In this document: one piece after another, positions 1 through 64,000 of the stretch | How the letters are laid out: every line of letters begins with the position of its first letter | Numbering within the stretch: the stretch's first letter is position 1 | From: Methanohalophilus sp. | GTDB lineage: Archaea > Halobacteriota > Methanosarcinia > Methanosarcinales > Methanosarcinaceae | Reading direction: 5' to 3' | DNA length: 64,000 nucleotides | NCBI RefSeq assembly: GCF_030156785.1 | Contig: NZ_JASGLW010000002.1 | Span: 62,001-126,000, forward strand | Notes under the pieces: model-generated | What the model was told of the DNA's origin: nothing | What the model saw: only the letters and a program-made list of their open reading frames with translations | The model's database searches: none | Made by a program: the position numbers and the translations under genes

Positions 1-2
1 TT

Positions 3-203
3 CTATTCCTTGAAAATGGGGGAATTGTTTATGACGGATCTCCAGAGTCCTTTGCTTCAGATTACCCTTTGCAATCTTCCACAATTGCTGCATTGATTTC
101 CGTATTGCAAAGAAAGGGTATAGACATATCTCCTACGGATTTCACAGTTGAAAAAGCATTTGAAGCAATTCTCTCTGCCTGTAAAAAGGAGGGCACTGGA
201 TGA
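3..203 (+). CDS. ECF transporter ATP-binding subunit, C-terminal end (partial)
   Basis: This is the last 66 residues of an ABC ATPase; the rest lies before the window. The visible segment LENGGIVYDGSPESF is the typical end of the nucleotide-binding domain after the H-loop, followed by a roughly 45-residue C-terminal extension of the kind seen in CbiO/EcfA proteins. It would energise vitamin or metal-ion uptake together with the T subunit encoded next. The stop TGA overlaps the next start (ATGA), which indicates translational coupling. The transported substrate cannot be read from this window. Identity as an EcfA/CbiO type rests mainly on the neighbour. Confidence 0.75.
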   Translation, partial: LFLENGGIVYDGSPESFASDYPLQSSTIAALISVLQRKGIDISPTDFTVEKAFEAILSACKKEGTG

Positions 204-976
204 GAAAATATGATTTTTTTGGGTTTGTTATAAGCAACTCATTTGTTCATAAACTAGATCCAAGAGCCAAGCTTTTTGCCCTTATTGGATTAAGCATTTT
301 AATATTCAGGATATCGGCATTTCAGAATCTGCTTTTTCCTTTAACCATCTTCATTATGGCAGCATATTTTTCCGGGACATCGATAAAGAGACATGTTTTG
401 TCTGTCCGTCCACTAATTCCGTTTCTTATTGCCATCTTCTTGTTCCATTTTCTGCTGACCCCGGGTCAGGAATCAATTGGATTCTAGTGTTTTTCGATTT
501 CGATTGAAGGACTACTCAGCGGCTTCCTTGTGATAGGACGCTTTATTCTGCTGCTTCTTTTTGCTTCTCTCTTTTCAGCAACGACTTCTCCTGCAATGCT
601 TGCGCAGGCAATTGAAGCAATTTTAAAACCAATCCCCGTCCACCGGCTGGGGGTGACAACTTCTGAAATTGCCACAATGATGGCATTATCAATGAATTTG
701 TTTCCGCTTCTTTTGCATTATATGGAAGAAGTCAGGGATGCCCAGCTTTCAAGGGGTTTAGGAAATAAGTTCATGATATCCGGAATATTTTCTCTAATAA
801 TTCCTTTTTTTTCAGGAAGCATGAGACTGGCAGATGATATCTCAGTTGCGATGGAAAGTCGATGCTATCATGGCGGGTTAAGAACACAACTCTATGAAAT
901 GAAATATAAAAATACAGACTATGGCTTAACTGCTCTCACAGCCATAATATTATTGATGTCAGTTTTTTATTTATGA
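200..976 (+). CDS. ECF transporter transmembrane (T) subunit, with an in-frame TAG at codon 96
   Basis: This is an EcfT/CbiQ membrane protein of 258 residues if TAG at 485-487 is read through. The N-terminal part has the family motif HKLDPRAKL and two or three membrane segments. The reading frame continues after the TAG with EGLLSGFLVIGRF, more membrane segments and the two cytoplasmic coupling motifs that contact the ATPases (AQLSRGLG, then AMESRCYHGG, where the usual Ala-Arg-Gly is Ser-Arg-Cys). Without readthrough only 95 residues are made and the coupling helices are lost. No TAA, TGA or frameshift occurs in the 777 bases. The TAG falls in a loop that varies in the family. The gene starts inside the stop of the ATPase gene. 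The reading of TAG as pyrrolysine is inferred. Confidence 0.8.
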
Positions 977-1089
977 TGAAGATTGATTTTGGTAGATAGT
1001 ATTTTGTTCGGAGTGGTTTGTGCTCCTACATAATTCGATGTCAGCAGGCTTTATTTTTGAAGTTCACAGCGATGAGACAATACGGAATC

Positions 1090-1097
1090 TTTATATA
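1090..1097 (+). promoter_or_regulatory. Probable TATA box for the HyuA-like gene
   Basis: TTTATATA lies 73 bases before the ATG at 1170, in an otherwise gene-free 193-base gap. It resembles the TATA boxes in front of secF and glnA in this window. Confidence 0.45.
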
Positions 1098-1169
1098 GTG
1101 AGCATTTGATGGTATCTCTCTGCCGCATATAATTAAATCAAACTGATCCAAAAAAAGGAATTGTCTTTT

Positions 1170-3107
1170 ATGGTATATAGTCTTGGGATTGACGCAGGTG
1201 GTACCTATACTGATGCCGTTTTGTTAAATGACGATGATAATACTATTGTTGCTACAAACAAGGCATTAACAAGTTATCCAGATCCTATCGAGGGAATAAA
1301 AAACGCAATTAATGGGATTGATCCGAATCTACTAAAAGATGTAAGAATTGTATCTGTATCCACAACTCTTTCTACAAATACAATTCTTGAAGGGACTGGA
1401 TTTCCGGTAGCTCTCATACTCATTGGTAACTACGATATTAAACAGGAGCTTCCAACACCATATTATGTAAAAGTTGCAGGCGGTCACAATCACAATGGTG
1501 TGGAACAAGAAGCTCTTGATGAAGCAGGGATACGTAAGTTTGCTGGAGAAGTTAAGGATAAAGTCTCAGCATTTGCAATCTCTTCTTTTTTCAGTATACG
1601 CAACCCGGAGCACGAAGAAAAAGCAAAGGAAATTGTTCGGGAAGTCACAGGTCATCCGGTAGTATGTGCACATGAGTTATCTCTTGATCTCGGTGCATTT
1701 GAAAGGGCAACGACTGCATTTTTCAATGCTCAGCTGCTTCCAATCACGGAAAAATTCATGGAAACGGTTGAGAAGGATATAAAGAGTCGTGGGATTTCTC
1801 CAAAAATATTCATGCTTAAGTGTGATGGATCCGTAATTGGCATCAAGAGTGCCCTCGAAAAACCAATCGAATCTGTTTTTTCAGGACCAGCAGGAAGTCT
1901 TGTAGGTGCTTCTTTCCTTAGCGGAAAAGACACTTGTGCAGTCATCGATGTTGGCGGAACCAGCACGGATATATCAGTAATACAAAACGGTGTTCCTGAG
2001 ATAAGTGATGAGGGGGCGGTTGTAGGTGGCTGGAAAACACGCGTAAAGGCTATTAAGATGGAAACATCTGCAATGGGTGGAGACAGCCACGTATGGGTGA
2101 AAGATGGAAAAATAAACATTGGTCCACGGAGGGTAATTCCACTAAGCCGTGCCGCGGAATTATTCCCGGATTTTTTGGAAATGCTCAAAATAAATCCCAT
2201 GCCTGCCAACACACTGATTAGTAATAACATCCAGCCGACTACATTTTACATGAAATCCGGCTATAAACCAATCGGGCTTACAGATCTCGAAAAATCGGTT
2301 TTTGATGCGGTATCGGATGAGCCAACCTCACTTCGAGAGCTGAGATCTCGGCTTAATAACAGATATCCTTCTTCCAAGGTTCTGGACAAACTTATTCAGA
2401 AGCGTCTGATACAAACTATTGGCTTTACTCCAACCGATGCTCTTCACATATTGGGGGATTACACCGAGAACAATATAGAAGCTGCAGAAATTGGTGCTTC
2501 TTTACTAGGGAAAATGTGTAAACTGGACCCAAAGGGATTTGCGTTGTCCGTTAAGCAGCAGTTTACTCGCAATATGGCTTCGCATCTTGTATCCTTCTTC
2601 CTCGAAGGAGTTCCAAAAGAAGAAGTGCGAAAAATATTCGATCTTGATGTCCCCGTGAAGTTCAAAGTAGGTATTCCGGTAGTTCTCATTGGAGGTCCAG
2701 TAGTCGCTTACAAGGAAGGGCTTGAGGAAATACTTGATGCGGAAATTATTCTTCCGGAATACTCAAGTGTTGGCAATGCCGCAGGAGCTCTTGCAGCCAA
2801 AGGTGTTAGAAGGGTTGACTTCCTGATAAAACCTGCATCAATGGCGGCACCGGATTGGGAATATTATGTTTTCTCAGAGCTTGGAAGAGTCAGCTTCCAC
2901 GAATACAGTGATGCCATGCGTTATGCAAAGGAAACCGGGGAGTCCCTCATTATGCAATACATGAAAGATGCAGGACTTGATCCGGATCATGTAGATATCG
3001 ATGTTATCAAGGAAGAAATAGTGCCGGATGGGTGGGATTTTCCTCTTCAAACTCATCTAAGGGTTATAGGAGTAGGATCACGTTTAATTGATGAAGACTC
3101 AGCTTGA
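1170..3107 (+). CDS. Hydantoinase/oxoprolinase (HyuA) family protein with a winged-helix-like insertion
   Basis: The protein has 645 residues from ATG 1170, which is preferred over TTG 1161 because a purine-rich AAAAAAGGA lies about 10 bases before it. It belongs to the actin/HSP70-type ATPase fold shared by hydantoinase A and 5-oxoprolinase: the N-terminal phosphate loop is GIDAGGTYTDAVL and the second is IDVGGTSTD near residue 258. Members hydrolyse hydantoins or 5-oxoproline with ATP, usually with a HyuB partner; none is nearby, so the substrate is unknown. Residues about 370-420 look like a small winged-helix domain (TDLEKSVFDAVSDEPTSLRE, then a second helix pair) placed inside the ATPase fold. 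This suggests nucleic-acid or partner binding, but that is inference. Confidence 0.8.
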   Translation: MVYSLGIDAGGTYTDAVLLNDDDNTIVATNKALTSYPDPIEGIKNAINGIDPNLLKDVRIVSVSTTLSTNTILEGTGFPVALILIGNYDIKQELPTPYYVKVAGGHNHNGVEQEALDEAGIRKFAGEVKDKVSAFAISSFFSIRNPEHEEKAKEIVREVTGHPVVCAHELSLDLGAFERATTAFFNAQLLPITEKFMETVEKDIKSRGISPKIFMLKCDGSVIGIKSALEKPIESVFSGPAGSLVGASFLSGKDTCAVIDVGGTSTDISVIQNGVPEISDEGAVVGGWKTRVKAIKMETSAMGGDSHVWVKDGKINIGPRRVIPLSRAAELFPDFLEMLKINPMPANTLISNNIQPTTFYMKSGYKPIGLTDLEKSVFDAVSDEPTSLRELRSRLNNRYPSSKVLDKLIQKRLIQTIGFTPTDALHILGDYTENNIEAAEIGASLLGKMCKLDPKGFALSVKQQFTRNMASHLVSFFLEGVPKEEVRKIFDLDVPVKFKVGIPVVLIGGPVVAYKEGLEEILDAEIILPEYSSVGNAAGALAAKGVRRVDFLIKPASMAAPDWEYYVFSELGRVSFHEYSDAMRYAKETGESLIMQYMKDAGLDPDHVDIDVIKEEIVPDGWDFPLQTHLRVIGVGSRLIDEDSA

Positions 3108-3520
3108 TTTTTCAGGGCTTTTGTCTAAAAGGGAATACTAAATTTGTTTTTCTTTAATGTTGTGTGGGTAAACTGAGTCCCCCTGCCATCAAAGATCAGG
3201 ATACATATCTTACATGAAAGGTATGTTTCATAATGGAAAAATCAAGTTGCTTCCACACATTTTCTTTTTAGTATGATGGAGTTCACTTTAGGTTGTAAAC
3301 CAAAGAAGGGAAATTAGGTCATTTTATAAAATCAAGGTGGATATCTATTTTCTTTAGAAACGTCAAGATCTTCAAGATTTATGACTATTACATACCAAGA
3401 TGATGAATGACCGAATGCAAGTTGAATGAGTTTTCAATCTTCCATATCAATTGAACTGGAGAAAACAAATATTAAATCAGCTGCTCAATATTGAGGAGAT
3501 CCAATAAAACGATTGGTTCG
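3108..3520. other. Gene-free AT-rich spacer
   Basis: There are about 410 bases between the HyuA-like gene and the gdhA terminator. Stops are frequent in all frames and I recognise no conserved gene, RNA or repeat here. Confidence 0.5.
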
Positions 3521-3569
3521 AAAAAATAGCCGATGACCCCACATAAAGGAGGGTCATTCAGCTATTTTT
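3521..3569 (-). terminator. Long hairpin downstream of gdhA
   Basis: The arms AAAAATAGC (3522-3530) and GCTATTTTT (3561-3569) pair. Inside them ATGACCC (3533-3539) pairs with GGGTCAT (3551-3557), leaving an 11-base loop. It lies 25 bases beyond the gdhA stop and ends in a T run when read on the minus strand, so it could terminate or stabilise the gdhA transcript. Confidence 0.7.
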
Positions 3570-3593
3570 AAACGACAGGTGTTTGCGGAGGGC

Positions 3594-4841
3594 TTAAATC
3601 CAGCCGCGGTCACTCATTGCAACTACGACACGGTCAATAGCAACTACATAAGCTGCGGTTCTCATGTCGATGTCGTATTTCTTGGATGCTTCAAGAACTG
3701 CGTGGTATGCATCAGTCATCTTTCTGTCCAGACGACTGTGAACACGTTCCTCGCTCCAGTAGTACATGTAGAAGTTCTGTACCATTTCAAAGTATGACAC
3801 AGTTACTCCACCAGCGTTACAGAGGAAATCAGGAATGACATGTACGCCCCTCTCGTGGAGAATTACGTCTGCCTTTGGTGTAGTAGGACCGTTTGCAAGT
3901 TCTGCTACAATCTTAGCTTTGATTTTGTCTGCGTTGTTCTCGGTGATTACGTGTTCAAGAGCTGCAGGGATGAGTATATCAACATCAAGTTCAAGAAGGT
4001 CCTCGTTGGAAATTGGATCGGTGTTTGAAAGACCCACAACGGATCCGGTGTCAACTTTGTGCTGGAATGCAACTTCCGGATCAATACCGTCCATGTTCAT
4101 GATGCCACCCTTGCTGTCACTTATCGCAACAACAGTAGATCCGTATTCTTCGGTTGCAATTTTTGCTGCGAAGTATCCTGCGTTTCCATATCCCTGAATA
4201 GCAACTTTTGCACCTTTTAGATCAATTCCGAGTTCTTTTGCTGCTTCACGGATAGTGTAAAGACCTCCTCTTGCAGTCGCGTCTCCTCTTCCGAGTGAAC
4301 CACCGATTGAGAGTGGCTTACCAGTGATGACACCTGCTTTGTTCATGCCGGAGATTTTGGAGAATTCATCCATCATCCATGCCATCATTTTGGGGTTGGT
4401 GTATACATCAGGTGCAGGAATATCTTTTTCCGGACCTACAATCTGGGAGATGCTCTGGATATATTTGCGGGAGAGACGTTCTAGTTCGCCATCGGACATT
4501 TCCTTAGGGTTGCAGATTACACCACCTTTACCACCGCCAAGTGGAATATCAACGACTGCACATTTCCAGGTCATCCATGCTGCAAGAGCCCTTACAGTGT
4601 CAATGGTTTCATCCGGGTGGAACCTGATACCGCCTTTTGTGGGTCCTCTTGCATCGTTGTACTGAACCCGAAATCCTTCAAAGACCCGAATGGAACCGTC
4701 GTCCATGCGGATTGGAAGGGAGACATGCATTTCACGCATTGGGTGTCTGAGCATTTCATGTACACCGTCATCGAGTTTAAGAATTGCTGCACACTTTGCT
4801 AACTGCATCCTTGAGTTTTCAAATGGATTTTCTGTTGACAT
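3594..4841 (-). CDS. gdhA: Glutamate dehydrogenase
   Basis: The enzyme of 415 residues interconverts glutamate with 2-oxoglutarate and ammonia using NAD(P). The N-terminal substrate domain shows GPTKGGIRFHP and the glycine-rich PLGGGKGGVICNP that carries the catalytic lysine. The C-terminal Rossmann domain shows VAIQGYGNAGYF near residue 212. The length is normal for the hexameric archaeal and bacterial enzyme. GAGGT lies 8 bases before the ATG. The gene stands alone, diverging from the region at 5.1 kb, with a strong hairpin after its stop. Together with glnA at 8.3 kb it covers ammonia assimilation. Confidence 0.95.
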   Translation of the reverse strand: MSTENPFENSRMQLAKCAAILKLDDGVHEMLRHPMREMHVSLPIRMDDGSIRVFEGFRVQYNDARGPTKGGIRFHPDETIDTVRALAAWMTWKCAVVDIPLGGGKGGVICNPKEMSDGELERLSRKYIQSISQIVGPEKDIPAPDVYTNPKMMAWMMDEFSKISGMNKAGVITGKPLSIGGSLGRGDATARGGLYTIREAAKELGIDLKGAKVAIQGYGNAGYFAAKIATEEYGSTVVAISDSKGGIMNMDGIDPEVAFQHKVDTGSVVGLSNTDPISNEDLLELDVDILIPAALEHVITENNADKIKAKIVAELANGPTTPKADVILHERGVHVIPDFLCNAGGVTVSYFEMVQNFYMYYWSEERVHSRLDRKMTDAYHAVLEASKKYDIDMRTAAYVVAIDRVVVAMSDRGWI

Positions 4842-5101
4842 TTGTTTGACCTCTTTGATTTATGAGACGTTTTAGGCTAATTTAATTGATAGGCAAACCC
4901 GATGTATGTTTCATACCGACGTTTTCTGATTTCGTTTTTAATTGTTCCTTGTAGGTGAACCTCTCCAACCAGACACCGCATGTAGAGTTTGCTCAAATCA
5001 CGTTGGGTTGGCAATCAATTACCTTCTTCTAATATATAAGTTAAACGGTACTACACATGATCTAACGACATCTTTTTATCAAATACAGAGCGTAGGAAAA
5101 T
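4842..5101. promoter_or_regulatory. Divergent upstream region of gdhA and the 5.1 kb gene
   Basis: This AT-rich stretch holds the gdhA promoter on the minus strand and, on the plus strand, a TATA-like CTAATATATAAG around 5029-5040, about 65 bases before ATG 5102. I see no gene in it. Confidence 0.4.
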
Positions 5102-5330
5102 ATGCGCATTGTAAGGTCCTTGCACAAGAATATGGCAGAAGCCTTTCAATGAGTGTACAGACAACCTCAATGCGCTATATTGGAGACGATGCGACAAAGC
5201 CTGTCACGAGGGTAACCGGAAAGGACCGCGGAGATATCCAGAGGATGAACTTCCGGAGTTAGTGCGTCGGGCGACAGCATTGTCCCCGTTTCATGCAATC
5301 CCCTGGAATTATATTTATGCGTGTAAGTGA
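5102..5330 (+). pseudogene. Possible small gene broken by a one-base frameshift
   Basis: From ATG 5102 a frame encodes MRIVRSLHKNMAEAFQ and then stops at TGA. One base away, another frame runs on with NECTDNLNALYWRRCDKAC and ends ALSPFHAIPWNYIYACK at TGA 5328-5330. Removing one C near 5148 joins them into about 75 residues rich in Cys, Trp and His. The 3' end overlaps the start of the next gene by 14 bases, as a translated upstream gene would. The segment is visibly richer in G+C than its surroundings, so a structured RNA is an alternative. I recognise neither a protein nor an RNA family. Confidence 0.3.
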
Positions 5331-5625
5331 TGCTATCCACGAGACTGATACGGGAGTAATAATTGATTTTGAAGTCACCGCTGGTTCGAAAACAATTTGT
5401 GTCCCAGGAGAATACAATGCGTGGCGAAAGCGCATTGAAGTTAAGCTCACGGAAAAAGCACAAAAAGGAAAAGCAAATATGCAGCTTATCCGTAAGCTAT
5501 CGGAAATCTTTGGCATCCCCACGTCATCGATATCAATTACTGCCGGTGCAAAAAGCAGCCAGAAGACGGTTTATTTGGAGGGGCTCAGTAAGAAAAAGGC
5601 TGAAGAGCTCCTTTTGAAAAAATGA
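5317..5625 (+). CDS. DUF167 (YggU/UPF0235) family protein
   Basis: This small protein of 102 residues starts at ATG 5317 (ATG 5293 is in frame but lacks a ribosome site and lengthens the family N-terminus). The family core is visible: VIIDFEVTAGSKTICVPGEY, then WRKRIEVKLTEKAQKGKAN, then a C-terminal part on how the chain packs (SSISITAGAKSSQKTVYLEG). The lysine-rich segment is the conserved surface of the family. Its cellular role is not established. The gene ends 2 bases from the convergent aldolase gene. Confidence 0.85.
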   Translation: MRVSDAIHETDTGVIIDFEVTAGSKTICVPGEYNAWRKRIEVKLTEKAQKGKANMQLIRKLSEIFGIPTSSISITAGAKSSQKTVYLEGLSKKKAEELLLKK

Positions 5626-5627
5626 GT

Positions 5628-6770
5628 TTAGAGGGAAGAAATATATTCCCTCACTATTTTAGCAGTGCCCTCTGCTTTGAAAGCTTTCAGTAAGATTATG
5701 GTTTCTGCATAGACCCGGGCGTCAATCGCAACTTTTGTATTATTATTTACCGCATAAATCCTATCAAAGAACTCCCCTATTGCGAATTTACTGAATTTGC
5801 CGAAAATCTCATTTTCGGATTTATCCGGAGCTTTCTCGCGGTACGTTTTTATTGTCCAGTTCCAGATGTCCCAAAAAAGTTCGGGTTCAAAAATCCTGAA
5901 AATATCCCATACAATGTTCTGGAAATAGGTTGCAACATTTCCTTTAAGGATAGCACCGTGCGGGAAGCGCTCATAAATCAATTCCGGGGGCGTTCCGGTA
6001 ATCCCATGCTGTGCAATACGCACATTTGAACCGCTTTTCTTGAGAGCATCTGCCACCGCGATGGTTTGTTCAACATCAATTGAAATATCTTCAATCAGGT
6101 GCCCTGCACTATCATAGGCATTTCCATGAGCACTGCCATTTGCAATGGCAAGAACATGAGGATATACACCATTTTCATTAAGTGCCTGAATAAAAGTAAC
6201 GGCTTCTTCAGGTCTTGTGAGTACACGCCCATGTTCATCCTCTCGCCCGATTTCACCTACCTCTACTTCAAGGCCATACTCTTTTCCGGCCATTTTTTCT
6301 TCAATGTAATGGGCGATTTCAGTAGTAGCATTAATATTGTCTGCCAGCTCTTCCCTTAAATTGCCGCCTTGGAAATTAAAAAGATGGGATGCATCAATGG
6401 CAAAAGATGTAAAACCTGCATCAATCTGCCCGCTCACAAGCTCTTTTGTGGCTTCAATGTCCTCTGGAGTACCTTTCTTAATACCAATATGATCAGCATG
6501 AAGTGCCCACATATCGTAGTCTACTTCCGCTGCAGCTTCTCGTGACCGTCTAGATAATTCAGCTGGAGTCAACCCGGTATATCCGCCACTAAGATCAGAT
6601 TCAGATCTTGCAAGCTCCAAAATAACAGGTGCATCCATTTCCTTTGCTGCTCTGAGAATACCTTTCGTTACCAAGGTTATGCGGGTGTTGGTCGCAAGGA
6701 TAATCGTTTCCCTATCCAGCAGGGCATTAAAGAAATAAGAACTCGGTAATGGCTCGTAGTTTCCGCTCAT
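5628..6770 (-). CDS. Class II fructose-bisphosphate aldolase family protein
   Basis: This is a TIM-barrel, metal-dependent aldolase of 380 residues. Metal and substrate motifs visible in order are WALHADHIGI, the segment TSFAIDASHLFNFQGGN with a catalytic-type Asp, LEVEVGEIGREDEHGR with metal-binding Glu, AIANGSAHGNAY, and AQHGITGTPPE. These match class II aldolases, which split fructose 1,6-bisphosphate or related ketose phosphates. The protein is longer than the usual 285-350 residues because of an extra C-terminal helical part. Substrate choice (fructose or tagatose bisphosphate, or another sugar) cannot be settled from sequence alone. Confidence 0.8.
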   Translation of the reverse strand: MSGNYEPLPSSYFFNALLDRETIILATNTRITLVTKGILRAAKEMDAPVILELARSESDLSGGYTGLTPAELSRRSREAAAEVDYDMWALHADHIGIKKGTPEDIEATKELVSGQIDAGFTSFAIDASHLFNFQGGNLREELADNINATTEIAHYIEEKMAGKEYGLEVEVGEIGREDEHGRVLTRPEEAVTFIQALNENGVYPHVLAIANGSAHGNAYDSAGHLIEDISIDVEQTIAVADALKKSGSNVRIAQHGITGTPPELIYERFPHGAILKGNVATYFQNIVWDIFRIFEPELFWDIWNWTIKTYREKAPDKSENEIFGKFSKFAIGEFFDRIYAVNNNTKVAIDARVYAETIILLKAFKAEGTAKIVREYISSL

Positions 6771-6904
6771 ATATATTTAACCTCAAAACCCTTTTGTCTG
6801 ATAGATATACCTTTCAATTCATAATGATTTCTGTTGAAGACTTCGCTAAATCCCGGAATTTATGTGATTACTTATAGATCACTCATAAATGATTGTTCGG
6901 AATT

Positions 6905-6935
6905 ATAAGTTTTATAGAAAATAAGTTTTATAGAA
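6905..6935. repeat. 15-bp tandem-like direct repeat in a divergent promoter
   Basis: ATAAGTTTTATAGAA occurs at 6905-6919 and again at 6921-6935, one base apart. Each copy carries a TATA-like TTTTATA, so the region may hold duplicated promoter elements for the small gene at 7010. Confidence 0.6.
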
Positions 6936-7009
6936 TTTCTCTGCCTGCAAAACCATAAGTCCTAAATATAGAAAAGCACATCAGATGGATTGGTTAATGG
7001 AGGTAAATC

Positions 7010-7186
7010 ATGAAAGAGATTCTCAAACTTGAGAATAAGTTCCGTAAGATGAATGCACAGGAACTTTATGAGTATGCAACCCAGCATTACCCAGAGATCC
7101 CAAATGTCGGGATTGGAAAACCAAAGCTTGTCATTCGCAGGCTATTAAATCTTGAGAGGGAGAGACTTTACCGGGAAGAAAAATAA
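7010..7186 (+). CDS. Small conserved-looking hypothetical protein, 58 residues
   Basis: ATG 7010 is preceded at 6 bases by a strong ribosome site TGGAGGT (6997-7003) and the frame runs to TAA 7184-7186. The product is highly charged and helical: MKEILKLENKFRKMNAQELY, then a Gly/Pro turn (PNVGIGKPK) and a basic helix RRLLNLERERLYREEK. It has no Cys, no membrane segment and no signal peptide. I do not recognise the family. The ribosome site, start and promoter repeats upstream make it a real gene rather than a chance frame. Confidence 0.7.
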   Translation: MKEILKLENKFRKMNAQELYEYATQHYPEIPNVGIGKPKLVIRRLLNLERERLYREEK

Positions 7187-7357
7187 ATCCTGAATTCCCT
7201 GTCAAGACCATCCAGTTCCAAAAATTACTGCTAAATAAAGAGGAATACCTGAATAATCAGGCAACTTCTCAATTAACCTTTTTTTCGACACTATTCATCG
7301 ACTTGTAATTAAAACAAAGAGAAACTTTTTATTGTATTACAAAATATGGGGGTTCCA

Positions 7358-8083
7358 ATGAAAATTGCAGTAATAGGTGGCACTGGCAATATCGGGAAAG
7401 GATTTGCGCTCAGGTGGGGCCAAAAGCACGAAGTAATTGTCGGCTCCCGGGATCAGAAAAGAGCTGAAACCAAAGCTGCTGAATTTACAGCTATACTGAA
7501 AGATTACGGTCTTGATGCTAATATTACTGGCGCACTTAACAAAAAGGCAGCGGCAGCGGCTGATGTAGTGGTCCTTGCAATCAGGTATAATCAGGTGTTT
7601 GCAATAATTGATCAAATTAAACCTGTACTAAAAGATCAGATTGTCATATCTGTTGTTGTACCAATGGCAAAGGATCGGTGTATGATAGTCCCGGATTCCA
7701 CTACTATTGAGGTTAAAGCAACTGATCGCGATGATTATAAAGTGGATTACTTCTGCTACAGCACTCCTGCTTCAGGCAGTGCGGCAGAGGAAATAGATGC
7801 CATGCTTCCAGATGGAATTAAACTCGTATCCGCATTCCACAATGTACCTGCAGCAAAACTCTCAAATATGGATATCGAATTGAGTTATGATGTCGGAGTC
7901 TGCGGAAACAACATGCATTCTAAAAAGGTTGTTTTTGATCTTGTAAGGGATATTTCCAACATGAGACCACTCGACATAGGCCCACTTGAAACATCTTCGA
8001 TGGTTGAATCCCTGACGCCTCTTCTTATCAATATAGCCATCAGGAACAATATGAAAGATGTTGGGATAAAGTTCATTGATTAA
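7358..8083 (+). CDS. npdG: F420H2:NADP oxidoreductase (NADPH-dependent F420 reductase)
   Basis: The enzyme of 241 residues moves hydride between coenzyme F420 and NADP, supplying NADPH for biosynthesis. The N-terminal dinucleotide fold is MKIAVIGGTGNIGKGFALRW, followed by VGSRD, whose Arg binds the NADP 2'-phosphate. The later AIRYNQVFAII and SAFHNVPA are typical of the family. ATG 7358 is chosen because GGGGG (7348-7352) sits 5 bases before it; ATG 7346 has no ribosome site. The gene is followed by a clear terminator. Confidence 0.9.
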   Translation: MKIAVIGGTGNIGKGFALRWGQKHEVIVGSRDQKRAETKAAEFTAILKDYGLDANITGALNKKAAAAADVVVLAIRYNQVFAIIDQIKPVLKDQIVISVVVPMAKDRCMIVPDSTTIEVKATDRDDYKVDYFCYSTPASGSAAEEIDAMLPDGIKLVSAFHNVPAAKLSNMDIELSYDVGVCGNNMHSKKVVFDLVRDISNMRPLDIGPLETSSMVESLTPLLINIAIRNNMKDVGIKFID

Positions 8084-8111
8084 AACTGCTGGTTACAAGC
8101 AGTTCTTTTTT
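8084..8111 (+). terminator. Hairpin and T run after npdG
   Basis: AACTGCT (8084-8090) pairs with AGCAGTT (8098-8104) across a 7-base loop, and CTTTTTT follows. It starts directly after the stop codon. Confidence 0.75.
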
Positions 8112-8138
8112 AGGGCACCTATTTGTTTTAAGTTAGCT

Positions 8139-8146
8139 TTTATAAA
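8139..8146 (+). promoter_or_regulatory. Probable TATA box for glnA
   Basis: TTTATAAA is about 110 bases before the glnA ATG. A second AT-rich palindrome, ATGATATATCAT (8198-8209), lies closer to the gene and could be a promoter core or an operator instead. Confidence 0.4.
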
Positions 8147-8221
8147 TTGAAACTCAGTCACTTCTATAGTCTTTCGATTTTATTTATCACCAAAAGCATG
8201 ATATATCATACGGGGCGTAAA

Positions 8222-8237
8222 AGCAATCAATATTGCT
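8222..8237 (+). promoter_or_regulatory. Perfect inverted repeat in the glnA leader
   Basis: AGCAAT-CAAT-ATTGCT is a perfect dyad of 6-base arms ending 18 bases before the glnA ATG. It does not match the GGAA-N6-TTCC operator known for the nitrogen regulator NrpR in other methanogens, so it may be a different operator or a leader hairpin close to the ribosome site. Confidence 0.4.
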
Positions 8238-8255
8238 AATCATCAGGTGATACTA

Positions 8256-9587
8256 ATGATAATCAACACTAAAGAGGATGTTTTGAAAGCAATTGAAGAA
8301 CTAGATGTCAAGTTCATTCGTCTGCAATTTACTGATATTCAGGGGGTTGTTAAGGATGTCGAGATCCCTGTGACACAGATCCAGAAAGCCCTCGGTCCAG
8401 GCATATCGTTTGATGGTTCTTCAGTTGAAGGTTTTGTAAGAATTGATGAATCCGACATGGTGTTGCATCCTGATGTTCGCAGCTTTGCTATTTTGCCGTG
8501 GAATCAGAGCAGAGGTGTTGTTGCCAGGATGATCTGTGATGTCTATAAACCGGATGGAACTCCATTTACCGGGGATCCACGCTATGTTCTCAAGAAAGTA
8601 CTTGAAGAAGCTCATGATATGGGTTATACATTCAATGTAGGACCGGAACTTGAATTCTTCCTTTTTGAAATAGAGGACGGAGTTGCCACAACAAAACCCC
8701 ATGATTTTGGACGTTACTTTGAATTCGCTCCGGCAGATCTCGCTGAAGATATTCGAAGAGAGATCGTACAGACTCTTACTGATATGAATTTTGATATTGA
8801 AGCATCCCACCATGAGGTTGCTTTCGGACAGCATGAAATTGATTTCAAATACGGGGATGCCCTTACCACTGCAGATAACGTGGTGACATTCAAGTATGTG
8901 ACAAGGACAATTGCAAAACTCAATGGTCTTCATGCAACTTTTATGCCAAAGCCCGTTTTTGGGGAGAATGGATCAGGTATGCACATAAATCTCTCTCTCT
9001 CAAAGGATGGTAAGAATGCTTTCTATGATCCAGATGGTGAAATGGAATTAAGCGATATCGCATTTTATTTTATTGGCGGATTGCTTAAGCATGTAAAGGC
9101 TATTGCAGCAATTTCCAACCCGCTGGTCAATTCATACAAGAGGCTTGTTCCCGGCTATGAAGCTCCTGTTTACATTACCTGGTCAGGAGCAAACCGCAGT
9201 TCTCTTATACGTATTCCATCAGCAAGGGGTAACAGTACAAGAATTGAGTTGAGAAACCCGGATCCTTCATGCAATCCTTATCTCACATTTGCAGCTATTC
9301 TGGCAGCTGGTCTTGACGGAATTAAAAACAAGATAGATCCGTCGGAGAAATACACGGAAGAAAATATCTTTGAATTAACGGCTTGTGGACTTCTTGACAA
9401 AGGTATCAAAACACTTCCAGAAACTCTTAATGAAGCTTCGATGTATTTTGCGAACGATGAACTGCTCATGAATGCACTTGGGGAGCATGTGCATAATAAT
9501 GTCCTGCGGATTGCAAAGGCAGAATGGGATAATTACAGGATCCAAGTTCACGACTGGGAAATCCAGCGTTACCTAAATACCGTATGA
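8256..9587 (+). CDS. glnA: Glutamine synthetase type I
   Basis: The enzyme of 443 residues joins ammonia to glutamate with ATP, forming the usual dodecamer. The start ATG 8256 follows AGGTGA at 5 bases. The N-terminal beta-grasp domain contains ISFDGSSVEGF. The catalytic domain shows ELEFFLF, HHEVAFGQHEID, GSGMHINLSL, NRSSLIRIPSARG and the C-terminal ELRNPDPSCNPYL. The short length fits the GSI-alpha form used by archaea, which lacks the adenylylation control of enteric enzymes. It is probably regulated at transcription by nitrogen status, given the dyads in its leader. Confidence 0.96.
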   Translation: MIINTKEDVLKAIEELDVKFIRLQFTDIQGVVKDVEIPVTQIQKALGPGISFDGSSVEGFVRIDESDMVLHPDVRSFAILPWNQSRGVVARMICDVYKPDGTPFTGDPRYVLKKVLEEAHDMGYTFNVGPELEFFLFEIEDGVATTKPHDFGRYFEFAPADLAEDIRREIVQTLTDMNFDIEASHHEVAFGQHEIDFKYGDALTTADNVVTFKYVTRTIAKLNGLHATFMPKPVFGENGSGMHINLSLSKDGKNAFYDPDGEMELSDIAFYFIGGLLKHVKAIAAISNPLVNSYKRLVPGYEAPVYITWSGANRSSLIRIPSARGNSTRIELRNPDPSCNPYLTFAAILAAGLDGIKNKIDPSEKYTEENIFELTACGLLDKGIKTLPETLNEASMYFANDELLMNALGEHVHNNVLRIAKAEWDNYRIQVHDWEIQRYLNTV

Positions 9588-9627
9588 TCCACCAATAATA
9601 TATTGTATAAAATTGTTTAATTATTGC

Positions 9628-11562
9628 ATGCCAGTCATTCCACGCAGGAATAAGCTTTTAAGCAATGATTCTGCTGTAGCGGAAGTAGTCGGTGAAATAC
9701 TTTTGACTGCGATTGTAGTTCTGGCATTTGCTTCCATTGTCACTTTTGTTTTTTCACAGCTAGGACCAGCTGAGTCTGCAAGGGTGGATGTAGATGCTTG
9801 GGCAGATACTGAATCAGATACTCTTTATTTCAGGCATGCTGGTGGGGAAACCGTTGATATCAATGAACTAGAGCTGTTGGTAAACATTAACGGTACCACT
9901 AAGAGGATTGATTCGGATACTATATCTTCTTTCTATCATCGGGATATGTGGGAATTTGGTGATATCATTGCCTTGAATGTATCCGATATGTTTGGATACA
10001 ATATAAATGAAAACAGTTATTTGCAATCAAAGATGATTCATACCTCGGCGAATCTTGTTTTTTTTGACAGCCAGTTATACGGAGGTGACACCTATTACTC
10101 AGGTTCTTCCGGGAACCTGCAGGCTCCAGTACTCACCGACCCGTACCCTCCCAATCTATCCTGTACCAGTAGTGTGCTAGAACCCGCAACCTTCAAAGCA
10201 ACGAGCAGCCAAGCTTCATATAATGAATTCCTTCTGAACGGCGTGCGTGTGGCATGGTCCAATGGCACCTTCCCTATTTATACTAATACGCCTCTTTCCG
10301 CGGGTACCCATACCCTGACCCTTGTAGCTCACAACACCATTGATCCCTCACTTACCGATTCGATCACATGGGAATGGACCGTAACGGGTATGCCGGGTAT
10401 CTATGCGGATCGGCTTATCCTGAACAAAAACGATATAGGTGGTGTCATAAAAGATGGTGGATATATCAGCTTCACCAATGAAGGGAATTACCGTTATGTT
10501 ACGATAGACGGAACCCAGTATGATCTGAACCCAGGGGATTCCATAAAGCTGGAGATCGTGAATGACCAGACCTCTGGGCAGATCGATATGAACATAGAGA
10601 GTGCCCAGATATCGACTTTTGATTTCAATGTCAACCTATACATAAACGGCGTTCTGGTAGATTCGGGATACGTTACCGATTTGTATGTTCAACCGATATC
10701 AGATTTCATTTCCACTTTGCGGTATGAACTACCATCCTATGAGAGTGGGACCTATCTTAAAGCTAATAACGATGTCATAATTGGCTGGTGGCCCACCAAT
10801 GATTCAGCGATAAACATTTATAATATCGGATTTTACAGCTCCGGTTCAACGTTACTTACGTTTAATCCCTCAGATACCTATCTAAAATGCAGCGGATACT
10901 ACGAGATCTTGCCAGCATCATCTTCTTCACTGACATCTCCTGTATCTCTCTGGACTTTTAACAGCAGCAATGCAGACGATTCCATTGATGACAATGACGG
11001 AAGCACCGTCAGGCAGGTTGAGTGGGGCACGGGCGTGGGAGGGACTACTGGTCTTATGTTGGATGGGCTGGACGAATATGTCACGGTTCCAGACAGCAGC
11101 AACCTTGACCTTTCGGACGAAGGCAGTATCGTGGCGTGGATCTATATGGACGAATTCATACCCTATGCCGGGATCGTGCACAAAGGTCAGCTAAAGGACT
11201 ATTCGGACGAAGCCTATTTCCTCAAGATGTGGGAAACCCCGAAAGTCTATTTTGGCATAAACCAATTAACAGTTTCCTCAAGCACCACTCTTAATGAAGG
11301 CCAGTGGTATCATCTTGTGGGGACATGGAATTCCAGTTCCGTAAATCTCTACATTGACGGTGAGCTGGACACTTCCACAATCAACCAGTGGGGTATTTCG
11401 GCGCCCAAGACCTCTGGTTCTCTGCAGATCGGGGCGCAGATTACCGAAAATATTGGATTGGGGATGAAAAACTTTGGATTCGATGGTTCTATTGATGAAG
11501 TTGCAATATATGACTATGCACTCAATGCCACGGAAGTCGAACTACTCTACAACCAGTACTGA
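9628..11562 (+). CDS. Type IV pilin-like surface protein with a C-terminal LamG domain
   Basis: This cell-surface protein has 644 residues. The N-terminus (start ATG 9628; TTG 9613 also in frame) is an archaeal pilin-type signal: a basic stretch RRNKLLSNDSAVAE, then EVVGEILLTAIVVLAFASIV as the single hydrophobic helix. The domain that follows, to about residue 140, is of the archaeal pilin DUF1628 style. Residues about 180-430 are beta-rich repeats with an Ig-like feel. The last about 210 residues form a LamG/concanavalin-like lectin domain (VSLWTFN, DGLDEYVTVPD, WYHLVGTW, DGSIDEVAIYDYALN). It probably binds glycans outside the cell. Base composition rises in G+C after about 10080, suggesting that the distal part was acquired. 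Confidence 0.75.
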   Translation: MPVIPRRNKLLSNDSAVAEVVGEILLTAIVVLAFASIVTFVFSQLGPAESARVDVDAWADTESDTLYFRHAGGETVDINELELLVNINGTTKRIDSDTISSFYHRDMWEFGDIIALNVSDMFGYNINENSYLQSKMIHTSANLVFFDSQLYGGDTYYSGSSGNLQAPVLTDPYPPNLSCTSSVLEPATFKATSSQASYNEFLLNGVRVAWSNGTFPIYTNTPLSAGTHTLTLVAHNTIDPSLTDSITWEWTVTGMPGIYADRLILNKNDIGGVIKDGGYISFTNEGNYRYVTIDGTQYDLNPGDSIKLEIVNDQTSGQIDMNIESAQISTFDFNVNLYINGVLVDSGYVTDLYVQPISDFISTLRYELPSYESGTYLKANNDVIIGWWPTNDSAINIYNIGFYSSGSTLLTFNPSDTYLKCSGYYEILPASSSSLTSPVSLWTFNSSNADDSIDDNDGSTVRQVEWGTGVGGTTGLMLDGLDEYVTVPDSSNLDLSDEGSIVAWIYMDEFIPYAGIVHKGQLKDYSDEAYFLKMWETPKVYFGINQLTVSSSTTLNEGQWYHLVGTWNSSSVNLYIDGELDTSTINQWGISAPKTSGSLQIGAQITENIGLGMKNFGFDGSIDEVAIYDYALNATEVELLYNQY

Positions 11563-11609
11563 GCACCGTATCGTCAATAATATAATCTTTGTCGGGAGTA
11601 TCTTTTACC

Positions 11610-12170
11610 ATGACCGATGTACTACTGCTCTGGGATAAACCTCTCCTATTTGAAAAGCTCTTCAGAGAACATGGCTATGAACACATGCGGGTAGACGGCA
11701 ATGCCTTGGGAACTCCTTTCCTGCCGGCAACAAGATGCCTGATAGTTCCTACCGGTTTTGCCAATACGGCCTATACAAAGGTATACAGAGGGATCGAAAA
11801 TAAAGGCTCTCAAGTGGTCGCCTTTGTGAAAAAGGGAGGTGTCCTCGTGGTGTTTGGGGCATGTGTTTCCGCATACAACTATAACTGGCTGCCTTTTGAG
11901 CTAACATATGTGGAGGAACACATGCAGATTCCCGTAGAGGTGGTGGATAAGGAGATGGGATATATAATATCCGTTCCTCTGGAAGTGTATTGTGATGGCT
12001 ACTTCTCAAAAACGGACGGGGATGTGATCCTCAGAGACAAACAGGGGCGTGCTTTGATGGTGAAAAAAAAGATAGGAGATGGGCTGGTCATCGCCACGAC
12101 TGTTCATGAGTTTCCTACCAAGGAATTCCTCAAATATGTGGTGGAAAAGGGTAAACATGCCCGTATTTAA
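11610..12170 (+). CDS. Hypothetical protein, amidotransferase-like fold
   Basis: This soluble protein of 186 residues starts at ATG 11610, with GGGAG about 11 bases upstream. The N-terminal part reads as an alpha/beta flavodoxin-like fold: MTDVLLLWDKPLLFEKLF, then CLIVPTGFAN, then VAFVKKGGVLVVFGACV, the pattern seen in class I glutamine-amidotransferase-like proteins that lack catalytic residues. No Cys-His-Glu triad is evident. The gene ends 4 bases inside the convergent DUF1894 gene. I do not recognise a specific family and assign no function. Confidence 0.6.
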   Translation: MTDVLLLWDKPLLFEKLFREHGYEHMRVDGNALGTPFLPATRCLIVPTGFANTAYTKVYRGIENKGSQVVAFVKKGGVLVVFGACVSAYNYNWLPFELTYVEEHMQIPVEVVDKEMGYIISVPLEVYCDGYFSKTDGDVILRDKQGRALMVKKKIGDGLVIATTVHEFPTKEFLKYVVEKGKHARI

Positions 12171-12451
12171 TCGGCGTGGCCTTCACTTCTCAGTTTATCG
12201 ATTTCGTCCCCTGCATTGTCCAGTTTGAGTACAAACAGGCCGGTACAGGGCTTTACGTACTGGAAGTAGATTGTATCTCCCTTCAGACCAATTGGTATTG
12301 TCTTCGCTCCCTTAAGCATAACACCGCGGATTTTGTAACCTGCAGGAACATGGTACATCTCGTCAGAGTTCTTGCGAATGAAATCCTCGCATTCTTTCGG
12401 GGAGGCACCTTTAAGCATTATTTCATAGGGTATGTCATTGATACAAGACAT
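12167..12451 (-). CDS. DUF1894-like protein
   Basis: This small protein of 94 residues has the layout of the methanogen-specific DUF1894 family: MSCINDIPYEIMLKGASPKE, then CEDFIRKNSDEMYHVPAGYK, a central strand pair, and KPCTGLFVLKLD near the end. It is encoded 9 bases downstream of purM and in the same direction, so it is probably the last gene of a lysC-purM-DUF1894 operon. Its function is not known. The family assignment is from memory of its pattern and not from a search. Confidence 0.6.
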   Translation of the reverse strand: MSCINDIPYEIMLKGASPKECEDFIRKNSDEMYHVPAGYKIRGVMLKGAKTIPIGLKGDTIYFQYVKPCTGLFVLKLDNAGDEIDKLRSEGHAD

Positions 12452-12460
12452 TTGAATACC

Positions 12461-13468
12461 TTAGATGATATCGATTCCTTTCAATTTGATCCCTTTCTCC
12501 ACGATTTTACCCACAATTTTCCCATTGCAGAGGCTTGCAGCTTTTTTGGCTTCTTCCGGTGGTAGTATTATCAAAAAGCCCATTCCCATGTTGAAGGTGC
12601 GATACATTTCAGCTTCATCCACTCCTCCTTCTTTCTGGAGAAACCTGAAAACTTCCGGTGGCTCAATTGGGTCAGTAAATTCAAATCCGAGATTGGTAAC
12701 CCTCTGAAGTTTCAACAATCCACTCCCTGTGATGTGTGCAAGCCCGTGTACATTACATTCCCGGATTACGTCCAGCACTTCCATGTAAATTCGGGTAGGG
12801 GTGATAAGCTCTTCACCGATGGTTTTTGTGGGATCATAGGGGAGAGGATCATGATAGGAATAATTCGATTCTTCAATTATCCTGCGAACAAGGGTGTAAC
12901 CATTGCTGTGTATCCCACTGCTGGGGAGTCCCACAAGCGCATCACCAATTTTCACCTTTTCACCGGTTATAATTTCGTTTTTCTTAACCATACCGAGACA
13001 GGTTCCTGCAAGGTCAAAACCGTTAACTATCTCCGGCAAGGTTGCTGTTTCCCCTCCAAGAATTGAAATTTTTGAGATTTCAGCTCCTTTTGCAAGTCCG
13101 ATGCCAATCTGACGGGCAAATTCATTGGAGTGTTTTTCAACTGCCAGGTAATCCACAAAACCTATAGGTTCGGCACCAATAGCCAGCAGATCATTGACAT
13201 TCATGGCAACGCAGTCAATTCCTACTGTATCCCATTTTTCGATTTCCGTTGCAATAAGCACTTTTGATCCTACTCCATCGGTAGCCATTGCAAGCGCATA
13301 TTCCCCGAAATCCATGAGACCGGCATAATGCCCAATGTTTGTTAAGGGTGCACCAATACCTTTCCTGCGATATGTCATGCTTTTTGTCAGGTTTCCTATT
13401 GTATCATTTTCCTTATGGATGTCCACACCGGACTCTGCATATGTGAGTTTTTTCCCCTGCAAAATCAT
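12461..13468 (-). CDS. purM: Phosphoribosylformylglycinamidine cyclo-ligase
   Basis: The enzyme of 335 residues closes the imidazole ring in purine synthesis (FGAM plus ATP to AIR). Family motifs are visible: TYAESGVDIHKEND at the N-terminus, DGVGSKVLIA, GIDCVAMNVNDLLAIGAEP, LGGETATLPE, GLPSSGIHSNGYTLVR and AHITGSGL. The length is normal. Its ATG overlaps the lysC stop (ATGA), which couples purine and aspartate-pathway genes in one transcript. DUF1894 follows after 9 bases. Confidence 0.95.
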   Translation of the reverse strand: MILQGKKLTYAESGVDIHKENDTIGNLTKSMTYRRKGIGAPLTNIGHYAGLMDFGEYALAMATDGVGSKVLIATEIEKWDTVGIDCVAMNVNDLLAIGAEPIGFVDYLAVEKHSNEFARQIGIGLAKGAEISKISILGGETATLPEIVNGFDLAGTCLGMVKKNEIITGEKVKIGDALVGLPSSGIHSNGYTLVRRIIEESNYSYHDPLPYDPTKTIGEELITPTRIYMEVLDVIRECNVHGLAHITGSGLLKLQRVTNLGFEFTDPIEPPEVFRFLQKEGGVDEAEMYRTFNMGMGFLIILPPEEAKKAASLCNGKIVGKIVEKGIKLKGIDII

Positions 13469-14871
13469 TCCTCCAGTAGAGCACCGAGCCCAAATTCCCT
13501 ATTTAACGCCCTGACCGCATCTTCCGCATCATCTGAACTGACAACAAATGAAATGTTGTGCTGAGATGAACCCTGACTTATCATAATTACATTGATTTTT
13601 TCCCGTCCCAATACGCCGAAAACCCTTCCTGCAACTCCGGGTATACCGTCCATTCCGGCTCCAACGACTGCAAGCACACAAATGTTACTATCACAGGCGA
13701 CATCAGCAATGGAGTTTTTCTCGAGCTCTGCTTGAAGCGCTTTCATCGCAATATCAAGATCTCTATCATGTACCACAAATGACATGTTAGCTTCGGAGGA
13801 GCTTTGACTGATCATAATTATGTTCACACCGGCATCTGCAAGAGCTGAAAATACACGTGCTGCAGTACCAATTGCACCAACCATCCCGGCACCGGAAATG
13901 TTTATGGACGCCACATTACGGATCAGAGTGACTGCCTTAACAACATCTTCGCTGCGGGTCTGGTCTGCCACAATAAGTGTTCCTTCAAAGTCTGGCTCAA
14001 AGGTGTTTTTGACCCGGACAGGAATACCGTGTTTGATAGCAGGTACAATGGTCCTTGGGTGGAGTACCTTGGCACCGAAGTAGGATAATTCCATTGCTTC
14101 GATATAGGATATCTGCATGATTGGGCGTGCATCAGGCACAATGCGGGGGTCACTGGTCATCACCCCATGCACTTCCTTCCACAGCCAGATTTCGTCTGCT
14201 TTAAGCGCAGCACCAATGATGGATGCGGTATAGTCAGAGCCGCCCCTGCCAAGGGTTGTGATTATACCATCTTCGTTTTCAGCGATAAAGCCGGTCACTA
14301 CTGGGATGTGATCATCAATAATTTTCCCGATTATTTTTTCTATGTTGTCGTAGGACTTTTCCAAGGGGATTGCTTTTCCATAGTTACTATTTGTAACAAT
14401 ACCCGCTTCTCCACCGGTAAATGCCTTTGATTTGGTTCCGAAGCTTTGTATTGCTCCGCTTATGATTGGTGCGGCAAGCCTCTCACCATAGGATGAAATA
14501 TAATCAATGGAACGAGGAGTTAGCTCCCCAAGATAGCAAATTCCAATAAGTGCCTTTTCCAGCTCATCAATACGGGCATCAATTTCTTCGATGACTTCAT
14601 CAGCTGTATCACTGTCATCGATGGCTTCTTCCACTGCATCATAGTGTTTTTTTGCAAGGTTTGCCATGAATTCCTTGATCTGTGGAACTTTCCCTTTTCT
14701 GGAAGCTTCTATGGCATTTTCAAGTAAACCGTCAGTAACACCACCAAGTGCCGAGGTGACTGCCACTATTTGATGGCCTTCTTTTTTGTAATCGTTGAGT
14801 AGGCTGGCAACATGGCGGATCTTTTTTCCGTCTTCAATAGACGTTCCGCCAAATTTCATTACATATTTCAT
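13465..14871 (-). CDS. lysC: Aspartate kinase
   Basis: The enzyme of 468 residues phosphorylates aspartate, the first step toward lysine, threonine and methionine. The N-terminal amino-acid-kinase domain begins MKYVMKFGGTS and contains TLGRGGSDYTA and KADEIWLWKEVHGVMTSDPR. Two ACT domains follow from about residue 320 (ASINISGAGMVGAIGTAARV and CVLAVVGAGMDGIPGVAGRV), which usually give feedback control by an end-product amino acid. It heads the operon with purM. A short upstream gap carries the promoter. Confidence 0.95.
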   Translation of the reverse strand: MKYVMKFGGTSIEDGKKIRHVASLLNDYKKEGHQIVAVTSALGGVTDGLLENAIEASRKGKVPQIKEFMANLAKKHYDAVEEAIDDSDTADEVIEEIDARIDELEKALIGICYLGELTPRSIDYISSYGERLAAPIISGAIQSFGTKSKAFTGGEAGIVTNSNYGKAIPLEKSYDNIEKIIGKIIDDHIPVVTGFIAENEDGIITTLGRGGSDYTASIIGAALKADEIWLWKEVHGVMTSDPRIVPDARPIMQISYIEAMELSYFGAKVLHPRTIVPAIKHGIPVRVKNTFEPDFEGTLIVADQTRSEDVVKAVTLIRNVASINISGAGMVGAIGTAARVFSALADAGVNIIMISQSSSEANMSFVVHDRDLDIAMKALQAELEKNSIADVACDSNICVLAVVGAGMDGIPGVAGRVFGVLGREKINVIMISQGSSQHNISFVVSSDDAEDAVRALNREFGLGALLEE

Positions 14872-14954
14872 GTTTTAATCACGTTTGTGTAAGCTTTAAT
14901 CGTTTTCTGGCAGTATAATAGGGCAGTTGGATATAAACATTATGAACCATTATT

Positions 14955-16100
14955 TCATCTGCGCTTCCACATAATGGCTGATACCAGTGCAAGAACTGAA
15001 ATAACTGCTCCAAAACCCGGAATGCCCTTTAGCTCTTCTTTGATACCGGATTCATTAATGACATCGGTAATATTGCCTACAACAGGCTCAATATCATCTA
15101 CTGATACAGTCTGTTTTTTGCTCTTCACTTCAAAAGCAACATCTTTCTCAACCTCCAGTCCCTCCTCAGTAATTGCTTTTACGGAAATTTCATAAATACC
15201 GGCATCAAGTTTTCCTGTAATTGCAGGGTAGGTCCCCGCATCCACATTATTCCTATGATCTATTAGTTCCCCGTCAAGGAACACTTCTACTCTGGAGGCA
15301 GCCTCATCAAGTGTGTAACTGATAATTGCTTCTTCTCCGGCGGAAACGTCACTCAGCGATATTTCTATGTTGAGGCCTGCATCTATTCCGCTGTCCTTGC
15401 GTAAGGTAACATTCCTAAGAATGACGATTTTTGAGTCTGTACCTTCAAAGATGGTGTCGACATAAGCCATAAAGATGGTGTGTACTTCCCCGTTATCCTC
15501 AAGCGTATAACTGAAGACATCTCCTTCTTCGATTTCATCTTCTGTTTTCAGAATATTGCCATCTTTTTTCAGGATAAGGGTTGCAGTGTCGGTGTCAATA
15601 TCAGTGAATGTGAGGGTATATCCGTTTTTAAGTATTTTTTCTTCACCTTCTTCCACGGAAACCTCTGAACCCAAGATAAGGAAATCAGAATCGGATCTTT
15701 CCGGATCAAGGAACTGTTCAATCAGTATTTTGGAGATTGTTTCATCTCCTGAATTTTTCTTGTCAATAAAAGATACCTTCACGATCAGGTATTTTTTTGT
15801 ACACTCATCCTCATTATCTTCGAGTTCAAGGATATATTCGTAAGGGTCGTTTTCACGGACAAAACCATTGTCTACTTCATCCCCTTCAAGGGACACCTGT
15901 ATCCACAGGTCGCCATTGTTACTGTTAATGTCCATAACCTTTATAGAATAATCCTGCTGGAGGTCGAAGACATCGTTGATTGTAGCATCGGTCTCATAAT
16001 ACAGGATGGGTGTTTCATCTTCAATGGCTGCACATACGGCTATGCTTATAAGAATCAATAGAAAAGCTGTTATCAGAATTATGTGCTTCATTTTACCCAT
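14955..16100 (-). CDS. PGF-CTERM surface protein with S-layer-type duplicated domains
   Basis: This exported protein of 381 residues may alternatively start at the ATG at 16091, giving 378. It has a signal peptide (MKHIILITAFLLILISIAVC) and an acidic extracellular body. Two or three repeated domains share the pattern DYSIKVMDINSNNGDLWIQV, then a YTL or YIL strand, as in S-layer family duplication domains. The end is a PGF-CTERM signal: EELKGIPGFGAVISV, a hydrophobic helix and terminal WKRR. By family knowledge the signal would be processed by archaeosortase A and the protein lipid-anchored. A shorter relative lies at 57366-57902. The many Asp and Glu residues suit a salt-adapted surface. Confidence 0.8.
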   Translation of the reverse strand: MGKMKHIILITAFLLILISIAVCAAIEDETPILYYETDATINDVFDLQQDYSIKVMDINSNNGDLWIQVSLEGDEVDNGFVRENDPYEYILELEDNEDECTKKYLIVKVSFIDKKNSGDETISKILIEQFLDPERSDSDFLILGSEVSVEEGEEKILKNGYTLTFTDIDTDTATLILKKDGNILKTEDEIEEGDVFSYTLEDNGEVHTIFMAYVDTIFEGTDSKIVILRNVTLRKDSGIDAGLNIEISLSDVSAGEEAIISYTLDEAASRVEVFLDGELIDHRNNVDAGTYPAITGKLDAGIYEISVKAITEEGLEVEKDVAFEVKSKKQTVSVDDIEPVVGNITDVINESGIKEELKGIPGFGAVISVLALVSAIMWKRR

Positions 16101-16113
16101 CTCTTCATATATT

Positions 16114-16141
16114 CTTTAAAGTACTAACTTTAAAGTACTAA
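16114..16141. repeat. Perfect 14-bp tandem repeat in a divergent promoter
   Basis: CTTTAAAGTACTAA occurs twice without a gap (16114-16127 and 16128-16141). Each unit holds the palindromes TTTAAA and AGTACT. It sits between the divergent PGF-CTERM gene and apgM, so it may be an operator or a duplicated promoter core. Confidence 0.7.
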
Positions 16142-16176
16142 CAGAAGATATATAGCAGTTTTTCCATGGTTGTAGT

Positions 16177-17373
16177 ATGAAATATATAGTACTCATTGGC
16201 GACGGGATGGCAGATCACCCTATTGACATCCTTGGCGGGAAAACAATTCTGGAAGCGGCTTCCACTCCGAATATGGACAAAATGGCAAGAGAAGGTGCAT
16301 GCGGTCTTGCTAATAATGTTCCTGATGGATATCCCGCAGGGAGCGATGTTGCAAACATGTCGATTATGGGATATGACCCCCGAAAGTATTATTCCGGGCG
16401 TGCTCCCCTTGAAGCTGCAAGCATGGGCATCGGTTTAAAGGAAGGGGAAGTAGCATTTCGCTGTAATCTCATTACAATTGAAAATGGGCTAATTATCGAT
16501 CACAGTGCAGGACATATTTCAAGTGAAGAGGCGGCTCAACTTATTAAAGCAGTGGAGAAGAAGCTAGGAGGAGATGTTCATTTTTATCCGGGATTTAGCT
16601 ACCGCCATCTTATGGTTGCCCCATTTGGTGTGAACTGTATCTGTACGCCACCTCATGATGTGCTGGGGCAACCTGTAAAAGCTCACATGCCAAAAGGAGA
16701 CGCCTCCGGAAATCTCAGTAAATTGATTGAAGCATCGTGGGATGTTCTTGAAAATCATCCTGTTAATGCCCAGAGGATTGAGGAAGGAAAAAGACCCGCA
16801 AATTCGATTTGGTTCTGGGGTCAGGGATATGCTCCGGAGTTCCCTATGTTTTATGATCTCTATGAGCTTAGAGCTTCGGTGATTTCGGCAGTTGATCTCA
16901 TTAAAGGGTTAGGGGTTTATGCAGGTATGGACGTTCTTAATGTACCCGGAGCCACTGGCTACATTGACACAAACTATGCAGGAAAGGTAGCTTTTGCTTT
17001 AAAAGCACTGGAAAACCATGATGCTGTTTTTGTGCATGTTGAAGCACCCGATGAAGCAGGTCATATGGGTAACATTGAAGCCAAAATACAGGCGGTTGAA
17101 GACTTTGATGGAAAGATTGTTGGACCCATTTTGGATGGTGTGGAGTCACTTGATGAGGACTGTATAGTCCTTGTCTTACCAGATCACCCGACACCAATTG
17201 CCCTAAGAACCCATACTCCGGAATCGGTGCCTTTTGTAGTCTGGTCGACTGCAGATATTATTAGGGATGAAGTTGTCGAGTACACTGAAAAAAGTGTTGC
17301 GAATGGATGTTTGGGTACTGTGGAAGGCAATGATTTGATAAAGCTTCTGATGAAACTGGAGAAATCGAATTAA
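16177..17373 (+). CDS. apgM: Cofactor-independent phosphoglycerate mutase, archaeal type
   Basis: The enzyme of 398 residues interconverts 3- and 2-phosphoglycerate in glycolysis and gluconeogenesis. It belongs to the alkaline-phosphatase-like fold: metal Asp in [13 protein letters not shown], nucleophile region [18 protein letters not shown]-like [12 protein letters not shown] and [15 protein letters not shown] with metal His residues. The length fits the archaeal aPGAM family, which is shorter than the bacterial iPGM. It diverges from the PGF-CTERM gene across the tandem repeat. Confidence 0.93.
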
Positions 17374-17420
17374 AAAAGCATCTACCGTAATATTTTTAAG
17401 TTTAGACAACATAATTTTCG

Positions 17421-17443
17421 CTGCAGTTCTTAGAAGACTGCAG
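17421..17443 (+). promoter_or_regulatory. Imperfect dyad in front of hsp20
   Basis: CTGCAG(T) at 17421-17427 mirrors (A)CTGCAG at 17437-17443, centred between the AT-rich promoter (about 17391) and the ribosome site. Its place suggests an operator for heat-shock control; this is inference. Confidence 0.4.
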
Positions 17444-17456
17444 GAGTGTGGTATTA

Positions 17457-17930
17457 ATGAAGAGTTTAATTCGCAGAACAGGGGTACCGGAAGTTGGCCG
17501 TTGGGAGCCATTTAATGATATTCTTGAAGAGATCCGCCTGACACAGGATCACTTAAACCACCTTTTTAAGGACTTTATGCCTTCGATTGAGTTGAAAGGC
17601 GGAGATGTATTCGCCCCCCTTGTGGATGTTCAGGAAAAAGAAGATTCTGTAATAGTTACAACGGATCTTCCAGGGGTTGACAAAGCTGATGTAGATATCC
17701 GTGTAGGGGAAGGATACATCGAAATAAGTGCTGAGTCGAAAAAAGATGAAGAATCTGAAAAAGAAGGCTACGTCCAGAAAGAACGTAGATATTCCAAGTT
17801 CTCACGTGTTGTATCACTGCCTTCCAATGTAACAGATGAAGGTGCAAAAGCAAAGCTTGAGAACGGGGTATTGACTGTAACTCTTCCAAAGATCAAGTCT
17901 GAAGAAAAACCAAAGATAGAGATTGAATAA
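17457..17930 (+). CDS. Hsp20/alpha-crystallin small heat shock protein
   Basis: This ATP-independent chaperone of 157 residues holds unfolding proteins. A variable N-terminal region (MKSLIRRTG, then EEIRLTQDHLNHLFKDFMP) is followed by the alpha-crystallin domain from about residue 46: PLVDVQEKEDSVIVTTDLPG, then ERRYSKFSRVVSLPSNV, with the conserved KLENGVLTVTLPK near the end. The C-terminal tail KPKIEIE provides the I-x-I type contact used in oligomers. ATG 17457 is favoured over GTG 17448 because GGAG is 10 bases before it. A T-rich run follows the stop. Confidence 0.93.
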   Translation: MKSLIRRTGVPEVGRWEPFNDILEEIRLTQDHLNHLFKDFMPSIELKGGDVFAPLVDVQEKEDSVIVTTDLPGVDKADVDIRVGEGYIEISAESKKDEESEKEGYVQKERRYSKFSRVVSLPSNVTDEGAKAKLENGVLTVTLPKIKSEEKPKIEIE

Positions 17931-18099
17931 TCTCTTATCTTTTTCTTATTTTTTATCGTTTTAATTATTTTCGCGGCATCAGATCAGTATTTGTCGTCAT
18001 CCTTTACTCGGTGGGGGTAACTCTCATCATCGCCGCATTTAGTAATTGTAGATACTGTTATTTATTCCTGATGCTATTTTCAGTTGAGGTGTTGAGTCT

Positions 18100-18861
18100 T
18101 TGAAAATGGAAGTTCTTACGGTTGATAGCCTGCCTTTGGTACAGCCCGGAGATAACATTGCACAGATGATCTGTGAAAACACTGTCCTTGAAGAGGGGGA
18201 TATTGTAGTTATCGCATCCACTATTGTTGCAAAGGCAGAAGGTCGCATATTTACACTTGAAAACATTGTTCCCGGGGAACTGGCTCTTAGCCTTGGAAAA
18301 AAGGGAGGTAGAGATCCAAGGCTTGTGCAGGCAGTCCTTGACAGGAGTTATGAGTGTCTCGTAGGTTATCCCATAATGCTGATGCAGAGCAAATCTGCCC
18401 ATGTCTGCATCAATGCAGGAATTGATGATTCTAATGTTGAGGACGGGAAACTTGTGGAATTGCCTGAGGATCCCGATGCCAGTGCATGCAGGATTGGTGA
18501 AGAGATCGAGAAGCTTTCAGGCAAAAACGTGAGTGTAATTATTACTGATACCAACGGTAGAGCTTTCAGAATAGGGCAAACGGGCGTGGCAATCGGTGTT
18601 TATCACATTAAACCCCTTCGGGACTGGAAAGGTACACATGACCTTTTCGGGATGGAACTTAAAATAAGCGAGGAGGCAGTTGTGGATGAGATAGCAGCCG
18701 CAGCTAATTTGTTAATGGGTGAGGGTGATGGTGGATGTCCGGTTGTGATTGTAAGAGGTCTAAACTTCCACACGGATCAAAAAGTCACAATTACCGATCT
18801 TTACCGGCCTGACGATGAGGATGTGGTCAAGAAAGCCTTACGCAGTTTTAAGCAGGTGTGA
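18100..18861 (+). CDS. cofE: Coenzyme F420-0:L-glutamate ligase
   Basis: The enzyme of 253 residues adds glutamate residues to F420-0 with GTP, completing the F420 cofactor of methanogenesis. Motifs of the FbiB/CofE family are present: LPLVQPGDNIA, GDIVVIASTIVAKAEGR, ITDTNGRAFRIGQTGVAIG and DEIAAAANLLMGEGDGG. The start is probably TTG 18100, 8 bases after GAGGTG; ATG 18106 is too far (14 bases). The 3' end overlaps the convergent deaminase gene by 24 bases. It complements the F420:NADP oxidoreductase gene at 7.4 kb. Confidence 0.93.
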   Translation: MKMEVLTVDSLPLVQPGDNIAQMICENTVLEEGDIVVIASTIVAKAEGRIFTLENIVPGELALSLGKKGGRDPRLVQAVLDRSYECLVGYPIMLMQSKSAHVCINAGIDDSNVEDGKLVELPEDPDASACRIGEEIEKLSGKNVSVIITDTNGRAFRIGQTGVAIGVYHIKPLRDWKGTHDLFGMELKISEEAVVDEIAAAANLLMGEGDGGCPVVIVRGLNFHTDQKVTITDLYRPDDEDVVKKALRSFKQV

Positions 18862-19308
18862 TGGCTGCAAATTTTCTACTTCTACCCCGGCATCGCTGAA
18901 AAATTCCAGTGCATCGGTATCGGGGTAGGAATTGAGATATACTACCCTTTTAATATTTGAGTTGATTATCATTTTAGCGCACAGGATACAGGGCTGATGC
19001 GTGCAGTAAAGAGTGGCGCCTTCAATTCCAACTCCGTGAAGTGCAGCCTGTATTATAGCATTTTGTTCTGCATGGACTGCTCGGCATTTTTCGTGACGGG
19101 TGCCTGATTCGATATTATTCATCTCACGGATGCATCCGATGTCAAGACAGTGTTCCATATTTCTCGGCGCACCGTTGTAGCCGGTTGAGAGAATTTGCTT
19201 ATCACGTACGATAACAGCACCTACCCGGTTGCGCAGACATGTTGAACGTTTGGCTACCACAGTTGTGATTTCAAGGAAATATTCGTCAATAGAAGGTCTC
19301 TCATCCAT
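18838..19308 (-). CDS. dCMP deaminase family protein
   Basis: This zinc-dependent cytidine/deoxycytidylate deaminase has 156 residues. The signature HAEQNAIIQAA carries the zinc His and catalytic Glu, and CTHQPCILCAKMI carries the two zinc Cys. An N-terminal RSTCLRNRVGAVIVRDKQIL is typical of dCMP deaminases and ComE-type proteins, as is the extra Cys/His cluster HCLDIGCIRE. The reaction is dCMP to dUMP, feeding thymidylate synthesis. It is convergent with cofE. Confidence 0.9.
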   Translation of the reverse strand: MDERPSIDEYFLEITTVVAKRSTCLRNRVGAVIVRDKQILSTGYNGAPRNMEHCLDIGCIREMNNIESGTRHEKCRAVHAEQNAIIQAALHGVGIEGATLYCTHQPCILCAKMIINSNIKRVVYLNSYPDTDALEFFSDAGVEVENLQPSHLLKTA

Positions 19309-19460
19309 AGCTTATGAGAGGGTTGTAAGATATATATTGGTTTTTGGTGGACTGGAAATTTGATTATTTGGGAATAGAAGCTAAAAATTAAGCATCCTCA
19401 GTAATATTAGTTTTGTTCACATGATTCATTTTAGTGATGATTATTTTTTGTCTTTTTAAT
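19309..19460. other. Gene-free upstream stretch
   Basis: This AT-rich sequence between the deaminase promoter and the decayed gene shows nothing I can name. Confidence 0.4.
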
Positions 19461-19708
19461 TAGGGATTTGCTTTCCATACCATGGCTAGCCAGCCATCGA
19501 TTGCATTTGCGTCAAATCCCATTGTTAGACCACCATACTGAGTGCTTATTTGCGGACATAGGGAGATTAAATCTCAAATAGCTTCAACATCCTCAAATGT
19601 TAATTTTACAATGTTGTATGTGTTACTTTGAAAAGTTCCCAGATTTGATATTTTTCCATAGCAAATCTCATTTGTAGAATTTGCGATAAGCCAAAGGTAC
19701 GTTTTCAA
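19461..19708 (-). pseudogene. Decayed gene remnant, possibly of a surface protein
   Basis: On the minus strand a frame from TTG 19708 reads LKTYLWLIANSTNEICYGKI, then NTYNIVKLTFEDVEAI, stops at TGA (19574-19576), and continues in the same frame to QYGGLTMGFDANAIDGWLAM and TAA 19461-19463. The composition is protein-like on both sides of the TGA, so this looks like the remains of a gene of about 80 residues or the tail of a larger one. The interruption is TGA, unlike the TAG cases elsewhere. Family unknown. Confidence 0.4.
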
Positions 19709-19749
19709 TTATCTTCAATAACCATCATTTAGTACTAAAAGAAAACTGT

Positions 19750-21237
19750 TCAGCAACTCCTGCGCTTCAGCAAAAATGCAGCCATAACCGACAGGATTAG
19801 TGTTAGTCCCCCGAATTCTGCCATTGTATTCTCATCAATGTCATTAATGGCAGAAGTATTGGAGATATGATCTTCTGATGACAGGACTGCATTTTTGGAA
19901 CTCATGCTATCGGAATTAGATAAATCAGCTTCAATGGTATAGAAATAGCAATCTTGAAAAGAAACTGGGGGAGATGTGAACTCAGATTCAATGCTTTTAT
20001 TGTATCTGATCCATTCCCCGCCATTTACTTTGTAGTAAAGTTCCGTTTTCTCGAAATTTCCGCTGGAATTTTCTGCCATATATTTCTGGAAAAGATTTCC
20101 GTAAATTTCACCGGAGCTGTCTGTACTCCATATATTGGGATAGGAATCGCCGTAGAAATCACCATGCAGGTTACCGTATACGATGTTACCGGAAAACGTG
20201 TTGTCGTGTGAATATTCTATAGAAATACCATACATTTCGTTTGAGATGGCAGTGTTGTTGGCAAACAGATTATGCATCGATTTTCCAGCCATCTCAAAGG
20301 CATTTTCAGCATTTGAATTTACAATATTCTCTTCAAAAACATTGTAATTTGAATCTCTGATCAATATGCCGGTGTCTTTATTTGAGCAGACAGTATTGTT
20401 TATGAATTCATTATAATCCGATGATTGTAGGCGAAATCCATAGTAGCCGTTAGAACTGACATTGTTATTTTTCAGGATATTATTAGTGGAGTAGTAAATG
20501 TACATCCCGTAGTCGTGGTTTGAGACGATGCTGTTGTTAACAAACTGATCGTAATTGCATTTCTCCAGATTGACTCCAAACCAACTATTTGATTGAGCAA
20601 TGTTGTCCGCAAGGACATTATAGTCTGATGAAACCAGATCAATCCCATCGTCACCATTTAAACTTAGGTTATTGCCGACAAATGTATTATAGTCAGAGTC
20701 ATGCACCACAATTCCGTCTCCTCCGTTTTGAGTTGCAATATTGCCGAGAATTGTATTGTTATTGGAAAATTGCAGGATTATTCCAAACATCCCGTTTGAA
20801 TTAATAGTGTTCCTCACCACCATATTGTTTTTTGAATTATTCATAAAGATCCCGTTTTCATTCAAACTGGCATCATTGTTTCTTATGATGTTGTTGTCCG
20901 AGTTCACAAAAATGCCGTAGTTTGATTTTGTAATATGAAAATTCTCAACAACACATCCATCATCTTCAATTGTAATTCCACTGGATTCGCCACTGTCTAT
21001 GGTGGGATATCCATCTCCTGAATCATTCCCGTGGAGAATAAGATCTGGTTTATTTAAGGCAACAGCTTCGTAGTAGGTTCCACTGTTGACAATTATGGTG
21101 TCGCCGGCATTTGCACGGTCTACTGCACCTTGTATCGAATCGCCGCTGTTAACAACATATACGGCTGCATCGGTTACCATAATTGATCCCAGTATAAAAA
21201 GTGCCACTATTATAATGCCGGATAATATCTATTTCAA
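19750..21237 (-). CDS. NosD-like parallel beta-helix surface protein; TTG start, in-frame TAG at codon 3
   Basis: This exported protein of 495 residues is made mainly of PbH1/NosD right-handed beta-helix repeats of about 23-24 residues (units such as NNTILGNIATQNGGDGIVV and YNVLADNIAQSNSWFGV), from about residue 45 to 380. The C-terminus GGLTLILSVMAAFLLKRRSC is a membrane anchor or sorting signal. The best start is TTG 21237, with GGGGGG 7 bases before it. It gives M-K-TAG-ILSGIIIVALFILGSIM, a proper signal peptide, if TAG (21229-21231) is decoded. The alternative GTG 21207 has no ribosome site and no positive charge before the hydrophobic stretch. The probable role is binding or modifying extracellular sugars. 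Confidence 0.7.
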
Positions 21238-21348
21238 GACAAATCCCCCCGGTTTTCCATGTTTTTTCTTTGTTTTGATTAAATCTACTATGTTTTCTAA
21301 CATCTCTACTATTAAACGTTGGTGGATTACAGTACAATAAGGAAATTG

Positions 21349-21356
21349 TTTATATA
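21349..21356 (+). promoter_or_regulatory. TATA box for secF-secD-rfcS-elp3
   Basis: TTTATATA is 53 bases before the secF ATG and is the only clear promoter seen for the four overlapping genes that follow. Confidence 0.55.
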
Positions 21357-21408
21357 GTGCAATGCTATGGACTTACACATCTAGTGATAGTTATCGGAGA
21401 TAATAGTC

Positions 21409-22305
21409 ATGGCTGGTTTTGGAGATAAACTGGAAGCTTTTGTCCGGGGACGTGATATTAAGCAATTAATAGGCATTCCATTGACAGTGTTTGTTGTATC
21501 ACTCTTGGTTCTTGGGGTTTTGTTTGCGACCACAGGTTCGCCTGTGAATCTTGGTATGGAATTTAAAGGAGGTACCATGATTTCCATGCAGACGGACGAT
21601 TCCGTATCAGAGCTTGAGGAACTTTACTCTTCTTATGCACTGATTGACGTACGCAAAGCCGGAGAGCGTGCGGTAATGCAATTTGGTCCAATGGATAACG
21701 ATGAACAGCGTGCCCTTGAACAGAGTGTGATGGATACTTATTCCAATGTCGAAATCCGACAAATCGGTGCGGTTTACGGCGCAGACCTGCAGGCACAGGC
21801 ACTGAAGGCACTTGTCTTCTCATTCATCGGGATGGCAATAGTCGTCTTCCTGATTTTCAGAACATTTGTACCATCGTTAGCGGTCGTTCTCTCAGCACTC
21901 TCCGATATTACGATAGCTGCCGCGTTCATGACTATTGTAGGCATTGAATTATCTCTCGGAACGGTTGCAGCGCTCCTGATGCTTATAGGTTATTCAGTAG
22001 ACAGCGACATTTTGCTTACCACTCGCGTTCTCAAGCGCAGGGGCAGCATTGATGAAAAAATATCTCTGGCGCTGCATACCGGCTTGACCATGACCACCAC
22101 AACCCTCGCAGCCCTCGTGGTAATGTATTTTGTAACAACTTTCTCTTATCTCATAACCTCTACAGCTTCCCAGATTAACCTGCTCTCCGACATTGCCATA
22201 GTCCTCATCTTTGGACTGCTGGCCGATATTATGAATACATGGATGCTCAATACAGGCATCTTGAAATGGTATGTTGCAAAGAACCCCAGGGGGGTGAAAA
22301 AATGA
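21409..22305 (+). CDS. secF: Protein translocase subunit SecF
   Basis: This integral membrane protein of 298 residues, with six membrane segments, works with SecD to help export through SecYEG. An N-terminal membrane helix (IGIPLTVFVVSLLVLGVLFA) is followed by NLGMEFKGGTMISMQ, the characteristic periplasmic-side motif. Then come helices 2-6, with ALVFSFIGMAIVVFLIF, ALSDITIAAAFM and MLIGYSVDSDILLTTR. The order secF before secD is usual in archaea. Its stop overlaps the secD start (ATGA). Confidence 0.95.
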   Translation: MAGFGDKLEAFVRGRDIKQLIGIPLTVFVVSLLVLGVLFATTGSPVNLGMEFKGGTMISMQTDDSVSELEELYSSYALIDVRKAGERAVMQFGPMDNDEQRALEQSVMDTYSNVEIRQIGAVYGADLQAQALKALVFSFIGMAIVVFLIFRTFVPSLAVVLSALSDITIAAAFMTIVGIELSLGTVAALLMLIGYSVDSDILLTTRVLKRRGSIDEKISLALHTGLTMTTTTLAALVVMYFVTTFSYLITSTASQINLLSDIAIVLIFGLLADIMNTWMLNTGILKWYVAKNPRGVKK

Positions 22306-23990
22306 ACGAGGGTGGAAAACAGAATCCTAAAACCATCTGGCAAGACTGGAGAGTCAGGATCTTCATCTTTGCTCTCTTGCTGTCAGTTGTAGCAATACAT
22401 CCGTGGTATTCTGCAGATAAAGGGTTTGATACAAATCTCAATTATGGACTCGATCTCGAAGGAGGTTCTTGGCTTCAGGTAAAACTTCAGGGAGCTGTAA
22501 TTCAGGCTGATGCGAATTTAGGGCAGATGGCAGAAGCATTACTAGAATCCACAACAGGTTACGATGTCACTATACAAAGCGTGACTAAAACACCCGCTGG
22601 CACGTCTACAATAGTAATGGTAACAGATGAACCTGTAGTCAATTCACAAATGGATCTGCTGGGACTGGGAGAGTATTCAATTGCAAGTGAAGGCAACGGA
22701 TCGGTAGTAACACTTTTCACAACTGAGCAGGTTCTGATGGTGTCATATCTTTCAAACTCACTGGGTTGCGAGGTCGTTCCGTTTACAACCGAAGATGGAG
22801 TGGAATATGAGATCCGCACGGCTGTTAGTGAAGAAGAGCTTAATACACTTCTTGCTGCAGTAGGTGGTTCAATACTCTCCGACGAATCTGGCGAATTACT
22901 TTATCGTGATGGTGTCAGGACCGAGACACGCGATCTGACCAAAGACATTCTCAGTGACAAACTCAATGGTCTCGGGCTTAAGGATATTCCTGTCAGGACA
23001 GTGGGTGATGAGTATATCCTCATAGACTTTGCAGGGATCGATCTTACAACAGCCAAGGATATTGCACTGACTCCCGGTAAGTTCGAAATCCGAATCCAGA
23101 CCAACGGCAACCAAACAAAACATGTACTTTACGGCGATGACATTGCAAGTGTAGGAATAGCTGGTTATCATGACGGGCAATGGTTCACACCATTTACTCT
23201 AAGCGAGGAAGGTGCACTTGCATTACAAAAAGTGGCAATTGAAACAGGAGCAACCCAAAATCCGGATGCACACTGGCTGATGATGTATCTTGATGGAGAG
23301 GAAGTGTATGGTGCACCGCTCAGTTTATCTGCAGCTTCAAAACTCCAGCAGACTCCTATTTATGCATGGGAGGCATCCACAGGTTCAGATGAGGATAGTG
23401 AAAACCGGGCAAAACAACTTCAGATACACCTTCGTTCCGGTGCACTTCCGGTAAATGTTGAACTCATGGGCTCAGGTCAGGTGGATGCAGCACTTGGAAG
23501 CCAGTTCAAAATGGAGGCTGTTATTGCAGGATTACTTGCACTTATAGCAGTTGCACTGACGGTATACCGCAGGTATAGAAAGAAACAGATTCTTATTCCT
23601 ATGGTCGGGACTTCCCTATCTGAAGTCATAATGATTCTCGGATTTGCTTCTGCAATTAACTGGCAGCTTGACCTCCCGGCAATTGCAGGAATTATCGCAG
23701 CCATAGGAACCGGTATTGATCACCTTGTGATAATTACAGATGAAGTGCTTTATGAAGGCAAATTGCCTTCGACTAAGATATATCTGTCACGTATTTCCCG
23801 TGCATTTGGCATCATATTCGCAGCCGCTGCTACCACGGTGATTGCAATGGCCCCGCTTGTGGTAATGGGTTTTGGTGCCCTGAAAGGCTTTGCAATAACA
23901 ACCATTATTGGCGTTATGATTGGTGTGCTGATTGCAAGACCGGTTTATGGCAAAGTGATTAAACATGTCCTTTACGAAGAGGAGGGTTAA
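22302..23990 (+). CDS. secD: Protein translocase subunit SecD
   Basis: This membrane protein of 562 residues partners SecF. The N-terminal helix VRIFIFALLLSVVAIHPWYS precedes NYGLDLEGGSWLQVKL, the D1 motif. A large extracellular domain occupies residues about 60-400, and the C-terminal RND-like membrane domain contains ALIAVALTVYRRYRK, IAGIIAAIGTGIDHLVII and FGIIFAAAATTVIAMAPLVV. ATG 22302 overlaps the secF stop and is preceded by GGGGGTGAAAA. Its TAA is followed at once by the rfcS ribosome site and start. Confidence 0.95.
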   Translation: MNEGGKQNPKTIWQDWRVRIFIFALLLSVVAIHPWYSADKGFDTNLNYGLDLEGGSWLQVKLQGAVIQADANLGQMAEALLESTTGYDVTIQSVTKTPAGTSTIVMVTDEPVVNSQMDLLGLGEYSIASEGNGSVVTLFTTEQVLMVSYLSNSLGCEVVPFTTEDGVEYEIRTAVSEEELNTLLAAVGGSILSDESGELLYRDGVRTETRDLTKDILSDKLNGLGLKDIPVRTVGDEYILIDFAGIDLTTAKDIALTPGKFEIRIQTNGNQTKHVLYGDDIASVGIAGYHDGQWFTPFTLSEEGALALQKVAIETGATQNPDAHWLMMYLDGEEVYGAPLSLSAASKLQQTPIYAWEASTGSDEDSENRAKQLQIHLRSGALPVNVELMGSGQVDAALGSQFKMEAVIAGLLALIAVALTVYRRYRKKQILIPMVGTSLSEVIMILGFASAINWQLDLPAIAGIIAAIGTGIDHLVIITDEVLYEGKLPSTKIYLSRISRAFGIIFAAAATTVIAMAPLVVMGFGALKGFAITTIIGVMIGVLIARPVYGKVIKHVLYEEEG

Positions 23991-23993
23991 GCT

Positions 23994-25025
23994 ACGCAGG
24001 ACCTGTGGACTGTCAAATATCGACCACAAACCCTTGACGGTATAGTGGGAAACAAGAATGCAGTAGATATGCTTCGTCAGGTGGTGACCTCAGGCCGCTT
24101 GCCTCATCTTGTAATCCATGGCCCTGCGGGTTGTGGCAAATCCACAGCAGTCTTTGCCCTTGCGAATGAGTTGTATGGTAAGGATTACGAACGCAATCTC
24201 ACTTACTTCAACGCATCAGATTTTTTCGATCAGGGGAAACGCTATCTTGTAAGGGATAAACGTTTCATTCGCTTCCTCGGAACGGATGATCCTAAGAAGA
24301 TCCAGTACAGCGTGATTTCAATTTTCAAGGATCTTGTAAATGAATATGCTGCAATGGGTCAATTGGATGCTGATTATAAAATAATTTTTATTGACAGTGC
24401 TGAGTCCCTGAGGGAAGATGCGCAACATGCCCTGAGGAGGATTATGGAGCGCTACAGTAAGACATGCAGGTTCGTTTTTTCCACAACCCAGCCTTCAAGA
24501 TTGATCTTGCCACTGCGATCGAGGGGTCTGGAACTTTTCTTCACATATGTTGGGGAGGAAGATTTCACAGCTTTCCTTAAAAGAGTCACTGAAGCTGAAA
24601 ATCTTGATGTGGATGAGGATGCTTGGGGTTACCTGTACATGCTATGCAAAGGCAATATTGCATGCGGACTCAATATCCTGCAGACCATCTCCCTTGAAAA
24701 CTCCGGTTCAAAAGTGGACACCGAAATGATTTTCACAGCGTCCAAGGAAAGCATTCCTGCAGGTGTGAGGGAGCTTTACAGGACTATTCTCAAAAAAGAT
24801 CTTCTAGCTGCCCGAAAAGTTATTGATTCTCTTCTTATCAATGATGGTATGTCAGGAGTGGAAGTAATAAGTCAGCTTCACAAGGTTATCTGGGAAGAGA
24901 CCCTGCAGCCGGAGGACATTGCGGCAATGATGCAGAAACTTTCAGATGCAGATATGCTTATACGCAGCGGTGCCAGCGACAGGATACAGCTTGAAGCCCT
25001 TGTCACGGAGATGTCTAATGTTTGA
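23994..25025 (+). CDS. Replication factor C small-subunit paralogue, probable ACG start
   Basis: This clamp-loader AAA+ ATPase of about 343 residues loads the PCNA clamp on DNA. The family N-terminus DLWTVKYRPQTLDGIVGN is fully present upstream of the first standard start (GTG 24045). In that frame, after the secD TAA, there is no ATG, GTG or TTG before it. ACG 23994 lies 7 bases after GGAGGG (23981-23986), so initiation at ACG is the best guess. Walker A is HGPAGCGKSTAV. Walker B is IIFIDSAESL, with Ser where most RfcS have Glu, so hydrolysis may be altered. The sensor/arginine-finger region STTQPSRLILPLRSR is intact. It resembles the second RfcS of Methanosarcinales and haloarchaea. The 3' end overlaps elp3. 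Confidence 0.8.
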   Translation, partial: TQDLWTVKYRPQTLDGIVGNKNAVDMLRQVVTSGRLPHLVIHGPAGCGKSTAVFALANELYGKDYERNLTYFNASDFFDQGKRYLVRDKRFIRFLGTDDPKKIQYSVISIFKDLVNEYAAMGQLDADYKIIFIDSAESLREDAQHALRRIMERYSKTCRFVFSTTQPSRLILPLRSRGLELFFTYVGEEDFTAFLKRVTEAENLDVDEDAWGYLYMLCKGNIACGLNILQTISLENSGSKVDTEMIFTASKESIPAGVRELYRTILKKDLLAARKVIDSLLINDGMSGVEVISQLHKVIWEETLQPEDIAAMMQKLSDADMLIRSGASDRIQLEALVTEMSNV

Positions 25026-26652
25026 TGAAGATGAAAAATTCATAGAGGCATGCAGAAAGATTTTAAATCTGGTCTTAAGTGGTGATATTGAGGACAAAAC
25101 CCAGTTAAACCGCCAAAAACTGATAATTTGCAGGGAGATGTCCCTCAAGAAATTGCCCCGGAATTCCGATATAATTGCAGTTGCTCCCCCGGAGGTACGG
25201 GATAAAGTCAAAGCTCTCCTACGTCGCAAGCCCGTGCGTACAATCTCTGGTGTTGCTGTTATTGCGGTTATGACTTCGCCGGCACCCTGTCCTCATGGAG
25301 TTTGTGTACCATGCCCGGGTGGTCCTTCTTCCAGATTCAAGTCTTCCCAGAGTTATATGGGTCAGGAACCTGCAGCTTTGAGGGCTATACGTTATGATTA
25401 CGATCCTTACAGGATAGTGAACGGCCGCCTTACCCAGCTGGAAGACATCGGACATGATGTTGACAAAGCCGAGTTGATTATTATGGGAGGTACTATGCCT
25501 TCCAGATCCTTTGATTATCAGGAGTGGTTTGTAAGGCGTTGTCTTGAGGCTATGAATGATTACCGGGGGAAGCAATGGCGAGAAACTGTCTTTTCAAGGG
25601 GGCAGTTTGTTCCGCTAGAAGAGGTTCAGAAAGCCAATGAAACTGCTTCCGTGCGCAACATCGGGATGACTTTTGAGACCCGTCCGGATTGGGCTACTGA
25701 AGATGAAGTGGACACAATGCTCCGGCTAGGTGCAACCAAAGTTGAGCTTGGTGTGCAAAGCGTTTTTGATTTTATATTATCCCGTATGAAGAGGGGTCAT
25801 ACGGTAAAAGACACAGTAAATGCAAACCGCATTTTGCGTGACAGTGGTCTGAAAGTAGGCTTTCACATGATGCCCCAGCTTCCGGGATCAGATCGTGAAA
25901 GGGACTTACGCGGTTTTAAGAAACTGTTCACGGATTCAAGGTTTATGCCGGATTATCTCAAAATCTATCCAACCCTTGTGACAGAAGGAACCGAACTTAA
26001 CAAAATGTGGGAGAATGGGCAATATTCTCCACTTTATGATGACGAAGCAGTCGAACTGATTGCAGACATAAAAGCAATACTTCCAAAATGGGTGAGGCTG
26101 CAGCGTATACAAAGGGATATCCCTGCAAAACAGATTCTTGCAGGGGTCAGGAAGAGTAATATCAGGCAGCTTGCCTCTGAGAGACTTGAAGAGAAGGGTG
26201 GATGTTGCAGATGTATCAGATGCAGGGAAGTTGGGCACAAGCTGCTAAAAGGAAAGGAACCAGTTCCATCTGACATTGAACTAATGGTAGAAAGCTACAA
26301 ATCATGTGACGGGCTTGAGCACTTTATTTCCTTTGAAGATGTGAGGCAGGATATCCTGATAGGATTTTTGCGTTTACGGTTTCCTCATAATCCTCACCGA
26401 AAGGAACTCGAGCATTCTGCTCTTGTGAGGGAATTACATGTTTACGGTTCACTTGTGCCACCTGGAAAGGAAGCAAAGGAAGGAAACTGGCAGCACCGGG
26501 GTTATGGGGAGGAGTTGCTAAAAGCAGCTGAATAGATGGCAAGGGCTGCTGGCTATCGTGAGCTTTCAGTTATTAGTGGCATTGGTGCAAGGGAATATTA
26601 CAGGAAATTCGGATACAGATTAAAAGGTCCATATATGTCCAGAATTCTTTGA
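25018..26652 (+). CDS. elp3: Elp3 tRNA-modifying radical SAM acetyltransferase, with an in-frame TAG at codon 506
   Basis: The enzyme of 544 residues makes carboxymethyl-type modifications on uridine 34 of tRNA. ATG 25018 lies inside the rfcS end. The N-terminal part contains [20 protein letters not shown] and the radical-SAM Cys cluster [12 protein letters not shown], then [18 protein letters not shown] and [11 protein letters not shown]. The C-terminal GNAT domain starts about residue 450. Its acetyl-CoA-binding segment [13 protein letters not shown] is followed by TAG (26533-26535), and the frame continues [20 protein letters not shown] and [18 protein letters not shown] to TGA 26650-26652. 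Close relatives carry Glu or Lys at this position and need the following strand. Ending at TAG would delete the last quarter of the GNAT fold. Confidence 0.93.
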
Positions 26653-26709
26653 AAAGACGTTAAATTTATGTATCCATGTAGTACATGAATACTCTTAGGA
26701 GGTTTTATC

Positions 26710-27045
26710 ATGGATAATAAAGAACAGACAGATAAAATCCTATTTTTACTCAAAAGCATTGATGAGAAACTTGACAAACTTCTCAGGATGAAACACATTT
26801 ATATGGCAGATGAAGTTCCTGAAGGGCTTGATGTGATGACTCTTCTGTCATTGCCAGATCATTTGCGGACAACTGCGACTGCACTTATTGAAAATGGCGT
26901 GTCCACTGCAGAGGATCTGGCAAAAATAACATCCAAGAAAAGAGCTGTAGAAAGTTCATATCTTAATCAGCTTGTAAGGATGGGTCATGTACGTAAATTC
27001 AGGAAAGGTAAAAAAGTATTTTTTGAGATCCAATCCTCCTTATAA
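26710..27045 (+). CDS. Small winged-helix DNA-binding protein
   Basis: This protein of 111 residues has a short N-terminal coiled coil (KILFLLKSIDEKLDKLLRM) and a C-terminal winged helix: MTLLSLPDHLRTTATALIEN, then VSTAEDLAKITSKKRAVESS, with the wing GHVRKFRKGKKVFFEI. It is probably a transcription regulator that dimerises through the N-terminus. A ribosome site AGGAGGT lies 8 bases before the ATG. It stands alone between elp3 and the MinD-like gene; targets are unknown. Confidence 0.75.
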   Translation: MDNKEQTDKILFLLKSIDEKLDKLLRMKHIYMADEVPEGLDVMTLLSLPDHLRTTATALIENGVSTAEDLAKITSKKRAVESSYLNQLVRMGHVRKFRKGKKVFFEIQSSL

Positions 27046-27196
27046 TCACAAAAAGAATATATTTCTTTATATTCATCGATGCGATTAAGATTAACCAGGA
27101 TAATTAATATATATCTTGCTGCAGGATGAGACTCCCGCTTAATTAAAAAGTACTTGCAGATAGGCAAAATCTTAAACGACCTTGTGGCATGTTAGC

Positions 27197-27925
27197 ATGA
27201 GTTTCTCTATTTCAATCCATTCTTCAAAGGGGGGTACAGGAAAAACTTGTATTGCCCAGAACCTTGCGTATGCTTACGCAATGGATGGAAAAAATGTTTG
27301 TCTTCTGGATCTTGATCTCAAGTCTCCAAGCCTTTTCAGTGGCCTCTTTCCTGTTAAAGATTGCTGGTTGAACAGTGTTCTTGAAGGCAGGCAGGAAATT
27401 GATGATGTTCTTGTGGATGCTACCAGAGAGATGGGTACAAAAGGTAGAGTGTGTGTTGGATATTCTAATCCGGATATTGCTGAAATACGGGAAATATCTT
27501 TAAAGGACCGTCGCTGGCAATCACAGGCGCTTCAGAAACTTATAGACTGCAAAAAGAAACTTTTTTCCAGTGGGTTTGATGTGGTAATAATGGATTCCAG
27601 TCCAGGAGTTGATTACACTTCTGTAAATGTAGTTGCATGCAGTGAATATGTGATAACAGTATTTAAGTCAGGGGAAAGCAGAGGCGTCCAGCTCGTTATC
27701 AACGGGATTTACAAACCACTTGAGAAGCGTTGTTTTGCAATCGAAAATATGAATAATGGTGTATCTTCATTTTCTTTTGAGGATCAAATTCCAGTTCCAG
27801 TACTTGCAAGAATTCCATGTATGTGTGATGTTTCAAAATATGGAACTAAAAAATTATTTACATGTGAAGATCCAGCTCATCCTTTTTCCAAGGCAATTTT
27901 CAATCTAAAAGATCAGATTTGCTAA
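27197..27925 (+). CDS. MinD/ParA-type ATPase
   Basis: This P-loop ATPase of 242 residues belongs to the SIMIBI class. The deviant Walker A is HSSKGGTGKTCIAQNLAY, with both signature lysines. The A' motif is VCLLDLDLKSPS and the Walker B region is FDVVIMDSSPGVDYT. Such proteins position partners on membranes or nucleoid, or load metal clusters. The C-terminal part has four Cys (RCFAIEN, IPCMCD, FTCEDP), which is more than usual and may hint at a metal-related role. ATG 27197 is preferred over TTG 27182. The partner is not evident. Confidence 0.8.
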   Translation: MSFSISIHSSKGGTGKTCIAQNLAYAYAMDGKNVCLLDLDLKSPSLFSGLFPVKDCWLNSVLEGRQEIDDVLVDATREMGTKGRVCVGYSNPDIAEIREISLKDRRWQSQALQKLIDCKKKLFSSGFDVVIMDSSPGVDYTSVNVVACSEYVITVFKSGESRGVQLVINGIYKPLEKRCFAIENMNNGVSSFSFEDQIPVPVLARIPCMCDVSKYGTKKLFTCEDPAHPFSKAIFNLKDQIC

Positions 27926-27927
27926 GA

Positions 27928-28761
27928 TTACTTTCTCTCTTTATGGAGAATTGCTTTCACATCGGTTTCGATGTAGTCGACAATGTCTTTGACATCTGTA
28001 AATGGTTCTTTTCTATCTCTGATATTTTCTGAGGTGAGTACTTGTACCAGCATGAATACTATATATCCGAAAACTGCAGCTGAAAATGCAAGTATCAGGC
28101 GCTCTAGCGGGTATAAGTAAATTACTTCCTTATACACATTCGCATCCAGATCAAAGACGAATGCAGCAATAATGCTCCCTATTAAATGATCCGCGAGAAC
28201 CGCAAGCAACGATACAAGGAATAAGTATACAAAGATTTGCCATCTTCTGGAGACGTGATAAAATGCCTGCTTTCTTGAAGCGAGGACACAGCAAGCGAGC
28301 ACTAGAACATGGAACCAGATGTATGAATAAGCTTGAAAGCCAACAGGTGTGATAAACCACAGTAGAATCACTGCACCAAAGATAGAGTAAGCAAATTTTT
28401 GTTTTTCAGCAACACACAATCCTGCTATTATTGATGCAAGACCGATAAATCCAGGGGATAGGTACGTAAATAGGTTGTTTCCCAGATATTCAGGGTTTAT
28501 TGGCAAATGCAGAAGCATTGCCACAATTGTCACAATAGGTCCGACAATTGGCCCCAGTAGAAAGCCATTAAATGTTCCAAAAACCAGCATGGAACTTATA
28601 CGACCCTGCTCCATTCCAAAAATAAATTCAAAATCAGGCAACCACGCAGCAAAAAAACTAATGATCAAAGCAGTAATCACCAATAGATTACGAACTCGAG
28701 GATTTTTGATCAAGGTATTTTCTGTTTTTAAGGTCACGTAGTTTGTATTTGTGCTCATCAA
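27928..28761 (-). CDS. Polytopic membrane protein, resembling an ECF S component
   Basis: This membrane protein of 277 residues has about six or seven hydrophobic segments. After a cytoplasmic N-terminus comes [20 protein letters not shown], then [20 protein letters not shown], then [19 protein letters not shown]. The sequence of a Gly/Pro-rich loop between helices 2 and 3 is like substrate-binding (S) subunits of ECF vitamin transporters. A 35-residue charged tail ends the protein. It is convergent with the MinD-like gene (2 bases apart). Substrate unknown; the family call is tentative. Confidence 0.5.
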
Positions 28762-28802
28762 TAAATAATTTTTTCAATATTCAATTGTGACTCATCAGAA
28801 AC

Positions 28803-28814
28803 CATATATATATT
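28803..28814 (+). promoter_or_regulatory. TATA region of fae-hps
   Basis: CATATATATATT is centred about 32 bases before ATG 28840, so the predicted transcript start leaves a leader of only a few bases. No ribosome site is seen before the ATG. Confidence 0.5.
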
Positions 28815-28839
28815 CATACACATGTAGCGAATTGATACA

Positions 28840-30018
28840 ATGATGTTAATTGGAGAAGCTTTAATAGGCGAGGCCCCCGAGCTCGCCCACATTGATCTTA
28901 TGATCGGAGAGAAGGAAGGTCCGGTAGGACAGGCCTTTGCTACCGGGATGACCCAGCTGTCAGCAGGGCACACTCCATTACTCTCGGTAATCAGGCCAAA
29001 TCTCCCTACCAAACCCTCAACTCTCATTGTTCCGAAGGTCACTGTAAAGAACATGGATCAGGCATCCCAGGTTTTTGGTCCTGCACAGGCTGCAGTGGCC
29101 AAGGCAGTAGCCGATGCTGTAGAGGAAGGTTTGATCCCTAAAGAGAAAGCTGAAGAACTTGTTGTTATTGCAAGTGTTTTCATCCACCCCGATGCTCAGG
29201 ATTACAACCGTATTTACAGATATAATTACGGAGCCACCAAACTGGCGATCAAGCGAGCAATGAATGGATTTCCCAGCATTAACAAGGTTCTTGAGGAAAA
29301 AGACAGGATGGCACATGCTATCATGGGATTTAAGGTATCAAGACTCTGGGACCCGCCATACCTTCAGGTTGCACTGGATAACCCCAACATTGATGTAGTA
29401 ACCAGCATTGTAAAGCAGCTTCCAAAGAGCGATCATCTGATTCTTGAAGCCGGTACGCCTTTGATCAAGAGGTATGGTGTAGATGTTATCACAAAGCTCA
29501 GGGAAATCAAACCTGATGCGTTCATTGTTGCGGACCTGAAAACACTGGACACAGGTAACCTTGAAGCAAGAATGGTTGCGGATGCTACTGCAGATGCCAT
29601 TGTGATTTCAGCTCTTGCACCCATTGCAACCCTCAACAAAGCAATTTCAGAAGCTCACAAGACCGGTATCTATGCAGTCATGGATACACTTAACCAGCCA
29701 GACCCGGTTTCAGTGCTCAAGCAGCTGGATGAGCTTCCTGACGTGGTGGAGCTCCACAGGGCGATTGACATCGAGGAAACGGCTCACGCATGGGGTAGCA
29801 TCGATGACATGAAAGCACTATCCTCCAAGATGCTTGTGGCTGTTGCAGGTGGTATTCGTGTAGATACTATACCGGATGCTCTTAAAGCAGGTGCAGATAT
29901 CCTTGTAGTCGGACGTGCCATAACCAACGCCAAAGATGTGCGTCAGGCTACCGAGCGCTTCATTGAAGCCCTAGGTAAACCTGAAATCGATCAGTTCAGG
30001 GTAATGACTGACTTCTGA
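28840..30018 (+). CDS. fae-hps: Bifunctional formaldehyde-activating enzyme / 3-hexulose-6-phosphate synthase
   Basis: This fused enzyme has 392 residues (ATG 28840 or 28843). The N-terminal Fae domain (about 1-163) condenses formaldehyde with tetrahydromethanopterin. It shows [13 protein letters not shown] with the catalytic His at about 17, and [20 protein letters not shown]. The Hps domain (about 164-392) is a TIM barrel of the OMP decarboxylase family, with [16 protein letters not shown] and [14 protein letters not shown]. Hps makes or cleaves hexulose 6-phosphate, linking formaldehyde and ribulose 5-phosphate. The fusion is typical of Methanosarcinales, where it serves pentose formation. 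tpiA follows after 9 bases. Confidence 0.96.
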
Positions 30019-30696
<678 letters not shown>

Positions 30697-30767
30697 GCTT
30701 TACTTGATCATACTTTTTTCTTTTTTTAATAGTTGTTTGGTTTTGTAGAACACTTATACTTCACATA

Positions 30768-30870
30768 AAACCACAGAATTCACAGAGATCAAAGAGATGG
30801 CAAAAACTCCCACAAATAGCATTCAGGACTCTTGAAATCTCCTCTGTGGACTTCTGTGTTTTCTGTGGTT
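30768..30870. repeat. Inverted repeat of CACAGA-type units
   Basis: The left arm AAACCACAGAATTCACAGAG (30768-30787) is mirrored on the right by CTCTGTGG, TTCTGTGTT and TTCTGTGGTT (30842-30870). The whole can fold into a long imperfect hairpin of about 100 bases. It has no coding potential and resembles the CCACAGAG-type dispersed elements that I recall from Methanosarcinales intergenic regions. Confidence 0.55.
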
Positions 30871-30966
30871 AGATTTGTTCATATGTGTATCCGTAGGGCG
30901 ATTTCTACAGAGTTTTTTGGGAAAACACATGTCTTTTTGTCAGTTCCATTATATGTCTCTCAAAAT

Positions 30967-31293
30967 TCAGAGCGTAAGCACTGCTATCACCAGCAAAATT
31001 GTTGAAAATCCCAGTTTCATGACCATTGTCAGTTCAATTCTCAGCTGCTGTGCCACCATATTTGATATCCCAATAGGTGGGGGAGATATTAGCAATGCTG
31101 CCAGAAACAGGGAAATTCCGGGAATGTAATCCTTTGCTACAATAATCAGATAAAGTCCCTGTATCCCCAGATATATTCCCAGAAGAGCTATTAAAAGGAG
31201 TCCACCTTTGTAATACCTGAGGAATTCGCGGATGTCTTTTCCGAAGACATGCGGTAATACGGCATCATTTTGTTTCTTCTTTTTCACTTTCAC
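30967..31293 (-). CDS. Small membrane protein of unknown function
   Basis: This protein of 108 residues has a basic N-terminus (KVKKKKQND) and a cytoplasmic stretch ending in RYYKG. Three membrane helices follow: GLLLIALLGIYLGIQGLYLI, IPGISLFLAALLISPPPIGI and MKLGFSTILLVIAVLTL at the very end. No catalytic or metal-binding residues stand out. It may be transcribed with tyrA, or alone, on the minus strand. I do not recognise the family. Confidence 0.65.
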   Translation of the reverse strand: MKVKKKKQNDAVLPHVFGKDIREFLRYYKGGLLLIALLGIYLGIQGLYLIIVAKDYIPGISLFLAALLISPPPIGISNMVAQQLRIELTMVMKLGFSTILLVIAVLTL

Positions 31294-31356
31294 ATCATCA
31301 CGCCATTTTATGTTCTTTTCAAAACAAAGTGCATATGATTTACATAAATCCTTGCT

Positions 31357-32664
31357 TTAGCGAAGGGTACACCCTATGCCTTCAAGCAGTTTTTCCGCTT
31401 CAATCTGTATTTTGTTTACATCAATATCCTGACGGATACTCAAACGAAAAGTAACACTCATGTGTCCTTCAGGATTATTGTAGATGTCATGTACCTTACA
31501 GGATATTCCCTCACTTATTTTCTCGAGAATTTGGCACAGAATATCAGGATCAGCATTATTGGGGATGTAGGCGGAAATATCTCTGGTCTTTCTTGTAATA
31601 TTCTCATTTTTCCATTTGTTGAGTTCATCGGAACTCAGGAGGCGTACATTTTCAATTTTAAGGGTCACAAGTTTTCCGGATTCTGAAATAGTGACCGATC
31701 TTGGCATGACCTTCTCAACAATCCCAATATGAGTTTTACCTGAGTAAATATGGTATAGCCCTCTTTCCTTTCCAATGGAGTGAACCAGCTCTTCAAATTC
31801 TGCTACTTTTGCATTGATAAGCTTGTCAGATCTATGTAATGCAGCCACTGTATCTCCAAAATGAATTGAGGCATCTTTCATAACCCTGCAGAAATCATCA
31901 GCTTTTTCTTCCACAACAAGCTGAGAGAGTTTCTCACATTGCTCTATGAAAGTCCTGTGTACATTCGGGATCTCAGGGTTCTGCATTTGTATTTGTGCAT
32001 AAAGCCAAGGGTTCTGTCCCAATATACGCCCGACAAAATCCAACATAATCTCATAAACAGGACTCATGAAACGACGTGACCCCTGCACATCAAAATCAAG
32101 TTCTTTCAGGGTTGCACCAATTGTGATGTAGGCAAAATGAGTCAATCCCTGTACGATTGATACGATATGGTCATGTTCTTGCGGGGTTATTATTTCGATG
32201 TGTGCACCTTGTTTTTCCAGTAATTTACGGATTTTCGGGAACCAGTTTTCGCATCTGTTTTTCACAGGTGTCAGGATAAAAGTTTGTCCTTGCAATGATG
32301 GTATCGAGGGGCCAAACATGGGGTGTGTTCCCAGCAGTTCAACGTCTTCTGGTGAGGCTTCTATCATTGCTTCAACCGGCTTTTTCTTAATGGATGTAAG
32401 ATCCATCAACAAACTACCGGGTTTCATGAGTGGGGCAGCTTGCCGTATAATTTCAGGTGTTATATCAATAGGAACTGATACAATAACAATGTCACAATCT
32501 GGAATTATTTCTTTTGGAGAGGATGTGAAATTAACTTCTAGTTTTTCCGCAACATCAGCGCGCCCCCGGCGTCCCGATACCCAGACATCGTATCCTTCGT
32601 TCTTGAAAAATTTTGCAAACCATTGCCCCATTTCACCTGTACCACCAATGATCAGCATCTGCAT
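31357..32664 (-). CDS. tyrA: Prephenate dehydrogenase with a C-terminal regulatory extension
   Basis: The enzyme of 435 residues oxidises prephenate toward tyrosine. The N-terminal NAD(P) fold is MQMLIIGGTGEMGQWFAKFF; the catalytic part has LLGTHPMFGPSIPSLQGQTF (His and substrate loop) and GLTHFAYITIGATLKE. The catalytic unit is about 280 residues. The remaining about 150 contain a linker (AALHRSDKLINAKVAEFEEL) and beta-rich sequence of ACT type (SVTISESGKLVTLKIENV and HMSVTFRLSIRQDIDV), probably for feedback by tyrosine. It is the last gene of the aromatic operon and overlaps aroE by 13 bases. Confidence 0.9.
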   Translation of the reverse strand: MQMLIIGGTGEMGQWFAKFFKNEGYDVWVSGRRGRADVAEKLEVNFTSSPKEIIPDCDIVIVSVPIDITPEIIRQAAPLMKPGSLLMDLTSIKKKPVEAMIEASPEDVELLGTHPMFGPSIPSLQGQTFILTPVKNRCENWFPKIRKLLEKQGAHIEIITPQEHDHIVSIVQGLTHFAYITIGATLKELDFDVQGSRRFMSPVYEIMLDFVGRILGQNPWLYAQIQMQNPEIPNVHRTFIEQCEKLSQLVVEEKADDFCRVMKDASIHFGDTVAALHRSDKLINAKVAEFEELVHSIGKERGLYHIYSGKTHIGIVEKVMPRSVTISESGKLVTLKIENVRLLSSDELNKWKNENITRKTRDISAYIPNNADPDILCQILEKISEGISCKVHDIYNNPEGHMSVTFRLSIRQDIDVNKIQIEAEKLLEGIGCTLR

Positions 32665-33464
32665 GAAAGTTCCTCCAATACGGCTTTTCTCATGGTTTCA
32701 ACCGGAGGATCGCGGCCAGTCCAGATACGGAATGCTTCGGCTCCCTGATGAACCAGCATTCCAACACCGTCAATTGTTTTAGCACCGACAGCCCTAGCTT
32801 CCTGAAGTAATTTTGTTTCCAGTGGATTGTAAACTATATCAAATACAACCAGATCCGAATGAAGTTGTTCACGGGTTACAACGGATTCGGATAAATTTGG
32901 ATACATTCCAACTGTAGTGGTGTTAATCAGAATATCGCAGTTTTCAAGGCTTTTCCCGAGAATGTCCAATCCGTGGGCATGTCCATTTACAACACGGGCA
33001 AGTTCTTCTGCGCGCCGGAGCGTGCGGTTGAATATATCAATATTTGCACCGAGATTTGAAAAATGATATGCTATAGCTTTTGCTGCTCCTCCGGCACCAA
33101 CTAGCGAAATATTTGCACCTTTGATGCGGATTCCCTTTTCTGTCAGAGCTTTTTCAGCACCCAGACCATCGGTATTGTATCCTCTTATCCCATTTTTGAA
33201 GTCAATGGTGTTTACGGCACCAATCTGGAGAGCAAGTTCATCGGGTTTCACAAAATGCAGTGTTTGCTCCTTATGTGGAACGGTGACATTAAGTCCTCCA
33301 AAACCAAGGGCATTTGCTCCATTTATAGCATTCCCTAGGTACTCCGGGGCAACCCTGAATGGGTGATAGACACAATCCATTTCGAGTTCACGGAATGCAG
33401 CATTATGCATTGCAGGCGAAAGGGAATGTTCTACAGGATTTCCTATTACGCCAAAAACCTTCAC
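32652..33464 (-). CDS. aroE: Shikimate dehydrogenase (GTG start)
   Basis: The enzyme of 270 residues reduces 3-dehydroshikimate to shikimate with NADPH. Motifs: FGVIGNPVEHSLSPAMHN (shikimate binding), GLNVTVPHKE with the catalytic Lys, YNTDGLGAEKAL, SLVGAGGAAKAIAYHF (NADP fold) and the end DGVGMLVHQGAEAFRIWTG. The start is GTG 33464, which overlaps the aroD stop (GTGA), so translation is coupled. Codons and length are normal for archaea. Confidence 0.95.
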   Translation of the reverse strand: MKVFGVIGNPVEHSLSPAMHNAAFRELEMDCVYHPFRVAPEYLGNAINGANALGFGGLNVTVPHKEQTLHFVKPDELALQIGAVNTIDFKNGIRGYNTDGLGAEKALTEKGIRIKGANISLVGAGGAAKAIAYHFSNLGANIDIFNRTLRRAEELARVVNGHAHGLDILGKSLENCDILINTTTVGMYPNLSESVVTREQLHSDLVVFDIVYNPLETKLLQEARAVGAKTIDGVGMLVHQGAEAFRIWTGRDPPVETMRKAVLEELSCRC

Positions 33465-34147
33465 AGCAGCATCTCCATTGCAGCTTTAAGCTTGTCAATT
33501 CTAAGCTGACCCGGTGCAACGGCCTTTCCGATGCAGCCATATGTGAGGACTGATCCATAAAGCCCACCTACAACCCGGCTGTAACTTCCAATTTTACCCA
33601 TTGCAATAGCGCATACAGGACTATCGGCAGAATTTGCTGCCTCCAGAAGCTTCAGGACGTCTGAAGGTGATTTGGGCATTGTGGCAATCTTTGTGATATC
33701 AGCCCCTGCTTTATGTCCTTTCCTGAAAATCTCATTTATTTTTTCCATTGGGGGTGTGCTGTCAAAGAAGTGTGACGAGATGATTACCGTTACATGATTG
33801 CTTTTTGCACTTTTGATAATCCTGTTTTTCTCAGGAACAGACATTTCAATGTCTACTGCATCTACGTATGGAAGGATTCCTTCGAGTATTTCCAGCCTGC
33901 TTTCTTCATTTCCTCCCCAGTGACCGCCCTCTGAACGTATTCGATTGGTTGCAATACATGGAAGTCCAATGCATGAAACTTGCTCTCTAAGTAGGATGGC
34001 AGCATCCACAGAGTCAATTCCAAGGAGATCCATTCTGAGTTCCAGAACATCGGCACCAAGATTTTTTGCGGCCAATGCTTGTGAATATGGATTGTTATCA
34101 ATGGATGCAACAATGAGGGCACGATTGTGTTTGGGTAACTCCAGCAT
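33461..34147 (-). CDS. aroD: 3-dehydroquinate dehydratase type I
   Basis: The enzyme of 228 residues removes water from 3-dehydroquinate through a Schiff base. Visible are VLELRMDLLG, NRIRSEGGHWGG, ADITKIATMPKSPSDVLKLL with the Schiff-base Lys, VTVIISSHFFDSTP with the active-site His, and AIAMGKIGSYSRVVGG. The gene lies 2 bases after the DHQ synthase II stop and overlaps aroE. It uses the product of the archaeal early steps encoded just upstream. Confidence 0.95.
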   Translation of the reverse strand: MLELPKHNRALIVASIDNNPYSQALAAKNLGADVLELRMDLLGIDSVDAAILLREQVSCIGLPCIATNRIRSEGGHWGGNEESRLEILEGILPYVDAVDIEMSVPEKNRIIKSAKSNHVTVIISSHFFDSTPPMEKINEIFRKGHKAGADITKIATMPKSPSDVLKLLEAANSADSPVCAIAMGKIGSYSRVVGGLYGSVLTYGCIGKAVAPGQLRIDKLKAAMEMLL

Positions 34148-34149
34148 GT

Positions 34150-35292
34150 TTATTTCTCGATGATTGTTTCTTCTACTTTCATCCCGAAATGCCTGCCGCT
34201 TTCCTCAACATAGACCATAACCTCGTCACCCTCTTTGAGGCTGGTTACGGAAACAGGTTTTCCATCTCCTGAAACGAGCTTGATTGTCTCAGCATTCTGG
34301 AGGATGTTTTTTATTGTCTTGCCATCAGATGTGCAGGCTTCTACAAGCATGAGTGGGCGCCGCTCAATTTTAACTCTTCCCACAACAGCTCTACGCTGCC
34401 TTCCTTCGGCATTTACAACTGCAACCTCATCACCAGCTTCTAGTTCGCAAAGATATCGTGTTTTTCCGCCTGTCTGAACATACGCATGAACTGCTCCCGC
34501 ATTAACCCTGAATGGACGGGAAGCAACGTAAGGACTATCTTCTGATTCGGAATGAACCAGAAACATGCCACCTGAACCGCATCCTACAAGCATTCCCTCT
34601 CCGGTACCCATGAGGCTGCAGGTGTCTACACAAACACGGTCCCCCATTCCAACCTGTTCTACCTTTGTAACCTTTGCAACTTCAAGCTCCAGCCGCTCGG
34701 AAGTTGCTTCTTCTGCAATTTCCACAGATTTGCGAATGGTATCGGGGTTATCTGTGTCAAGCAATACTCCGTCTGCACCATGCTCCATGGTTTCAAGGGC
34801 AAGCCTGACTTCGTCGGTATCGCGAACACCGGATATGATTTTCATGTCTTCCGGTTGCAGTGATGCTATCAGGTTTTCCAGTGGGATGACTTTCCAGTCA
34901 GTACCGATTGCAATAAGGTAATCACAAACCCTGCCAAGGGATGAAGCAAATTTTTCATGGGCTTTGTCGTGTATTATGGAAAAGCCTGCAACAGTTTTCT
35001 TTTCCCGGCGGAGGTGTGCAATGATATCGAAATCCCGGGAATTACTTAAATCTGTGGGCAGGGGCAGTGTTCCATCTGCTTCACTATCCTTACCCACTAC
35101 TATGATATCTGCATTTGACGGCTCTGATGAAAAGAAAGTGGCGATCTTAATATCTCCAAGCTCTTTTACCTTGTCAACATCCTCCGGTAATACCAGTACG
35201 CATGAAACACCAGCCTCGAGACCTGCTGTGATGCGCTGCTTTTTCTTTTCCCAGTCGCCTTCATCGGCACGTATCCATACTTCCTTGTTCAT
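34150..35292 (-). CDS. aroB': 3-dehydroquinate synthase II
   Basis: The archaeal enzyme of 380 residues converts the amino-sugar precursor ADH into 3-dehydroquinate by oxidative deamination with NAD, replacing bacterial AroB. The sequence matches the DHQ synthase II family: KEVWIRADEGDWEKKKQRIT at the start, VDTCSLMGTGEGMLVGCGSG in the middle, SRPFRVNAGAVHAYVQTGG, and a C-terminal barrel with GRVKIERRPLMLVEA. It lies 14 bases after the ADH synthase gene, its pathway partner. The mechanism is from established archaeal work (M. jannaschii type), not visible here. Confidence 0.95.
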   Translation of the reverse strand: MNKEVWIRADEGDWEKKKQRITAGLEAGVSCVLVLPEDVDKVKELGDIKIATFFSSEPSNADIIVVGKDSEADGTLPLPTDLSNSRDFDIIAHLRREKKTVAGFSIIHDKAHEKFASSLGRVCDYLIAIGTDWKVIPLENLIASLQPEDMKIISGVRDTDEVRLALETMEHGADGVLLDTDNPDTIRKSVEIAEEATSERLELEVAKVTKVEQVGMGDRVCVDTCSLMGTGEGMLVGCGSGGMFLVHSESEDSPYVASRPFRVNAGAVHAYVQTGGKTRYLCELEAGDEVAVVNAEGRQRRAVVGRVKIERRPLMLVEACTSDGKTIKNILQNAETIKLVSGDGKPVSVTSLKEGDEVMVYVEESGRHFGMKVEETIIEK

Positions 35293-35306
35293 CAGGATGA
35301 CTCCTT

Positions 35307-36104
35307 TTAGCGTAATATCTCTAAAGCTTCATCTACAGTACTGTTTTGATGTACTATATGTGTAATTGCTTTTGTTATTTTTGTAGGGTTTGGATGCTGG
35401 AATACGTTTCTACCAATTGCAACACCACGGGCTCCGGCGTCCATGGCTCCCCTGATCATCTCCAGGAATTCCCTGTCGGTGTTGGTCTTTGGTCCTCCTG
35501 CAATAACTACAGGAACTGGACAGCCTTCTATTACCCTGGTAAATGATTCTTCATCTCCGGTGTAAACGGTCTTTACGATGTCAGCCCCCAGTTCCGCACC
35601 TACACGGGCTGCATGGGCTACCATTTCGGGGTCATGCGGATTAGTGACCTTCTTTCCTCTGGGGTACATCATTGCAAGTAATGGGATTCCCCAGTAATCA
35701 CATTGTTTGGCTATTTCTCCCAGTATCTTGAGTTGTTCGGATTCGGTTTCAGATCCCACATTTATATGCACAGAAACTGCGTCCGCTCCCATTCTGGATG
35801 CTTCTTCAACTGTGCAGACCAATACCTTGTCATTGGGGTCGGGACCCAGTGATGTGGAAGCACTCATGTGAACAATCAAACCCACATCATGACCGTATCC
35901 CCTGTGACCGTGAGGAACCATTCCTTTCTGCATGAGTACAGCGTTAGCTCCTCCTTCGGCAACCTTGTTTATGGAATCTGCTATGTCGATTACACCTTTG
36001 ATGGGGCCATCAGACAATCCATGGTCCATAGGTATGATCACCATGTTTCTGCTATCTCTGTCCATTATTCTTTCTATTCGAATATTCTTTCCCAGTTCAG
36101 ACAT
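35307..36104 (-). CDS. aroA': 2-amino-3,7-dideoxy-D-threo-hept-6-ulosonate (ADH) synthase
   Basis: This class I aldolase of 265 residues makes ADH from aspartate semialdehyde and a deoxy-ketohexose phosphate, the first step of the archaeal aromatic pathway. It belongs to the DhnA-type aldolase fold. Motifs: [43 protein letters not shown] with the Schiff-base Lys, [19 protein letters not shown], and [14 protein letters not shown] for phosphate binding. It is the first gene of the five-gene aromatic operon running to tyrA. The promoter lies in the 144-base gap shared with guaA. Confidence 0.93.
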
Positions 36105-36248
36105 ATGTCCAACTCCTTCACCGTGTCAGTATGTGACATAGTTACACAGTGTTATATTTAAGTTTTTTGTTTGTAATTTCAAAATTTGGTTTAACCAGAT
36201 GCTGTGCAGGCAAATGTATTATATATTTTTATATTCCTCAGTCCATTC

Positions 36249-36827
36249 ATGGAAAAGTTGAAGATACTTGTTATCAACAATTACGGGCAGTTTTGTCATC
36301 TGATTCATCGCACCGTCCGCGATCTGGACATGGAGACAGAAATCATTCCCAATACAACTCCAATAGATGAAATCCACGCAATGGAGCCGGACGGATTAAT
36401 TTTGAGCGGTGGTCCAAGCATGGACCGGATTGGTCTTTGTAGTGACTACGTAAAACAAATTGATCTTCCTATTCTTGGCATCTGTCTCGGGCACCAGTTA
36501 ATAGCTCTCTCTTTCGGGGGAAGCACCGGTTCAGGGAAATATGGCGGCTATGCTGATGTTGATGTTGAAATCCTCGAAGAAAATGATATCCTGAAAGGTC
36601 TGGGTCCAAAAATTACGACGTGGGCATCTCATGCAGATGAGGTTACAGTCATGCCTGAAGGATTCATATAGCTTGCACGCTCGGATATATGTGAGGTGGA
36701 AGCCATGAAGCATCCTTATAAACCAATTTATGGTGTACAATGGCATCCTGAAGTTGCACATACCAAAAGTGGTGAGGCATTATTCCACAATTTCTTCAGT
36801 GTGTGTGAGCAATATAAAAAGAGCTGA
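36249..36827 (+). CDS. guaAA: GMP synthase glutamine amidotransferase subunit, with an in-frame TAG at codon 141
   Basis: This class I glutaminase of 192 residues supplies ammonia to the separate GMP synthetase subunit. ATG 36249 starts [15 protein letters not shown]. The nucleophile Cys is in [17 protein letters not shown]. The frame reaches VTVMPEGFI, meets TAG (36669-36671), and continues [20 protein letters not shown], then [15 protein letters not shown] with the catalytic His and Glu, to TGA 36825-36827. Without readthrough the catalytic His-Glu pair is missing and the enzyme cannot work. The full length is that of the archaeal A subunit. Relatives place Glu, Lys or Val at the TAG position. 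No other guaA copy is in the window. Confidence 0.93.
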
Positions 36828-36828
36828 T

Positions 36829-37656
36829 TTACTGCTTTTCAAAGGTTTCCTGAAGAAGCAGTGCGTCTTCTTCAAGGTTCGGACTTTCACAAATCACAAG
36901 ACCTTCAACGTTGAAATCCTTCAATGCTTTCATAAGGGCAGGGTAATTTAGATCAGATTCCTGCAGGACTAGATGCTTTACCTCCCCTTTTGAGTTGTAT
37001 TTAATTCCTGAAATGTGCATATGCATATCTGCCAGCCCTTGCTTTCCCAGGTAGTTTTCCACAATACAAAGGCAGGCTGCAAACTCCTCGTATGTGTTAA
37101 TATCTCCATTAGTACGGGCATGCAGGTGTGCAAAATCAATGCATGGCATCACACCTTCCACCTCAACAGCCATATTCAGTATTTCCTTAAGAGTTCCAAA
37201 CTGGCTGGGTTTCCCGGTAGTTTCGGGGCGAAGAATAACATCAATTTCTTTTTCTTCAAAGATTTCCCTGAGTTTTCTCAGTGATCTGATAACCTTTTCC
37301 AGAACGATTCTACTGGTCTCTCCATGATAATAAGCAGGATGGAAAACAATGGATGATGCACCACAAAGACTTCCGATTCGGGCGGAATCATAAATGCGTT
37401 TGATACTTGCTTCAATTTTTTCAGGTTCACGGGAATTTAAATTAACGTAATATGGGGCATGAACACTCAACGCCACTTTATTCTCGGAGGCAACAGCTGC
37501 TATCTTTCGGGCGGTGTCTTCCTTCATCCGCACTCCGCGCACAAACTCAAGTTCCATGCAACTAAGACCAAGTTCCCGGATACGCTTAATCCCTCCAATA
37601 CTTCCCTTTTCCTTTGCGCTAATAGGAGTCCCTGCGGTTCCAAAAAAGAGTGGCAT
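36829..37656 (-). CDS. Endonuclease IV-like TIM-barrel protein
   Basis: This AP endonuclease family 2 protein of 275 residues cuts DNA at abasic sites if typical. Metal-binding motifs are present in the Nfo order: LSVHAPYYVNL, SIVFHPAYYHGE, ILRPETTGKPSQFG, CIDFAHLHARTNG and DMHMHISGIKY, each contributing His, Glu or Asp to a trinuclear zinc site. The C-terminal VEGLVICESPNLEEDALLL supplies the last Glu. The length fits. A sugar isomerase of the same fold is less likely. The gene's 3' end almost touches that of guaAA (1 base apart). Confidence 0.8.
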   Translation of the reverse strand: MPLFFGTAGTPISAKEKGSIGGIKRIRELGLSCMELEFVRGVRMKEDTARKIAAVASENKVALSVHAPYYVNLNSREPEKIEASIKRIYDSARIGSLCGASSIVFHPAYYHGETSRIVLEKVIRSLRKLREIFEEKEIDVILRPETTGKPSQFGTLKEILNMAVEVEGVMPCIDFAHLHARTNGDINTYEEFAACLCIVENYLGKQGLADMHMHISGIKYNSKGEVKHLVLQESDLNYPALMKALKDFNVEGLVICESPNLEEDALLLQETFEKQ

Positions 37657-37659
37657 GTT

Positions 37660-37992
37660 TTAAAAAATCCCGAGTTTATTTTTGAGTGCTTCAACTTTTT
37701 CAGCAGATACTTTTTCACTAACGACTTCAAAAAAGCTGTCAATGTCCTCATCTTCCAGTGTACGGATTTCTTCTGTCCCTTCCATCACAAGATCGGCAAG
37801 ATACTCAATTTCTTCCATGGAAAGCCGTGAGAGTCGTTCCTTGAAATCTTCTGCGGATTCCGCGAATTTGTGGGAAACAGGTCTCAGGATAAACGGGAAT
37901 GGATGTCCCATAGATGAAATATTATTTCCCCCGGCTTCTGGAGCAAGCTTGTTAAAAATTTCCATGTCTCTATCTGTGAATTCGCGTCTCAT
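37660..37992 (-). CDS. Conserved-looking acidic helical protein
   Basis: This protein of 110 residues has a start at ATG 37992 (a longer in-frame TTG at 38013 has no better ribosome site). It begins MRREFTDRDMEIFNKLAPEA, has a Gly/Pro-rich middle (SSMGHPFPFILRPVSHKF), and then a long acidic helical part (EEIEYLADLVMEGTEEIRTL, FFEVVSEKVSAEKVEALK). No known domain is evident. It lies between endonuclease IV (3 bases away) and coaD (26 bases away) in the same direction, so it is likely in one operon with them. Confidence 0.6.
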   Translation of the reverse strand: MRREFTDRDMEIFNKLAPEAGGNNISSMGHPFPFILRPVSHKFAESAEDFKERLSRLSMEEIEYLADLVMEGTEEIRTLEDEDIDSFFEVVSEKVSAEKVEALKNKLGIF

Positions 37993-38018
37993 GGGAAAAT
38001 AATATGAAAGCAAAGAAA

Positions 38019-38489
38019 TTAAAGTCTTGTCCCTTTGAGGTGGCCGTGAATATCTATTTCCCCTTTTACAATTCTAGTGGAAGAAATGGGGATTTCATCA
38101 TCTGCAAGTACGTAATCAATTTTGACGATAGTTATTTCATCAAGGCCCTTTTGCTTCCTAATTTCGTTTATTTTGAGGGCAACTGGATATGTTTCAGGCG
38201 AGACCACGATGTAATCATAATTATCAGTCAGGGTTGTTCCATAAGGGTCTTCAAGCTTCTGGATTCTGTAGGATTCCTTTTTTACCTGAATATGGTCCAG
38301 GTAGTCTTTAAGCTGCTTAAGACGTTTTGTATAATCAAGAATCTCCCGCCCCCTTTTTTGTGCCATTGCATTGGAAGTGACACCGATGTCAACAGTCCCT
38401 GATTCCGCTAATTCAAAAGCCTTGCGCAAAAGCCGTTTGTGTCCATCATGCAGGAATTCAAAAGTTCCTCCTACCGCTATTCGTGGCAT
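38019..38489 (-). CDS. coaD: Phosphopantetheine adenylyltransferase, archaeal type
   Basis: This nucleotidyltransferase of 156 residues joins 4'-phosphopantetheine and ATP to dephospho-CoA. The HxGH signature is in VGGTFEFLHDGHKRLLRKA. The later EIPISSTRIVKGEID is the ISSTR motif for ATP binding. Archaeal forms are related to the eukaryotic enzyme rather than to bacterial CoaD and have this length. It diverges from the MarR gene, so its promoter lies next to the MarR operator. Confidence 0.9.
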   Translation of the reverse strand: MPRIAVGGTFEFLHDGHKRLLRKAFELAESGTVDIGVTSNAMAQKRGREILDYTKRLKQLKDYLDHIQVKKESYRIQKLEDPYGTTLTDNYDYIVVSPETYPVALKINEIRKQKGLDEITIVKIDYVLADDEIPISSTRIVKGEIDIHGHLKGTRL

Positions 38490-38531
38490 CAGGACTCATG
38501 ATGTCTTCTTTTTTGATAGCCTTTATGGCAG

Positions 38532-38551
38532 ATTGTTGCATACGCAACAAT
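38532..38551. promoter_or_regulatory. Perfect palindrome: probable MarR operator
   Basis: ATTGTTGC-ATAC-GCAACAAT is a perfect inverted repeat of 8-base arms. It ends where the TATA-like TTATATAC (38551-38558) of the MarR gene begins, and lies between the divergent coaD and marR-MATE genes. This is the expected place and shape for an autoregulatory MarR site; a half-site GCAAC recurs at 38571-38575. Confidence 0.7.
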
Positions 38552-38580
38552 TATATACAACATGGTTTATGCAACGACCA

Positions 38581-39036
38581 ATGAGTTTTTCTGACCCTTC
38601 ATATTCCCCCAGTGCCATGATTGCCTTTCTTCATAGACATAATCTGGGATATATGGCAAAACATCTCGAAGAATATGGGATAGGTGGTGGACAAATTGCT
38701 TTTTTGATGGCTCTCTACCATCAGGATGGCTTGTATCAGGAAGAGCTTGCCAGAATGTTTCTGGTCAACAGAGCTACTGCCGCCAGAGCCGTACAAAAAC
38801 TGGCTTCAAAAGGGTATGTTGAAAGAGTACAGGATCATTCGGACAAAAGGGCCTTACGGGTTTACCTTACTGAGAAAGGGTTGGAGCTACAGGAAATTGT
38901 TATGAAAATCTCCGCTATGCGTCGGAAGAAGCTTTTTACAGGATTTTCAGATGAAGAGCAAGCCACTTTTATTAAACTGCTTGCAAAGATGGTGAATAAC
39001 GTTTGTGAGGAAATGTGGGATGAAAGCACAAAGTGA
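38581..39036 (+). CDS. MarR family transcription regulator
   Basis: This winged-helix repressor has 151 residues from ATG 38581; ATG 38569 is in frame. The TATA element at 38551 places the transcript start close to 38580, so a leaderless message beginning at ATG 38581 is likely. The MarR fold is complete: QIAFLMALYHQDGLYQEELA, then RATAARAVQKLASKGYVERV (recognition helix), the wing DHSDKRALRVYLTEKG, and long C-terminal dimer helices. It is followed by a MATE pump whose start overlaps its end, so it probably represses that pump and itself and responds to a small toxic compound. Confidence 0.9.
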   Translation: MSFSDPSYSPSAMIAFLHRHNLGYMAKHLEEYGIGGGQIAFLMALYHQDGLYQEELARMFLVNRATAARAVQKLASKGYVERVQDHSDKRALRVYLTEKGLELQEIVMKISAMRRKKLFTGFSDEEQATFIKLLAKMVNNVCEEMWDESTK

Positions 39037-40375
39037 AATGCTGGGTATAGAAAAAATAAGCAAGCTCTTGCTCAAGCTATCAGCTCCAGCGACAGTCGGT
39101 ATGCTGGTGAGTGGTCTATACAACATAGTCGATACTATTTTTGTAGGACGTGCTCTTGGGGATGCAAGTGTTCAGGGTATTGCCGCAATTGCGGTCAGTT
39201 TTCCGGTTTTGATGATAAGCATGGCAATTTCCCTTGCCATAGGACTTGGTGGGGCATCGATAATTTCCCGCAGATTGGGCTCAAAGGACATTGAGGGTGC
39301 TGAAAAGACTTTTGGGAATATTATAGGTATGTCCATTGTACTCGGTACACTAGTTTCCATAATGGGTCTTGTTTTCATGACTCCGATTCTGGAGCTTTTC
39401 GGAGCGACTCCAACAATTCTTCCTTTTGCAAGGGAATACCTTCAAATATTGCTCTATGGAACGCCGATCTTCATGTTTTCCCTTGTGGCAAATAATGTGG
39501 CCCGATCTGAAGGTAATGCAAGGGTTGCCATGTTAACAATGGTGTTTAGTGGCGTACTGAACATAATTCTTGATCCGATATTTATTTTCGGACTGGGAAT
39601 GGGTATCAGAGGAGCTGCAATTGCTACTGTAATCTCCTATTTTGCTTCTGCATTTTTCTTGGTGAAATATTTCATGTCAGGTTACAGTAGTCTTGTTTTC
39701 AGAACTCATGATCTCAGACCCGATATACCAATATTAAAAGAGGTTTGTGCGCTTGGGCTTGCTCCATTTACCCGTAATTCCTCAATGAGTATTGTAGTAG
39801 TTTTCGTGAACAATATTCTTGCAATATATGGTGGGGATGTTCCTATAGCTGTTTACGGTATATTCAACCGATTGTTTGTTTTTGCCTCGATGCCACTTAT
39901 TGGCCTATTGCAGGGTATGCAACCTATCATCGGGTTTAATTATGGTGCACGAAACTTTGAAAGGGTATTGGAATCGCTCAGACTTTCTCTCTGGATCTCC
40001 ACACTGATTGCGATTTTTGATTTTGTGCTCTTGTATTCGCTGGCATCATTTCTGTTTTCAATATTTACAACTGATACACACCTTATTGAAGTAGGTGTAT
40101 CTGCAACCAGAATAATGGTTCTGGCTGTGCCGCTTCTGGGTATTCAGTTTGTGAGTGCAGGAATGTATCAGGCTTTGGGAAAGCCCCTCCCTTCATTTAT
40201 TCTTTCAATGGCCAGACAGACCATTTTCCTTTTGCCTCTGCTGTTTCTTTTGCCTCGTGCATATGATCTTGAAGGGGTGTGGATGGCATTTCCGATAGCA
40301 GATACACTGGCTTTCGTGCTTACTTCATGGATGCTCATCAGGGAATACCGGATAATAAGGGCTGAATTTTCATAA
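39020..40375 (+). CDS. MATE family efflux transporter
   Basis: This membrane antiporter of 451 residues with twelve helices exports cationic compounds in exchange for Na+ or H+. The two halves are related: KLSAPATVGMLVSGLYNIVD and GLAPFTRNSSMSIVVVFVNN. Typical MATE segments include FVGRALGD, GLGGASIISRRLG and GLLQGMQPIIGFNYGARNFE. ATG 39020 lies inside the MarR gene, with GAGGAAA upstream; a later ATG 39038 is possible. The pairing with marR suggests drug- or metabolite-induced expression. Confidence 0.9.
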   Translation: MKAQSEMLGIEKISKLLLKLSAPATVGMLVSGLYNIVDTIFVGRALGDASVQGIAAIAVSFPVLMISMAISLAIGLGGASIISRRLGSKDIEGAEKTFGNIIGMSIVLGTLVSIMGLVFMTPILELFGATPTILPFAREYLQILLYGTPIFMFSLVANNVARSEGNARVAMLTMVFSGVLNIILDPIFIFGLGMGIRGAAIATVISYFASAFFLVKYFMSGYSSLVFRTHDLRPDIPILKEVCALGLAPFTRNSSMSIVVVFVNNILAIYGGDVPIAVYGIFNRLFVFASMPLIGLLQGMQPIIGFNYGARNFERVLESLRLSLWISTLIAIFDFVLLYSLASFLFSIFTTDTHLIEVGVSATRIMVLAVPLLGIQFVSAGMYQALGKPLPSFILSMARQTIFLLPLLFLLPRAYDLEGVWMAFPIADTLAFVLTSWMLIREYRIIRAEFS

Positions 40376-40413
40376 TTCGCTTTTTGCCAGAATATTTTCA
40401 GGTTGCTTTGGTC

Positions 40414-40423
40414 ACATATATAT
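40414..40423 (+). promoter_or_regulatory. TATA box for radA
   Basis: CATATATATA lies 75-84 bases before the radA ATG in a 122-base gap with no other gene. Confidence 0.45.
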
Positions 40424-40497
40424 AATGCAATGTGGATAGTTCAATCATATCACAGTGCACCCAGGACGAAAAATTGTGCACCAAAAGAGGTATTTTA

Positions 40498-41475
40498 ATG
40501 AGCGAGATATCACTTGAAGAACTGGATCATGTTGGTCCGGCAACTGCCCAGAAACTACGGGAAGCAGGCTACACAAGCGTGGAAGCGATTGCAGTATCTT
40601 CTCCTGCTGAACTTGTGGCAAGTGCAGACATCGGAGAGTCAACAGCCGCTAAAATTATCAATGCCGCCAGAAGTGCGGCAGACATTGGCGGATTCGAAAC
40701 CGGCGATCTTGTTATGGAAAGACGAGAGAAAGTAGGAAAACTTTCTACAGGTTGTGTAGAATTTGATGAGATGCTTGGTGGGGGTGTGGAAACTCAGGCA
40801 ATCACTGAATTGTATGGTGAATTCGGATCAGGAAAAACCCAGATTACTCATCAGCTTGCTGTTAATGTCCAGCTTCCGGAAGAATTTGGCGGATTGAATG
40901 GTTCAGTTATCATAATTGATACTGAAAACACTTTCAGGCCAGAGAGGATCAAACAGATGGTCGAAGGTGCAGCCCTAAAACACGGAATTGATCTTGACCC
41001 GGAAGATTTTCTCAGGAATATACATGTGGCGAGGGCTTACAATTCCAATCACCAGATTCTTCTTGCGGATGCCGCATCGGAAAAAGCAACTGCACTAAAA
41101 GATACTGATAAACCAGTCCGTTTGTTGATTGTAGACTCACTGACAGCACATTTCAGGGCTGAGTATGTGGGGAGAGGTACGCTTGCAGATCGACAGCAAA
41201 AGCTGAATAAACACCTTCATGATCTCCAGAGATTTGGTGATCTTAATAATGCCTGTGTGGTGGTGACAAATCAGGTGATGGCGAAGCCCGATGCTTTTTT
41301 TGGTGATCCAACTCGCCCAATCGGAGGGCATATCGTGGGTCATACAGCAACTTTCAGGATATATATACGCAAATCTAAGGGCGATAAGAGAATTGTCAAA
41401 TTGGTGGATTCTCCATGCCTTCCAGACGGAGAAGCGATTGTGGCAGTTACCACAGATGGTCTGCTAGACGGATGA
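40498..41475 (+). CDS. radA: DNA repair and recombination protein RadA
   Basis: This archaeal recombinase of 325 residues forms filaments on single-stranded DNA and exchanges strands. The N-terminal helix-hairpin-helix domain ([20 protein letters not shown]) is followed by the core ATPase: Walker [13 protein letters not shown], Walker [14 protein letters not shown], and the DNA-binding loops ending in [23 protein letters not shown] 40498 is 6 bases after AGAGGTATTTTA. No intein is present. The length is normal. Confidence 0.97.
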
Positions 41476-41519
41476 TTCAGGGATAATTTTATCATATTCC
41501 TTTTCTTAGAGCTAATGTC

Positions 41520-42200
41520 ATGTTCTCTGCACTTGCTGTGGATATAGACGGTACAATCACTGGTATGGACAGGAAGCTTCACTACGGGGCTTGCGAACTT
41601 CTTTATAACCTTGAAATACCAGTAGTGCTGGCTACCGGAAATGTACTTTGTTATGCCTCTGCAGCCTCAAAGCTGATGGGTTTGGAAGGAAAAGTCATCA
41701 GTGAGAATGGCGGAGTTTTACAATTGGCCTTCGATACAAAGCCGTATATTTCGGATAATATTGAGGAATGTGAGGCTGCATTCGATCTGTTGTCTTCAAA
41801 ATATGATCTTGTTCGATTGGATCCCTTTCTCCGTAAAACTGAAATAACTATCCAAAGGGGTATACCAGTTGAAGAACTTCAGGAAGCACTTTCAGGTTCC
41901 AATTACAATGTAGAAATTATTGATACAGGATTTGCAATCCACATAAAAAGTAAGAATGTTAACAAAGGTACTGGTCTTGCCCGAATGGCAGAATTAATGG
42001 AAATTGATACAAAAGATTTTGTTGCCATCGGCGATTCAGTAAACGATATTGAAATGTGTGAGATTGCAGGCTTTTCTGTGGCTGTTGGCAATGCATCGGA
42101 TGAACTGATTCAGGTAGCAGATATGGTAACCTCTTCATCATTTGGTGATGGAGCACAAGAGGCACTTGAATACCTGCTGGCTGAAGGTTTAATCGCTTAA
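41520..42200 (+). CDS. Phosphoglycolate phosphatase, archaeal HAD type
   Basis: This HAD-superfamily phosphatase of 226 residues removes phosphate from 2-phosphoglycolate or a similar small substrate. The catalytic Asp pair is in ALAVDIDGTITGMDRKL, the Ser/Thr motif in VVLATGNVL, Lys in HIKSKNVNKGTGL, and the acidic motif in FVAIGDSVNDIEMCEIAGF. The cap is of the C2 type. It matches the TA0175/Pgp archaeal family. Its end overlaps the convergent PRC-barrel gene by 4 bases. Confidence 0.85.
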   Translation: MFSALAVDIDGTITGMDRKLHYGACELLYNLEIPVVLATGNVLCYASAASKLMGLEGKVISENGGVLQLAFDTKPYISDNIEECEAAFDLLSSKYDLVRLDPFLRKTEITIQRGIPVEELQEALSGSNYNVEIIDTGFAIHIKSKNVNKGTGLARMAELMEIDTKDFVAIGDSVNDIEMCEIAGFSVAVGNASDELIQVADMVTSSSFGDGAQEALEYLLAEGLIA

Positions 42201-42454
42201 GCCTGTTCGGAAATAAATGCCCTGTCCACAACAATGTAATCTTTAACGGAGCGGACAGCTCTAAATGGGATCTTTAGGTATTGTCCTTCCATTGGATATT
42301 TGGATGTGTCAAGACCAATATCAGGTTTGATTATGAGATCTTCTAATTTTCCACTTTTTATATCCATTACAACATTGTTAAGTATACCAATTTCAGTGCC
42401 GTCTGTTGCCATTACCTGTTTGTTGGAAATGTTTTTTGCAAACACCTTTACCAT
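42197..42454 (-). CDS. PRC-barrel domain protein
   Basis: This small beta-barrel protein of 85 residues consists of a single PRC domain: FAKNISNKQVMATDGTEIG, then LNNVVMDIKSGKLEDLIIKP, then YLKIPFRAVRSVKDYIVVDR. Archaeal single-domain PRC proteins have been linked to RNA processing or to cell division, where they bind FtsZ partners. Here it sits 16 bases downstream of cdc48 in the same direction and is probably co-transcribed. The precise role is unknown. Confidence 0.8.
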   Translation of the reverse strand: MVKVFAKNISNKQVMATDGTEIGILNNVVMDIKSGKLEDLIIKPDIGLDTSKYPMEGQYLKIPFRAVRSVKDYIVVDRAFISEQA

Positions 42455-42470
42455 TTATAAGTCCTCTCCT

Positions 42471-44699
42471 TCAAATATATCCTGTATATGAACTAGTTTC
42501 AGTCTTTCGTGTACCGCCTTTAAGTTTCTGGGACAAGCGATTATAAAAGTCTATCATGTCCTCATTAACTGTTGGCTTAACTTTTTCAAAAGCCTGTGTG
42601 AAGTGCCTGAGACTTACTTTGTCATTATCAAAGTTTTCTCGAAGGGCAAGCATTGCAGCTTCCCGGCAAACGGCTTCGATGTCAGCTCCAACATATCCCT
42701 CAGTCATGCCTGCAAGGTCTGAAATATTCACATCATCATCTAATGGCATGTTTCTTGTGTGGATCTGGAAAATACTTATTCTTCCTTCATGTGTTGTTGG
42801 AGTAGCCATTACCAGCCTGTCAAATCTTCCGGAACGAAGCAGTGCCGGGTCGATAAGATCTGGTCTGTTTGTAGCTGCTATGACTACGACTTCATTAAGG
42901 GGCTCCAACCCATCCATTTCAGTTAAGAGCTGGTTTACAACCTGTTCAGTTACCCTTCCGCCTTCATCACTACCGCCCTGGCGGATAGATGCGATTGAAT
43001 CTATTTCGTCAAAGAAAATAATACATGGTGCAACCTGTCTGGCTTTCTTAAATATTTCCCGAATAGCTTTTTCTGACTCGCCAACATATTTTGAGAATAT
43101 CTGTGGACCCTTAATGCTTATAAAATTTGCATTTGCTTCATTGGCTACTGCCTGTGCAAGAAGAGTTTTTCCGGTTCCGGGTGGACCATATAGTAAAATA
43201 CCGGTAGGGGGTTTAACTCCCATCTTTTCAATTTTTTCAGGCCATTTCAATGGCCACTCCACAGTTTCCCTTAGTTCTTGTTCTGCATCTTCAAGCCCGC
43301 CGATATCATCCCAGCCAACAGACGGGATTTCAACAAGTACTTCTCTCATTGCAGAAGGTTCGACTTCCTTGAGTGCATCTTCAAAGTCCTGTGCCGTGAC
43401 TTCAAGTTTTTCAAGTACTTCTTCGGGAATCTTTTCTTCGTCAAAGTTGATTTCTGGAAGTATGCGTCGCAACGCCCTCATTGAAGCTTCCTGAACAAGT
43501 GCAAGCATATCGGCCCCAACAAAACCCTGTGTGTATTCTGCAAGATAACGTAAATAATCTTCATCGATTTCTTCGGAAAGAGGCATTCCACGTGTGTGAA
43601 TTTGCAGTATCTCGAGCCTGTCATCACAATCCGGAACACCGATTTCAATTTCGCGGTCAAATCTACCGGGGCGGCGTAGTGCAGGATCAATTGAATCAAT
43701 ACGGTTGGTTGCACCGATAACAACCACTTCCTTGCGTTCATCCATTCCATCCATCAGGGTAAGTAATTGTGCGACCACCCTACGCTCGACTTCTCCTGTC
43801 GCGTTTTCACGCTTTGGTGCTATAGAGTCGATTTCATCAATAAAAATAATGGATGGGGTATTTTCGTCCGCTTCTTCAAAAATCCTGCGCAATCTTTCCT
43901 CACTTTCTCCATAGAATTTACCCATAATTTCAGGACCGGCAATGTAGAGAAAATGTGCTCGGGACTCATTTGCAACAGCTTTGGCAATGAGTGTCTTACC
44001 AGTGCCAGGGGGTCCGTACAAAATAACCCCTTTTGGAGGTTCAATATTTAGTCTCTGGAAAAGCTCATGATGTTTCAGTGGAAGCTCAATCATTTCTCTT
44101 ACACGCTGGATTTCATCTCTGAGTCCTCCAATATCTTCATAGGTAATGCCCCGGGTCGCATTCTCATATCCAATTACTGGTTTTTCCTGAAGCTGGATTT
44201 CGGTTCTTTCAGTAATAATAAGTACCCCTTCCTCAGGCTCGGTTTCAATTGCGATAAGAGGTATGGCCTGGCTTCCCGGATGGGATTGGCCCATGGAACT
44301 GATAATAGGTATTATATCTTCCTTAACAAGTGGTCTTTTGAGTATGTTGTGCTTAATGATGGATTCTGTGTTTTCCCCAAATTCCATCATTACACCCTCA
44401 GGAGGTGCAAGAAGCACTTTTTCAGCAGGAATTGCTTCGATTTTACGGATTGTCACTCGCTCGCCTATTCCCACTCCGGCATTCTGTCTGGTGTAACCAT
44501 CAATTCTTGCGATTCCCTGACCCCAATCCTGTCTGTCGGCACGCCAGACTTTCGCGGCAGTATTCCGCTTGCCCTCAATCTGGACGATGTCCCCAGGTGA
44601 AAGTTGAAGGCTTAAGAGTGTGTCTGGATCCAGGCGAATAATACCCCTTCCAAAATCAATGGGATGTGCTTTCTCAACTTTGATCTGTAGCTCTTGCAT
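42471..44699 (-). CDS. Cdc48/VCP-type AAA ATPase
   Basis: This double AAA+ unfoldase of 742 residues acts in protein quality control, feeding the proteasome. The N-domain (about 1-190) has the double-psi barrel ([20 protein letters not shown] and [20 protein letters not shown]). D1 Walker A is [17 protein letters not shown], with Walker [17 protein letters not shown]2 Walker A is [17 protein letters not shown], with Walker [14 protein letters not shown] and arginine fingers. Both ATPase sites look intact. The C-terminus lacks an obvious HbYX proteasome motif. Divergent from the TRAM gene. Confidence 0.97.
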
Positions 44700-44862
44700 T
44701 CAGCCAGCATCCTTAAAAATTACTTATCATGTTATCTGTATACTATATTTCCACGGCATAAATAATTATGTTGCTGGTTACGTTTTCTTGGGCAAAAGAT
44801 TCTTATAGTAAAAGATGCATGTATACGCTATCGCAGGATTGGAAGCTTTTCGGCTAGTAATA

Positions 44863-44886
44863 TACCATTGTGGTTACCATTGTGGT
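44863..44886. repeat. Perfect 12-bp tandem repeat upstream of the TRAM gene
   Basis: TACCATTGTGGT occurs twice head to tail (44863-44874, 44875-44886) in the 250-base gap between the divergent cdc48 and TRAM genes. It may be a regulatory site or slippage; nothing else is seen in this gap. Confidence 0.6.
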
Positions 44887-44949
44887 TTTTCACCTATGTC
44901 TGTTTTGCTACATCCCAGCGAGCTTAATTGTTTAAGGAAGTGTACTTAG

Positions 44950-45153
44950 TTGTTCGAACGTAATGAACCTATTGCTCCAGTGGAAGCTGGAGAATCCTAT
45001 GATGTTGTAATTGAAGATATTGCCAAGAAAGGCGACGGAATTGCCCGTATTGAAGGTTTTGTGATCTTTGTACCTGGGACCGAAGTTGGAGACGAAATCT
45101 CTATAAAAGTCACCAAAGTAATGCATAAATTTGCGTTTGCAGAAGTCAATTAA
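44950..45153 (+). CDS. TRAM domain RNA-binding protein (TTG start)
   Basis: This small basic/acidic protein of 67 residues is almost entirely a TRAM domain: AGESYDVVIEDIAKKGDGIA, then RIEGFVIFVPGTEVGDE and SIKVTKVMHKFAFAEV. Single TRAM proteins are abundant in methanogens and are thought to act as RNA chaperones, especially in the cold. The start is TTG 44950, about 9 bases after AAGGAAG; there is no ATG in frame early enough. A GC-rich hairpin follows the stop. Confidence 0.9.
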   Translation: MFERNEPIAPVEAGESYDVVIEDIAKKGDGIARIEGFVIFVPGTEVGDEISIKVTKVMHKFAFAEVN

Positions 45154-45158
45154 ATATG

Positions 45159-45180
45159 GCTTGTGCCGGATTTTCCGGCA
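45159..45180 (+). terminator. Hairpin after the TRAM gene
   Basis: TGCCGGA-TTTT-CCGGCA forms a stable stem 8 bases after the stop. The T run is weak, so it may also shield the convergent gene's transcript end. Confidence 0.65.
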
Positions 45181-45194
45181 ACATGCCCAATTTC

Positions 45195-45377
45195 TTATTT
45201 TTCTTCCCAGATTGCCACTATTTTCTGGATAGCAATGTGGGTGTATTTTCCATCCTTTTCAAGAGTTAGCACGCCATCAGCGCATGCTTCTACCTTTCCT
45301 GAAAAGATATCAGGTCCCCCGCAATAGACATCAATCTCTTTCTGTAGATAATGTTCTACAATAAAAGACTGCAACAA
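45195..45377 (-). CDS. Small beta-barrel protein resembling MM0924
   Basis: This protein of 60 residues has the pattern of an Sm-like or MM0924-like family known from Methanosarcina: HYLQKEIDVYCGGPDIFSGK, then VEACADGVLTLEKDGKYTHI and AIQKIVAIWEEK. The strands suggest a small RNA-binding-type barrel. A ribosome site (AGGAGGTGAG) precedes the start. It is convergent with the TRAM gene. The function is unknown and the family name is from memory. Confidence 0.65.
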   Translation of the reverse strand: MLQSFIVEHYLQKEIDVYCGGPDIFSGKVEACADGVLTLEKDGKYTHIAIQKIVAIWEEK

Positions 45378-45449
45378 ATCTCACCTCCTTTCTTTGTTGC
45401 CAATAAAACTATGTTTCAGGAAGTTAATATCACTTTCCTTTGAATGGTT

Positions 45450-45665
45450 TAAAATAAACTTCTTTCATATCTCTCGATCTACACTCTACAATTAAAACAA
45501 AGACCTTGATGATCTTGGGGTCATTAATTTTCCTACCAGTTATTTGCTGTGGTAATAGGAAAGGTTTGATAAGTTCCCATTGTTCATCAGAAAGTTATCT
45601 AAAATTCATTCAATGCCCCCAAAATATAATTAGGAGATGTATTCTTTATATTTTGAAAGAGGCTA
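45450..45665 (-). mobile_element. IS5-type transposase remnant, copy A (minus strand)
   Basis: On the minus strand the sequence encodes SDEQWELIKPFLLPQQITGR, the N-terminal domain of an IS5/IS402-like transposase, then INDPKIIKVFVLIVECRS, and then stops. It is nearly identical to copy B at 50003-50200 but in the opposite direction. The frame upstream of SDEQW carries TAA in both copies, so neither can start normally. Terminal repeats are not preserved. Confidence 0.75.
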
Positions 45666-45723
45666 ATATACAGAATATGGGCCTATTAGGAATCACATTG
45701 ATAAATCGGAGGCTTGCAAAGGG

Positions 45724-46716
45724 GTGCTATCTGTTTATCTCATGACACTGCTTTTAATTCCTGCCTTGATCCTAATGATTATTGTAGGATATTATATCTT
45801 TGTACCTCTTGATGTGCGCAAATACAGGCAGGACATTCGCCTCTCACAACGGTGGAGACATCTCCTGCTGGATATCCTGCTTTACGCGCTACCAATGTCA
45901 ATTGTTTACGCACTGGTGCGTCTGCAGGATGTTATAAGCGAGGCAGTTGGAATCCCTGCAGGTCAGAATTATGCGCGTTACATTATGATTATTGAAGGGA
46001 ACAAAGTAAGTCTTATTCAGGAGCTTGCTACTCCTTTGTTGACATATATCAGTGGATTTTTCTATCTTTTGATGTTTCCGTTTTTATTGGTATTTACCTT
46101 CTTGCTCCTGCTATACTTACAACGTTACAGGGCAATCCAGGAATTTGTTGTGGCATTCATCCTGATATACATAGTTGCATTTCCATTCTATGTATTGTTC
46201 CCAGTTCAAGTTACAGGCTATACACTAGCATGCGTTACTCCGTTGCTCTACAACCTGAGCCCTATCATAGCACAGGGGGTGCGAATAGTTGATCCCACTC
46301 TCAACAATTGTTTTCCGAGTCTTCATGCGGCTCTTTCCATAATGGCAATGCTGGTTGTCCTGCATAATGTGGATTCAAGGCGTTACCGTGTATTCTCAGT
46401 TGTTGCAACTGTGGTTATTCTGTTTACTATACTCTATCTTGGCATCCACTGGATTACTGATATGATTGGTGGAATCCTCCTTGCATTTATCTGCTGTTTT
46501 GTGACATTTCGCTACAGTGATTCCATGTTTGCTTTTTATCGGTTTCTGGTAGCTAGGATTGCTTACCATCTGCGCAAGCCCACTGTTCCCTGTGTTAATT
46601 GCAATGCACGTATAAAAGTAAACTCTGATTTCTCTTGTCCCCACTGTGGGATGCATTATGGGAATCCGATGAAAATATCAGCGGTTGTGGATCGCTTTAA
46701 GAAATTCTTTACTTAA
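45724..46716 (+). CDS. PAP2-family membrane phosphatase with a C-terminal zinc ribbon
   Basis: This membrane protein of 330 residues starts at GTG 45724, 11 bases after GGAGG; ATG 45742 gives 324. About six helices are present. The phosphatase signature is split as usual: CFPSLHAALSIMAML and LYLGIHWITDMIGGIL carry the catalytic His residues. Lipid phosphate or polyisoprenyl phosphate is the likely substrate. After the last helix there is a zinc ribbon PCVNCNARIKVNSDFSCPHC, which is unusual for this family. The gene borders IS copy A and converges with the flippase-like gene. Confidence 0.85.
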   Translation: MLSVYLMTLLLIPALILMIIVGYYIFVPLDVRKYRQDIRLSQRWRHLLLDILLYALPMSIVYALVRLQDVISEAVGIPAGQNYARYIMIIEGNKVSLIQELATPLLTYISGFFYLLMFPFLLVFTFLLLLYLQRYRAIQEFVVAFILIYIVAFPFYVLFPVQVTGYTLACVTPLLYNLSPIIAQGVRIVDPTLNNCFPSLHAALSIMAMLVVLHNVDSRRYRVFSVVATVVILFTILYLGIHWITDMIGGILLAFICCFVTFRYSDSMFAFYRFLVARIAYHLRKPTVPCVNCNARIKVNSDFSCPHCGMHYGNPMKISAVVDRFKKFFT

Positions 46717-47737
46717 GCATCCGGTTCACAAGTACGGTGTCACGGAGTATCTTGAAACTTACAAACCCGCCTACAAGCAGGTTCATGTAATATGTAAATG
46801 CGCGCCAGGAAATAACAACAATCCCCAGTACATATGTTGGTACAAAAACCGAAAAGAGTGTTGTTGCACATAGTTCAGCCACACCGCTCGAACCAGGTGT
46901 GGTAGGTATAATCACAACTATCATCAGGAGTACCTGGGCTGCATATACGACCAGTCCCAATGGTTCAACATTTAATCCAATAAGGATTACAGGAAGCATT
47001 GAAAATTCAACAATCCAGAAGAATAAGGTGCATATTATGCCTTTCAACAGTCCTATTTTTCCTTTGCTGAGGATGTAGTAAATACTGTCGTGAAATTCTT
47101 CTAGTTCAGTATCGATCTTTTCTGAAAGGTTACAAAAAAATGTTTTCCTTTTTTCACCAAATGCATTTTCACATCTTTTAACAATCCATTGAATTGCTCG
47201 TCTTGTGTGCATTGGTTTCCATATGGCATATAACAAAATTCCAAGAATAAAAAAGAGAAATACTTCTCCTGCTATTATAATTACATCAAAGTTATGATCC
47301 GCTGTAATATCTCTGAATAGGTAGAGTGCAAAGGGGGCAGCTAACAGAATGATAATTGCGTCCAGAACCCTTTCACCAAGAACGACTGCTGTAGCACTTC
47401 CAATTGGCATATTATTGTTATTGAGAAGATGGATCCTGAGGGGTTCACCACCTATTGAAGATGGGGTAATTGAAGCCAGAAAAGTACTGGAAGTGACAAT
47501 TTGAATGGCGTTCGTTAGTCCAATCCTGTACCCGAGAGCTTTTGACAAGACACTTGTCCGCAATCCCCATACTGCATAAGAACTGAGATGCAGTACTATT
47601 GCCAGTACTATGTAGAACGGTTTTATGTTGCGTATGCTTTCAAGGGTGTTGGCATCAAAGGTATAAATCAGGACTCCGGCCATCACAGTCAGGCTTATCA
47701 GAAATGATAATGCCATCCACTTGGTTGTTTTCTTCAT
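46709..47737 (-). CDS. Flippase-like membrane protein (UPF0104 / LPG synthase membrane domain)
   Basis: This protein of 342 residues has about eight helices of the lysylphosphatidylglycerol-synthase transmembrane family, without the aminoacyl-transferase domain. Typical segments: WGLRTSVLSKALGYRIGL, then STFLASITPSSIGGEPLRIH (conserved Pro/Gly/Glu-rich loop) and VVIIPTTPGSSGVAE. Such proteins are thought to move lipid-linked intermediates across the membrane. With the neighbouring PAP2 phosphatase and glycosyltransferase it suggests a lipid-linked sugar or envelope lipid module. Confidence 0.8.
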   Translation of the reverse strand: MKKTTKWMALSFLISLTVMAGVLIYTFDANTLESIRNIKPFYIVLAIVLHLSSYAVWGLRTSVLSKALGYRIGLTNAIQIVTSSTFLASITPSSIGGEPLRIHLLNNNNMPIGSATAVVLGERVLDAIIILLAAPFALYLFRDITADHNFDVIIIAGEVFLFFILGILLYAIWKPMHTRRAIQWIVKRCENAFGEKRKTFFCNLSEKIDTELEEFHDSIYYILSKGKIGLLKGIICTLFFWIVEFSMLPVILIGLNVEPLGLVVYAAQVLLMIVVIIPTTPGSSGVAELCATTLFSVFVPTYVLGIVVISWRAFTYYMNLLVGGFVSFKILRDTVLVNRMLK

Positions 47738-47827
47738 GGTACCCTAGGTCAAGATAACTTCTCATTCAGCAATACAGACCTTTAATCCGCATGGTGCGGG
47801 GCCAGTTAGAAATAAAAGGCTATGCAT

Positions 47828-48958
47828 TTATATTATTTGGTCATCTGCCAAGTGTTCCATAATTTTTCGCAATCTTGTAGCTCCTTCCAGCTCTGATGCA
47901 AGGGTTGCAAATTTTTTTGGACCAGCCAATTTCCCGGCTATAGCATATCTTATCCTGTACAATACTTCTTCTGCACTGGCATCATAATTCATCCGGAAAC
48001 CGCACTCTTGTTTTTCCAATCCGTGGGCATTATTCTGTTGCTCAGCATGGTCTTTGTCAGGGAATGAAATTACTGGTATTCCAAATGTAAGAGCTTCCAT
48101 CATGGTGGTGTGCCCACCTGGAGCGATTACCACATCCGAACCCTTTAGGTATGGGTATTGGTCTGGAACAAAAGGGAGCATGGTAACATTCTCTGGTACC
48201 TCTCCAAAATCTTCGGCTTTGATTCCTGGTCCGGTAAGCATGGTGTAATTGATTTTGGAATCCATTTTAGCAGCTTTCAAAATATTTAAAAAGATAGGTT
48301 TGCGATACCCAAAACCTCCTACCAATGAGAGGACATGAGGCTTTGGAAGCTCTTCTGCCTAAACTTCGTCTGGTTTTTTCGCAGGCAGGGGGCCGGTGTA
48401 AAGTACTTTTTCCTGTATTTTTTTTTCAAAATTAAGATTAAGCTGACAGATTGTATGTGGTATCGGGAAATCGGGGACTATTATGTGATCAACCTTTCTG
48501 AAGACTGCATTGTAAAACAGCTTTGCAATTTTTCCGAGTATGCGAAGAATAAACCCGTCTTTGAAGAATTCTTCCATGTTTGATTGGTTTACCATAAGAC
48601 AGACAGGGATATGCTATTGCAGAGCCGACAAGGTTCCAAGGTAATAGCTGTCAGAAAGAACCACATCAGGCTTTTCATTTTTGATCATTCTCATAACTCT
48701 GAATAATCCGCGGATCTGTCTGAGCTTCAAACTTTCAATGATTGAAGTTTTCATATCAAGTGTTCCGCTATCCCCTACAAGCCGGATTTCGGGGGGGATG
48801 GGAATAACCCTAAATCCATTTTTCCGGATCAGTTCTGCGGAGTATCCGTAGGCACCAAAAACGACCTTATGGTTTTCATTTTCAAACTCTTTCCCGGCAG
48901 CCATGCTGCGAGCTGTGTGACCCAACCCTTCTCCACAGACAAAAATGAAAACTTTCAT
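47828..48958 (-). CDS. MurG-like glycosyltransferase with two in-frame TAG codons (115 and 200)
   Basis: This GT28-type glycosyltransferase has 376 residues if both TAG codons are read. ATG 48958 starts MKVFIFVCGEGLGHTARSMA, the first Rossmann half. TAG at 48614-48616 follows DSYYLGTLSALQ; the same frame goes on to KDGFILRILGKIAKLFYNA and VDHIIVPDFPIPHTICQL. A second TAG at 48359-48361 follows LPAKKPDEV, and the frame continues HVLSLVGGFGYRKPIFLN and DVVIAPGGHTTMMEALTFG (nucleotide-sugar site) to TAA 47828-47830. All three segments are in one frame with no TAA, TGA or shift. Without readthrough the sugar-nucleotide domain is lost. The acceptor is probably a membrane lipid. Confidence 0.88.
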
Positions 48959-49114
48959 AGGAAGCCTCTTTTGTATGGATAAAGTTTTTTGTTTTAATAA
49001 GTTGCCTTTACATCTTGCACCATTAGTATATCCTATCAAATATACTATCTAATGGGCTATACCACAAATAGATTTGAAAAAAAAGGAAAAAACAAAACCA
49101 TGAGTAAAAAATTT

Positions 49115-49798
49115 TCAGGTAAATATTTCCCTTGCAGATTCTATCAGATCCTCCAGCTGTTCAATTGGAATCCCTATGATCATTTCACTTTTCTGGATGC
49201 CGGCATGTTTACGGCTTCCTGTACATCCCACAGTAACTCCAGGTGCTCCATAGAGGTATGGGTAGGCTATGCCATCTGCACAAAGACTCTGGATGCCAGC
49301 AAAGCTTGTTTTTACCCTTCCACCATACTTGCGAATCAATGCCTGAGATATGCACATTATCTGCTCAGGATTAGCAATGATTACAACCACGTCTGGCATT
49401 ACCTTCGCCTTTTCAAGAGGAGCATAGACAATTGCCTTTATAGACCCAGCTGGGACAGTGGGAACCTGCTGCATGGTACGTCTTGCTGCATTCAGGGTAC
49501 TGAAACGACCAAGTCTATAATAGAGATCTCCACTTGCTAGCGCATTACTCATCTCACAGAGGCCCATGGCTGCAGCCCCACCATTGCACTTCTGATCATC
49601 TACCAAAGTGTAAAATTGAGTACCCTTTCTTCTGACTTCATCTATCATCTGGCAATGTCTTGTAGACTCTTTTAGCCTTTCAATTTCTTCTGGGATTTCA
49701 TGTGTATCTGGAATCAATGATACTGCTACAGGGGAAGTTTCCAAATTGAGTATTCTGATTAGCTCTTCTCCAAATTCGTTAACTTCTTCGATTTCCAT
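49115..49798 (-). CDS. DUF169 family protein
   Basis: This protein of 227 residues belongs to the DUF169 group common in methanogens. Conserved parts: LNLETSPVAVSLIPDTHEIP, then DDQKCNGGAAAMGLCEM with Cys residues, AYPYLYGAPGVTVGCTGSRK and IGIPIEQLEDLIESA at the end. Several Cys (HCQM, KCNGG, LCEM, GCTGS) could bind a metal or cluster. The biochemical role is unknown. It is the outermost gene inside the IS-flanked block and is read toward the glycosyltransferase. Confidence 0.8.
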   Translation of the reverse strand: MEIEEVNEFGEELIRILNLETSPVAVSLIPDTHEIPEEIERLKESTRHCQMIDEVRRKGTQFYTLVDDQKCNGGAAAMGLCEMSNALASGDLYYRLGRFSTLNAARRTMQQVPTVPAGSIKAIVYAPLEKAKVMPDVVVIIANPEQIMCISQALIRKYGGRVKTSFAGIQSLCADGIAYPYLYGAPGVTVGCTGSRKHAGIQKSEMIIGIPIEQLEDLIESAREIFT

Positions 49799-50002
49799 TT
49801 TAATTCAGCTCCACTTAAGTTAAATAAACAGTTCTAAATATGTTTGAATAGTGATCCACAGATGTTTTATCTACATCTTCTTCGATTTAAGGAACCATCT
49901 ATTCAAAAAGCCTCTCAAACTATATTCCAATTTAGAGGTATTGGACTTATTATACAGCTTTGAATAAATCCAATATTTTTTACACTTTATTATATAGCCG
50001 GT

Positions 50003-50360
50003 TTCAAAATATATGTAAATGCGACATCTCCTAATTATATTTTGGGGATATTGAATGAATTTTAGATAACTTTCTGATGAACAATGGGAACTTATCAAAC
50101 CTTTCCTATTACCACAGCCAATAACTGGTAGGAGAATTAATGACCGCAATGTCGTAAATGGTATCCTCTTTGTTTTAATTATAGGGTGTAGATGGGGGGA
50201 TATACCAAATGAACCAGTAGTGAACGATTCGCATGGTTGAAGATGGGATTTAGAAGATTAGCAAGTACATATGAAAGGTGCAATGTAGTTTTCAAGGGAT
50301 TGCTGGATATTGCATGTTTCATTTTATGCTGGAAAAAGGTATAGGAGGAAGGAGTTGTGA
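50003..50360 (+). mobile_element. IS5-type transposase remnant, copy B (internally deleted)
   Basis: The plus strand encodes SDEQWELIKPFLLPQPITGR, then INDRNVVNGILFVLIIGCRW (the N-terminal domain), then jumps to TYERCNVVFKGLLDIACFIL, the usual C-terminal end of IS5 transposases. The catalytic middle is gone, leaving about 350 bases. The first about 190 bases repeat copy A in inverted orientation. Confidence 0.8.
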
Positions 50361-50413
50361 AACAGGTTCATCAATAAACTTATAACCTATTTGGGAAAAT
50401 ATGTTTGATTTAA

Positions 50414-51193
50414 ATGATTGCTTTAATTTCTTTTTTGGTAGTAATACTATTCTCACGTATAATAATCAGAATTGGTTCAGTTGCCCTTGAGATGACGGGA
50501 TTATCTAAAGATCTTTCATCTTTTCAGGCTCAATCCGCTTTCTCCGGAGCAGGTTTCACAACATCTGAATCCGAATACGCAGTGTCACATCCGGCAAGAA
50601 GGAAGATAATTAGAATTTTGATTCTTCTTGGAAGTGGTGGATTGGCTTCCACTATAGCTACACTTGTTTTTACATTTGCAGGAAATACTTTTCAGGAAGC
50701 ACAAATTAACTTAATTTTCCTTATTTTAGGTTTGATTCTGATTTATCTATTCTTTAGATCCATCTATATTGAAAAAATAATGAGAAAAGCCATCAAGTTA
50801 TTGCTCCTCAAATTTACTTCTTTAGCAGTTTATGACTATCAGCAGCTTCTTGGATTGACTAAAGGATACTCTGTTGGTGAGATTAAAGTTAAGGAGAATA
50901 AATGGCTACAAAATAGAATGTTAAAAGATTTGAAGTTGAATATGGAAGGGGTTTTGGTTCTGGCAATCTACAGGAAAATTGCTGGGGAAGAAAAATTTAT
51001 AGGAAGTCCGGATGGGGATACGGAATTAATGGCAGGAGATCTATTGATCTGCTATGGCCCACATGAAGTAATAGCAAGTTTGTCTGAAAGGGATAGGGGT
51101 ATTGAAGGGGATAAAAGACACATAGAAGAGATCGAAATGGCTGAAATCAGAAAAATAGATGAAATTCAAAGAAAAACTGAGATGGTAATCTAA
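50414..51193 (+). CDS. Membrane protein with a TrkA-C domain
   Basis: This protein of 259 residues has three or four N-terminal membrane segments (IALISFLVVILFSRIIIRIG, IILILLGSGGLASTIATLVF-like and LIFLILGLILIYLFFR), with a pore-like loop SAFSGAGFTTSESEYAV resembling the selectivity region of K+ channel or Trk proteins. The C-terminal RCK/TrkA-C domain starts about residue 150 (KGYSVGEIKVKENKWLQNRM and TELMAGDLLICYGP), ending in a charged tail. It may be a ligand-gated ion channel or a regulator of one. It is sandwiched between two IS remnants. Confidence 0.65.
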   Translation: MIALISFLVVILFSRIIIRIGSVALEMTGLSKDLSSFQAQSAFSGAGFTTSESEYAVSHPARRKIIRILILLGSGGLASTIATLVFTFAGNTFQEAQINLIFLILGLILIYLFFRSIYIEKIMRKAIKLLLLKFTSLAVYDYQQLLGLTKGYSVGEIKVKENKWLQNRMLKDLKLNMEGVLVLAIYRKIAGEEKFIGSPDGDTELMAGDLLICYGPHEVIASLSERDRGIEGDKRHIEEIEMAEIRKIDEIQRKTEMVI

Positions 51194-51640
51194 AAATCCT
51201 TCTGATGAAGCATGGGGATTTATAAACTCTGTTCTATCATCACAGCCAATAACTGATAGGGAAAGAGCTGTTGGTCGAAATCTCATCAATGATCTTTGTT
51301 TTAATTACATCGTGTAGATGGAGAGATGTGCCTAAAACTTATGGATTTTTCAGTAACTGCTTGGAGGAGATTAAGGCGCTGGTCAGAAGAAGGGTATATG
51401 GAATAGAATTATAGAGTCACTTAGAGATTCAGCTTCTCAGCAAAGGTAAGCTATCACTTGAAACAATTTGTTTAGATAGTAGTTTCACTGTAACTAAAAA
51501 GGGATACATGGGACGGCTTACAATGAATCTAAGAAGAGAAAAGGCATAAAGATTCATGGCTTTGTTAGCTGTGAAGTTTTTCCACTAAGCTTAGCATTTC
51601 TGCTAGAAAAAGGTATAAGAGGGGGGTCAGGTTCGTTATT
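51194..51640 (+). mobile_element. IS5-type transposase remnant, copy C
   Basis: Weaker, frameshifted matches to the same transposase are visible in order: SDEAWGFINSVLSSQPITDR, RWRDVPKTYG, LDSSFTVTKKGY (the catalytic Asp region) and KKRKGIKIHGFVSCEVFPLS (the middle domain). Many stops and shifts interrupt it, so it is older than copies A and B and retains the middle part that copy B has lost. Confidence 0.7.
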
Positions 51641-51715
51641 AACAATAAGATAAAATGTAATGAAATATGATATATTAATTGAGATTTTCAATTACGAAAT
51701 CTCAGGTGAGTTATT

Positions 51716-52402
51716 ATGAGAATAAGTATACATATTTTACTTTTACTTCTAGTTATGTTTGGATCAATTACGGGAGTGCAGGCAGCTAAATACTTTGTTT
51801 GTGATGATGACTGTCCGGAACCAGAGGAAGGTTATCGTTTAATCGGTTGTACTTTGTGTGTCAATTACGCAGTTGAAAATGAAACCGGAGTACATGTTCC
51901 CTTTGGTTCCAGTAACGGTTATGTCTATATCCAGTCCGTGACCGAGAAAGATGCCAATGGGGATGTGATTTATGATGAGATTCTCTCATGTGATTACTGG
52001 AAAGAGGGTGTATCTCTACCGGAAGACGCTATAGTTGATGATGAGCGTTTTCTTCTTTTGGAGGCATTGAAAACTTACAACCGGAATCTTGACGCACTTC
52101 CGGGGTTTGTGCACAGTTTTCTGGGTAACGAAATAATACATGTTTATGCTACAATGCCCAATGGTAATGAGCAGGAATATGGGGTTATCACAGAATCCGG
52201 GATGATTGTTGAAGGTGGTAATTGGATTGACTTTGATGGAGATGGCAACTACGATGTCTGGCAGGATGATGGAATCACACCTACCCTTGAACTTACCATA
52301 GATGCGGAAGGCAACATCTCATACAAAGGGCTGACTACCGGGACAATTATCAAGGAATTCATCGTTGATCTTGGTATGCTGGTTTATAGTATCTTCACAT
52401 GA
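51716..52402 (+). CDS. Secreted protein of unknown function
   Basis: This protein of 228 residues has a clear signal peptide (MRISIHILLLLLVMFGSITG, cleaved near VQA-A). The mature part starts with a Cys-rich segment (FVCDDDCPEPEEGY, then IGCTLCVNYAV) that could bind metal or form disulfides. It then has an acidic body with a calcium-site-like DFDGDGNYDVWQDDG near residue 180. There is no anchor at the C-terminus other than a mildly hydrophobic end. I do not recognise the family. GGTGAG lies 8 bases before the ATG. Confidence 0.65.
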   Translation: MRISIHILLLLLVMFGSITGVQAAKYFVCDDDCPEPEEGYRLIGCTLCVNYAVENETGVHVPFGSSNGYVYIQSVTEKDANGDVIYDEILSCDYWKEGVSLPEDAIVDDERFLLLEALKTYNRNLDALPGFVHSFLGNEIIHVYATMPNGNEQEYGVITESGMIVEGGNWIDFDGDGNYDVWQDDGITPTLELTIDAEGNISYKGLTTGTIIKEFIVDLGMLVYSIFT

Positions 52403-52605
52403 TTGTTTTTGCTCATGGTTTCCGTGAGATTCTTTTTTCTTTTGATTTTTGGCTATGTAGAAATTCCTTCTTTAAACACTGTTTACGTGATGGATGAAGC
52501 ATATGAATCTTTTTTGTTTGGGCAAGGGTTTCTAAGATCCCTCCAAAATAATTTACCAGAAAAGTCCCAGAAAGCAATTATATCTAGAAGACGATGTAGA
52601 GGGAG

Positions 52606-53310
52606 ATGTCTCCTAATTTACGCATTATACTTGTCGAGCCACTTTATCAGGGAAATGTTGGATCTGTTGCCCGCTCAATGAAGAATTTCGGTTATAATGA
52701 TCTTGTGCTAGTTAATCCTTGTCCTCTTGAAGGAGAAGCAAGAGCTATGGCGTCCCATGCACAGGATTTACTTGAAAGTGCAACAATAGTATCCAGTCTG
52801 AAGGAGGCAATCGGTGATGCAAATCTGGTAATTGGGACCAGTGGGATATCAGGAATCAAAGAGGATGAACATCTTCGTGTTCCGCTATACACCCCTAAAC
52901 AAATGAAGGAACATATTGAGAATGCTGACGGAACGATTGCAGTTTTGTTTGGCAGGGAAGATAATGGCTTGTCAAAGGAAGAACTGAAACAGTGTGACAT
53001 GATACTAACAATTCCCACAACGGATGATTATCCCGTGATGAATATATCCCATGCGGCAACTGTCGTTCTTTATGAAATGAGCGATATGGAAGATCCTTCA
53101 AGGCCTATTGCGAACAGGTTTGATCTGGAACTCCTTTATGAGCACCTAAGAGAAATGCTGGATGACATAGGACATCCGGAACATAAGAAAGAAAAAACAT
53201 ACCTGATGCTCAGGAGAATATTCGGAAGGGCTGTCCTAACACCTCGTGAAGTTCAAACGCTGAGAGGTATTTTCAGGGGAATCCAGAAATCAAATGAAAA
53301 AGATGAATAA
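52606..53310 (+). CDS. SPOUT RNA 2'-O-methyltransferase, TrmJ type
   Basis: This TrmH-family enzyme of 234 residues most resembles TrmJ, which methylates the ribose of nucleotide 32 in tRNA. The knotted SAM-binding fold is shown by IILVEPLYQGNVGSVARSMK, then DLVLVNPCPLEGEARAMA, TIAVLFGREDNGLSKEEL and ILTIPTTDDYPVMNISHAAT. A C-terminal helical extension of about 70 residues (HKKEKTYLMLRRIFGRAVLT) is typical of TrmJ. GAGGGAG is very close to the ATG, so initiation context is unusual. A promoter lies in the 200-base gap before. Confidence 0.85.
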   Translation: MSPNLRIILVEPLYQGNVGSVARSMKNFGYNDLVLVNPCPLEGEARAMASHAQDLLESATIVSSLKEAIGDANLVIGTSGISGIKEDEHLRVPLYTPKQMKEHIENADGTIAVLFGREDNGLSKEELKQCDMILTIPTTDDYPVMNISHAATVVLYEMSDMEDPSRPIANRFDLELLYEHLREMLDDIGHPEHKKEKTYLMLRRIFGRAVLTPREVQTLRGIFRGIQKSNEKDE

Positions 53311-53374
53311 CTACTCAAATAAGATAAATTTAAATAGATTCTGATGAACGATAATGCTGGTACAGGGGTTAAAA

Positions 53375-55504
53375 ATGATTGAGGAAAAGTGGGTAAACAA
53401 GTTCAGGCAATTTTTAAAAACATATAATGAAGAAGATATTCTTCGATTAGTAGATAATTATCCTGAGACTAAAAGTGTTTCTGTAAATTATGATAACTTG
53501 GTCAAATCGGTATCTGAGCTTGCAACAGAACTGCTTCAAAATCCTGATGAAATAATACCAGCTGCTGAAGAAGCACTCAGGCAGGAGCTTAAGATACATT
53601 TTGTCGACATTCCAATAAGCGGATCTGATTCTGAAGAAGAAATGGATCTAAAAGATGTCAAAGTTCGTTTTGAAAACCTGCCCCACAAGATCCCGATCCG
53701 TGACCTGCGAAGCAAACACCTTCTCAAATTCATCGCAGTAGAAGGAATGATCCGAAAGGCTACGGAAGTAAGGCCAAAGATCACAGATGCTGCCTTCTTG
53801 TGCACTAACTGCGAGCATATATTCAATATTCCACAAACAGGTACTAAATTTGTTGAGCCAAAAGAATGTGAGAATGTAAGTTGTGAACGCCGTGGACCTT
53901 TCAAGCTTCTGATTGATAAATCTACTTTTGTTGACGCTCAGAAACTCCAGATCCAGGAATCACCCGAAAGCCTGAAGGGTGGAAACCAACCACAGAGCAT
54001 TGATGTGGATGTGGAAGATGAAATTGCGGGCATCGTCAAACCTGGTGATCGGGTAGTTATAAACGGAATACTGCGCTCTCACCAGCGAACTCTCAGGGAA
54101 GGAAAATCCCTATTTTACGATCTGGTGCTTCATTGTAATTCCCTTGAATATGTTGATCGTGAGTTTGACGAACTTAACATTAGCCCAAAAGACGAAAAGG
54201 AAATAATTCAATTGAGCAAGGATCCTCATCTTTATGAAAAGATTATTAAATCTATAGCACCTTCAATTTTTGGATATGAGGATATTAAGGAAGCACTTGC
54301 TCTGCAGCTCTTTTCCGGTGTTCCGAAGGTGATGCCAGATGGGTCAAGGGTTCGTGGAGATATCCATGTGCTTCTTGTTGGAGACCCTGGTATCGCAAAA
54401 AGTCAGTTGCTTCGATACATGGTTAAAATATCACCCAGAGGTGTATTTGCATCAGGGAAGAGCGCGTCATCAAGTGGTTTGACTGCGGCTGCCGTGCGTG
54501 ATGATTTGGGAGATGGGCGCTGGACTCTTGAAGCCGGTGCACTTGTGATGGCTGACATGGGTATTGCTGCAGTGGATGAAATGGATAAGATGAGCAGGGA
54601 AGATAAAAGTGCCCTCCACGAAGCAATGGAACAGCAAACAATATCCGTTGCAAAAGCGGGAATTCTTGCCACACTCAAGTCACGATGTGCACTACTTGGA
54701 GCTGCAAATCCTAAATACGGAAGATTTGATCGTTACGAGGGGCTTGCAGAGCAGATTAATATGCCTCCTGCCCTGATATCAAGATTTGATCTTATTTTTA
54801 TCCTGCTTGATGTTCCCGAATCAAAGAGAGACGGGGATATAGCAAAACATATTCTTCGTTCCCACTTTGCAGGAGAACTCAATGAACAGATGAGTAGGGA
54901 TCCTGCATCAGAGATTACAGAAAAACAAGTAGGAGAGCAGATGAAAATTATTCTTCCCCCCATTGAAAACGAAATGCTTAGGAAATATGTAGCCTATGCG
55001 CGCCGTAATATTTTTCCGGTTATGGAAGACGAAGCACGGGAACACTTGGTTAACTATTATCTTGATCTGAGGAAAATGGGCGAAAACAAGGACTCTCCGG
55101 TTCCAGTTACTGCAAGACAACTTGAAGCTCTTGTGAGGCTTGCCGAAGCCAGTGCAAGAATAAGGTTGAGTAATAAAATAACCCTTGAGGATGCAAAACG
55201 GACAACCAGAATCAGCATGTCCTGCATGAAACAGGTTGGTGTTGATCCCGATACAGGTGCTTTTGATGTTGATGTCATTGCCACAGGTACCAGTAAGAGC
55301 CAGCGTGACAAGATTCATGTCCTGATGGATGTGATTCGGGATGTGGGAGATCGTAACCCCGGAGGAAAAGCACCTCTTGAAGAAGTATATGTGGCTGCCG
55401 AAGCAGAAAACATAAGCAGGGACCAGGCAGAAGAACTCATAAGGAAAATGAGGCAGAAAGGAGACCTTATGTCGCCGGATAAAAAACATATTAAGATTGT
55501 TTAA
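53375..55504 (+). CDS. mcm: Replicative DNA helicase MCM
   Basis: This AAA+ helicase of 709 residues unwinds DNA ahead of the replication fork. ATG 53375 is chosen because GGGG lies 7 bases before it (ATG 53354 has none). The N-terminal domain has the zinc motif FLCTNCEHIF, then ECENVSCERRG. Walker A is LLVGDPGIAKSQLLRYM. Walker B is AAVDEMDKMS, and the arginine finger is in LISRFDLIFI. A C-terminal winged helix follows (LMDVIRDVGDRNPGGKAPLE). No intein. DUF424 starts 10 bases after the stop. Confidence 0.97.
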   Translation: MIEEKWVNKFRQFLKTYNEEDILRLVDNYPETKSVSVNYDNLVKSVSELATELLQNPDEIIPAAEEALRQELKIHFVDIPISGSDSEEEMDLKDVKVRFENLPHKIPIRDLRSKHLLKFIAVEGMIRKATEVRPKITDAAFLCTNCEHIFNIPQTGTKFVEPKECENVSCERRGPFKLLIDKSTFVDAQKLQIQESPESLKGGNQPQSIDVDVEDEIAGIVKPGDRVVINGILRSHQRTLREGKSLFYDLVLHCNSLEYVDREFDELNISPKDEKEIIQLSKDPHLYEKIIKSIAPSIFGYEDIKEALALQLFSGVPKVMPDGSRVRGDIHVLLVGDPGIAKSQLLRYMVKISPRGVFASGKSASSSGLTAAAVRDDLGDGRWTLEAGALVMADMGIAAVDEMDKMSREDKSALHEAMEQQTISVAKAGILATLKSRCALLGAANPKYGRFDRYEGLAEQINMPPALISRFDLIFILLDVPESKRDGDIAKHILRSHFAGELNEQMSRDPASEITEKQVGEQMKIILPPIENEMLRKYVAYARRNIFPVMEDEAREHLVNYYLDLRKMGENKDSPVPVTARQLEALVRLAEASARIRLSNKITLEDAKRTTRISMSCMKQVGVDPDTGAFDVDVIATGTSKSQRDKIHVLMDVIRDVGDRNPGGKAPLEEVYVAAEAENISRDQAEELIRKMRQKGDLMSPDKKHIKIV

Positions 55505-55514
55505 GGGGATAAAC

Positions 55515-55805
55515 ATGTATTTAAAAATCCACAAACATGGAGATGGGATGGTACTCGCAGCCTGTGATAAAGAGCTAATCGGATCCAAGCTCAAGAAAGA
55601 TAAAATTTGCGTTGAAATAACGGAAAGTTTCTATATGGGCGACATTGTGTCTGAAGAAAAACTAATCGAAGAACTCAAATGTACTACAAATGCCAATCTT
55701 TTCGGAGAAAAAGTTATTAAATGTGCAATAAAATGTGGCATGGTTGATCATGGCACCGTAATAATTATTGATGGCGTTCCCCACGTCCAGATATACAGAG
55801 TATAA
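55515..55805 (+). CDS. DUF424 family protein
   Basis: This small archaeal protein of 96 residues has the DUF424 pattern: LKIHKHGDGMVLAACDKELI, then ICVEITESFYMGD, then LIEELKCTTNANLFGEKVIK and GTVIIIDGVPHVQIYRV. The family is widespread in archaea and often lies near translation or replication genes; structural work suggests an RNA-binding-type fold, but the role is unknown. AGGGGAT is 5 bases before ATG 55515. It is part of the mcm operon. Confidence 0.85.
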   Translation: MYLKIHKHGDGMVLAACDKELIGSKLKKDKICVEITESFYMGDIVSEEKLIEELKCTTNANLFGEKVIKCAIKCGMVDHGTVIIIDGVPHVQIYRV

Positions 55806-55820
55806 GGCAAAGGGAAAAAA

Positions 55821-56462
55821 ATGAGTGAAAATAAAGAAAGTGCAATTAAAACACTTGATAAGGAAGGGTTAATCAAAGCAGTCATTGAAAAACATGACCG
55901 TCTGATCAATGAATATAACGCTGAATTTAGTTCCCTTGAAGGAAGAGTAAAGGAATTAAAAGAAAAAGTTGCTGCTGCCAAAAAGGAACATGAAGATGCC
56001 ATGCAGAGAATGGATGTCCTCAGGGAGAAAAGGCAGCAGCTATACTATCAGGCAAAGAAATTGCTTGAAAATTTGGAGCCTGGTACTATTGAAGACAGAC
56101 TCATCCATTCAATTCATGATGACATCGAGGAACTCAAAAGGCTAAAAGAACCTGATTCAGAGGCCGAATTACGCAGAAATCTTCTGGACAAGATTAACTC
56201 TATAGCAGTTGGAGAAACAAAAGAGCAGGTAATCCATTTAGTTGAAAAAATCAAAGGAGCAGAAGAAGCCACAATCGAGCTTCTTTCCCTCGAAACAAAC
56301 CAGAATGGTTTTTCCAAAGAGTATAAAAACATGGTTGAAGAACTCAAAAAGGATGAACCTCGATATAACTGGCTTCAAAGGCGCATTGCAAGTCATACCG
56401 AGGCTCGCAATTATTGGGAAAAACAACTTGAAGAAATGCAGAAGTCGGAGGAGAATGTATGA
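55821..56462 (+). CDS. Coiled-coil protein, first of a pair
   Basis: This protein of 213 residues is almost all heptad-like: FSSLEGRVKELKEKVAAAKK, then MDVLREKRQQLYYQAKKLLE, then a middle linker and WLQRRIASHTEARNYWEKQL. No catalytic domain is visible. It resembles the COG1340 group of archaeal coiled-coil proteins, some of which carry misleading phosphatase names. Its stop overlaps the start of the second coiled-coil gene (ATGA), so the two chains are probably made together and may form one complex. Confidence 0.75.
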   Translation: MSENKESAIKTLDKEGLIKAVIEKHDRLINEYNAEFSSLEGRVKELKEKVAAAKKEHEDAMQRMDVLREKRQQLYYQAKKLLENLEPGTIEDRLIHSIHDDIEELKRLKEPDSEAELRRNLLDKINSIAVGETKEQVIHLVEKIKGAEEATIELLSLETNQNGFSKEYKNMVEELKKDEPRYNWLQRRIASHTEARNYWEKQLEEMQKSEENV

Positions 56463-57376
56463 AAGATCCGGCCTCAATGACTGAAAGGGAACTCAAGGAA
56501 ACGGTGAATAAATTCCGTAATGAGATAGCTCATAACGAAAAGATCCTAAAGAATGTGTTCAGGGAGCTTAAGTTACACCGTACCAATATAAGTGAGCTCA
56601 AAGAAAAGAGAGACGAATTGAACGCAAAGGTTAGGGAACTTGCAGCTCTTGCCCGGAAAGAAAAGGAGGCAAGGGATAAAGTCAATGCCAGGATTTCTGA
56701 GATAAAAGGAAAAAGACAAGTTGTTCTGAAACAGAAAGACAAACTTACAGGAGATATTTCAAGTTTCAAGGAAAAACGCGACCGATACAATCAGGAATCA
56801 AAGGGAAGCGTAGAATCTCTTGCCAAAGCATATACCAAGGAAGTGGAAACATTTCTGAATGCAGACATCCCACTCAAACATGAGAAAGATGTTTTTGAAA
56901 GAATTATACAGCTTGAAAAAAGACTCGAAGCTGCACTTATTGCCGATGGCCTTCATAAGGAAGTCATGAGTGTATATGATAGTGCAAAAGAAGTTGAAAA
57001 ACAAGGATATGAACTTGGTAACCATATCAAGGAGCTTGCGGAGGAGTCGCAGAAATATCACCTTAAGATGATAGATTTATACAACCAGATTGATGAAATC
57101 CGAAAAGAAGCTGACTTGTGCCACTCACAGATGAAAGAGACCTATGCAGTGCTATCTCCTATAAGGGACAAGATCGATCCACTGAAGAAGAAGATCGAAT
57201 CCCTCAGGGAAGACCTTGGTGTTTATCTTGACAAACTTAACGAAATACAACTGGAAAAAGACGAGATGAAGAAGGATGAACAGCACAGTGCTGCAAAAGA
57301 ACGTCTTGAGAAAACCGGTAAAATGAGTTTGGAAGACCTTAAGATTTTGATGGATAAAGGGGATCTTAAGCTTTAA
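56459..57376 (+). CDS. Coiled-coil protein, COG1340 type, second of a pair
   Basis: This long coiled coil of 305 residues contains an N-terminal helix pair (NEKILKNVFRELKLHRTNIS, ELKEKRDELNAKVRELAALA), a mid-section FLNADIPLKHEKDVFERIIQ, which is the most conserved part of the family, and a return helix ending KTGKMSLEDLKILMDKGDLK. It could bend back on itself like SMC or prefoldin-type arms. The operon mcm-DUF424-coiled coil-coiled coil hints at chromosome-related work; this is inference. Confidence 0.8.
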   Translation: MKDPASMTERELKETVNKFRNEIAHNEKILKNVFRELKLHRTNISELKEKRDELNAKVRELAALARKEKEARDKVNARISEIKGKRQVVLKQKDKLTGDISSFKEKRDRYNQESKGSVESLAKAYTKEVETFLNADIPLKHEKDVFERIIQLEKRLEAALIADGLHKEVMSVYDSAKEVEKQGYELGNHIKELAEESQKYHLKMIDLYNQIDEIRKEADLCHSQMKETYAVLSPIRDKIDPLKKKIESLREDLGVYLDKLNEIQLEKDEMKKDEQHSAAKERLEKTGKMSLEDLKILMDKGDLKL

Positions 57377-57902
57377 TCCGGCACCATTTAAGGTATATTC
57401 CAGTCAGGCACAGGATTGTAGATGTAATTCCAAACCCCGGTATGACTCCGGGGTTTTCGGAGTTTGTACTGTTATTTTGCATATCATTTGAAATAACAGT
57501 ATCATTATCATAATCAGGATCAGGCGGTAATTCAGGATCTATATACTGAAAAATTGGTTCGAAGGATACAAGCTCACCTTCCGAACCATAATAGATTTGC
57601 TTTAGGGTTATACTTAAAATGGTATTGTTATCACGTACGTAATCAAGTGTTTCATTTTCTCCAAGTATGTCTTCTTTTACGGACACACCGTCTCTCTGTA
57701 GTGAAATCCACACTCTATTATTTTCTAAATTTACATATTTTACCGTAAGGGAATAATTTTGTTGCAATTGCTTTGTGTGTCCTGTACGGATGTTTAGTGA
57801 AGTTCCATTCTCAAGAACAAATTCTTCTGCAAAAGTGGTAAAAGAAAACGAATATAGGCTAATTACAAAAAAACAAAGTAGTGCTATAGTTTTTGTCTTC
57901 AT
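57366..57902 (-). CDS. PGF-CTERM surface protein with one S-layer-type domain
   Basis: This exported protein of 178 residues starts at ATG 57902, with signal peptide MKTKTIALLCFFVISLYSFS. One domain (residues about 30-120) follows the pattern QQNYSLTVKYVNLENNRVWI, matching the repeated domains of the larger protein at 14955-16100. A Pro/Asp/Asn linker leads to GVIPGFGITSTILCLTGIYL, a PGF-CTERM signal with a terminal basic tail. It is probably lipid-anchored after archaeosortase A processing. Its 3' end overlaps the coiled-coil gene by 11 bases. Confidence 0.75.
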   Translation of the reverse strand: MKTKTIALLCFFVISLYSFSFTTFAEEFVLENGTSLNIRTGHTKQLQQNYSLTVKYVNLENNRVWISLQRDGVSVKEDILGENETLDYVRDNNTILSITLKQIYYGSEGELVSFEPIFQYIDPELPPDPDYDNDTVISNDMQNNSTNSENPGVIPGFGITSTILCLTGIYLKWCRIKA

Positions 57903-57910
57903 ATCAATCC

Positions 57911-58879
57911 TCAGACATATATACATCGACCTGAGATTAGCGTTTCTTTTGAACCATCTTCCATTTCAAGAATCAGACCGCCATCCTCGGATATTCCAAT
58001 TGCTTTTCCCTCATACATTTTTGTAGGGGTTAGAAGACGGACATGCTTTCCAAGTGTATCAGCAAGTCCTATCCAGCTATTCAGTATATTGTCAAAGGTC
58101 CCTGTGTTGAACTTTATGTACTCTTGTTCAAGAACAGAAAGAAGAGACTGGACAAATGAAATACGATCTATCTTTTTCCCAAGCTCATATTTGATCGTTG
58201 TGGAAGTCTCCCTCAAATCTTCCGGGAAGGATTCAAGATCCATATTGCCATTGATACCAATACCAATAACTATGTAATTAATGCTCTCTGCCTCTGCTTC
58301 CATTTCGGTGAGAATGCCACAGATTTTCTTACCATTTACCAACACATCATTAGGCCACTTCAAGGAGGCATTAATGCCAACTTTTCGAAGTGTTTCTGCC
58401 ACTGCAACTCCTGCCATAAGGGTTAATCGTGATGCATGGGAAGGGGGTATTGAAGGCTTTAGGATTACAGACATCCATATACCACCTTTGGGAGAACACC
58501 AGTCACAACCCCTGCGACCACGTCCACTGTTCTGAATTTCTGCAATTACAACAGTTCCATCTGAAGCTTCACTGCCGATTTCTTTGGCAACATCATTTGT
58601 TGACTGGACTTTTTCATAGTAAACTATTTTTTTGCCGATTAAATTTGTATCAAGACCATATGTAATTAATTCCGGATAAAGAAGATCCGGTTCTGCTTGA
58701 AGGACATAACCATTTCCTGGAATAGACTCTATTAAATATCCACGTTGCTGGAGTGTCTGGACATATTTCCAGACCATTGTTTTGGAAACGCCAATAGAAT
58801 TTCCTATTTCAACCCCGGATACCGTTTGTTTGTTAGCATCTTTCAGTATCCTGATGACCTCTAACATTTTTTCTTGCAA
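57911..58879 (-). CDS. birA: Biotin--protein ligase / biotin operon repressor-type (TTG start)
   Basis: This enzyme of 322 residues attaches biotin to the carrier domain of pyruvate carboxylase. The N-terminal winged helix (KMLEVIRILKDANKQTVSGV, then SIGVSKTMVWKYVQTLQQRG) allows DNA binding and self-control, as in BirA. The ligase part shows biotin-loop GRGRRGCDWCSPKGGIW, LKWPNDVLVNGKKICGILTE and the C-terminal capping domain. The start is TTG 58879, with GGGG 7 bases before it. It lies 40 bases downstream of pycA, whose partner pycB carries the biotinylated lysine. Confidence 0.93.
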   Translation of the reverse strand: MQEKMLEVIRILKDANKQTVSGVEIGNSIGVSKTMVWKYVQTLQQRGYLIESIPGNGYVLQAEPDLLYPELITYGLDTNLIGKKIVYYEKVQSTNDVAKEIGSEASDGTVVIAEIQNSGRGRRGCDWCSPKGGIWMSVILKPSIPPSHASRLTLMAGVAVAETLRKVGINASLKWPNDVLVNGKKICGILTEMEAEAESINYIVIGIGINGNMDLESFPEDLRETSTTIKYELGKKIDRISFVQSLLSVLEQEYIKFNTGTFDNILNSWIGLADTLGKHVRLLTPTKMYEGKAIGISEDGGLILEMEDGSKETLISGRCIYV

Positions 58880-58919
58880 GAAAATCCCCTATTGTAATAT
58901 GATTTGCAAGATTAAAAAA

Positions 58920-60416
58920 TCATTCGTTCTTGTTTTTCATATTAGCGGATTTTGCTGCATTGATATAGGAACTAACAGCAGCGCTGATTGCAGCTACTTT
59001 TTTACTGTTATCTTCAAGAGCCATTGCGAGGGTATCAGATTCTCTGCGTTGACATTCAGCATTTTCAGCAACAATATCAAGGATGTTGTAATCGTCAATG
59101 AAGTGAGTTGTTAGGTTCCCTTTTATGAATTCTTCATGTGACATCACTGCACGGTGGAATGGGATATTGGTTTTGACACCAACCACAACATACTCAAAAA
59201 GAGCACGCTTCATCCTTGCAATTGCTTCGTCCCTGTCTCTACCCCATGTCTGGAGCTTGGAGATCATGGAATCATAGAATGGAGTAATAGTATAACCAAC
59301 ATGCACTCCGCTGTCAACTCTGACTCCTGGACCGCCTGCAGATCTGTAGCGAAGTATTTTTCCGGGTGAAGGATTGAAATCATTGAGAGGATCTTCTGCA
59401 TTTATCCTGCATTCGATTGCTGAACCGTTTATCTTGATATCTTCCTGTCTGATAGATAGTTCTTCTCCACAGGCAACTTTCAGCTGCTCTTTCACAATAT
59501 CAATACCAGTCACAAGCTCGGTGATACCATGTTCTACCTGAAGACGTGTGTTAACTTCAAGGAAATAGTAATCTCCTTTTGAGTAAAGGAATTCCACTGT
59601 ACCTGCGTTCTCATAACCAATTGACTTAGCAGCTTTGATCGCAGTATTGCCCATTTCTGCACGGAGTTCTGGAGTCATAATAGGTGATGGTGCTTCTTCA
59701 ATCAGCTTTTGGTGTCTCCGCTGGATGGAACATTCCCTGTCAGAGAGATAGAGACAATTACCATGGCTGTCGGCAAGTATTTGCATCTCGATGTGTCGGG
59801 GTTCGTCAAGGTATTTCTCAATGAAAACAGTGGAATCACCAAATGCAGATTTTGCTACTGATCTAATGGATGATATGGAATTTTTTAGTTCCTCATCGGA
59901 ATTAACTACTTTCATACCAATACCGCCGCCACCAGCGGATGCTTTGATCATAAGCGGATATCCAAGTTTATCTGCAACTTTTTGTGCCGATTCATAATCT
60001 TCTATTGGTTTGCCATTACTAGGCACAACTGGGACACCGGCTTTTATCATGGCTTCACGTGCCGCTATTTTACTCCCCATTTGTTTGATGACTTCACTGG
60101 AAGGACCAATGAAGGTAATTCCCTCCTCTTCACACCTTCTTGCAAAGGTTGCATTTTCCGAAAGAAAACCGTATCCCGGATGAATTCCTTCAGCACCTGT
60201 CTTTTTTGCTACATCAAAGATTGCATCCATGTTGAGATAACTTTTGGAAGTTGGAGCCGGACCAATTAAATATGCCTCATCTGCATATTTGGTAAAGAGA
60301 GCATTGCTATCGGCTTCAGAGTAAACTGCAACAGTGGCAATATCCAGTTCTTTACAGGCGCGCATAATCCTGATAGCAATTTCGCCTCTGTTTGCAACAA
60401 GTACCTTGTTGAACAT
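58920..60416 (-). CDS. pycA: Pyruvate carboxylase subunit A (biotin carboxylase)
   Basis: This subunit of 498 residues carboxylates biotin with bicarbonate and ATP. Motifs: [39 protein letters not shown], the ATP-grasp glycine loop [55 protein letters not shown] and [14 protein letters not shown]. The separate A and B subunits are typical of methanogens, where the enzyme makes oxaloacetate for assimilation. pycB lies 21 bases upstream and birA follows. The C-terminal tail is rich in Lys and Asn. Confidence 0.96.
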
Positions 60417-60437
60417 ATTTATTCCTCAAATTGCTGC

Positions 60438-62162
60438 TCATTCGATTATCATCAATACTTCATCAGTGGTAACTGTGTCACCTTCGGAAACAAGAATTTC
60501 CTTAACGGTGCCATTATGGGGTGAATGGATAGTATTTTCCATCTTCATGGCTTCAATCACACATATCTTGTCACCTTCCTGAACGACGTCTCCAACCAAT
60601 ACATCGATGGAAAGTACCATGCCTTGCATGTGGCTTGTGACTGCTCCTTCGGAAATAGTTGCAGGTTTCTGGACAGCACTTTGGGTTACTGTAATGGCAC
60701 CATCAATTGGTTCAACATGGACATCAAATATTTCACTGTCAACTTCAACTTTAAAGTGGGTTGGTATGGCAACTTCAGCCGGTGCTGCGGTAGTGTTCGC
60801 AACTGGAACCGGGGCAAGGATTTCTTCCTCAGCTTCACCACGCAGGAATTTAGGAGCAATGGATGGATAAAGAGCATAGGTAAGAATATCTTCTTCCTTG
60901 CTAACAATTCCCATCTCTTCGGCTTCTTTTTTGATTTTTTCGTATTCGGGTTCGAGAAGATCTGCAGGTCTAACTGTAATTGGTTTTTCATCACCAATGA
61001 TGGTAGTTATCATTTCCTCACTGATAGGAGCAGGGGGTCTTCCATAGAGTCCGCGCACATAATCCTTGACTTCCTTGGGAATTACTTTGTAGCGTTCTCC
61101 CATGAGAACGTTGAGTACAGCCTGAGTACCTACTATCTGGCTGGTAGGGGTTACAAGCGGAGGGTATCCAAGTTCTTCACGCACACGTGGCATTTCTTCG
61201 AGAACTGCATCATATTTATCAAGGGCGTTTTGTTCTTTTAACTGGGATACAAGGTTGGACAGCATGCCCCCTGGAATCTGGTATACCAGAACATTGGTGT
61301 CAACCTGTTCGGATATAGGATCAAGTATTCCCTTGTATTCATCCTTGATAGCTTTAAAATAAGCAGCAGCTTCACTAAGGGGTTTCAGATCTATTCCTGT
61401 ATCGAATTTTGTATTTTTAAGGGCTGCAACAGTTGATTCGGTTGGTGGCTGGGACGTTCCGCCAGCTAATGGTGAAAGTGCGGTATCGAGAATATCAACA
61501 CCGGCTTCACAGGATGCCATGTAGCTCATCGGGGCCATTCCGGAAGTACAGTGACAATGCAGGGCCACTGGCAAACCCACTTCCTTTTTGAGTGCACTTA
61601 TGAGTTCATAGGCTTCATGTGGAGCAAGGAGCCCTGCCATGTCTTTGATACAGATAGAATCACATTCCATTTCCGCAAGTTCAGTAGCAAAAGCAACGTA
61701 CTTTTCCACAGTGTGAACCGGGCTGATAGTGTAGCAGATAGTTCCCTGAACATGAGCACCCTGTTTTTTAGCTACCTTTATGGAAGTTTCCATGTTTCTG
61801 ATATCATTTACCGCATCAAATATGCGGAAGATATCAATACCGTTTTCATAAGCCTTAATCACGAATTTTTCTACAATATCGTCCGAATAATGCCTGTAGC
61901 CTACAAGGTTCTGCCCTCTTAATAGCATTTGAGCATAGGTATTATTCATGTGTTTTTTTAGTTCCCGGAGACGTTCCCATGGGTCCTCGTTGAGGTATCG
62001 GATGCAAGTGTCAAATGTTGCACCTCCCCACATTTCAAGGGAATAGTAACCAACCTCATCCAACTTTTCAATTATGGGAAGCATGTTGCGGGTTCGCATT
62101 CTTGTTGCAAGAAGCGACTGATGTGCGTCCCTCAGAATTGTTTCAGTTATTTTGACCTTCAT
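60438..62162 (-). CDS. pycB: Pyruvate carboxylase subunit B (carboxyltransferase and biotin carrier)
   Basis: This subunit of 574 residues transfers CO2 from biotin to pyruvate and carries the biotin. The TIM barrel has ETILRDAHQSLLATRMRTRN, MWGGATFDTCIRYLNEDPW and VALHCHCTSGMAP with metal residues, plus the conserved Lys region CIKDMAGLLAPHEA. A linker rich in Ala, Pro and Val leads to the biotinyl domain with VIEAMKMENTIHSPHNG, the Lys being the biotin site. AGAGGT precedes the ATG by 7 bases. It is the first gene of pycB-pycA-birA. Confidence 0.97.
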   Translation of the reverse strand: MKVKITETILRDAHQSLLATRMRTRNMLPIIEKLDEVGYYSLEMWGGATFDTCIRYLNEDPWERLRELKKHMNNTYAQMLLRGQNLVGYRHYSDDIVEKFVIKAYENGIDIFRIFDAVNDIRNMETSIKVAKKQGAHVQGTICYTISPVHTVEKYVAFATELAEMECDSICIKDMAGLLAPHEAYELISALKKEVGLPVALHCHCTSGMAPMSYMASCEAGVDILDTALSPLAGGTSQPPTESTVAALKNTKFDTGIDLKPLSEAAAYFKAIKDEYKGILDPISEQVDTNVLVYQIPGGMLSNLVSQLKEQNALDKYDAVLEEMPRVREELGYPPLVTPTSQIVGTQAVLNVLMGERYKVIPKEVKDYVRGLYGRPPAPISEEMITTIIGDEKPITVRPADLLEPEYEKIKKEAEEMGIVSKEEDILTYALYPSIAPKFLRGEAEEEILAPVPVANTTAAPAEVAIPTHFKVEVDSEIFDVHVEPIDGAITVTQSAVQKPATISEGAVTSHMQGMVLSIDVLVGDVVQEGDKICVIEAMKMENTIHSPHNGTVKEILVSEGDTVTTDEVLMIIE

Positions 62163-62839
62163 GGAATACCTCTCTTTTTTAGCACATAAGCAAGATAAAA
62201 TGGTTAATGGCTAGAATTTAGCAGATTAAATTGTACCTAATTGAGCATTAACTTTTATGTACTTTCTGGTGGAAGTATATAAATGAAAAAGAAAAAAATG
62301 GATGCCTAAACACTTGAAATAATGTTAAGAAACAACTCGCAAATTGTGATAGTCTCGTTGCTGCAGTTCCTAAGATCGATGAAATTTTGTTTTTGAATCT
62401 ATTTGCTTCAACCGTAATTTCACTCATTTCGTATGCGTCAATGAAAGTATCCATTGATGATTAGGAAGTCAGGATGTTATCAGGTCTACTTTCATCAATT
62501 TTCAGCAGCAAAGTTGCATCGATTTTATCTTCGACAGTGTTCTCCTCAAAATCCACACTACTTTTGCATTTTCGGTCAGGACTTTAATGATATTGCAAAA
62601 CCGTTATTGAACCAAATATGTAAATACTCTACTTCATTTACAAAAAGACTTTTGATTAAGGATGGGAAATTGCATAAATGGGACTTGTATTGCAATAGAA
62701 TCTTCAAGATCATCGAGAAGTCCTGCATTGGAAGTTGCTGAAAGTGAAAAGCATAATATAAATATCAAAGTCATGAAAATAGCACCATACGCTTATATTA
62801 TTGCAACAAATGCAAAAAGATGATTTTAAAAGATTCAAT
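62163..62839 (-). pseudogene. pycB promoter region followed by decayed coding sequence
   Basis: The first about 80 bases hold the pycB promoter on the minus strand. The rest reads on the minus strand as broken protein-like pieces in different frames: AGLLDDLEDSIAIQVPFMQF, FVNEVEYLHIWFNNGFAISL, VEDKIDATLLLKIDESRPDN and MDTFIDAYEMSEITVEANRF. They are separated by TGA, TAA and frame changes. It looks like a gene in decay, but I cannot name a family. Confidence 0.4.
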
Positions 62840-63301
62840 TCAATAAGTTTCATCTTTATTCACACATGACCGCATTTTTTTCATGTAAGAATAGAGACTC
62901 TCCACGTCTTTTATTTCTTTTTTAACAAGGGAAGATAACGTCATGCGGAAATCCGTATCAACTTTCAAACCAAGATATTGAAGATCAGATGATATTTTTG
63001 AACTCAGCAAATCTCCTCTGCGGTCCCAGTCAGTCAATATTATGATCTCTTTTCCCTTTTCAACCAGCTTTACTGAAAGCTCCAGAACCGGTATATGGGT
63101 TGAAGTTTCTATGGGACCCATTATGCCCAATTTTCTGAGGGAAGCAACATCCCTTTTTCCTTCTACCACAATAATAGTGCCTTCCTAGGAGCGTGTCGAT
63201 AAATCATCTAGCAACTCTTCAAGGATTTCAAGGCGTCTTCTTGTAGCTCTGATTGAAGTTGTCGGAGTGCAATGGTGTTCACGATCAGAAAAGCGATGCA
63301 T
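62840..63301 (-). CDS. Toprim-domain protein (UPF0292-like), with an in-frame TAG at codon 39
   Basis: This protein of 153 residues starts at ATG 63301. The N-terminal helix (TSIRATRRRLEILEELLDDL, then STRS) meets TAG at 63185-63187, and the same frame continues EGTIIVVEGKRDVASLRKLG with the first toprim Glu, then KEIIILTDWDRRGDLLSSKI with the DxD pair, to TGA 62840-62842. Toprim domains bind Mg2+ in primases, topoisomerases and nucleases; this small stand-alone archaeal form has no proven reaction. A start after the TAG (GTG 63169) would cut off the N-terminal helix and begin in the middle of the first toprim strand. No TAA or TGA interrupts the frame. Confidence 0.8.
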
Positions 63302-63405
63302 TATTACAACTTACAGCAGATTCCTTAAAAAGATCTTTGCCTAAAATTAATGTCATTCGCAATTGATATATAAGAATAATTCAAGATCATTATATTAGGG
63401 TATAT

Positions 63406-63411
63406 GGAGGG
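63406..63411 (+). promoter_or_regulatory. Ribosome site deciding a TTG start
   Basis: GGAGGG ends 5 bases before TTG 63417 and 14 before the first ATG, so the zinc-ribbon gene probably starts at TTG. Confidence 0.6.
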
Positions 63412-63416
63412 TTTTT

Positions 63417-63626
63417 TTGAAGTGCATGTTCTGTGGAGAAGATTGCATGGAATTTGAAATCGAAGGCGGAGTGGAAGAAGACGTAAAGGAAGGTATAATA
63501 GTTGGTAACTCACACATATGTGTCGACTGCCTTGAGGAATTAAGGGATGCTCTAAAAATAAACAAGCTTGAGCAGTATGTCGGCGATGTCGAGTACGAGA
63601 TCTATGAAGAAACGAAGAACCAATAA
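63417..63626 (+). CDS. Small zinc-ribbon protein (TTG start)
   Basis: This acidic protein of 69 residues has two Cys pairs that can hold one zinc: MKCMFCGEDC at the N-terminus and SHICVDCLEELRDALK in the middle. Between them lies a charged stretch (EFEIEGGVEEDVKEGIIVG), and the C-terminal helix ends VEYEIYEETKNQ. The layout resembles ClpX-type or LIM-like small ribbons that bind other proteins. The gene is 18 bases before a PaaK-type ligase gene and may be co-transcribed with it. Function unknown. Confidence 0.7.
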   Translation: MKCMFCGEDCMEFEIEGGVEEDVKEGIIVGNSHICVDCLEELRDALKINKLEQYVGDVEYEIYEETKNQ

Positions 63627-63643
63627 GTTTATCTCTTGCAACT

Positions 63644-64000
63644 ATGAACCCCATTTATTACAATCCCATGATTGAGACAATCAACCGCGGGGAACTTGAT
63701 GCCATCATTGAAGAAAAAATCAGCTACACTGTAAAGTATGCTGCCGAAAAATCGCCTTTTTACAGGAAATGGTTTGAACACCACAATATGTCACCTTCAA
63801 GCATAAAGAGCCATGAGGACCTGCTTGAGTTGCCTATAGTGTCGGGAGAACTCATTAAGAATAACCAGCCTCCAAAGACAAATAATTTCAATTTCCTGAG
63901 TTCAGACTGGAGTGATATATTTACCGTCCATGAAACAAGCGGTACAAGCGGAACGCCAAAATCTTTTTTCTTTACCTGGCAGGATTGGATGAGGTATGCT
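63644..64000 (+). CDS. Phenylacetate-CoA ligase (PaaK) family protein, N-terminal part
   Basis: This is the first 119 residues of an AMP-forming acyl-CoA ligase; the rest is beyond the window. The start MNPIYYNPMIETINRGELDA is followed by KYAAEKSPFYRKWFEHHNMS, as in PaaK proteins, and the adenylate motif HETSGTSGTPKSFFFT is complete. In methanogens, members include F390 synthetase-like and aryl-CoA ligases; the substrate cannot be decided from this end. Confidence 0.85.
   Translation, partial: MNPIYYNPMIETINRGELDAIIEEKISYTVKYAAEKSPFYRKWFEHHNMSPSSIKSHEDLLELPIVSGELIKNNQPPKTNNFNFLSSDWSDIFTVHETSGTSGTPKSFFFTWQDWMRYA

Follow-up and report, generated by a model that had tools for sequence, protein, structure and literature searches.

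Two in-frame TAG codons in a Methanohalophilus glycosyltransferase gene, very probably read as pyrrolysine

Results

The glycosyltransferase gene and its neighbours

The window, i.e., the whole 64,000-nucleotide stretch of Methanohalophilus sp. DNA that was analysed, carries a glycosyltransferase gene whose frame runs from an ATG at 48958 to a TAA at 47828 with two TAG codons, here called TAG1 and TAG2, as its sole internal stops. The features of the locus, in window positions, are as follows.

47828 to 48958, minus strand: glycosyltransferase gene, GT-B type (MurG/MJ1255-like), 376 codons from ATG to TAA if TAG is counted as a residue
48614 to 48616, minus strand: TAG1, in frame, codon 115, placed by the structural model in a loop after helix 106-114
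48359 to 48361, minus strand: TAG2, in frame, codon 200, placed by the model in the linker joining two Rossmann-like domains
47828 to 47830, minus strand: TAA terminator of the glycosyltransferase gene
46709 to 47737, minus strand: LPG_synthase_TM (flippase-like) membrane protein, downstream neighbour and possible pathway partner
45724 to 46716, plus strand: PAP2-superfamily membrane phosphatase, neighbour and possible pathway partner

The two TAGs lie 85 codons apart in one frame, as the original prediction had claimed, and the segment it marked, 48359-48616, is bounded exactly by TAG2 and TAG1. The frame can be aligned to its homologues over its length without a frameshift. The whole protein matches PF13528 (Glyco_trans_1_3) over residues 1-329 (50.5 bits, cut-off 25) and the GT28 C-terminal domain PF04101 over residues 239-328 (47.8 bits, cut-off 22); the segments before TAG1 and between the TAGs, each taken alone, match no Pfam model. 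To speak of normal GT28 domains on both sides of the stops is therefore loose: it is a single GT-B protein that is interrupted, and its GT28 C-terminal domain lies wholly past TAG2. A stop at TAG1 would presumably take away the entire nucleotide-sugar-binding half of the enzyme. With TIGR00661 (MJ1255/VC2487 subfamily) the score is 144.1 bits, under the curated cut-off of 195.9, and judged by sequence the protein resembles this subfamily without reaching membership. The AlphaFold model, for which 29 sequences served as input, has a mean pLDDT of 87.6, and a Foldseek search with it returned GT-B folds at TM 0.65-0.77, with the macrolide glycosyltransferases and CalG2 among them. Since the LPG_synthase_TM protein and the PAP2 phosphatase are encoded nearby, it is reasonable to guess that the enzyme helps to make a lipid-linked or surface glycan. 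The part of the window from 49115 to 64000, which begins beside the glycosyltransferase gene, is without a syntenic counterpart in the compared stretches of two congeners (G033 and G032), which may reflect either the breakpoint of a rearrangement or a block specific to the lineage.

Homologues and the two TAG columns

Within the same family, 77 other genomes have homologues of the glycosyltransferase. The closest is that of G033 (76% identity), and those of six other congeners follow at 56-58%. A search of named genomes returned just two loci, both distant and from Methanosarcina. None of the intact homologues in these 77 genomes has a TAG, and no stop of any kind occurs inside the gene in the seven congeners. 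Frameshifts, TAA or TGA in relatives, which the original prediction had named as counter-evidence, were likewise not found in the seven congeners; TAA does occur in a few distant copies (G062 and G091 among them), and one G062 copy is a plain pseudogene with 2 TGA, 4 TAG and 1 TAA.

The comparison of both TAG columns with homologues, proposed together with the prediction, revealed columns that vary. Column 115 is not wholly free, because arginine or lysine occupies it in 23 of 28 homologues, with tyrosine (TAC) in G033. At column 200 lysine, threonine, isoleucine, arginine, asparagine, valine, aspartate and glycine are found, with asparagine (AAC) in G033, and its variability exceeds that of 94% of the columns. 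Considering the alignment and the model together, both sites look tolerated rather than needed, and a conserved active-site pyrrolysine of the MtmB type is not seen in this enzyme. A PYLIS search of positions 47500-49500 gave no match after either TAG, and no unusual RNA fold was found after TAG1 or TAG2; the positive control, MtmB of the same genome, was matched by PYLIS_1 with 103 bits. To our knowledge, PYLIS-type elements are not general for pyrrolysine genes.

Selection on the glycosyltransferase

The pairwise comparison with G033 yielded omega values of 0.109 before TAG1, 0.131 between the TAGs, 0.051 after TAG2 and 0.092 overall, each being an average over the entire time since the split from G033, and omega = 1 was rejected for every part (2dlnL of 58, 40 and 133, respectively). 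Purifying selection therefore persists after the TAGs as an average over this time, and the test of synonymous against non-synonymous change downstream of the TAGs, suggested at the outset, shows no relaxation. The median omega of 129 TAG-free genes is 0.071; among them the glycosyltransferase holds rank 0.64, and the other well-flanked TAG genes hold ranks from 0.07 to 0.61. Its dN is rather high (rank 0.82 among the TAG-free genes). Because synonymous sites were saturated, a branch-specific codon model (outgroup G032) gave no information, and amino acid counts were used instead: after TAG1, at columns fixed in the six other congeners, the Methanohalophilus sp. protein has 8 derived residues and that of G033 has 16, so there is no acceleration in the former.

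Pyrrolysine machinery and TAG usage in the genome

The Methanohalophilus sp. genome (G000) measures 1.55 Mb in 19 contigs and is 94.6% complete; other members of the genus have about 1.8-2.1 Mb, and the GC content of the sampled stretches is 42-44%. The pyrrolysine cassette is complete, consisting of pylT, which encodes tRNA-Pyl(CUA), pylS, pylB, pylC and pylD, where PylC was missed by the Pfam N-terminal model and detected by the NCBIfam model. PylS is found in 8 of the 8 genomes of the genus that were searched. MtmB of G000 has the expected single in-frame TAG, and aRF1 is present as one full-length copy.

The comparison covered about 250 kb of G000, 280 kb of G033 and 200 kb of G032, and an internal stop in G000 was counted if at least 20 aligned columns with 40% identity flanked it on each side. 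Against G033 this gave 7 TAG, 0 TGA and 2 TAA, the two TAAs being adjacent in a single gapped alignment (G000:C9:42499-42508); against G032 it gave 7 TAG and no other stop, and the seven TAGs are identical in both comparisons. They are carried by a CbiQ-like transporter, Elp3, GMP synthase subunit A, a ModE/Mop-type protein, a CyaB homologue (class IV adenylate cyclase type) and, twice, the glycosyltransferase. Three of the other carriers lie in the window:

485 to 487, plus strand: TAG at codon 96 of the CbiQ-like transporter gene (200-976)
26533 to 26535, plus strand: TAG at codon 530 of elp3 (24946-26652), within the GNAT domain
36669 to 36671, plus strand: TAG at codon 156 of the GMP synthase subunit A gene (36204-36827), within the glutamine amidotransferase domain (22-198)

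The in-frame TAGs are more than a chance find: across the sampled genome it is TAG, and not TAA or TGA, that is the stop inside conserved genes. In homologues, various residues (E, K, Y, R, N, I, H, Q) occupy the TAG columns, so that no particular ordinary amino acid is indicated. The original prediction regarded a double pyrrolysine as rare and hence special, which our data do not support: when 7-10 TAGs are distributed among the sampled genes in proportion to their length, the probability that some gene receives two is 0.17-0.33, so two TAGs in one gene are not improbable given how densely TAGs occur in this genome, nor are the sites conserved. The corresponding probability for the glycosyltransferase specifically is about 0.2%, a figure that applies to a gene picked for this very feature.

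As a terminator TAG is nearly absent. The 161 orthologous ORFs end in 79 TAA, 77 TGA and 4 TAG calls, the latter all in short doubtful ORFs. In raw G000 sequence about 17-18% of stop triplets are TAG. Clear TAG terminators amount to about 1 in about 157 genes, the one being pylB. TAG appears to act as a terminator at least once, because pylB ends in TAG, 1 base before the start of pylC, in three congeners (L004:7362-7368); in several Methanosarcinaceae pylB is reported to end in TAG (PMC2933860). If TAG were always read as pyrrolysine, translation of pylB would run on into pylC and lengthen PylB by about 39 residues. Apparent conservation past the pylB TAG was rejected as evidence of pyrrolysine, as pylC begins 1 base later in another frame.

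Internal TAGs are fewer in the congeners (2 in G033 and 1 in G032 versus 7 in G000), and genes with TAG seem to be more numerous in the smaller G000 genome than in these two congeners (pooled Fisher p = 0.019 in a post hoc comparison). In conserved genes of G033 (L038:5923, L039:7774) and G032 (L076:11286), in-frame TAGs stand at sites other than those of G000; the TAG sites turn over between species. TAGs a few codons from uncertain starts were left out of the count. They occur in a NosD-like gene (window position 21231; gene 19750-21303, minus strand) and in purC and radB (L067:15312; L065:7177), and align with sense codons in G033; either they lie upstream of the true start or they encode an N-terminal pyrrolysine.

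Discussion

Our analysis suggests, with a probability of roughly 87%, that a working GT-B glycosyltransferase is made from the gene and that both TAGs, having drifted in at tolerant sites, are translated as pyrrolysine. Very probably pyrrolysine is inserted at the TAGs and the gene is not a pseudogene, because the pyrrolysine cassette is at hand, other genes show the same TAG-specific pattern and selection on the gene is ordinary. On both counts the original prediction is supported: pylTSBCD are present, omega is far below 1 in all parts, and TAG interrupts other conserved genes. Neutral drift is the likely origin of both TAGs, because the sites are variable and lie outside conserved motifs. 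We thereby infer translation as pyrrolysine, enzyme activity and neutrality alike. The tRNA-Pyl(CUA), charged by PylS, would insert pyrrolysine at TAG1 and TAG2. As TAG almost never serves as a terminator in this lineage, a codon at a tolerant position could change to TAG without lethal effect, and the change could be fixed by drift. The loop after a helix (TAG1) and the interdomain linker (TAG2) would be such positions, and as both sites appear tolerant, the two pyrrolysines are probably passengers.

One could argue that the gene has recently lost its function, the TAGs being ordinary nonsense mutations so recent that no other damage has accumulated yet. Indeed, of the 78 genomes with intact copies G000 alone has the TAGs, the dN of its gene is rather high, pseudogenes of the family occur in other genomes (G062), and an omega averaged since the G033 split leaves room for a very recent loss. 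However, one-step nonsense routes in this gene lead to TAA in 62 cases and to TGA in 36 versus 33 to TAG, so that both stops would be TAG with a probability of about 6%; moreover, omega after the TAGs is far below 1, the entire frame is free of frameshifts, and the identical TAG-only pattern is seen in GMP synthase subunit A and elp3. Thus it is not likely that the gene is a young pseudogene.

It is about equally unlikely that decoding is ambiguous, giving a mix of 114-residue, 199-residue and full-length products whose ratio is set by the pyrrolysine supply, with a coupling to growth on methylamines. Termination may compete, given the single full-length aRF1 and a pylB that apparently stops at TAG, and competing or regulated use of UAG has been discussed (PMC3639795, PMC8211752). 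The near-absence of TAG terminators and the TAGs in housekeeping genes suggest efficient readthrough instead; besides, the TAGs are conserved in no relative and there is no sign of functional coupling. Still less probable is that the double TAG is a selected multiplicative control, by which the full-length enzyme would depend on pyrrolysine and a membrane or cell-surface glycan step would take place only during methylamine growth. An assembly or sequencing error is highly improbable: the assembly has several contigs (19), but errors would be expected to yield other stops besides TAG over about 250 kb, and also to disturb the frames.

If the TAGs of the glycosyltransferase are read as pyrrolysine, the double-pyrrolysine enzyme, together with the TAG-bearing genes of GMP synthase subunit A and Elp3, would add to the evidence for TAG as practically a sense codon in the genus, and standard annotation would split or truncate such genes. 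GMP synthase subunit A and Elp3 are expected to be essential, and the pyrrolysine cassette may be indispensable in G000; should housekeeping genes truly need pyrrolysine, the cassette would be required even off methylamines.

The methylamine methyltransferases MtmB, MtbB and MttB, of which MtmB occurs in the same genome, share with the glycosyltransferase an in-frame TAG, which in the methyltransferases is read as pyrrolysine. There the residue is catalytic and conserved and, in MtmB, followed by a PYLIS, none of which applies to our enzyme. Another comparison is with the 'Pyl code' of some archaea that Kivenson and others reportedly described by proteomics in Science in 2025, in which TAG is a general sense codon in many proteins. 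TAG would likewise be a sense codon in many proteins of G000, where the case is made from sequence and theirs from proteomics.

A similar path has been proposed for tRNA-His guanylyltransferase (Thg1) of Methanosarcina acetivorans, which according to the passage on it in PMC2933860 gained pyrrolysine by neutral evolution (Heinemann 2009). Both are non-methyltransferase genes with an amber codon in one species and homologues without it, as far as that passage describes Thg1 (PMC2933860). The traits of such a neutral case are found here: TAG is absent from intact homologues, the sites are variable, and purifying selection acts after the TAG. The amber site of Thg1 is described there as dispensable for activity, to which the glycosyltransferase sites may be likened from sequence and model; unlike Thg1, with its one TAG in that account, the glycosyltransferase has two (PMC2933860). 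Neutral candidates are also given in PMC3639795. In 'Ca. Methanomethylophilus alvus' 16 pyrrolysine proteins besides the methyltransferases are predicted, 1.6% of terminators are TAG, and a TAG mutation is reasoned to be tolerated where tRNA-Pyl is constitutive (PMC4153887). This reasoning fits the glycosyltransferase, even though 'Ca. M. alvus' belongs to another methanogen order, and TAG terminators seem to be no less scarce in the G000 lineage. We thus regard the glycosyltransferase as another instance of the neutral acquisition of pyrrolysine that has been published before.
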